Source: an uncultured Pelagibacteraceae bacterium (GTDB lineage Bacteria; Pseudomonadota; Alphaproteobacteria; Pelagibacterales; Pelagibacteraceae). Taken from it: a DNA stretch of 36,083 nt. Positions 1-36,083 of this stretch are shown here, in pieces (the stretch's first letter is position 1; every line of letters begins with the position of its first letter). The position numbers and the translations under genes were made by a program. The DNA lies in the NCBI GenBank assembly GCA_902535155.1, contig CACASB010000009.1, forward strand, positions 1-36,083, read 5' to 3'. A model generated the notes under the pieces. It did no database searches. It was not told where the DNA came from and worked only from the letters and a program-made list of their open reading frames with translations.

Positions 1-1408
1 CTGGATGTTCTAAATATTTTGAAGTTCTTAATAAGTCTTTTGGAAGATTAGGTAAACTTACAGATGGATCCTCTTTTTTGATTGATTCTGCAGCATTAAA
101 AATTTTTAATAGTTGATTTACTCTATAAACATTTTTTCTTTCATCAAAAGAAACAGCAAGCATTTCTGAATTTACTTTTCTTATATTAACTTTTTGATTT
201 AAAGCATTTTTAAAAATTTGATCAGTCTTTTCTTTAGTAATAATTGTGACAGTATCAAAAAAATAATTAGAATAAAGTTCATATCCAGATTGTTTTATTT
301 TATCAGCAAAACTCTTTGCTAGTTGAGAGACTCTTTCGGAAATATTCTTAATTCCATCTGGGCCATGATAAATAGAATATGCTGCTGAAACAATTGCTAA
401 TAGAGCTTGGGCAGTGCAAATATTACTTGTAGCCTTGTCTCTTCTGATGTGTTGCTCTCTAGTTTGTAAGGATAATCTATATGCCTTATTACCATGTCTA
501 TCAACTGATACACCAACAATTCTTCCTGGCATTGACCTTTTATACTCATCTTTTGTTGCAAAAAAAGCTGCGTGTGGACCTCCATAACCCATTGGAATAC
601 CAAATCTTTGGGAGCTTCCAACTGCTATATCGGCACCGAGTTCTCTTGGTGTTTTTAATTTTGCCAATGCTAAAAGATCACAGGCTAATACAGCCTTCCC
701 ATTCTTTTTGTGAATTTTGCTGATTGCTTCACTTGGGTCCTTAATATCTCCTAAAGTTCCGGGATATTGTAAAATTCCACAAACTAAATCTTCTTTTAAC
801 TGGTCTAAAACTTCATCTTCATTACCAACCAAAACTTTTAAACCTATTGGTTCAGCTCTAGTTTGAATTACATTTATTGTTTGTGGATGACAGTCCTCAG
901 ATACAAAAACTAAGTTACTGTCTTTTTTATTCAATCTGTGGCTTAAACCCATGGCTTCTGCTGCTGCTGTACCCTCATCTAATAAAGAGGCATTGGCAAT
1001 ATCCATTCCTGTAAAGTCAACGATCATTTGTTGAAAGTTCAATAACATCTCAAGTCTTCCTTGAGCTACCTCTGGCTGATAAGGTGTGTATGAAGTATAC
1101 CAACCTGGATTTTCTAATATATTTCTCAAAATTACGTAAGGTGTATACGTTCCATAATAACCCATACCTATAAAATTAGAGTAAACTTGATTTTTTTTAG
1201 AAATTGCTCTCAATTTTCTTAACGCTTCGTATTCCGAATTTGACTCACCAATATTTAGTTCGCCTCTAAACTTTATTTTTTCTGGAACAGTGTTGTCAAT
1301 CAAATCATCAAGTGATTGATAATTTAATTCTTTTAACATTTTTGATTGGTCTTTTTTAGAAGGACCAATGTGTCTTTTTAAAAAATCTTTTTCTGAGTTT
1401 GGTAACAT
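1..1408 (-). CDS. gcvP: Glycine dehydrogenase (decarboxylating), P-protein, N-terminal part; runs off the left edge
   Basis: Minus-strand translation from ATG at 1408: [45 protein letters not shown]...ENPGWYTSYTPYQPEVAQGRLEMLLNFQQMIVDFTGMDIANASLLDEGTAAAEAM..., a typical GcvP N-terminus. Frame stays open to the window edge. Overlaps the gcvH stop (TAATG). Confidence 0.96.
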   Translation of the reverse strand, partial: MLPNSEKDFLKRHIGPSKKDQSKMLKELNYQSLDDLIDNTVPEKIKFRGELNIGESNSEYEALRKLRAISKKNQVYSNFIGMGYYGTYTPYVILRNILENPGWYTSYTPYQPEVAQGRLEMLLNFQQMIVDFTGMDIANASLLDEGTAAAEAMGLSHRLNKKDSNLVFVSEDCHPQTINVIQTRAEPIGLKVLVGNEDEVLDQLKEDLVCGILQYPGTLGDIKDPSEAISKIHKKNGKAVLACDLLALAKLKTPRELGADIAVGSSQRFGIPMGYGGPHAAFFATKDEYKRSMPGRIVGVSVDRHGNKAYRLSLQTREQHIRRDKATSNICTAQALLAIVSAAYSIYHGPDGIKNISERVSQLAKSFADKIKQSGYELYSNYFFDTVTIITKEKTDQIFKNALNQKVNIRKVNSEMLAVSFDERKNVYRVNQLLKIFNAAESIKKEDPSVSLPNLPKDLLRTSKYLEHP

Positions 1409-1788
1409 TATGTTGAGCTCTCCTTTGCAAATTTATCGTATTCTTCTTTGTTCATTAAACTATCTATTTCTGATTTATCCTTTAACTTAAGCTTAAAAAA
1501 CCAAGCTTCACCTTCTGGATCTTGATTAATTTTAGATGGATCGTCAACAATTGATTGATTTGTGTCTGTAATTTCTCCACTTACAGGTGTGTAAACATCG
1601 CTTGCAGCTTTAGTTGACTCTACAACACCAGCTGTACCATCTTTAGTAACACTTGATCCTTTCTCAGGCAATTCTGCAAATACAATATCGCCTAGCATCT
1701 CAGTTGCATGTTGAGTTATTCCTATAGTTGCTATATCTCCGTCTACTTTAATCCATTCATGTTCTTTTGAGTATTTTACATCAGACAT
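1408..1788 (-). CDS. gcvH: Glycine cleavage system H protein
   Basis: 126 aa; [42 protein letters not shown]...[19 protein letters not shown]: lipoyl-domain signature with the lipoylated ESTKA lysine. Confidence 0.98.
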
Positions 1789-2884
1789 TTATTGATCCTT
1801 TCACATAACTTTTTTTATAAAAAGGTAATTTGCAAACATTTGCAGAAATTTTTTTTCCTCTGACTTCTAAAAATATTTCTGTATCATTTTTTGAAAATTC
1901 ATTTGAAACATATCCCATAGCAATTGGAGCCTTTACACTTGGTCCAAATGTGCCACTCGTAATTGTTCCAATTTCATTGTTTGATTTGTCAAAAATTTTA
2001 GTAAATTCCCTGGCTATAATTTTTGAATTTGGCTTTATACCAACTCTTATTTTTTTAACACCTTCATTTAGTTGACTTTTAATTTTTTTAGCTCCTGGAA
2101 AATTCTCGTTAACTCTATTTTTTGAAATTGCCCATTTAAGATTGGCTTCAATTGGACTAGTTTCTTCATTTATGTCATGACCATATAAGCAAAGTCCAGC
2201 CTCTAGTCTAAGTGTATCCCTCGCACCAAGCCCAATTAAATTAGAACCTAAGTCTAATAATCTATTTACTAGATCATTTACCTTTTGATTTGATATTGAA
2301 ATTTCAAATCCATCTTCACCAGTATAACCCGATCTTGTTACAAAAATTTCTTCATTATCGTAATCAAATACATTTCCATACATAAAATTTAAACTAGAAA
2401 CATTTTTTACAACTTTTTCTAATATATCTTTAGACTCGGGTCCTTGAATTGCAATTAATGAGGCATCTTCATTTAATTCTAAAGAGTTATCTTTTAATCT
2501 TGACTTTATTATTTTGAGATCATTGTGTTTACAAGCTGCATTTAATATAATTATAAATCCATCTTTCAGCTTAGTTAAAATTAAATCATCATAAATACCA
2601 CCATTCTCTTTCAACAGAAAAGAATATTTGCTTTGATTAATATTTAATTTTTTCAAATCTGTCGGAAAAATATTTTGTAACTTTTCAGTTAGGTCATCGC
2701 CTCCTTTTAAAAATAGTTGACCCATGTGAGAAACATCAAAAATACCAGACTTTGTCCTTGTTAAATTATGTTCGTTAATTATGCCGCTTGAATATTGTAT
2801 AGGCATTTCATAACCTGCAAATTTAACAAATTTAGCGCCATTTATTTTGTGTAAATTATAAAGCTGTGTTTTTGTTACATTCAT
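1781..2884 (-). CDS. gcvT: Glycine cleavage system T protein (aminomethyltransferase)
   Basis: 367 aa; [39 protein letters not shown] ... [12 protein letters not shown] ... [21 protein letters not shown] motifs; follows the riboswitch and overlaps gcvH by 8 bp. Confidence 0.97.
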
Positions 2885-2895
2885 ATTAACTCTTT

Positions 2896-3048
2896 CTAAC
2901 CCCCTCTGTCGGTGTGCCTGAGAGATTTTGGCTCCTTCGGCGAGAATTTATCTCTTTCCAGAGTTAATATGTACGGTCCTTTTGCCTGAGAGTTTCCGGG
3001 GTGGTTGCTCCTTCGGCGCTACAAATACGTAGTCTCTCCCGTATATTA
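2896..3048 (-). promoter_or_regulatory. Tandem (two-aptamer) glycine riboswitch upstream of gcvT
   Basis: Minus strand reads GGGAGAGACTACGTATTTGTAGCGCCGAAGGAGCAACCACCCCGGAAACTCTCAGGCAAAAGGACCGT (aptamer 1), then CTCTGGAAAGAGATAAATTCTCGCCGAAGGAGCCAAAATCTCTCAGGCACACCGACAGAG (aptamer 2). Both carry the GCCGAAGGAGC and CTCTCAGGCA glycine-riboswitch signatures. Confidence 0.95.
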
Positions 3049-3143
3049 TTTAATAGCATATAAATTTATAAAAAGATACATAAAAAATACAATAGAACCT
3101 ACATAAATAAGGTTATTGATTGCAGGATTAATAATAATAAATT

Positions 3144-3638
3144 TTATTCATCTATGAAATTAAAGTTTATTACAACCCTTCTAAGCGAATCTGTACAATC
3201 TACTCCACAATGTAAGGTTCTACCATCAAATACTACTGCTCTATTTGCTTTACTTTCAACTTTTTTACCATTTTCGAACACAGTAGAACCGTTATTTGTA
3301 TTACAATAAAAAACTGCAGTCTTAAATTTTTCTTCATCTTTTCTAGTAACATCTATATGCATTTCAGACTCAATATTTTCTTTTTTTTTGAATGTTTTGT
3401 TAGCTTTAATTCTGATAACTTTTTTCATATTTAGCTTGCTTATAAAAGGATCCAAAATAGTTGCAAATTTAGATACAACCTTACCTGATAAAATAAAATT
3501 ATGGCAAAACTGAAAATTTCCATCTCCAGAGTGAACTTTATCAGGGAGGAAATACCATGGAAATTCAGGACCCATTAATATGTCATTTAATTTTTTAAAT
3601 TCCTCTGGACTTAAAAGATTATCAACCACTTTTACCAT
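3144..3638 (-). CDS. Small 2-oxoglutarate/Fe(II)-dependent oxygenase family protein
   Basis: 164 aa; HxD motif (EMHIDVTRK) and distal His...Arg (LHCGVDCTDSLRRVVINFNF) in a jelly-roll-like context. Confidence 0.7.
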   Translation of the reverse strand: MVKVVDNLLSPEEFKKLNDILMGPEFPWYFLPDKVHSGDGNFQFCHNFILSGKVVSKFATILDPFISKLNMKKVIRIKANKTFKKKENIESEMHIDVTRKDEEKFKTAVFYCNTNNGSTVFENGKKVESKANRAVVFDGRTLHCGVDCTDSLRRVVINFNFIDE

Positions 3639-3675
3639 AGTCTAATTTTAGAATTTATTTTTAGGAAGTCAATTT

Positions 3676-4557
3676 TTAAACTACCTGTGAATTGTCCTTT
3701 TTTTTCACAAACAAGAATTGTAACAAAACTGCAAATATAATTACACTTCCTCCAATTAGCACAGTCATTGGAGGATCTTCGTTAACAAACATCCATGCCC
3801 ACAAGGGGCCTAGAACAGCCTCGGTAATCATGATTATTCCTACTACTGCTGAGGGGGTATTTCTTGCACCTATTGTGATAAATATGAAACCAAAACCTAA
3901 TTGAAAAAAACCTGCTAAAAAACCTAAAAAAATATCATGATATGAAATATTAATTTTGCCAGCTATTAAATACCCAACAATCAATGCAACTATACCTGCT
4001 ATCAACTGTAATGGAATCATGTCTACATTTGGGTATTTACGAATAATTAAAATCAAAATAGCAAAAGATATTGGCATTATAAAAGCAGCCAGGTTGCCTG
4101 TCATCTGGCCTGTTGATAATGAAGAGCCAATCATTAAAATTACACCTGATATTGCTAAGAATATTGAAATTATTGTTATTTTAGAAATTTTCTCTTTAAG
4201 AAAAATATAACCAAATATCGCTAAAAATATAATTTGGGTTTGAATTATAAAATTTGTGTTTGCAACGGTTGTGTTATACATAGCAAACACATATCCACAA
4301 AATCCAGATGATAGAACTATTCCACCAATTAATCCAGGTAAGCCTGATTTTTTAAAAGCATATAAAACTTTTGTTTTGTAAGTTAAAAGTAAAAATATTG
4401 TTACAATAAATATAAAAAATAAAGACCTCCAAAACAAAATTTGCCAAAGTGTTGCTCCTTCAAATGATTTTACAATAAGTCCTCCAAAACTTAGACTGCA
4501 TGCTCCCAAAAATACTAAAAGCGGACCGGGTATTTTATTTATAAAATTCATGATCAC
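3676..4557 (-). CDS. EamA/DMT-family transporter
   Basis: 293 aa, about 10 hydrophobic helices, two EamA-like halves ([30 protein letters not shown]...; [18 protein letters not shown]), basic C-terminus. Confidence 0.85.
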
Positions 4558-6125
4558 TCCAATTCGATGGTGCTTGGAGGTTTTGAGGTTACATCGTAAA
4601 CTACTCTATTTATGCCTTGGATATTGTTGATGATTTTGTTCGATACATTTTGCATAAACTTTTTTGTAAAGTCAAAATAATCAGCAGTCATCCCATCAGA
4701 CGATGTTATTGCTCTTAAAAGACAAATGTATTCATAGGTTCTATTGTCACCCATAACTCCTACAGTTTTTACAGGTAATAAAGCAGCATAAGCTTGCCAG
4801 ATTTTATTATATAAATTTTCTTTTTTTAATTCACTAATGAAATAATCATCAGCCTCTTTCAAAATTTTTATTTTTTCTTTTGTGATAATCCCGGGCATTC
4901 TAATTGCTAATCCTGGACCAGGAAAAGGATGTCGGGAGATAATTTGTCGAGATAGTTTTAATTCTAGCCCTAGTTTTCTCACTTCGTCTTTGAATAAAAG
5001 TCTAAGAGGCTCAACTAATTTTAATTTCATTTTTTTTGGCAAGCCTCCGACGTTATGATGTGATTTTATTTTAGATGTTTGAGAACCAGTTACAGATTTG
5101 CTTTCAATTAAATCGGGATATAATGTGCCTTGAGCTAAAAATTCAACATTTTTAATTTTTTTTGCATACTTTTCAAATATCTTAATAAATAGATTACCAA
5201 TAATTTTTCTTTTTCTTTCTGGGTCTGAAATATTTTTTAGTTTACCTAAAAACTGTTTTTCAGCATTCACATATATTAGGTCAATTTTTAATTTTTTTTT
5301 AAAAGTATTAACTACTTGTTTTTCCTCGTTTTTTCTTAAAAGCCCTGTATTTACAAATATACATTTTAATTGTTTTCCAACGGATTTGTTCAAAAGTTGT
5401 GCAACTACACTACTATCAACACCTCCTGACAAAGCACAAATTATTTTTTTCTTACCGACCTGATTTTTAACATTATTTATAAGTGTATTTTTTTGGTGTG
5501 TTGGAGACCAATTTTTTTTTGCTTTACAGATTTTGAAAACAAAGTTTTTAAGCAAGATCTTTCCTTTAATAGTATGTGTAACTTCTGGGTGAAACTGAAC
5601 TCCAAACCTTTTTAACTTAAAGTTTTCAATAATTGTAAATTTCGATTCTTTTGTTGATGCAATTTTTTTAAAATTTTTAGGTATTTTAGTCACGTGATCA
5701 GCATGACTCATCCAAACATGATTCATATTTTTTTTATTAAAAAAATTTTTAGTCAGCAAAGAATTTTTTGTTTTTTTAATACTTGCAAAGCCAAATTCCC
5801 TTGTTTTTGAGCTTTTTACTTTACCTCCGTAAAATTTAGATATCATTTGATGGCCGAAACATATTCCTAAAATTGGGCAGGTAAGATTAAAAATATTTTT
5901 ATTGAACTTAATTTTTTTGTCTTGATATACGTTTAAAGGACCTCCAGATAGAATTATACCAAACAAATCCTTTTGATTTAATGTTCTCAAATCTTTGTGA
6001 CTAACAATTTCAGAAAAAACTCCTATTTCCCTTATTCTTCTAGCGATTAGTTGAGTAAACTGTGAGCCAAAATCAATTATAAGAATTTTTTTAAGCTTAG
6101 TTGGTCTTTTCATCGTTTGCTTCAA
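4554..6125 (-). CDS. guaA: GMP synthase (glutamine-hydrolysing)
   Basis: 523 aa; [29 protein letters not shown] (GATase Cys), [11 protein letters not shown]-loop, C-terminal [17 protein letters not shown]. Real start may be the second Met (MKRPTK, 6113). Confidence 0.98.
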
Positions 6126-6540
6126 TATCTTGAAGAGACTTGCTTATTTCTGTTTTTTTGTTGCACATTGATTTACAAACATTAGAAAATCTGTTCATTA
6201 AAGTATTTGCTTTTTCAAAGTTAGATCTATCTATTTGAATATTAATTAACATATAAATTGCTTCCTCGTTATCTGGTTGTAGTAGAAGAGCGGTGTCTAG
6301 ATTTTTTTCTTCCTCTTCTTGATTTTCCTCACTTTTAAATATTTTTGCTAGATAAAGATAAGATTCTGCATTCTTTGGGTTAAAAACGATATTTCTTTGA
6401 AATAAAAACTTTGATTTTTCATAATCTTTTTTTTTAAATTTCTTTTTTGCTTCTTCAAATAATTTTTCCGATGAAATTGAATTCGTGGTTGTTAATAAAA
6501 TCAGTATTATGGGTAAAATAATTTTAATTAGATTTTTCAT
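6097..6540 (-). CDS. Short secreted/periplasmic TPR-repeat protein
   Basis: 147 aa; N-terminal signal-like [24 protein letters not shown], then TPR-like [32 protein letters not shown]...[25 protein letters not shown]. Overlaps guaA and abuts guaB. Confidence 0.75.
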
Positions 6541-7613
6541 AAATATTCACTATTTTTTTTTACTTCATCAATACTATGTACCATACTTTCATAAAATCCA
6601 GCTTTTGTAATTTTTACAAATCTAGCCTTTTTACTGAGTAATTTTATTTGTGGCGCACCTAAGTAACCCATTGATGATCTTAATCCACCTGTAAGTTTAT
6701 GAATAGTCTTACTAACATCACCTTTATATTTAATTAATCCCTCAACTCCTTCTGGTACATATTTTGATTTATCTTTTTGTTTTTTTTGAAAATATCTATC
6801 TGCAGAACCTTTGTTCATGGCACCCACAGATCCCATTCCTCTAAAAACTTTAAATAATTTACCTTTTTTTTTAATAATTTTTCCTGGCGCTTCTGATGTG
6901 CCAGCTAACATTGAGCCTACCATCACAGCATCAGCACCTGCAGCTAGCGCTTTTGCAATATCGCCAGAAAATTTAATACCACCATCAGAAATCATCTTTA
7001 CGTTTTTGTTCAACCCTTTTTTAACATCTAGTAAAGCACTTAACTGTGGAACACCTATTCCAGCGACAAGTCTTGTTGTGCAAATTGAGCCTGGTCCTAT
7101 GCCAACTTTTATTACATCAACACCAAGTTTGCATAAAAATTTTGCTGCTTCTGCTGTTGCTATATTACCAGCGCAAAGTGCGGTTTTTTTTGACTTAATT
7201 TTTTTTATTTTTAATATTATGTCAGCAACCTTTTTGCTGTGTCCGTGAGCTGTATCTACAACAATTAAATCAACATCTTGTTTAATAATATTTTTTACTC
7301 TATTAAATTCACTTTCATTAGTTCCTACTGCAGCACCAACTTTTAAATTTTTAGATTTAACTTTTTTTATTTCACTAATTTGTTGGGCTATAGTTAAATT
7401 TCTATGAATAACACCAATTCCTCCCTCTTTGGCTACTGCAATTGCCATTTTTGATTCTGTTACTGTGTCCATTGCAGATGAAAGAATAGGAATATCTAGT
7501 TTTAATTGATTTGATAAATATGTCTTTGTGGATACTTCTGAAGGTAAGACCTTGGAATATTTTGGCGTTAGGGTAACATCATCAAAGGTAAGTGCTTCTT
7601 TTATAGGATCCAT
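6537..7613 (-). CDS. guaB: IMP dehydrogenase, short form apparently lacking CBS (Bateman) domains
   Basis: 358 aa; EALTFDDVTLTPKYSKVLPS, GVIHRNLTIAQQ joined directly to LKVGAAVGTNESEF, catalytic loop GIGPGSICTTR, DGGIKFSGDIAKALAAGADAVMVGSMLAGTSEAPG. Confidence 0.96.
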   Translation of the reverse strand: MDPIKEALTFDDVTLTPKYSKVLPSEVSTKTYLSNQLKLDIPILSSAMDTVTESKMAIAVAKEGGIGVIHRNLTIAQQISEIKKVKSKNLKVGAAVGTNESEFNRVKNIIKQDVDLIVVDTAHGHSKKVADIILKIKKIKSKKTALCAGNIATAEAAKFLCKLGVDVIKVGIGPGSICTTRLVAGIGVPQLSALLDVKKGLNKNVKMISDGGIKFSGDIAKALAAGADAVMVGSMLAGTSEAPGKIIKKKGKLFKVFRGMGSVGAMNKGSADRYFQKKQKDKSKYVPEGVEGLIKYKGDVSKTIHKLTGGLRSSMGYLGAPQIKLLSKKARFVKITKAGFYESMVHSIDEVKKNSEYL

Positions 7614-7650
7614 AACAATTTATATATGATTCTGTAAATTTTTAAAGTGT

Positions 7651-8262
7651 CTATCTGATTTTTTTACAAATAATAAAGCTCTCTTTTGAATCTTTTCGGC
7701 TAGAAGGTGGTTTGAAAATTTTGACCTCTTTAAAGTTTATTTTACAATTTTGAACGATTTCGTTAAAAGTCGATCCCATAAAAATTTTAGAAACGAAAGA
7801 TCCACTTTTTTTTAAATTTTTAACTGAAAAATTCATAGCATTAATACTTAATTCACCGGTGGATATTGCATCTAAGTCCTTATTTCCTGTAGTATTGACT
7901 GCCATATCAGATACTACTAAGTCCAATTTATCTTTAAAAAAATTGGTTAACTTTGATTGATTGTTTTCGTCCAAAAAATCTCCAATTAAATGTGAAACAT
8001 TAAAAATTTCTTTAACTTCTTTTAAATCTATTGATAAAATTTTTGAATTTTTTGATTTTTCAGAAAGATATTGCGACCAACTTCCTGGGGCTGAACCTAA
8101 ATCGACAATATTAATACCATTTTTAACTATTTTAAATTTTTCATCAATTTCTTTGAGTTTGTAGATGGCTCTTGATCTATACCCTTCTAGTTTTGATTTC
8201 CTAACATAAATATCTCTTCTTTGTTTATTGATCCAATTTTTGGAAATTTTGTTTTTTTTCAA
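7651..8262 (-). CDS. rlmE: 23S rRNA (uridine-2'-O)-methyltransferase, RlmE/FtsJ family
   Basis: 203 aa; YRSRAIYKLKEIDEKF...IVDLGSAPGSWSQYLSEK...LVVSDMAVNTTGNKDLD...SFVSKIFMGSTF...FKPPSSRKDSKESFIICKKIR; consistent with the K-D-K-E catalytic residues. Confidence 0.95.
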   Translation of the reverse strand: MKKNKISKNWINKQRRDIYVRKSKLEGYRSRAIYKLKEIDEKFKIVKNGINIVDLGSAPGSWSQYLSEKSKNSKILSIDLKEVKEIFNVSHLIGDFLDENNQSKLTNFFKDKLDLVVSDMAVNTTGNKDLDAISTGELSINAMNFSVKNLKKSGSFVSKIFMGSTFNEIVQNCKINFKEVKIFKPPSSRKDSKESFIICKKIR

Positions 8263-9173
8263 TTTTTTTCAAACCTTAAACTTTTAACAACAGTATTGTT
8301 CTCAAGTGATTTTATTTCAATTTTAACGCTATTATCTAGTCTCATGTCCTTGCCGTCTTTCCAGATACCAGCTGCTAAGTGCATAATTCCAATTTTATAA
8401 TTTGGTAAATATGGTTCGACAAATTCTTTTGTATTTTCATCAAATTTTGGTAAAAGATGACTGGTAATCCAATTACATCTTAGTGGCAAAAATTCTGTTT
8501 CTACATCATCAACATAAACACTTAAATTAATTGCCAAACCTTCCGAACCAAATATTTTTCCATGTTTGAGTGTTTCTTTTAGATTATTCTGCCAAATTTG
8601 CCAACAGGGCGAATTTTTTTCTAAAGAAAAGACTCCAATATTTATATGAGGAGCAAATGCAATTTTTCTTGCTTTGTCTATACTAATTTTTGATGATATT
8701 GCATGTTTAAAATTCTGCGACTTTATTATTGCTAATTTACCAAATAACCATTTTACTTTTGAAAGTATTCTATACCCCGGGCCTATAGATTGAGTTATGC
8801 CCAATTTACCTTTTTCACAAGCTTTCAAATAAAGCTCCACGGATTTCCAGTCATTTATCCAAGCATCACAGTCTATCCATAAATATTTTTTATAATTAGG
8901 AAAATATTTTGGTAGAAAAGCTCTAGATACTTGACTTTTTAACCACTCTTTTCCTCTTACTTTAATTTTTGAAACATCAATATCCCATTCGGCTTTCTTA
9001 ATTTCATCAACTTGATTTTTTATTTTATTTACTTGGGTTTGATTTAGACCGGCATCTAGTACACAAATTGCTATATTTTTACTTTCTGAAAATCTTTTTA
9101 TAGAATTAATTAACTCTAAAAGTAAATCGAAGTATTTTTCGTCTGCTAGGGTAACAATCGTATTTTCTTTCAT
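8259..9173 (-). CDS. Glycosyltransferase, GT8-like
   Basis: 304 aa; N-terminal IVTLADEKYFDLLLELINSIKRF, DxD motif (KKYLWIDCDAWINDW), IGIMHLAAG near the C-terminus. Confidence 0.65.
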   Translation of the reverse strand: MKENTIVTLADEKYFDLLLELINSIKRFSESKNIAICVLDAGLNQTQVNKIKNQVDEIKKAEWDIDVSKIKVRGKEWLKSQVSRAFLPKYFPNYKKYLWIDCDAWINDWKSVELYLKACEKGKLGITQSIGPGYRILSKVKWLFGKLAIIKSQNFKHAISSKISIDKARKIAFAPHINIGVFSLEKNSPCWQIWQNNLKETLKHGKIFGSEGLAINLSVYVDDVETEFLPLRCNWITSHLLPKFDENTKEFVEPYLPNYKIGIMHLAAGIWKDGKDMRLDNSVKIEIKSLENNTVVKSLRFEKN

Positions 9174-9970
9174 TAAAGGACGTCTTCGTGTTCCTCATTA
9201 TCGGTATTTTCGTTTCTAAATTTTTTATTTAAACTCTGAAAATGGTAAACGCTGAAAGGAATTAATATTAAGTATAATAAACTTGATACCACAATAACAT
9301 TATACGTATAAATTAAAAGAAGACCAAAAAATAAAACTACACTAAACAAAAGAAATATAGTTAATCTTCTCGGGACTGCAATTTTTTTAAAAGAATATGT
9401 TGGAACTTTGCTAATTAATAATACTGAAATCAGTATAAATAAGACTGGAACAAAATAACTATAATTTATATTGAAAAACTGTAATTCACTTTGACTATAT
9501 ATTAACGGCATCAAAACTAAAATACCTCCAGCTGGTGATGGAATCCCCTCAAAAAAACTATCTTTCCATGAAGATTGTGTTTCAGAATTCACGTTAAATC
9601 TTGCAAGTCTTAATGCTACGCATATCACATAAATTAAACATATTAACCATCCAACTCTACCAAGAGTATTTAATTGCCAAAAGTACATTATAAAAGCTGG
9701 AGCAACACCAAAACTTATAACGTCTGTTAAAGAATCTAGCTCTTTTCCAACCTTGGATGTTCCTTGAATTAATCTTGCAATTCTTCCATCTAAACCATCT
9801 ATTAAACCAGCAACAATTATACATATGATTGCTAAACCAAATCTTTCATCAAATGCAAATTTAATAGAAGTTAAACCAATGCATACACCCACTAAGGTGA
9901 ACATATTTGGTAATATTGTTCTTGTTTTTTTATTTGAAACCAGCTTAAATTTTTTATCAGATTGCTGCAT
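9173..9970 (-). CDS. pssA: CDP-diacylglycerol--serine O-phosphatidyltransferase
   Basis: 265 aa; CDP-alcohol phosphatidyltransferase motif DGLDGRIARLIQGTSKVGKELDSLTDVISFGVAPAF. Confidence 0.95.
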   Translation of the reverse strand: MQQSDKKFKLVSNKKTRTILPNMFTLVGVCIGLTSIKFAFDERFGLAIICIIVAGLIDGLDGRIARLIQGTSKVGKELDSLTDVISFGVAPAFIMYFWQLNTLGRVGWLICLIYVICVALRLARFNVNSETQSSWKDSFFEGIPSPAGGILVLMPLIYSQSELQFFNINYSYFVPVLFILISVLLISKVPTYSFKKIAVPRRLTIFLLFSVVLFFGLLLIYTYNVIVVSSLLYLILIPFSVYHFQSLNKKFRNENTDNEEHEDVL

Positions 9971-9973
9971 TAA

Positions 9974-10621
9974 TTATCTTTTTGCTATTAAAGTTTCTCC
10001 AGCAATAGTTTTTTGATCAACCTTTACCAGAGGTTTGTAATTCTCAAAATATAATTCTGCTCTACTTCCAAATCTAATCATTCCAATTCTAGATCCTTGT
10101 TCTAATTTCTCACCTTCGGAGGACTCTGTAACAATTCTTCTTGCAACTAAACCTGCTATTTGTACAACAACAATTTCCTCATCAAAATTATTTTTAATTT
10201 TATAGTAATTTCTTTCGTTATCCTCGCTAGCTTTATCTAAAGAAGCATTTAAAAATTTACCAGCAACATACTTTATTTCTTGTATTTCTCCACTACAAGG
10301 AATTCTATTTACATGGCAATCAAATACATTCATAAAAATACTTACTTTAGTAAACTTTTTATTTTCTAAATTTAATTCCTTTGGACCATTGGTTTCCATG
10401 ACTTGTAAAACAAGTCCATCAGCTGGACTTACTAAATAATTTTCATCATTAATCGAAATTCTGTCTGGATCTCTAAAGAAATAATATACCCAAATTGTAA
10501 GTACTACTCCTACTAATCCAAGAAAACCATTGATCAAATATAATACAAGTGTTGCTAGGCCAAAAATAACTAAAAATTTATAGCCTTCATTGTGTAATTT
10601 AGGAAAAATTTTATCAATCAT
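9974..10621 (-). CDS. psd: Phosphatidylserine decarboxylase proenzyme
   Basis: 215 aa; SPADGLVLQ, FMNVFDCHVNRIP, RIGMIRFGSRAELY (GS autocleavage site). Confidence 0.95.
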   Translation of the reverse strand: MIDKIFPKLHNEGYKFLVIFGLATLVLYLINGFLGLVGVVLTIWVYYFFRDPDRISINDENYLVSPADGLVLQVMETNGPKELNLENKKFTKVSIFMNVFDCHVNRIPCSGEIQEIKYVAGKFLNASLDKASEDNERNYYKIKNNFDEEIVVVQIAGLVARRIVTESSEGEKLEQGSRIGMIRFGSRAELYFENYKPLVKVDQKTIAGETLIAKR

Positions 10622-10698
10622 AATACTTTATTTTGCTAATTTCTGATTAATATGTATATAAAAAGCAAAAATTCAATTAATAAGATTTATAAGTAAAT

Positions 10699-11913
10699 AT
10701 GAGCAAAATTAAGGTCAAAAACCCAGTAGTCGAGTTAGATGGTGATGAAATGACTAGGGTTATATGGGAGTTTATTAAGAAGAAATTAATACTACCCTAT
10801 CTTGATCTTGGCATTGAATATTATGATCTTGGCATGAAGAGTAGAGATGATACTTCAGATCAAATTACAATAGACTGTGCTAATGCGATCAAAAAGAATG
10901 GGGTTGGGATTAAATGTGCAACAATCACCCCAGATGAGGCTAGGGTAAAAGAATTTAGTTTAAAAAAGATGTGGAGATCTCCAAATGGAACAATAAGAAA
11001 CATAATTGGAGGAACTGTTTTTAGAGAACCAATAATTTGTAAAAATGTTCCAAGATTAGTCCCATCATGGACAGATCCAGTTATTATAGGAAGGCATGCT
11101 TTTGGTGATCAATATAGAGCAACAGATTTTAAAGTTCCTGGAAAAGGAAAACTGGAGATAAAATGGACATCAGAAGATGGTAAAGATAATAAAAGTTATG
11201 AGGTGTTTAATTTCCCTGGACCTGGGGTTGCACTTTCAATGTACAATTTAGATAAATCAATCGAGGACTTTGCAAGATCATGTTTCAATTATGGGTTAAT
11301 TAAAAAATGGCCTGTTTATTTATCTACAAAAAATACTATTTTAAAAACTTATGATGGAAGATTTAAAGATATATTCCAAGCGGTTTTTGAAAAAGAATTT
11401 AAGTCAGATTTTAATAAACATAATTTAATTTATGAGCATAGACTTATTGATGACATGGTTGCGTGCGCTATGAAATGGAGTGGTAAATATATTTGGGCAT
11501 GTAAAAATTACGACGGAGATGTTCAGTCTGATACTGTTGCGCAAGGTTATGGATCTTTAGGACTAATGACAAGTGTGTTGTTAGCTCCTGATGGTAGAAC
11601 AATGGAAGCAGAAGCAGCACATGGTACAGTTACAAGACATTATAGAATGCATCAACAAGGAAAAGAAACTTCAACTAACCCTATTGCTTCAATATTTGCT
11701 TGGACAAGGGGTCTTGCTCATAGAGGTAAATTAGATACAAATGATGAGCTAATTAAATTTTCTAAAACTTTAGAAGATGTATGTATTAATTGTGTTGAGT
11801 CAGGTTCAATGACAAAAGACTTGGCAATCTTAATTAATAAAAATCAGAAATACCTAACAACTAATGAATTTCTCGATGCTATTGATGGAAATCTTAAGAA
11901 GAAATTAAATTAG
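10699..11913 (+). CDS. icd: NADP-dependent isocitrate dehydrogenase
   Basis: 404 aa; [51 protein letters not shown]...[22 protein letters not shown]...[35 protein letters not shown]. Confidence 0.98.
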
Positions 11914-14900
11914 AAACTACTATCTCTCCAGCCACCTTTATTTTGCATAATTTCGCCAGGAATTGATAATATTGAGAACAATGTATCTTCATCTCCTGTT
12001 GGACCAGCAACGTTTGCAAATAATTTATCAGCAAATATTACTAATTCAGATAAAATACCTTTTCTAACAAATGCGCATGCATTGGCACCTGGATTATTAA
12101 CATCAGGTGGGGCATCAGGAAGTTTTAATCTAGCTGAATTATTATAACCGCACTCATCATCCGACACACAAATAAATGCAGATCCTTGAGCACATCTATC
12201 TACGCCACTGTCTGGTGGTTGGTAAATTGGAAAATATACTTGACCCTTAAATAAAGTAGGTGAAGCTGATGCTTTTCTAAATGTTTTTGGAACATAAAAG
12301 TTATTATTTGCATCTTGACCTAATTTAATTACCCAAGCATCTTTGCCATCAGTACATTCCTCAAAGTCAGTTGCACCAGTAACGTTTTTACAATCAGCTG
12401 CATCATCGACATTAGCTGCAGCGTTAGCTCCTTGGTGTGCTAATTGAAAAAATGTATCATCATCTCCCCTTGGAACCTTACCGCCTGCACCAAGATTTAA
12501 ATGTTTAAAAAATGGATAATCTACGTCTGTTACTCCATACATAATATTATCCATATTTTCTTCTCTACCACCAAGATCTGTAAAGTTTCCGGTAGAACCA
12601 AACAACATCATTTGATTTTTGGTCAAACCTATTCCAGCATCCATAGCAAAATACGAATATCTAGCGTTATCTGTGTTTGCATTTAAGCTAAATAATGTAG
12701 TTTGATCAAAAAGGTTTGATGAATTTTTTTTAGAATTTGTTAAATTTATTTTAGTAATTTTACCCTCTAAATCATTTACATATACTAATGCTCCTCTCCA
12801 TGGGATATTAAAAGCAGTGTCTGGAGTAATGACAAGCGGGGCTGCAGGAATTGCATTGGCTATATCGCTTCCTTTATCTGTAGCAGTCATTGTGCCACCA
12901 ACCATAATACCATCAGGTGTAGTATCTACGATTGTAATTGGACCTCGATTCTCAATAGCACCATAAATTCTTCCAGGGGTTTCTGGTTCGTCTAAATGAA
13001 GATCTACCAAAAATACAGCTGAACCAGCACAAGTATCGTTTTTACTCATTCCTCCACCCATGACTGCAACATATCTGTCATTATTTAAACCTCCACCATC
13101 TACTGAAGGTATTCTAACTATTCTTGGCGTAGACCACGTCTCACCTAATTGAGTGTAATCGTACTCAACTGGAATTCCTGTTGCTCCCTTACAAGATGTA
13201 GAAATACTAAATTGATTTGTCTCATTACTTGCACCATCAACATGATCATTTCGGTTAGCATTAATAACAAGTTTTTTGTCAAATTGTACTTTTAGAAAAC
13301 CGCCTTTCATTCTTGCATCTTTGATACCAAGTGGTGATATAAGTCCGGTTTCGTTGTCTACTTCTTTTGCGCTTAAAACACCAGCAGCGATCGCTTCATC
13401 ATCACCAATATCTAAAGTGATATCCGCAAAATGAAAGGTGTCACTTATATAACAAGAACTAGTACCCTCATCTCTAAATGCTGGGTCAGTATCTGCCATC
13501 TCATCACTATCTATGCACTTAGCTATCGCATCCTGTTGTACACAATTGTTAGTATCATCATCATCTGTGCTGTTACACTCATCATCATCTTCTTCTCTTG
13601 CAGTGACATAATTAGCAGATACTTTCATGCCTTCTTCCGTTTGTAGAAAAGATGAAAAGCCTGAGTTATAAGTTTCTTCTACTATACTTCCATCAAATTT
13701 GGATATTAAAACTTTTTTATTTATCTGATCGTTAAAGATAGAAAACAAATGAATTGGACCACCATCATCTCCAATAATTGGATTGGAAACGTCAAGAACA
13801 GAGAAGCCAGCGCCTCCTCTTCCATAGGGAACAAACAATATTGTTCGCCATTCTTTACCTTCCGGATTTCCATCTACGTCGTAACCTTCAATATATGCAT
13901 CATGCACAACTGGGGAACCATCAACACCAAATAGAGGGTTTGAGCCACCAGCAGTTTTTTTAATTGGGATCGGTTTTCCATCGCCGTCTAACTTAGGATT
14001 GCCCTCGTCATCTAAAACATAGGCTATTGTAGCATCAACCATACCATCATATCCTCTGTTAATAATCTGAGGTAATAAGGCTGCAATAAAAGGTGGAATA
14101 AACCCCCATTCCTCTTCTCCTGTATCAGCATTGATAGCATGTAGTATACCACTATTAGATCCAGCATAAATTACGTTTTGTCTTTGCGAATGTTTTGACA
14201 TGAAGCCTTGATAATTATTTATATTTCTATAATAGGCTTCCTCATTTGTGCCGGAGAACTCTAAATTTGCATCTGGAGGGCCTACTTCTATTAATTGAGA
14301 ATGATAAATATCACCCATTACATGATCTCTTACCTCTGTAACATTACAATTTCCATTATAATCGAAATAATCATTGCCTTTCATAAATTTAATAAGTCCT
14401 TTAATGTCATCATCATTTCCATTGTTACCAACATACTTATCTCCTGTTTCCCTAGTTGCGCAATAAGATGAGGCATTGTGATAATCCGGAACTGTGTATC
14501 CTAACAAATCAAATAATTCGCTTGCGATTTTGTCTGAATTTGCAACTTTAAAATTATCCCAATTATTAAAATATGATGCTCCAGGAATTGCAGACCATAA
14601 ATTTCTTCCATCATCCGCGTCGTCTGCGGTAGATTGGCTTTTTATTTTAACCGCAGCACTCCAATTTCCGTGCGGATTAGGTTCAGTGGTTGTATGTTCG
14701 ACTGTTCCATCAGAGTTAAGTTTTTTTCTTAAAATAGTGCCTTTCCATTCTCCAAATTGTTCATAAGCGAATTGTGCTTGATACAATGAACCACCTTCTT
14801 GGATAGTTGCAGTAATTGATGGGGCAGTAAATGCCAGTTTATCTGCAATAATTTGTCTAATTTTACTTGCTAACTCAGATTTTAATTCTTCAGGGGTGTC

Positions 14901-16766
14901 TGCAATTATTGTTTCTTCACAGTCTTTATCTCCAAGTTCAGCACAAGAACCAGCTCTTGCAAATTCATCGAACATTTTCATTGAGTTACCTTTTATACCT
15001 CCACCATAAGCAACATATAAAGATTTAACTCCTTTTTCCCTTAATGCTTCCATTCTTTGTATAGATTGCCCTCCATGTTTAATTTTGGCGTTGTCTGCAA
15101 ATGTTTTGTTAATACCTGTATTTGTCATTGCACCATCTCCAATTACAATTACATAATTTAATTGACATAAAGAATCTTCATCAAAAACTTTACCTCCTGC
15201 ATTTTCGTCGTTGAAATATTTAGAAGCTAAGTCGGAAAAAGCTTGTGAGTCTGTTCCCCAAGCTAGACCCATAGGTTCTAACTTAGCCATAATTTGACTA
15301 GCGCCATTAGAACTTATTCCAATGTTTAAGCATGAATCTGTGTTACATAATGAACTTGAACCCAAAGGGTGTTCACCATTCCAACTGCCATAATAACTAC
15401 AATTAGGATTTCTATGACAGTAAGCTCCACCATTTGTAGAGTTTTTTCCTTTACCGCTTATACCAGCATTCCAGTGACCAAATCCGAAGTGAGCACCGGT
15501 TGTTAATGTTGTATCGTTTACAATTGCATTTATTGCATTTTTTACACCGTCCCATCTTCTTAACCTAGGACCACCCATCTGTTGAAGCCATGCTGTATCT
15601 CTACCAACTTCGGTAAATGCACTTTCATTAAATTCATCAACATATCCTCTAGCAGTAGCAGTAAGTATTTTGCCATTCTCATTCACATGCATTCCCCAAA
15701 CTCTAGAAAATCTAATATCATCTGCATCAGTGTCTGCAGAAGTTCCTTTATTTGCAAGAACTGAATTTATACCTGCACCAATACTTTCAACGACAGTGCA
15801 TGTTGTATCTGTTAATTCTAATTTTTGTATTGCATGGTTTACATGAGATCCAGTATAAAGAATGTTGCTGTTATCTGGAGACACAGCAACTGTTGTTGCA
15901 TACATTATATCGGATCTTAATGTTGGATTATTAACGCTCTCACATATTCTGTTAATTGTTGTTACGGAGCCTAAGGGACTAGCATCTGTCAAGTCTAAAC
16001 TAAATCCAGAAACATTTCCATCCCTGGAGGTCATATAAACAAATGTTCCTTCATTATTAACTGATATTCTTTTTACATTTCTCAGGATTGTATTACCTCT
16101 AAATTCTTCGTTGGTGCATGCCATTGTTGAAAGGTTGCAAGTTTTAAAAAAACCGCCTCTTCTCCAAGAACCAGCTACAAACATATAATGAATATCACCA
16201 ATTTTTTTTATATCTATATCAAGTATTCGAGCGCGCGATGATTCTGCGCGTAAAGCAAACAAACAATTTGTTCCATCTTCAGTAAAACCAAATACCATAT
16301 CCCTATCTGCTCTTTCTCTATTAATAAAAAAAAACATATTTTGATTGGTAATATTTAATCCTGAAAATCCTTCTACAAAATTTAATCCAGCATTTCTTCT
16401 TACATTTCTATTCGCTGTACTTCTGGTAGTATCGTAAACGTTACTGCAGCCTGCTGATGGAGTTATCCTAATAGGAGTAAAATCAGTATCTCTTTCACCT
16501 GCTGAAGTATATCTAACTATACCAACAGCTCTTCTTCCATTTTGGTTAATTAGTATTTTGCCATCAGAGTCATAAACTGCTTTAGGGACTGAACCTAATC
16601 CATCTGAGCCAATCCATGATTGCATACTAGCTGAACTATCAACTAAAAATAAAATATTTGCAGCAACGTCACCATCTCCTGCTCCTGGTGGCACAGGTTT
16701 TGAATAAGAAACATTATGTGGAGTTATTAACAAAAAGAGTATAAATAAAATTTTTAAATATTTCAT
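11910..16766 (-). CDS. pilY1: PilY1-like type IV pilus tip adhesin: N-terminal vWA domain plus C-terminal PilY1 beta-propeller
   Basis: 1618 aa; signal peptide, vWA/MIDAS motif [18 protein letters not shown]; PilY1 core [31 protein letters not shown]...[19 protein letters not shown]. Located beside minor pilin genes. Confidence 0.92.
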
Positions 16767-16769
16767 AGG

Positions 16770-17357
16770 TTATCCTGTTGCATTCATTACTCTCTCACCT
16801 AAAGTAAAATCAAACATTTCAGCATTTGTTATTTCTAAATATTCAATTATTTCGTTGGAAATCTCAGTTTTACCGTAAGTGATAATTAGATCTCCAATAC
16901 TTAAATTTTTATATCCAGTCCAGCTATTATTTTTTGCTTCACTCCCTGGATCTGAAATAAAATTTTTAACAAACTCGTAAATTTCATTTTTATTCTCATT
17001 GTGTGAATTAATTAAGTTAATTCCAGCAATTTTAGAATTATAAACAATAACCTCTAAATCTGAATTTTCTAGAGATGAGCCTTCACAATAGTCTAGAGCA
17101 TAGTCTTCATATTTTGCAGAAAATTCATCTCCATACACATCTTTATTATGACCTTCTAAAAATTCAAATATTGTAACTGCGCTATTGACGTTTGATCCGA
17201 TGGGAACATTTAAAAGCTGACAAGCCAAGGACTTATTAGTAATAAAAAGTAATAAAAGAATATAAAAATATATTTTTTTCACAAAGTTAAATTTAAATAA
17301 TTGATAAAAATTTTCAATAGAGTTAATGAATAAATTATGTTCAATTTGACCGGTCAT
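16770..17357 (-). CDS. Uncharacterised secreted protein between pilX and pilY1
   Basis: 195-aa ORF; hydrophobic export signal VKKIYFYILLLLFITNKSLAC followed by a soluble domain. Start ambiguous: ATG at 17357 (TAAATG with the pilX stop) or GTG at 17282, which gives a cleaner signal peptide. Confidence 0.6.
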   Translation of the reverse strand: MTGQIEHNLFINSIENFYQLFKFNFVKKIYFYILLLLFITNKSLACQLLNVPIGSNVNSAVTIFEFLEGHNKDVYGDEFSAKYEDYALDYCEGSSLENSDLEVIVYNSKIAGINLINSHNENKNEIYEFVKNFISDPGSEAKNNSWTGYKNLSIGDLIITYGKTEISNEIIEYLEITNAEMFDFTLGERVMNATG

Positions 17358-18014
17358 TTAGTGGGATAAAATGGCAATTGTTTCAAGTGGGATTATAATT
17401 TCGGGTTTGGAAACATTTCCAAGAATACCACAAGCGTAAATTCTATATGCAGTTCCTTGTCTTTGTATAGTTCCTGATGTTTTTTTTAAACTAGAACCTG
17501 CAGCTTTATAGTTCGATGTGCCAGCATTAACTGAAAAATATTCAAATCTAAATTTTTGCATTCTCTTTGTCTCTTGATCAATCTCACTAGCGTCACCAAA
17601 ACTTGGAGCTGAAGTTAAAATAGGAGAAATAAGATTAAAAAATGACTGATCCTGTACATGTTCAACTACTTCAAAGTCATCTGCTCTACTTAAATTTCTA
17701 AAACTTTTATAACAAGGGGTATCTTGATCTAAATTTGATATTGCTTGCTCTACATTTGTTGGAATAGATCTTATATCCTCATTTCTAGAACCATCGTCTT
17801 GAACTGGGCCCATCATTTTATTTATTAGTGACTTTTGTGCTTCCATTAAACCGTGTTCTGCAACATAAAAAGTTTGTTGAAATTCATCGCTGCTATTATT
17901 GCTTTGATGGTCTGATGAAGAGATGACGATCAAACCACCTCCCATTAGTGACATCGCTAAAAGCAAAACCAGAGATAAAATTAAGGTAAAACCTTTTTCA
18001 TTTTTTTTTATCAT
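17358..18014 (-). CDS. pilX: PilX-like type IV pilus assembly protein
   Basis: 218 aa; N-terminus KKNEKGFTLILSLVLLLAMSLMGGGLIVISSSDHQ...FYVAEHGLMEAQKSL typical of PilX; between pilW and pilY1. Confidence 0.85.
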   Translation of the reverse strand: MIKKNEKGFTLILSLVLLLAMSLMGGGLIVISSSDHQSNNSSDEFQQTFYVAEHGLMEAQKSLINKMMGPVQDDGSRNEDIRSIPTNVEQAISNLDQDTPCYKSFRNLSRADDFEVVEHVQDQSFFNLISPILTSAPSFGDASEIDQETKRMQKFRFEYFSVNAGTSNYKAAGSSLKKTSGTIQRQGTAYRIYACGILGNVSKPEIIIPLETIAILSH

Positions 18015-19054
18015 TAAAATAAACTTCCACCAATATTTCTTGTGTTAACAGTTACGATTACAGAGTCTCTTAAAAACTTATCCTCATTTTCCTTTGATCG
18101 ATCATCTAATCCTGCAATAGTTTTTTTTTGGACTTCTTTATAAAAATCATCCTTAGATCTAAAAGTAAGTCTAATATCTACTCCCGATATATCATAAAGT
18201 CTTTTTCTAATTCCAGTTCCAGCTAATTCAGGTGCGGGATAATCGCCAGCGGAATCTTTAATTATTAATCCATCCTTATCGAATGGTATAAATTCCATGT
18301 CTTCAATGTGGTCTCTAACTAATTCTTTGTCTACACATTCGGGACAATCTTTTTGCCAACCTTCTGTTGCAGGATCATAATCCGCAGGCCATAAACAGGT
18401 TACCTCTCCTGATTCTTCGTCCTCAGTTTTATCTGCATCTGTTCTTGCTTGAGACCAGGACTCAACGGTCTTGTAAACAGCAAATCTTTTATTTGACCCA
18501 TCTCTATCGCTTTTTTCGTCTGCAAAATATGTAATCCTATATTTTTTAAAAGGCTGATTTAAATCATTTTGATTAAAATCTTCGTAAACAATCTCTATCT
18601 GATCACAACATAAACCAGTTCCGGCCACATTAGATTGTATCGACATACTTTCATCTTTGGTATTTTGGAAACCAATTCTATCTTTTCTTATTACCAATGG
18701 ATTATGACTTAACTTTTCATCAATAAAACCATTTTCAAATGTAAAATAACTTTTTTTTGGTAGTATCATCCCGTCTGGTTTGCATTCTCCACTAGTATCA
18801 TCAGCAAATTTAGAAATTGTCTGAGAACCCGCATAATATTTAAATCCAGCCATTCGTATATCTCTCATTAGCATTGAAACCAGATCCCTGCTTGATCTGC
18901 TAATTTTTGCTTTTTCACTTACTTGAGAGTAGGTGCTATTTACGACACTGTAAGTAGTGTATAATGCCCCCATCATTAAAGAGGTAATAATAATACCAAT
19001 CATAATCTCAATTAGTGTTAAACCTTTTTGATTTTTAAAATAAATATTATTCAT
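18014..19054 (-). CDS. pilW: PilW-like minor pilin
   Basis: 346 aa; prepilin signature QKGLTLIEIMIGIIITSLMMGALYTTY...SRDLVSMLMRDIRMAGF. Confidence 0.88.
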   Translation of the reverse strand: MNNIYFKNQKGLTLIEIMIGIIITSLMMGALYTTYSVVNSTYSQVSEKAKISRSSRDLVSMLMRDIRMAGFKYYAGSQTISKFADDTSGECKPDGMILPKKSYFTFENGFIDEKLSHNPLVIRKDRIGFQNTKDESMSIQSNVAGTGLCCDQIEIVYEDFNQNDLNQPFKKYRITYFADEKSDRDGSNKRFAVYKTVESWSQARTDADKTEDEESGEVTCLWPADYDPATEGWQKDCPECVDKELVRDHIEDMEFIPFDKDGLIIKDSAGDYPAPELAGTGIRKRLYDISGVDIRLTFRSKDDFYKEVQKKTIAGLDDRSKENEDKFLRDSVIVTVNTRNIGGSLF

Positions 19055-19651
19055 CTAATTAACTCCCACCAACTTGTAGTCTGCTTGAAAATATAAATAT
19101 TTCCTTTTCTTTCCGTCATTTAAATTTATTTGAATTCTACCAATATAAATTTCATCATCTTGAATGCTTGTATTAGTATAAGTACAACCAGATCTACATA
19201 TTTTATAAACTTGAAACTTTCTGGTTTCATTTACACCTCTACATTTTAAATATGACTTACTATTTAAAAGAGCTTTCCATTTGTTTAATTTCATTGCATG
19301 AGCATCAGAAGAACCTGTGCCATAAATTTTACCTACATCAGTTGATGCGGTTCCATCTTTAGATTTACATGCACCCGCATCAAATATTGGACTACTTTCG
19401 TCAGTCCCCATTAAATATTTTGTAAAATTTGAATGGGATGTGGTCGAAGAATCTCTGCTACTTATAACATCTTCTGCGATTACATTAGTTAAAAAATTAG
19501 CCTTAGTTCTTTCACCTGAGGTGTGCATTGACTGAACAGAATAATTAACCATCTGCAGAATAGCCACAAAACCAATTCCAATTATTACCGTAGACACCAA
19601 TGCTTCAAGCAAAGAAAGTCCTGATATATTTTTTTTGTTTTTAAAAATCAT
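19055..19651 (-). CDS. pilV: PilV-like minor pilin
   Basis: 198 aa; ISGLSLLEALVSTVIIGIGFVAILQMVNYSVQSM, PilV-type N-terminus. Confidence 0.85.
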   Translation of the reverse strand: MIFKNKKNISGLSLLEALVSTVIIGIGFVAILQMVNYSVQSMHTSGERTKANFLTNVIAEDVISSRDSSTTSHSNFTKYLMGTDESSPIFDAGACKSKDGTASTDVGKIYGTGSSDAHAMKLNKWKALLNSKSYLKCRGVNETRKFQVYKICRSGCTYTNTSIQDDEIYIGRIQINLNDGKKRKYLYFQADYKLVGVN

Positions 19652-20449
19652 TTATTCTATCCACCCTGTGCCACTCCATTTGGTTCTATAAAAATTTCCA
19701 AATCTAGACCACTTAATTGCATTTATATATTCACCACCTGTTGCAGGAACTTGTTCTTCATTTAGGCTAGCTTGGTTGTATATTACAGGACATGTTTCAC
19801 CATCATTAATTCTTCTACAAATATATATAAAACCAAAAGGTAGATCTGAATCGCTCAATAAATCTCCATTTGCCTCATAAAATTTTCCACCTCTTGAAAA
19901 ACATACTGCACCAACACCTTCGCTATCGCCTGCTCCCCCCATCATATCTACAGGGACAGCTTCCCCTTCTCCTAACTCTAGATCATTTCCACCTCCACCC
20001 GCAAATGAAGTTGTAACACTTGAAAAATTTACTTTGCTTACAAAACTTTTAATACTTGCGTCTGCATCTGCTGTATCAGTGTCCCAATAACTATCTTCAA
20101 AGGAACACCTTTGTGTAACATTATCAGGGAATTTTTGGTTCCAGGGATCGTCTCCATCATTCATTTTAGTTGCAAGAGTATCCATAGTCATTCCTTTGGT
20201 CTCTACAGTTAAACTTTTATCAGTATTTGTAAATTTTACTTGAACATATGCAAAAGTACCTTTTTCTGTTTGCGCATGAATATTTCTTATTAAAGATGAT
20301 ATTTTAGTTACAGCAGACCTTACTTCTCTTTCTTTATTCCAAGAAGAAAAATTTGGATAAGCAACAGCAGATATAACGCCAACTATTGCCAAGACAACTA
20401 ATAATTCAAGAATAGTGAAACCTTTAATGTTCTTTTCCAGCACTTGCAT
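19652..20449 (-). CDS. fimU: FimU/GspH-like minor pilin
   Basis: 265 aa; IKGFTILELLVVLAIVGVISAVAYPNFSSWNKEREVRSAVTKISSLI, FimU/FimT/GspH-like prepilin. Confidence 0.8.
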   Translation of the reverse strand: MQVLEKNIKGFTILELLVVLAIVGVISAVAYPNFSSWNKEREVRSAVTKISSLIRNIHAQTEKGTFAYVQVKFTNTDKSLTVETKGMTMDTLATKMNDGDDPWNQKFPDNVTQRCSFEDSYWDTDTADADASIKSFVSKVNFSSVTTSFAGGGGNDLELGEGEAVPVDMMGGAGDSEGVGAVCFSRGGKFYEANGDLLSDSDLPFGFIYICRRINDGETCPVIYNQASLNEEQVPATGGEYINAIKWSRFGNFYRTKWSGTGWIE

Positions 20450-21437
20450 CTATTTTTCCTGCTTTAACTAATTCCTCTAAAGACTTAGTCATGGTAATCA
20501 TACCATCTTTCACTGCAGTCTGCATGATGCTTGGGATTTGATGAATTTTTGCTTCTCTTATTAAGTTTTGAATTGGAGCTGTACACTTCATCACCTCAAA
20601 AGCACCACAACGTCCTTGGCCGTCTTTAGTTTTTAAAAGTCTTTGTGTAACTACCATCTTTAATGATGTTGAAATCTGTGCTCTGATTTGAGCTTGTTGC
20701 TCAGGTGGAAAAACGTCAATAATTCTATTTATTGTATTTGGTGCACCACTTGTGTGTAATGTTCCAAATACTAAGTGACCCGTTTCAGCAGCTGTTAAAG
20801 CAAGTCCAACTGTTTCTAAGTCTCTCATCTCACCAACTAAAATAACATCTGGGTCTTCTCGTAATGCAGCCTTTAATGCACTTGCAAAAGTTTGTGTTTG
20901 TTTTCCAACTTCCCTGTGAGAGACAATACTTTTAATGTCTTTATGAATAAACTCAACAGGATCTTCAACTGTAATAATATTTGCAGTTCTAGTTTTATTT
21001 ATTTCATTAACGATTGCGGCAAGAGTTGTAGATTTTCCTGATCCAGTTGGTCCTGTAACTAGTACTAATCCTTTATGCATATCAATTATATCATAGAGAA
21101 CTGGTGGAAGATCAAATTGACCCATTTCTGGTATAACGCTCTCTACTCTTCTTAAGACTGCTGCTGGACCAGTAATGGTTTTATAAAAATTTGCCCTAAA
21201 TCTTAGTCCACTTAATGTAACAGATGAGTCTAGCTCATGGGTATCATTAAACTTTTTCATTTCTACTTCGTTGCAATTGGTTGAAATAAGATCTTGTAGA
21301 TCTTGTGCTTTAACCATTACTTCTTGAACTTTATGAATTTCACCTGTTTGTCTATATGCTAAAGGCCAACCGCTTCTAATATGAAAATCTGAAATTTTTT
21401 TATTATTTTTCGCAAGTTCTTCTAATTTTTCAAACAT
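20424..21437 (-). CDS. pilT: PilT/PilU-family pilus retraction ATPase
   Basis: 337 aa; Walker A GPTGSGKST, Asp/His boxes (ITVEDPVEFIH, VGEMRDLETVGLALTAAETGHLVFGTLHTSGAPNTINRIIDVFP). Confidence 0.95.
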   Translation of the reverse strand: MFEKLEELAKNNKKISDFHIRSGWPLAYRQTGEIHKVQEVMVKAQDLQDLISTNCNEVEMKKFNDTHELDSSVTLSGLRFRANFYKTITGPAAVLRRVESVIPEMGQFDLPPVLYDIIDMHKGLVLVTGPTGSGKSTTLAAIVNEINKTRTANIITVEDPVEFIHKDIKSIVSHREVGKQTQTFASALKAALREDPDVILVGEMRDLETVGLALTAAETGHLVFGTLHTSGAPNTINRIIDVFPPEQQAQIRAQISTSLKMVVTQRLLKTKDGQGRCGAFEVMKCTAPIQNLIREAKIHQIPSIMQTAVKDGMITMTKSLEELVKAGKIDASAGKEH

Positions 21438-21461
21438 TTTAAATAATATTATCTCACTTTC

Positions 21462-23903
21462 TTAAAATTTTCCAGACACTTCTAGGTTGGTAAAATACTC
21501 AGAACTGTTCTCTAAGCTTTGATTTGAGTTAATTTTAAAGTCTAAACCGTGTATATTTTTTGAATAACTCAAATTGGTTTGGTGAGCATTGATCGGATCA
21601 TAATTTAATGCAAATTGATTATCCTCTTCTTTTGAACGACTAAACTTTATTATAAAAGTATCCGTGCTATATCCAGGGGCATCGCTACGGTCATTTAATC
21701 TAATTGTTCTCTGATATTCAGTTGATACTGTAAAACCATTTAAGTGAATAGCTTCAAACCCGAGTGATGTTTTTAAATTTTGTCTTGAAAAATTACCATG
21801 AATTGTATTTTTGTTAACATCACCTTCACCTTGATACCTATATTTATAATCAACATCTGATGTTAAATCATACAATATCTCTATTCCACCCATTGGCTGC
21901 AGTGTTCCTTGATCAGTTTCAATTATGTCAGTTTCAAATAAAAATCCAGCTGCAAGCTCCCCACTAGTAAAAGTGTCCTCTTTATATATTACATCTCTAG
22001 TTGGTAGCCCTGAAGCTTTAGCTAAGTAATCTGTAAATTCTGATAATCTTGTTACGCCATATGTAAGTTTACCCGTTGGAGTTACATTCAGAATTCCATA
22101 TTTATCTTTAGTTCTATAATTTATTGTTGCAAATGCTTGTTTTCCTTTTCTCTCACCTGATAGATTGCCCATGTATCTATGATCGTACCTTAAATGACTT
22201 AAGCCTAAAACGGCATTTATGTATTGATTATCGTTAGAGGGTAAAATTCCATATAGGTTTAAAGTTAAAGACTCCATAGTTACATCTTGTTTTGAAAATT
22301 TGATATCAGAGCTACTATCACTGTATCTTAGTGCTAGTCCAAAAAATTTGTTATCTCCAAATTTTCTGTCTGTTCCTAAGGTTAAACCTCTGGTATTTAG
22401 ATCTTTTGCTTTTACTGAACCATCTTTTTCAAAAATACTTATAGATATATCTGCTAAGCTCCAGCTAGACCACTTCGATTTTTTATTTTCTGTTTTATGT
22501 TTGCTAATAAAAGATGCAACATTGTTTCTTACCGATGGTTCAAACTTATTAGCTAAAGTTTTTAATAAAGGATCCTCATAGTTTATTTTAAAGTTATGAG
22601 CAGATAAATTTTCTTCATCACGATTTCTTTTTATCCATTCAAATCTTTTAAAAATAGTATTAACGTTTAAACTTATATTTTGTTTAGCAAGCTCAAATTG
22701 CGCTTCAATTGATGAAGACGTATCTGAAGAACATTTAATTAATCCATAAGGACATTCAAGATCAAATTGATGAACTTGGTCTATTCTACTCGCGGGAGTA
22801 GCTAACTGCACAGTAAATAATTTCATACCATCACTTGAAAAAGAAAAACCCCACGATACTCCAGTCCCTGTTGCATGATCAGGATAAACAACTTTATGGA
22901 AACCTAAAAGAGTTTGTGTTGAAACATCAAAATTTTTACTTAAGCTAAATATATAAATTCTATTATTAGTGAAGTCATTAGTGTCTAAAGCTGAGATAAA
23001 CATTTGATCACCACTACTACTAAATTCAATATCTCTAAATGATTGATTTCCATCAAGATCTGTTACTCCAAAGTCAGTATACAAATTCGCACTGTGTATT
23101 TCCGTAGCAGATGTAATATCAAATGCTGGTGATAATGAATAAGTCTTTAGCACGGGTGTATCATCGTCCGTACCACTATCCATTTGATACAATTTCGTAC
23201 CGTCTTTGCTAATTGAAAAACCAGTTGTCTTTGTGTCAGTTGCTAAATCAATTCGTTGCACATATTTAGATGTTTTAAAATCAAAAGGCGAACTTAAATC
23301 ATATCTATTTACTTCACCTGTTTTTCTCAAAATATAAAAAATTCTACCACCTTGAGCTACATGAATACCTCTATATTCAGTAACACCACCACTGGGCAGA
23401 CCTTGAGCCTGAAAATCTGCATGATCAACATCAAAGCCATCAATATCATCACAAGTGTGTGATTGAATTCCAGTATTTACTGTAAGATAAGTTTTTACAG
23501 TATTTAATTCAAATGGGTCTCTCACTTTATTCATAGATAAATCAAGATCTCCCATGGGGCCTCTGGCTGTGGATTTGTCCATATCAGCATTGATTGTAAA
23601 AATCATTGATCCGTCATCACTCCACACGACATCTCGTAGATCCTCAGTTCTATCGTGATCAAGGTCTACAAATTTACCTTTCTCACCACCCTGTGTCTCA
23701 TCTGATATTTTAGAACTAAAACATTCACCAGTAGCTGAGCCATCAGGGATTCTATTAAATATAGGTGTAACAGTTAAAGTGACGGCAAGAGCTAGTGTAG
23801 AAAAAAAAACTCCGAGTAAGAGAAAAAAAGTATTAATACTTAGAACACCAGTTTTTAAAGACCTAAAAATTTTTTTGATATTTAATTTTTTAATAATTTT
23901 CAT
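21462..23903 (-). CDS. Autotransporter-like protein: beta-propeller-type passenger and C-terminal autotransporter beta-barrel (start corrected to 23903)
   Basis: The 844-aa ORF begins inside the upstream gene; MKIIKKLNIKKIFRSLK...LALAVTLTVTPIF at 23903 gives an export signal and an 11-nt gap. Repeated FSISKDGTKLYQMDSGTDD / FSSSGDQMFISALDTND / FSFSSDGMKLFTVQL propeller blades; barrel-like C-terminal about 320 aa ending in Phe (LEVSGKF). Confidence 0.8.
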   Translation of the reverse strand: MKIIKKLNIKKIFRSLKTGVLSINTFFLLLGVFFSTLALAVTLTVTPIFNRIPDGSATGECFSSKISDETQGGEKGKFVDLDHDRTEDLRDVVWSDDGSMIFTINADMDKSTARGPMGDLDLSMNKVRDPFELNTVKTYLTVNTGIQSHTCDDIDGFDVDHADFQAQGLPSGGVTEYRGIHVAQGGRIFYILRKTGEVNRYDLSSPFDFKTSKYVQRIDLATDTKTTGFSISKDGTKLYQMDSGTDDDTPVLKTYSLSPAFDITSATEIHSANLYTDFGVTDLDGNQSFRDIEFSSSGDQMFISALDTNDFTNNRIYIFSLSKNFDVSTQTLLGFHKVVYPDHATGTGVSWGFSFSSDGMKLFTVQLATPASRIDQVHQFDLECPYGLIKCSSDTSSSIEAQFELAKQNISLNVNTIFKRFEWIKRNRDEENLSAHNFKINYEDPLLKTLANKFEPSVRNNVASFISKHKTENKKSKWSSWSLADISISIFEKDGSVKAKDLNTRGLTLGTDRKFGDNKFFGLALRYSDSSSDIKFSKQDVTMESLTLNLYGILPSNDNQYINAVLGLSHLRYDHRYMGNLSGERKGKQAFATINYRTKDKYGILNVTPTGKLTYGVTRLSEFTDYLAKASGLPTRDVIYKEDTFTSGELAAGFLFETDIIETDQGTLQPMGGIEILYDLTSDVDYKYRYQGEGDVNKNTIHGNFSRQNLKTSLGFEAIHLNGFTVSTEYQRTIRLNDRSDAPGYSTDTFIIKFSRSKEEDNQFALNYDPINAHQTNLSYSKNIHGLDFKINSNQSLENSSEYFTNLEVSGKF

Positions 23904-23914
23904 GATGTTAAGAT

Positions 23915-25969
23915 TTATTTCTTTTTGATCAGCTCGGTATTTTCTATATTGATAGCCATACAAGTAATATCGTCCCTTAATTTTTCTGCCCCCCAATTGA
24001 GCTCTTTTTCTATACCGAGTACTATATTTTTTGGGTTAATATTTTCAATACTGTTTATGATATTTTGAACTCCTTCTGCCCCTAGTTCTTCACCATTTTT
24101 AAGGTATCCCTCTGTAACCCCGTCTGTATAAACAACGAATGTTTTATCTTTTAGGTTCATGGTATTTGATTTTACCATTGTCTCTGTGAAGTACTTAATT
24201 ATTCCAATTGGAGGCATATCAGACTTTATATATTCGTAATTTTTACCCTTATCAAAAGTTAGAATACTTTCATGACCTGCATTTATAAATACTAATTCTC
24301 CTGTTTTAATATTTAACTTGCCAAATACAGCAGTTACAAACATTCCTTTAAATTTAGCTTCAACAAGTTCATTATTCACTCCAAAGACAACTTTTTCTAG
24401 AGGAAATTTTAGATTGGTAAGTGTTCTAAATATGGATGATGCTTTTGCCATGTACATTCCAGCCTTCACACCTTTTCCAGATACATCGGCTAAAGTAAAA
24501 AAATACTCTTCAGGTGTTGATCTTACAACATCAAAGTAATCTCCTGATACATCTCTTGCAGGAACGTTTCTAGCAAAAATAAAGTTTTCAAATTTTGAAA
24601 TATCTGGGAATAAACTTTTCTGAACTCCAGCAGCAAGTTCTCTTTCTTTTAAAAGTTTTGCCTCTTTTTGTAGATTTGCAAGTGCTAATTTATTTTCTTC
24701 TATAAATCTAAAGTACAACCCTGTTAAGAAAGTGATTGTTAAAATAAATATTGGGTAACTAATATCTACAAGTTCTGACCTAAATTTATAAATATAAAAA
24801 CCAATTACAATTATTAATAAAAGATTACCAAAAAATACTGACAAGCTGTATTTTGGTCTTATTTTTTGAGATAAAATAAATGTTAATAATGCAACAATTA
24901 TAGAAAATAACAATTCAAAAACATATGTATTTGGGTTTCTAACTAAATAAGATTGATCTAAAATATTTTCAATAACATTTGCGTGAACTTCAACTCCAGG
25001 AACAGTTAAGCCTGTTGGTATTTTGACTAAATCAAAAAGTCCTTGCGCTGATGCACCAATCAAAACATATTTGTCTTTAAAAAAATCTGTTTGGAATTTA
25101 CCATCAAAAACATCTCCTGCAGATATATATTGTTTTTTTTGGGGTTCTTTATATTTAATCCAAATAATCCCATTAGGATCTGAGTCTATTTTATAAGGTC
25201 TTGCGCTTATTCTATTAATTCCAACTTCGTTTAACTCGATGTATATATTTTTTTGATTTTCTCCAACTCGAACCATTTCTAATCCCATGGTTGGATATAT
25301 TTTGTTATTAAGTCTAACTATTAATGGAAGCGATCTAATTATACCATCCAACTGGTCTAAAAAAGATATAGAACCCAAACCTTGTACTTCTTTTTCTAAT
25401 TTTTCTAATGAACCAATTGAGTATGGGTAAGAATATGTGAAATCTTTTGGATCTCCTCCTTTTGATAAGAATTTTGCTTTTGCCTTTCGCTCATAATTTG
25501 AATGTGATGGAACATTGCTACCTAAAACTGCTGTAACTGTTTTTGCACTTTTTAATTTTTCTGCAAAAACATCATCATGACCTTTTAATTTTTGGAGATC
25601 AGCAATATCAGATGGTATTAATCCATAAGATTTAATAATTTCTTCGGGGGATTGTTTATCTTTTTCTGTAAAAAAAACATCAAAACCAATTGCCTTTGGA
25701 TTGGAACTTTCAACTTGATCGATAATTTTTGCAAAAACAGATCTGCTCCAAGGAAATTGACCAAATTTACCTAGGCTTGTTTCATCAATATCTATTATGA
25801 CAACATCTGTATCACCTTTTTTTTCTACAAATACTTTTTGATATAAATCAAAACTTAAATATGAAATGGACTTAATTAAGGAAGGGTTGATTACTTTTAG
25901 AGAAATTAAAATTAATAAAAGGATTAAAAAAATTAAGTAATTAAAGTTTTTTTCAAAAAAAGCACGCAC
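23915..25969 (-). CDS. CHASE2-domain sensor with C-terminal SpoIIE/RsbU-type PP2C serine phosphatase
   Basis: 684 aa, GTG start; TM then CHASE2 (VVIIDIDETSLGKFGQFPWSRSVFAKIIDQVESSNPKAIGFDVFFTEKD), three TMs, then SpoIIE (AAGVQKSLFPD...PARDVSGDYFDVV...TLADVSGKGVKAGMYMAKASSIF...VVYTDGVTEG...LRDDITCMAI). Confidence 0.92.
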   Translation of the reverse strand: MRAFFEKNFNYLIFLILLLILISLKVINPSLIKSISYLSFDLYQKVFVEKKGDTDVVIIDIDETSLGKFGQFPWSRSVFAKIIDQVESSNPKAIGFDVFFTEKDKQSPEEIIKSYGLIPSDIADLQKLKGHDDVFAEKLKSAKTVTAVLGSNVPSHSNYERKAKAKFLSKGGDPKDFTYSYPYSIGSLEKLEKEVQGLGSISFLDQLDGIIRSLPLIVRLNNKIYPTMGLEMVRVGENQKNIYIELNEVGINRISARPYKIDSDPNGIIWIKYKEPQKKQYISAGDVFDGKFQTDFFKDKYVLIGASAQGLFDLVKIPTGLTVPGVEVHANVIENILDQSYLVRNPNTYVFELLFSIIVALLTFILSQKIRPKYSLSVFFGNLLLIIVIGFYIYKFRSELVDISYPIFILTITFLTGLYFRFIEENKLALANLQKEAKLLKERELAAGVQKSLFPDISKFENFIFARNVPARDVSGDYFDVVRSTPEEYFFTLADVSGKGVKAGMYMAKASSIFRTLTNLKFPLEKVVFGVNNELVEAKFKGMFVTAVFGKLNIKTGELVFINAGHESILTFDKGKNYEYIKSDMPPIGIIKYFTETMVKSNTMNLKDKTFVVYTDGVTEGYLKNGEELGAEGVQNIINSIENINPKNIVLGIEKELNWGAEKLRDDITCMAINIENTELIKKK

Positions 25970-26024
25970 ATTAGTGAGTGTATATCTTAATTATCTAATG
26001 TAAATCTTTATGAAACTAAGCTAA

Positions 26025-27314
26025 TTACTTCTTCTTATTTCTTTTCTTTTTAGCTTTTTTCTTCTTAGCTGCTTTTTTCTTCTTAGCTACTCTTTTGATT
26101 TTCTTTTTCTTTTTAGGCTTTTTAGGTTTAGCTTTTTTCTTTTTAGGCTTTTTAGGCTTGGCTTTCTTTTTAGGTTTTTTCTTAGCTGGTTTTTTAGCTT
26201 TAGGTTTTTTCTTAGCTGGTTTTTTTGCTTTAGCTTTTGGTTTTTTCTTAGACGGAGCTTTTGCTTTAGGTTTTTTCTTAGACGGAGCTTTTGCTTTAGC
26301 TTTTTTCTTTTTACCTTTTTTTCCGTCTTTAGCTTTTGCTTTTTTCTTTTTATCTTTTTTACCGTCTTTAGCTTTAGCTTTTTTCTTTTTACCTTTTTTG
26401 CCTTCTTTTACTTTTCCTTTTTTCTTTTTACCTTTTTCACCTTCTGCTTTAGCTTTTTTCTTTTTCTTTTTCTTTTTTTCTGCTTTTTTTTCTGTTTTTA
26501 ATGCAATTTTTTTCTCTTTATCTTTTTTAATATTCTCTTTAATTATTGATTTAATTTCCTCTTTTTCAAAACCTAAAGATTTTAATTCTTTCTTTAATTC
26601 TTTTCTTGCAGCTTTTTTTGCAATTTTCTTTTCGCCTTTATCAACTTTGCTTTTGCTCAAGGCTCTCATTTTTTTATTAAATTTTTTAAGTTGAGATCTA
26701 GTAATTTTTCTTGCTTTATCAGGCGCCTTACCTTTACTCATTGAGGTGACGCTGTAAGGATTATCTAATAAAGTTTTACCAAATTTGTTACTCGCTAAAA
26801 CTGCTCCTGGCCTCATACCTAAAGTATTGTTTTTACCAGGACCGATTAATAAAGTATCTGTTTTACCTTTTGATACTATAGTTTGAAATTCTGTACCTCT
26901 AGATCCTAATGTTCCTTCTGGAACTGTAACAGTTAGACTATCTGGATCTTTTTGACTTATTAAACCCGATATAACTTTTAAACTTCCCTGCTTAACACTT
27001 GCAACAATTTTTCCATCATTGGTTTTTGGATCGTATATAAAAGTATCCATCACAACTTCAGAATCTTCTCCAACTGTAAAAGTTGATTGGTCTAAAAGTA
27101 ATATTTGTGTTCCCGATCCTTGTGAAGAATAAATTGTTTCATTCAAATAAATTTTGTCACCTTCTTTTAATTCTCTTGTTTCAGTTTTAACTGTTCCTGA
27201 AATTGCTCCAACAATACCTACGAGTTGTTTTTCAATTGTAAGTGTTTCTTCTGCGTATGAGTTAAAACTCATAAACATTATTGAGCACAGAATTGTCGAT
27301 ATCAGTTTTTTCAT
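26025..27314 (-). CDS. Secreted FecR-domain protein with a long Lys/Ala/Pro-rich histone-H1-like C-terminal tail (likely start 27314)
   Basis: ORF 26025..27341; signal peptide MKKLISTILCSIMFMSFNSYAEE begins at 27314; FecR-like GVIVGAISGTVKTETRELKEGDKIYLNETIYSSQGSGTQILLLDQSTFTVGEDSEVVMD region (actual text GIVGAISGTV...); tail KKKPKAKAPSKKKPKAKAKKPAKKKPKAKKPAKKKPKKKAKPKKPKKKK.... Confidence 0.85.
   Translation of the reverse strand: MKKLISTILCSIMFMSFNSYAEETLTIEKQLVGIVGAISGTVKTETRELKEGDKIYLNETIYSSQGSGTQILLLDQSTFTVGEDSEVVMDTFIYDPKTNDGKIVASVKQGSLKVISGLISQKDPDSLTVTVPEGTLGSRGTEFQTIVSKGKTDTLLIGPGKNNTLGMRPGAVLASNKFGKTLLDNPYSVTSMSKGKAPDKARKITRSQLKKFNKKMRALSKSKVDKGEKKIAKKAARKELKKELKSLGFEKEEIKSIIKENIKKDKEKKIALKTEKKAEKKKKKKKKAKAEGEKGKKKKGKVKEGKKGKKKKAKAKDGKKDKKKKAKAKDGKKGKKKKAKAKAPSKKKPKAKAPSKKKPKAKAKKPAKKKPKAKKPAKKKPKKKAKPKKPKKKKAKPKKPKKKKKIKRVAKKKKAAKKKKAKKKRNKKK
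26239..26298 (-). repeat. Perfect 30-bp tandem duplication within the Lys-rich tail coding region
   Basis: Plus strand: ggttttttcttagacggagcttttgcttta at 26239-26268 repeated exactly at 26269-26298; encodes KAKAPSKKKP units. Flanking 36-bp-scale imperfect repeats encode DGKK(D/G)KKKKAKAK. Confidence 0.9.
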
Positions 27315-27424
27315 CAATTTAAAATTATCACTATTTTCCAAAAAATAAACCTTTTTAAACTCAGTATGATCAGGATAAATGTTATATTTTTAAGCATTTT
27401 TCACCTTATCCGTTAGATTTGATA

Positions 27425-28729
27425 TTAAAATGATTTTGTAAAACTTAATGAAAAAGAATCTGAGTGATAATCATAATTAAGAGTATTTGCCTCTGAAATT
27501 ACTTTTTCATAAGATAAGTTTATAAATAAATTTCTATTTTGATCTATTGCAGGAAATATATCCCCTATTGCTTTAGTTAACATAATATCAAATGTGTTTG
27601 CAAAATCTGATCTAAGTCTATCAGAAGCAACACTTGGGTCTTCTTTTTTATAATCATTAAAACTCATACCATTAGTTATAGCTATAAACGCCCATGGAAA
27701 TGATAAGTTTATTCCTAAACTAAAATCATAAGTTTCATAATCATTTCCAGCATCTACTCTTGCATCAGTGTCGCTGTAACCTAGGCCAATCGAGGTAGAT
27801 ATAATTTCAGTAAAAATATAATCATGATTAAATGTATAACCATGTCCAATAGAATTTGTTTCTTGTGCAGTGAGATCTGAATTATTTTGGTTTCCTTTAG
27901 AGTCTGAAAATGAATAACCATAACTAAATGAATTTCTTTCACCAACTGTAAAAAAACCACCTATACCCATCCCTGTAGAAAAACTATCTGCATCGGTATG
28001 ATAGTCTGATTTGCTAACGGTAAAGTATGGACTTAAGCTTTGACCGCCTAATACTGTATCTAAACCAAGAGTTAATCCATAAGACTGAAAATCATCATCA
28101 TGTTCTTGGTGTTGGTTAGATGTTGTATGAGATATATTTGCTAAAAAAGACGACTCTTCACCAATTGGTCTTGTAGCTGAAAAACTTATTCCTCCACTAG
28201 TAGTCTTATCAAACATAGCAGATGTAAATTCTGCAACTTCACCTTCTTCACTTTTCTTTCTATTTTTAGAAACACTATTTACATTGTTGCTTATAAGACT
28301 TGCAATACTAATATCCACACTTAAATTCCATAAACCTGGCTCTTTATCTTTTAAATCTTGCTCAATTTCTTGTAGCGTTTCCAAATCCTCTGATTGTAGA
28401 TCTGTCCTAAGTTTCATTTCCTCAATTAAACTTCTTGCTTTATCTGGTGAGTCTATTTGTACCAATACTGATAATAAATATAACTTAATTTCAACGTTAT
28501 CAGGGTACAGCATCGTTAATCTTTCAAGAGTTGAAATGGTTTGTTTATAATTTCCCATCTTTCCTTGTTGTTGTGCATATTTTAAATTCAAATCTAAATC
28601 TCTTGGTTTCTGTAGAATTTGCATGTAAGTAATATTTTTTTCCACTGATAGAACTGGATAAGTATTAAAAGGTATAAATAAAATATTTATAAAGACTATT
28701 ATCAAAGTATATTTAAGAAACATTTTCAT
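27425..28729 (-). CDS. Outer-membrane protein: N-terminal TPR region and C-terminal beta-barrel (Slam/DUF560-like architecture)
   Basis: 434 aa; signal peptide; TPR-like NLKYAQQQGKMGNYKQTISTLERLTMLYPDNVEIKLYLLSVLVQIDSPDKARSLIEEMK; alternating beta-strand pattern to a terminal Phe (SDSFSLSFTKSF). Confidence 0.7.
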   Translation of the reverse strand: MKMFLKYTLIIVFINILFIPFNTYPVLSVEKNITYMQILQKPRDLDLNLKYAQQQGKMGNYKQTISTLERLTMLYPDNVEIKLYLLSVLVQIDSPDKARSLIEEMKLRTDLQSEDLETLQEIEQDLKDKEPGLWNLSVDISIASLISNNVNSVSKNRKKSEEGEVAEFTSAMFDKTTSGGISFSATRPIGEESSFLANISHTTSNQHQEHDDDFQSYGLTLGLDTVLGGQSLSPYFTVSKSDYHTDADSFSTGMGIGGFFTVGERNSFSYGYSFSDSKGNQNNSDLTAQETNSIGHGYTFNHDYIFTEIISTSIGLGYSDTDARVDAGNDYETYDFSLGINLSFPWAFIAITNGMSFNDYKKEDPSVASDRLRSDFANTFDIMLTKAIGDIFPAIDQNRNLFINLSYEKVISEANTLNYDYHSDSFSLSFTKSF

Positions 28730-28871
28730 AAAAAACAGAAGATTAATTAAATAATAAAAAAATTCAATTTTTTAAAATATTAATACGAGCTTAAAATTAA
28801 GCTTAATTAACTATTTTAAGGGGTAAAATAATCAAAATAGGTTTTTTTTAAGAGAAACTACTTTTCAAAAA

Positions 28872-29162
28872 TTATCGATAAATGCTCATTGGATCAAATA
28901 TACAATCATCCCGATCCAGAGTTTCAAAAAAAATTTCTGTTAGCTCTGAACTGTGAACAGTTTGGCAAATTCTTTCTGCTTTTACCTCGTTTGAAACATT
29001 TTTTCTTACGGTTTGCATTCCATATGAGCTTCCTAAGGAGGTTGAGGCTTGTAAAACACTTCCTGTCTCGAGCAAAGTATAACTAGGTCCAATCATAGCA
29101 GTATATTGTCCGCATCCACTTAGTAATAAACAAAATGCTATATACCAATAAATTTTTCTCAT
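28872..29162 (-). CDS. Small lipoprotein
   Basis: 96 aa; MRKIYWYIAFCLLLSGCGQYTAMIGPSYTLLETGSVLQ, lipobox LLSGC. Confidence 0.7.
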   Translation of the reverse strand: MRKIYWYIAFCLLLSGCGQYTAMIGPSYTLLETGSVLQASTSLGSSYGMQTVRKNVSNEVKAERICQTVHSSELTEIFFETLDRDDCIFDPMSIYR

Positions 29163-29207
29163 ATTGACTAATTAAAATAGTTAAAGTTTAAAATCAATTA
29201 TTAAATT

Positions 29208-29645
29208 TTAACCACAATTTTCTCTTTGAATTGCTTGGTTTTTAGTTAAGGATATTTGGCAGTCAGAATTTTGGTCCTCTGCTAATATGGTATAAGTTGT
29301 TTCACTTGCATAAGAACAAAAATAAAATTCCATTTCATTATAAGCTATATACTTTTCATCGTTAAATAAATCTTGTCCTAAAAGTTTTGAGGTATTCTCA
29401 TTAGCTGAGCATGTGTCTGCTGTCCCAGAAGGATAATATTCACCAGTGTTTGTATAATATTCTAGTTGAGCTAAGGATGCTTGTTGTAAAAAATTTTCAG
29501 CAGAACTTTTTTTAGCACTTGTTACATAACCGTTGTAAGAAACAGTTCCAACCGCTGCAAGTATTCCAAGTACAGCTACAACCACAAGAAGTTCTATTAA
29601 AGTAAAACCAGAACTTCTTGTGATATAAAATTTTAACTTGCTCAA
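29208..29645 (-). CDS. pilE: Type IV pilin, PilE-like
   Basis: 145 aa; RSSGFTLIELLVVVAVLGILAAVGTVSYNGYVTSAKKSSAENFLQQASLAQLEYYTNTGEYYP, C-terminal Cys pair. Confidence 0.9.
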   Translation of the reverse strand: MSKLKFYITRSSGFTLIELLVVVAVLGILAAVGTVSYNGYVTSAKKSSAENFLQQASLAQLEYYTNTGEYYPSGTADTCSANENTSKLLGQDLFNDEKYIAYNEMEFYFCSYASETTYTILAEDQNSDCQISLTKNQAIQRENCG

Positions 29646-29670
29646 ATTAGTTATCTTCTAAATTAAATAA

Positions 29671-30159
29671 CTATTCTATTGAAACAGAGTTTGTCATTAC
29701 CGAGTCTGAAGATGTAGTATCACAAGCTGGAGTATCGCCAACTTCAGCAAAACAACTTGATATGGTTACTGTGCTACCATCATCTGCAACACTAACTTGT
29801 CCTAAAACTACAGCAACAGATCCATCATCAGCAGCAGTAACTTTTTTAACTCCATCACCATCACTGTCTTCAGCATTTTTAAAATCAGATAAAGCAGTCT
29901 CCGCGGCGGTTGCTACATTACCTGCAGTTTTCCTTACATTGCAAGCAGTAGATCCCATGTACGTGCTATCTCCGATGTTACATTTTTGTAGCTCAGAAGC
30001 TACATACTTAACAACTGAAGCATGATTAGATTTTGTTGCGTTTTTTTTAGCACTAGCTGTGTAACCTGTATAAGCAACTGTACCAACAGCTGCAAGAATA
30101 CCTATGATAGCCACAACAACTAATAGTTCAATAAGCGTAAAACCTTTATTATTTTTCAT
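29671..30159 (-). CDS. pilA: Type IV pilin, candidate major pilin
   Basis: 162 aa; MKNNKGFTLIELLVVVAIIGILAAVGTVAYTGYTASAKKNATKSNHASVVKYVASELQKC; first gene after the divergent intergenic region. Confidence 0.9.
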   Translation of the reverse strand: MKNNKGFTLIELLVVVAIIGILAAVGTVAYTGYTASAKKNATKSNHASVVKYVASELQKCNIGDSTYMGSTACNVRKTAGNVATAAETALSDFKNAEDSDGDGVKKVTAADDGSVAVVLGQVSVADDGSTVTISSCFAEVGDTPACDTTSSDSVMTNSVSIE

Positions 30160-30286
30160 TTAGGCCTCTTTATTTATATATTAATATTAATTGTGTAATT
30201 CTTAATAAATTTTAAAAATAAGTAAATACTTTAAAAAGCCTGTAACTGCTTGTTAAATTGATATCTTTATTTTTTTTATAGAATAA

Positions 30287-30315
30287 TTGACATATGTGCT
30301 CATAATGAGCAAAAT
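30287..30315 (+). promoter_or_regulatory. Candidate promoter for the STAS-STAS-HATPase operon with a palindrome between the -35 and -10
   Basis: TTGACA at 30287-30292; palindrome TGCTCAT-A-ATGAGCA at 30297-30311; possible weak -10 CAAAAT at 30310-30315 (17-bp spacer). Confidence 0.4.
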
Positions 30316-30342
30316 TATAAAAATACTAATTTAAATAGCTTA

Positions 30343-30627
30343 ATGACATATAAAATAGAGGAAAACGGAAATTCGAGGATTATTCATCTGACAGGAGAAA
30401 TTGATATGGATGTAGCAGACAAAGCAAGGCAATCGATATTACCATTGATTGAAGCAGGACACGAAGTTCATTTAAATTTGAGTAAAGTTGAATATATGGA
30501 TTCATCTGGAATTTCAGTTTTAATTGAAAGTAAAAAATTGTCTGAAAAAAAAAATACAAAGTTCGAACTAGTTGAAGTCAGTAAACCAGTAGAAAAAGTT
30601 TTAGCAATGGCAAGGAAATTTTTATGA
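30343..30627 (+). CDS. STAS-domain anti-sigma-factor-antagonist-like protein (RsbV/SpoIIAA family), copy 1
   Basis: 94 aa; HLTGEIDMDVADKARQSILPLIEAGHEVHLNLSKVEYMDSSGISVLIES with the phosphorylatable DSSGIS motif. Confidence 0.93.
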   Translation: MTYKIEENGNSRIIHLTGEIDMDVADKARQSILPLIEAGHEVHLNLSKVEYMDSSGISVLIESKKLSEKKNTKFELVEVSKPVEKVLAMARKFL

Positions 30628-30923
30628 GTTATAAAGTTACTGAAGAGGGAAATATTGCTACTGTTCATCTTGATGGTGAAATAGATATGGATGTTACAGA
30701 AAAGGCAAAAGAAGTTATATTTCCTCATATTGATGCTGGTAAAGAAGTTCACTTAAATTTAAGCAATGTTCAATATATGGACTCTTCTGGAATATCTGTA
30801 TTAATAGAAAGTCATCAGAAAGCTTTAGAAAAAAATACAAAAGTAATAATAAAAGATGTGAGTAAATCAGTTCTTAAAGTCATTATGATGGCTAAATTAG
30901 AACAAATATTAAATTTGGAATAA
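30624..30923 (+). CDS. STAS-domain anti-sigma-factor-antagonist-like protein, copy 2 (tandem paralogue)
   Basis: 99 aa; HLDGEIDMDVTEKAKEVIFPHIDAGKEVHLNLSNVQYMDSSGISVLIES; ATGA overlap with copy 1. Confidence 0.93.
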   Translation: MSYKVTEEGNIATVHLDGEIDMDVTEKAKEVIFPHIDAGKEVHLNLSNVQYMDSSGISVLIESHQKALEKNTKVIIKDVSKSVLKVIMMAKLEQILNLE

Positions 30924-30928
30924 ATTTT

Positions 30929-31360
30929 ATGAGTGAAACTGCTCACTTAGACCATTCGGAAAAAAAGGCCTTTTTAGTAAATTCATCTAGTTTAAAAGAG
31001 GTCAGAAATTTTTGTCGCGAGGTGTTCGAAAAGCTTCAAATACAACAAGAATTAAAAGATGAATTGGTATTAGCTATTGCTGAGGCTGCGCAAAATATTG
31101 TAAAGCATGCGTTTAAAAACTCTGCTGATGTAAATGAATTAATGGTTGTTGAAATTAGTTGTGAGAATAACAAGCTTCAAATTGCATTTTATGACAGAGG
31201 CACACCTGTTGATCCAAAGAAAGTTAAACACAGAGAAATTGATAATGTTAAGCCAGGGGGCTTAGGAACCTTTTTTATTCAAGAAATAATGGATGCTGTA
31301 GAATTTAAGGATGGTAATAAGCCTTGGATAAATCATCTTGTTTTAACAAAACAATTATAA
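30929..31360 (+). CDS. RsbW/SpoIIAB-like HATPase serine kinase / anti-sigma-like protein
   Basis: 143 aa; N-box ELVLAIAEAAQNIVKHAF, G1-like FYDRGTPVDP, G2-like KPGGLGTFFIQEIMD. Confidence 0.92.
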   Translation: MSETAHLDHSEKKAFLVNSSSLKEVRNFCREVFEKLQIQQELKDELVLAIAEAAQNIVKHAFKNSADVNELMVVEISCENNKLQIAFYDRGTPVDPKKVKHREIDNVKPGGLGTFFIQEIMDAVEFKDGNKPWINHLVLTKQL

Positions 31361-31366
31361 TTATAA

Positions 31367-32608
31367 TTATCCTATTAAAGCTCCAACGTTGAATATTGGA
31401 GAATACATTGCAATCATTAATCCTCCGATCATTAAACCCATGAATACAATCATGATAGGCTCAATTAAAGAAGATAAATTATCAACAACTGTATCAAATT
31501 CTGACTCGTAATATTTGGCTACTGATCCAAACATTTCATCCAGTTGACCAGTTTGTTCACCTACAGAAATCAATTGACTAAAAGTAGGAGGAAACAAAGG
31601 ATCTTTTAAAAACAATTTTGTTAAAGTGTCTCCTGAAAAAACTCCTTTTTTTACATTTTCTAAAGACTCGAGTACGACCACATTGGTACTTACTGATTTT
31701 GCAATCTCTAAGCTCTCTAATAAATTTACACCTGCTGCACTAAGATTACCCATGATTAAGGAAATTCTTGCTAACATAGATTTTAATATCATATCACCAA
31801 ATATTGGAAGCTTTAAAACCTGTTTGTGCCATAAATATCTTATTTTTTCGTTTTTTGTTGTCAAATATTTGAAAGAGAAAAAAAATATAACTAAAATTAA
31901 AAACATCAGCTTTCCTCCTGTACCTCTAAGAAAATCACTCATACTCATAATTGTTGCTGTTGCTGCTGGAAGTTCAATACCCATTCCATCATACATTTTT
32001 GCAAAAACTGGAACTACTTTAATTAACATGAATGCACTTACTGTAATAGCAACAGTAAACATTATACTCGGATACATTAGAGCACCTTTAATTTTCTTTT
32101 TAATTGCCTCTTTTTTTTCGAGAGACTCAACTATTTTGAGCAGGAATACATCTAGCTTACCACTAGCTTCACCTGCTTTTATCAAATTTATATAAACGTT
32201 ATCAAATAACTCTGGGTATTTTTCAAAACATTTTGAAAGAGTAACACCCCCCTCTAAACTTTTTCTAATATCCTCAATGACGTCTTTCATTGCGGGGCTT
32301 TCTATTTGATCCCTTAACATTCCTAATACTTGAAGAATTGGCAAACCTGCTTTTACCATTGTAGCAAACTGCTTGGAAAATATTAAAACATCTTCTACTT
32401 TTGCTTTCTTTTTACCAAATAAAGAGGAGCCTTTTTTCTTTTTGACTGTCTTATCCTCTTTTTTTTTACCCTTAGCAGCTCTAATTAAATTTGTGATTAT
32501 TATTTTTTGCTCTTTTAGTTTGTGGGAAGCTTCATCTGGATTTATAGCTTCAATATTTCCTTCAACATATTTTCCGTCTGAAATTCCTTTATAAGCGTAA
32601 GTATCCAT
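31367..32608 (-). CDS. pilC: Type IV pilus inner-membrane platform protein
   Basis: 413 aa; VEDVLIFSKQFATMVKAGLPILQVLGML...LFDNVYINLIKAGEASGKLDVFL...LSSLIEPIMIVFMGLMIGGLMIAMYSPIFNVG. Confidence 0.96.
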   Translation of the reverse strand: MDTYAYKGISDGKYVEGNIEAINPDEASHKLKEQKIIITNLIRAAKGKKKEDKTVKKKKGSSLFGKKKAKVEDVLIFSKQFATMVKAGLPILQVLGMLRDQIESPAMKDVIEDIRKSLEGGVTLSKCFEKYPELFDNVYINLIKAGEASGKLDVFLLKIVESLEKKEAIKKKIKGALMYPSIMFTVAITVSAFMLIKVVPVFAKMYDGMGIELPAATATIMSMSDFLRGTGGKLMFLILVIFFFSFKYLTTKNEKIRYLWHKQVLKLPIFGDMILKSMLARISLIMGNLSAAGVNLLESLEIAKSVSTNVVVLESLENVKKGVFSGDTLTKLFLKDPLFPPTFSQLISVGEQTGQLDEMFGSVAKYYESEFDTVVDNLSSLIEPIMIVFMGLMIGGLMIAMYSPIFNVGALIG

Positions 32609-32620
32609 AAAAATTTACTA

Positions 32621-34370
32621 TTACTCGTTTGATAAGACTCTTTCGTACTCTCTAAAATTTAATTCTCCACTTGCAATAAGTCTTTTTCCCATATCTTGCA
32701 TAGTTTGAAAACCCTCTTTAATAGCGATTTCTCTTAGTTCAGGTGTAGTAGCTTTTCTTAAAATAGCCTCTTTCAAAGGTTTTGACACAACTAAGATTTC
32801 ATATATACCTTGTCTTCCTTTATATCCCGTATTACTACAAACCTCACATCCCTTGCCTTTAATTGCTTTTACTCTTGAAGCTTGTTCGGCGCTGAAACCT
32901 AAATCTTGTAATACTTTAGGGTTTACATCATCATCAGGAATTTTACATTCTTTGCAATTTTTTCTAGCAAGTCTTTGTGCAACAACTAATTGACATGCTG
33001 CGCTTATTAAGTAGTCAGGTGTTCCCATATTTTGCAATCTAGTAATTGTGCTTGGCGCGTCGTTAGTATGAAGTGTACTAAAAACTAAGTGACCTGTTAA
33101 AGCTGCTTTTAATCCAATATCAACTGTTTCTTTATCTCTCATCTCACCCACCAAAATTATTTCCGGGTCTTGTCTTAAAAAAGATCTTAGAGCTTTAGCA
33201 AATGTAAAACCAATATCGTCTTTTATCTGGACTTGTCCGACACCATCTAATTCATATTCAACAGGATCTTCTGCAGTTAAAATGTTTAAATGAGGCTTGC
33301 TTACCTCTTTTAAAATACTATAAAGCGTTGTCGACTTACCTGATCCAGTTGGACCTGTAACAAGAATTAGACCCTGTGTAGAGTGAATAGATTTTCTTAA
33401 ACTCTTTAAGTCCTGGTCTTCAAAATTTAATTGCTCTAGTGTTATGTCTCCAGCGTCTTTGTTCAACACCCTCATTACAATTCTTTCATTGTTTGCAGTA
33501 GGTAAAATCGATAGACGAAGATCGATAACTTTTCCTTCTATTTTGAAATTAATGGCACCGTCTTGTGGAAGTCTACGCTCTGCAATATCAAGTTTACCCA
33601 TAATCTTAAAACGCGTTACTACAGCACCATAGTTATCATGTAAAAATTTTCTATATTGCTCTTGTTCTTGAAGCATACCATCGAGTCTGTATCTAACTCT
33701 GGATGAAAATCTATAAGGCTCTATATGAATATCACTCACTCCTTTTTTAATCGCTTCAGCAACAACGGCAGTACTGAATTTTATTACTTCAGACTCATTT
33801 TCAAGGGCTTCTATATCTTCCTCGGGAGCTTTTTCTAATACCTCTCCAGCTTCACCTAATTCAGAGTCAAAAGTTTTTTGCTTTTCCTTGTTTTCATTTC
33901 TAATTGTTGCGGTGGTAACTTCGCCATCGCTTGAAATCTTTTCAATAAATTCAGAGATTTGACTTAGTGGTGCAGCATGTAATTCAATATTTTTTTTTTG
34001 TTATTGCCTTTAAATTTCTCATCAAAGTTAGTTTGGAGCTATCTGGAATTGCTATGTGTAAAGTTTTACCATCTACTTTAAATGGTGCTACAAAATTAAC
34101 TTTTATGTAATTTGAAGGCAACACAGATTTTATATCGTTAGATATTGTAATTTTTTTTAAATCTATAATCTCTAGGTTTTGTTCCTTTACCAAAATATCT
34201 AAAATTTTTTGCTCATCAGTAAGTTTCAAATCAAAAACAGCCTCAATTTGCGATTTATTACCTTCAGAGCTTTTTTTTTTGATATTAATTAAATCTTTTC
34301 CTGAAATAACATCATTATCAATCAAGACATTAATTAAATTTATTTCGCTTTCTCTACTAATCTTTAACAT
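32621..34370 (-). pseudogene. pilB: Type IV pilus extension ATPase, split by a single-base frameshift in an A10 tract (fragments 32621..33739 and 33984..34370)
   Basis: N-terminal fragment (T2SSE N-domain-like) ends ...LKAITKKKY*; with one A fewer it continues ITKKNIELHAAPLSQISEFIEKISSDGEVTTATIRNENKEKQKTFDSELGEAGEVLEKAPEEDIEALENESEVIKFSTAVVAEAIKKGVSDIHIEP into the catalytic part (GPTGSGKST, VGEMRDKETVDIGL, CKEC...CEVC zinc motif). May be functional by slippage or a sequencing error. Confidence 0.85.
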
Positions 34371-34378
34371 AACTTATT

Positions 34379-35935
34379 TTACAAAATTCTTGGCGCTATA
34401 AACACCAAAAGTTCATTAAGTTTATCTGATTTTGACGAACCTTGAAACATTTTTCCTAAAATAGGTACTTTTGAAACCCCTGGAACAGCATCTTTTGAAT
34501 TTGCTACTTCATTTTTTTTAATTCCACCAATTACGACAATATCGCCATCAGCAACTAATAGTTTTGTTGTAATTTCCATTTTATTAATTCCAATAGAGCC
34601 AGGATTTGTTCTATCTGGAGTATCGTTATTAACTTGTATTTCCATTAAAACATTACCGTCACCAATAATACTTGGGGTAATTTTCAATATTAGAGCAGCA
34701 TCAACAAGTTGTGGTCCTGTATCGCCACTACCTGGAAGCTGAATTTGAACACCTTGTTTAATTGATGCTGTTTGATTATCTAAAGAGAAAAGTTTGGGAT
34801 TTGAAATAGTTTTGCTCAACCCTTCTGTTTCTAGAGCATCTAATTGAAGTTTTAAAACTGCAGAACCTGTTCTTCTTAAAACTCCAATTCCGCTAGTTGC
34901 TGCTCCTACAGCATTAGATGCAAAAATATTATCTGATGCACCCCCTATAGCAGCTGTGCCAGAACTAATAGCTCCTCCTGTACCTTCGGTTTCACCGACA
35001 GATGACACACCTCCTGCAGTACCACCAGCTCTAACTCTATTTCTTGTATAAGCTGCACCAAGTTTTGTTCCTAACGCACGTTCAAAGTTTGAGGTTGCTT
35101 CAACAATAAATGCTTCCATCAAAACTTGTTTTGTTCTTACATCAATTTCTCTAATTATTTTATCAACTACATCTAAATCTTTTTCTTTACCTCTTACTAT
35201 TATAGATCTTGTAGTTTTTTCCTCTGTTACTTGAATTGGAACAAATGCTCCACTTGTGGCTGTTGAGGTAAACAATTCTGTAATTGTAGCTTTAGCCTCT
35301 GCAGGTGAAATGTAATATAATCTAAAAATTTCAGAGATGATTGGTTCAACAGAGTCTTCTAATTCAACTTTCTTTTTGACTGCTTGGGCTCTTGCAGATT
35401 TATAACTTTCTTGTGAAGTTAAAGTTGATGGTGTTGCTACTCTAATTATATTACTTCCTACATCAATATCTGCTGCATAATTTTTTATATCTAAAAGAGC
35501 ATTAAATGCTTTGTCCCAAGGAACGTTAACAAGTTCTGCTGTTATAGATCCAGCAACATCTTCGCCGACAAGAATATTAATATCTCCAATCTTAGCCATT
35601 AAATTCATTGCCTCTTCATAGTCCATGTTTTGAAATTTAAAAGATACGTTCTGCTTTAAATTTGGATAATCTTCAGAAATTAAAAGGTAATTTCTCTCTT
35701 TTACAGAAGATATTTTTTTTCTTTTTTGAAGTTTTGTTACATCTGCTTCAGCAGGAATAGGTCCCATTTTTGCATCTTTTTCAATCTCAGCTTTTCCAAT
35801 TTTTTTTACATCTGTTTTTATTAGAGGTGTATCGTGTTTAAAACCTTTTACTTTTTTGCCTGTTTGAGTACATCCAGTTACAAGAAAAATTAACAAAATA
35901 AAACTTAAAATTATTTTATAGTAATCATTTTTCAT
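34379..35935 (-). CDS. pilQ: Outer-membrane secretin of PilQ/MshL type with lipoprotein signal
   Basis: 518 aa; lipobox FLVTGC; VSFKFQNMDYEEAMNLMAKIGDINILVGEDVAGSITAELVNVPWDKAFNALL; secretin core ILKITPSIIGDGNVLMEIQVNNDTP...VPILGKMFQGSSKSDKLNELLVFIAPRIL. Confidence 0.92.
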   Translation of the reverse strand: MKNDYYKIILSFILLIFLVTGCTQTGKKVKGFKHDTPLIKTDVKKIGKAEIEKDAKMGPIPAEADVTKLQKRKKISSVKERNYLLISEDYPNLKQNVSFKFQNMDYEEAMNLMAKIGDINILVGEDVAGSITAELVNVPWDKAFNALLDIKNYAADIDVGSNIIRVATPSTLTSQESYKSARAQAVKKKVELEDSVEPIISEIFRLYYISPAEAKATITELFTSTATSGAFVPIQVTEEKTTRSIIVRGKEKDLDVVDKIIREIDVRTKQVLMEAFIVEATSNFERALGTKLGAAYTRNRVRAGGTAGGVSSVGETEGTGGAISSGTAAIGGASDNIFASNAVGAATSGIGVLRRTGSAVLKLQLDALETEGLSKTISNPKLFSLDNQTASIKQGVQIQLPGSGDTGPQLVDAALILKITPSIIGDGNVLMEIQVNNDTPDRTNPGSIGINKMEITTKLLVADGDIVVIGGIKKNEVANSKDAVPGVSKVPILGKMFQGSSKSDKLNELLVFIAPRIL

Positions 35936-35938
35936 AAT

Positions 35939-36083
35939 TTATTTTTCTCTCTCAATAATCTGATTTTTAAAATTTATGACAACTAATGAATCTTCATTTT
36001 CTCTTTCAAAAACAATTTCTTTTGAGTCTAATGCAATTAATCTTACTCCTGGCGATAATTCTTCGAATAAATTTAATGTTAAA
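35939..36083 (-). CDS. C-terminal fragment of a PilP/MshK/GspC-like pilus assembly protein; runs off the right edge
   Basis: Minus-strand translation ...LTLNLFEELSPGVRLIALDSKEIVFERENEDSLVVINFKNQIIEREK*; position directly upstream of the secretin. Confidence 0.5.
   Translation of the reverse strand, partial: LTLNLFEELSPGVRLIALDSKEIVFERENEDSLVVINFKNQIIEREK

Follow-up and report, generated by a model that had tools for sequence, protein, structure and literature searches.

A conserved partner-switch module in the type IV pilus locus of SAR11 bacteria

What does a kinase/STAS/phosphatase relay control when its genes lie among those of a type IV pilus (T4P)? Such relays normally control sigma factors. 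One of them was found amid T4P genes in a stretch of 36,083 nucleotides (the "window") from an uncultured member (Pelagibacteraceae) of the SAR11 bacteria, which are among the ocean's most abundant; the assembly that contains the window (G000) is 75% complete. SAR11 has been described as minimally regulated, having only a few two-component systems besides its two sigma factors (PMC13198564), and the role of its T4P has been called unknown (PMC12636525).

Gene content of the module

Every gene named in an initial annotation of the window was recovered at its place by Pfam searches and translations, with catalytic motifs intact. The minus strand encodes a CHASE2-SpoIIE (RsbU-type) membrane phosphatase (23915-25969; Pfam CHASE2, E = 2.6e-53; SpoIIE, 1.3e-30), a secreted FecR-domain protein whose long C-terminal tail is rich in lysine (26025-27341; FecR, 4.5e-7), an outer-membrane protein with TPR and a 14-strand beta-barrel (27425-28729), a small lipoprotein (28872-29162; lipobox LLLSGCG in the translation) that recurs at the same place, and two type IV pilins, pilin 2 (29208-29645; N_methyl, 6e-8) and pilin 1 (29671-30159; N_methyl, 8e-11). 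Divergent from pilin 1, the plus strand carries STAS1, an RsbV/SpoIIAA-type phospho-acceptor with a DSSG motif (30343-30627; Pfam STAS, 1.3e-17; NCBIfam ant_ant_sig, 2.3e-20), STAS2, the conserved core phospho-acceptor, also with DSSG (30624-30923; STAS, 6e-17), and an RsbW-like serine kinase (30929-31360; HATPase_c_2, 1.2e-19) whose N box and G boxes are intact. Judging from aligned intergenic regions, the interval 30160-30342 would be common to the pilin and STAS-kinase operons.

T4P genes flank this module on both sides, as had been noted, and all lie on the minus strand. On the left are the minor pilins (FimT/PilV/PilW/PilX-like) and a PilY1-like tip protein (11910-20449; N_methyl in three), recurring in this order beside pilT, where the names PilX and PilY1 rest on position and features without Pfam support, and the retraction ATPase PilT itself (20424-21437; T2SSE; 53% identical to its homologue in genome G012). 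On the right are PilC (31367-32608; T2SSF, 6e-57), convergent with the kinase gene across a gap of 6 bp, PilB (32621-34370; T2SSE, 8e-120) and the secretin PilQ (34379-35935; Secretin, 1e-37). In the window pilB is split into two out-of-frame pieces (32621-33739 and 33984-34370); in relatives it is one ORF of 582-590 aa, which in the sister genome G016 measures 582 aa and includes an MshEN domain. An overlap between an autotransporter ORF and the CHASE2 gene arises solely from an upstream TTG start.

The three families that define the Bacillus RsbU/RsbV/RsbW and SpoIIE/SpoIIAA/SpoIIAB switches are thus present with their motifs intact, which bears out the single phosphatase/phospho-acceptor/kinase triad proposed earlier: a HATPase_c_2 kinase with N and G boxes, a STAS-only protein with a phosphorylatable DSSG serine, and a SpoIIE/PP2C phosphatase with metal-binding Asp motifs. 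The kinase is the sole HATPase_c_2 match in G000, and its nearest solved relative is RsbW (6m36). Among the relatives compared, the N box was kept in 89 of 90 kinases, the DSSG motif in all 151 STAS copies and the PP2C-type Asp motifs in nearly all phosphatases. For STAS2, identity was 73-99% across the relatives aligned. Many relatives retain STAS2 while STAS1, its optional duplicate, is missing.

Conservation of the locus and linkage to the pilus

Co-occurrence was surveyed in 115 genomes of the genus, one of them G000 and the other 114 with a completeness of 90% or more. Kinase and PilC were both found in 58 genomes and neither in 54, while PilC occurred alone in three and the kinase alone in none; these counts ignore kinship, and the co-occurrence statistic is inflated, as adjacent genes are lost jointly in incomplete assemblies. 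One of the three PilC-only cases is a contig-edge fragment. Among single-contig genomes of the genus, six had both genes versus one with neither. Co-occurrence of module and T4P across SAR11 held, with PilC in 58/58 kinase-positive genomes.

Within 80 named SAR11 loci, the kinase gene was convergent to pilC wherever both could be seen (78/78), at a gap of -4 to +7 bp in 63 of the 78; larger insertions, where identifiable, carried an extra pilin or autotransporter gene. Since order and orientation recur across tens of SAR11 genomes, the arrangement is not due to chance. Moreover, pilD follows immediately on the STAS gene in a rearranged lineage (741355/741356 in the complete genome G012); in G118 and G203 STAS is again 5' of pilD, with the kinase less than 1 kb from pilT. 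The SAR11 pilus locus thus includes the module as a conserved component, and the linkage of switch to pilus is strong. Lack of co-occurrence in relatives, named beforehand as evidence against this link, was not encountered save in switch-free T4P loci: two within the genus (G113 and G117, whose pilC is more diverged) and those of the sister family (G066, G069, G075, G085 and G099). SAR11-type pili can thus work without the switch.

Could the kinase instead serve some broader end? The RsbW homologue of HTCC1062, SAR11_0057, is the sole predicted Ser/Thr kinase of that strain and has been detected as a protein (PMC13198564), so that it might be the broad kinase behind the SAR11 phosphoproteome rather than a pilus regulator. 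SAR11_0057 is very probably the same gene as the locus kinase of genome G204, which has a single RsbW-like match, at the pil locus. We consider this explanation quite improbable: kinase and PilC are missing together from about half of the genus genomes that are near-complete, among them G104, a single contig of 99% completeness, which makes a general SAR11 kinase unlikely; the kinase gene keeps its place within the pil locus; and RsbW-type kinases, from what is known of the family, normally have one substrate class, STAS proteins.

The locus is also rich in other surface genes. Autotransporters surround it and insert between kinase and pilC, and a published SAR11 autotransporter adhesin gene adjoins T4P genes (PMC12636525). 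The switch might accordingly control autotransporters or export by the TPR-barrel and lipoprotein, its link to the pilus being positional within a variable surface-gene island. Yet autotransporters vary in presence and number, while kinase, STAS2, pilins and pilC remain together; several kinase loci show no autotransporter within the retrieved flank; and the partner gene of STAS in the rearranged lineage is pilD. There is thus little probability in another surface output.

Sensor phosphatases and their companions

Three kinds of SpoIIE phosphatase occur in the SAR11 pil locus: CHASE2-SpoIIE, Amt-SpoIIE (with an ammonium-transporter domain) and GAF-SpoIIE, the last located beside pilMN/pilD. 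Pilin-side sequence reached 9 kb or more in 54 loci, of which 51 contained CHASE2-SpoIIE, Amt-SpoIIE or both. The CHASE2 protein is the only SpoIIE phosphatase found in the 75%-complete G000; the window contains no Amt-SpoIIE, and the near-identical sister G016 has one on the same contig. The initial annotation had placed CHASE2, FecR and TPR proteins at the core of sensing, a view that had to be given up, as Amt-SpoIIE and GAF-SpoIIE replace or supplement CHASE2-SpoIIE. CHASE2 as a universal input was likewise rejected: it is present in only 18 of 101 relatives, and Amt and GAF phosphatases occur with or without it. Some kinase-positive genomes have no CHASE2 phosphatase at the locus, among them G204, in which two Amt-SpoIIE and one GAF-SpoIIE lie beside the kinase. 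G204 has two STAS genes, at 66490-66774 and 66771-67070. GAF-SpoIIE was also found in four assemblies without a kinase match (G009, G023, G034 and G039), where a PilC match is absent too; in at least some of these the pil contig is cut.

Both Amt-SpoIIE proteins of G204 carry full Amt domains (PF00909, about 1e-110) fused to PF07228. The 745-aa protein matched the fused or transducer Amts 8qj3 (2.6e-123) and 6eu6 (6.8e-82) far better than AmtB (about 1e-33). The fusion of an Amt domain to an output domain, typical of Amt transducers, is thus found in relatives and does not apply to the window. Like Ks-Amt5, an Amt-histidine kinase (PMC5764959), and the fused Amt 8qj3/8qpf, the solved structures nearest to the SAR11 Amt domain that was analysed, these proteins join Amt to a cytoplasmic signalling domain, but in SAR11 the output domain is a SpoIIE phosphatase. 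A limited search of the open-access literature retrieved no paper on an Amt-SpoIIE fusion, which is weak evidence of absence, and nothing on CHASE2-SpoIIE partner switches or on SAR11 with SpoIIE.

Wherever CHASE2-SpoIIE was present, the FecR protein and the TPR-barrel lay beside it (each in 44/44 CHASE2 loci). In the AlphaFold model of the TPR-barrel (pLDDT 74), a helical TPR domain is accompanied by 14 long strands; the 14-strand porin OmpG and the TPR-barrel BcsC are among the best PDB matches to this model. The protein may be a Slam-type lipoprotein exporter, a role considered on account of TPR, 14 strands and an adjacent lipoprotein, though no Slam-family Pfam match was found and the best folds are OmpG and BcsC. 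The Burkholderia BiofilmReg operon (PMC5192318) likewise joins a secreted FecR protein to a membrane CHASE2 sensor in an operon for surface behaviour; its CHASE2 protein, however, is a histidine kinase paired with a response regulator, whereas that of SAR11 is a SpoIIE phosphatase accompanied by a TPR-barrel.

Sigma factors and promoter region

A dedicated alternative sigma factor, the target expected from Bacillus, was searched for and not found in the locus, in G000 or in the complete G012, which distinguishes SAR11 from the Rsb and SpoIIA systems. G000 and G012 each encode only two Sigma70_r2 proteins (RpoD/RpoH type), and no sigma-54 was found in either, in keeping with the earlier remark that no sigma partner was visible; for this reason the switch is not classed as an anti-sigma system. 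The full tally in G012 is one kinase, one STAS, one SpoIIE and two Sigma70_r2 proteins. A weaker third Sigma70_r2 match was seen in G018.

The kinase may nevertheless act as an anti-sigma factor for RpoD or RpoH, changing transcription, including that of pil genes, so that the pilus linkage would reflect its regulon. Its homology to RsbW/SpoIIAB, the phosphosites on both RpoD and RpoH in the SAR11 phosphoproteome (PMC13198564), and the Chlamydia Rsb network, which controls a primary sigma factor according to a reference in PMC8256260, all agree with such a role. On the other hand, a pair of sigma factors is found both where the switch is present and where it is absent, while presence of the kinase follows that of PilC; SAR11 is described as weak in transcriptional response (PMC13198564); and intergenic alignments gave no established conserved divergent promoter with a local operator. 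We regard this role as unlikely, if less so than the two preceding alternatives. A promoter/operator explanation based on the dyad GCTCATAATGAGC at 30298-30310, in the pilin/STAS intergenic region, was rejected: conservation of the dyad did not extend beyond near relatives, and sigma-70 matches came close to chance level.

Discussion

The locus is best read as a partner switch of the Hmp kind that is independent of sigma factors and whose STAS/kinase output would be directed at the T4P (probability roughly 0.57). CHASE2-SpoIIE would receive a periplasmic or envelope input, GAF-SpoIIE a cytoplasmic ligand and Amt-SpoIIE, probably, external ammonium, these ligands being putative. From what is known of these families, the sensor phosphatases would dephosphorylate the DSSG serine of the small STAS proteins, which the one RsbW-like kinase would rephosphorylate, and STAS phosphorylation state would decide whether STAS, or the kinase that it sequesters, binds the output partner. 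Because no dedicated sigma factor was found and switch and pil genes are interleaved in two arrangements, we infer that the switch most likely controls the pilus machine post-translationally, for example through an assembly ATPase or a platform protein; the sign of this putative control is likewise a matter of inference. Direct action on a pilus protein fits the data, although linkage and co-occurrence do not prove it.

The nearest precedent is the HmpU/HmpV/HmpW partner switch of Nostoc punctiforme (Riley 2018), which, as described in PMC8256260 and PMC6495340, ties a SpoIIE-type phosphatase, a STAS protein and an RsbW-type kinase to T4P motility, with the STAS protein HmpV proposed as output to an undefined, possibly non-sigma effector. 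In SAR11 the corresponding link to T4P function is putative, and what was observed is strong genetic linkage and co-occurrence. The two systems differ: i) Nostoc has many sigma factors and a developmental programme; ii) the SAR11 switch genes lie inside the pil locus, where several sensor phosphatases feed one kinase; and iii) two of the three SAR11 phosphatase kinds (Amt and CHASE2) are membrane sensor fusions.

In a 2025 phosphoproteome study of SAR11, a single Ser/Thr kinase was reported but no protein phosphatase, and substrates were called for (PMC13198564). The study treats RsbW as a lone kinase, and its main text contains no word beginning with "pil"; viewed at its locus, the kinase stands alongside STAS proteins, SpoIIE phosphatases and pil genes. 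The locus thus offers STAS proteins as candidate substrates of the kinase, the SpoIIE proteins, whose sensor domains can be named, as candidate phosphatases and the T4P as a candidate output. Tentatively, and at somewhat less than even odds, a sigma-independent switch fed by Amt, CHASE2 and GAF phosphatases and acting directly on the T4P machine may be the chief route of Ser/Thr phospho-signalling in those SAR11 that bear pili, linking nutrient (ammonium) sensing to the pili of these streamlined ocean bacteria. Since the phosphatases are fused to sensors, including some of the ammonium-transporter type, the relay probably allows minimal SAR11 cells to adjust the activity of their pili to nutrient or envelope state. 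SAR11 genes annotated as ammonium transporters may include Amt-SpoIIE sensors.

Locus organization

Every gene of the module was found as the initial annotation had described it, by translations, family profile matches and inspection of the window. An autotransporter, the CHASE2-SpoIIE phosphatase, a FecR protein, a TPR-barrel, a lipoprotein and two pilins run rightwards from pilT, in that order, on the minus strand; to their right lie STAS1, STAS2 and the RsbW-like kinase on the plus strand, followed by pilC, pilB and the secretin, again on the minus strand. STAS1 and STAS2 share 4 bases and STAS2 is separated from the kinase by 5, an arrangement suggestive of a single operon that diverges from the pilins and converges on pilC. 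In the assembly of the window (877 kb, 75% complete), this kinase is the sole HATPase_c_2 match and CHASE2-SpoIIE the sole SpoIIE found. Between pilins and STAS1, a dyad (GCTCATAATGAGC, 30298-30310) directly 3' of a TTGACA hexamer is identical in near relatives. The pilB of the window (32621-34370) is broken into a pair of ORFs that are out of frame with each other (a single 582-590 aa ORF in relatives), reflecting either an assembly error or a real lesion of the single cell sequenced.

Co-occurrence of the switch and type IV pilus (T4P) genes

The kinase relatives listed from named genomes all belong to Pelagibacteraceae (SAR11) and come mostly from single-cell genomes; that of AG-913-A07, 100% identical to the window kinase, is the closest listed. 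Among 100 relatives, strong kinase matches and PilC matches marked one and the same set of genus genomes, except for G003, because its contig stops inside the kinase gene; STAS tracked the kinase across the 61 searched for STAS, except in G035, where the contig also stops in the kinase. In a genus retest, restricted to genomes of ≥90% completeness and that of the window, kinase and PilC were both present in 58, neither in 54, PilC only in 3 (G113, G117 and G193, the last as a contig-edge fragment) and kinase only in 0. The Fisher value of 1e-29 is overstated, since gapped assemblies drop neighbouring genes together and the genomes have common ancestry. Among single-contig genomes of the retest, six carried both (G012, G101, G103, G118, G203 and G204) and one neither (G104). 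Across 80 named SAR11 loci, the kinase was convergent with pilC wherever both were visible (78/78), with a gap of -4 to +7 bp in 63; larger insertions, where identifiable, were an extra pilin or autotransporter, and this interval serves as an insertion spot for either or both (e.g., loci L184, L221 and L236).

A second arrangement was found in G012 (a complete relative), G118 and G203, whose T4P is diverged (pilC 43-44% identical to that of the window) and whose genes are reshuffled: STAS is directly 5' of pilD (in G012 the last STAS position, 741355, is followed by the first of pilD, 741356), the kinase lies <1 kb from pilT, and CHASE2-SpoIIE is again accompanied by TPR-barrel and FecR. The strongest case for a functional switch-pilus link is that STAS and kinase each lie, independently, close to a different pil gene. 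STAS in this lineage (locus L260, 8853-9356, in G012) is extended at its C terminus by a long acidic stretch; a further STAS lies elsewhere in G203.

The SAR11 T4P loci of G113 (L329) and G117 (L330) have no STAS or kinase beside pilC, and those of the sister family are also without the switch. Therefore the switch is an add-on rather than a required machine part, and the G113 and G117 loci represent natural switch-free comparisons.

Phosphatase inputs

CHASE2, proposed initially as the sensor input, is present but is only one of three, as Amt-SpoIIE and GAF-SpoIIE also occur at the locus. By profile search, Amt-SpoIIE combines an ammonium transporter domain (PF00909, ~1e-110) with SpoIIE; it fills the slot adjoining the pilins in many genomes, and GAF-SpoIIE is found near pilMN and pilD. 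Where the pilin-side flank extended for at least 9 kb (54 loci), CHASE2-SpoIIE was present in 44, Amt-SpoIIE in 36, both in 29 and neither in 3. In G016, a near-identical sister of the window's genome, all three share one contig with pil genes; the window contig ends short of the position that the GAF-SpoIIE gene holds there. Amt-SpoIIE comes in two subtypes of ~716 and ~745 aa (loci L321-L324 and L319; genomes G101, G103 and G204), in tandem in G103 and G204, and the two may respond to different ligands or over different ranges. Solved fused Amts (8qj3/8qpf; Ks-Amt5, 6eu6) resemble the Amt domain of the 745-aa form much more closely than AmtB does. Relatives show essentially no variation in the catalytic and phospho-acceptor motifs, thus selection keeps the chemistry.

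FecR and TPR-barrel flanked CHASE2-SpoIIE in 44/44 loci and therefore probably form its sensing unit, an association resembling the FecR-CHASE2 pairs of Burkholderia (PMC5192318). In G055 both are present, with CHASE2 absent nearby. The predicted structure of the TPR-barrel (pLDDT 74, moderate confidence) consists of a TPR domain and 14 long strands, with OmpG and BcsC among its best structural matches. The secreted FecR protein of the window (26025-27341) has a long, ~half-lysine terminal tail, kept in close relatives, which possibly binds a polyanion (DNA, LPS); the G012 FecR looks different.

Output of the switch

The window genome and the complete G012 each encode two Sigma70_r2 proteins, presumed to be RpoD and RpoH from hit length and literature, and a profile search of 61 genomes yielded no sigma-54 match at the cut-off. 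Thus the reported lack of a sigma factor in the window extends to the genomes tested, in which a dedicated sigma partner is absent, in contrast to the canonical Rsb system, which is defined by one. The switch may alternatively control RpoD or RpoH; genus genomes without the switch have mostly the same two Sigma70_r2 proteins or fewer. We infer a switch resembling HmpU/HmpV/HmpW of Nostoc punctiforme, which is tied to T4P motility, and in which STAS or the kinase would bind a pilus component. PilB, PilC and PilM are candidate partners, by position only; a domain search found MshEN in the G016 PilB.

G204, a single contig of 1,308,759 bp, matches the HTCC1062 genome in size. Inside 19 kb, amid pil genes, it carries two Amt-SpoIIE, STAS1, STAS2, the kinase and GAF-SpoIIE. 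The HTCC1062 phosphoproteome study reports RsbW (SAR11_0057) as the sole predicted Ser/Thr kinase, detected as protein, and six annotated phosphatases, none with a predicted protein substrate (PMC13198564). The SpoIIE proteins of G204 are obvious candidates for the phosphatases that are missing, at least toward STAS.
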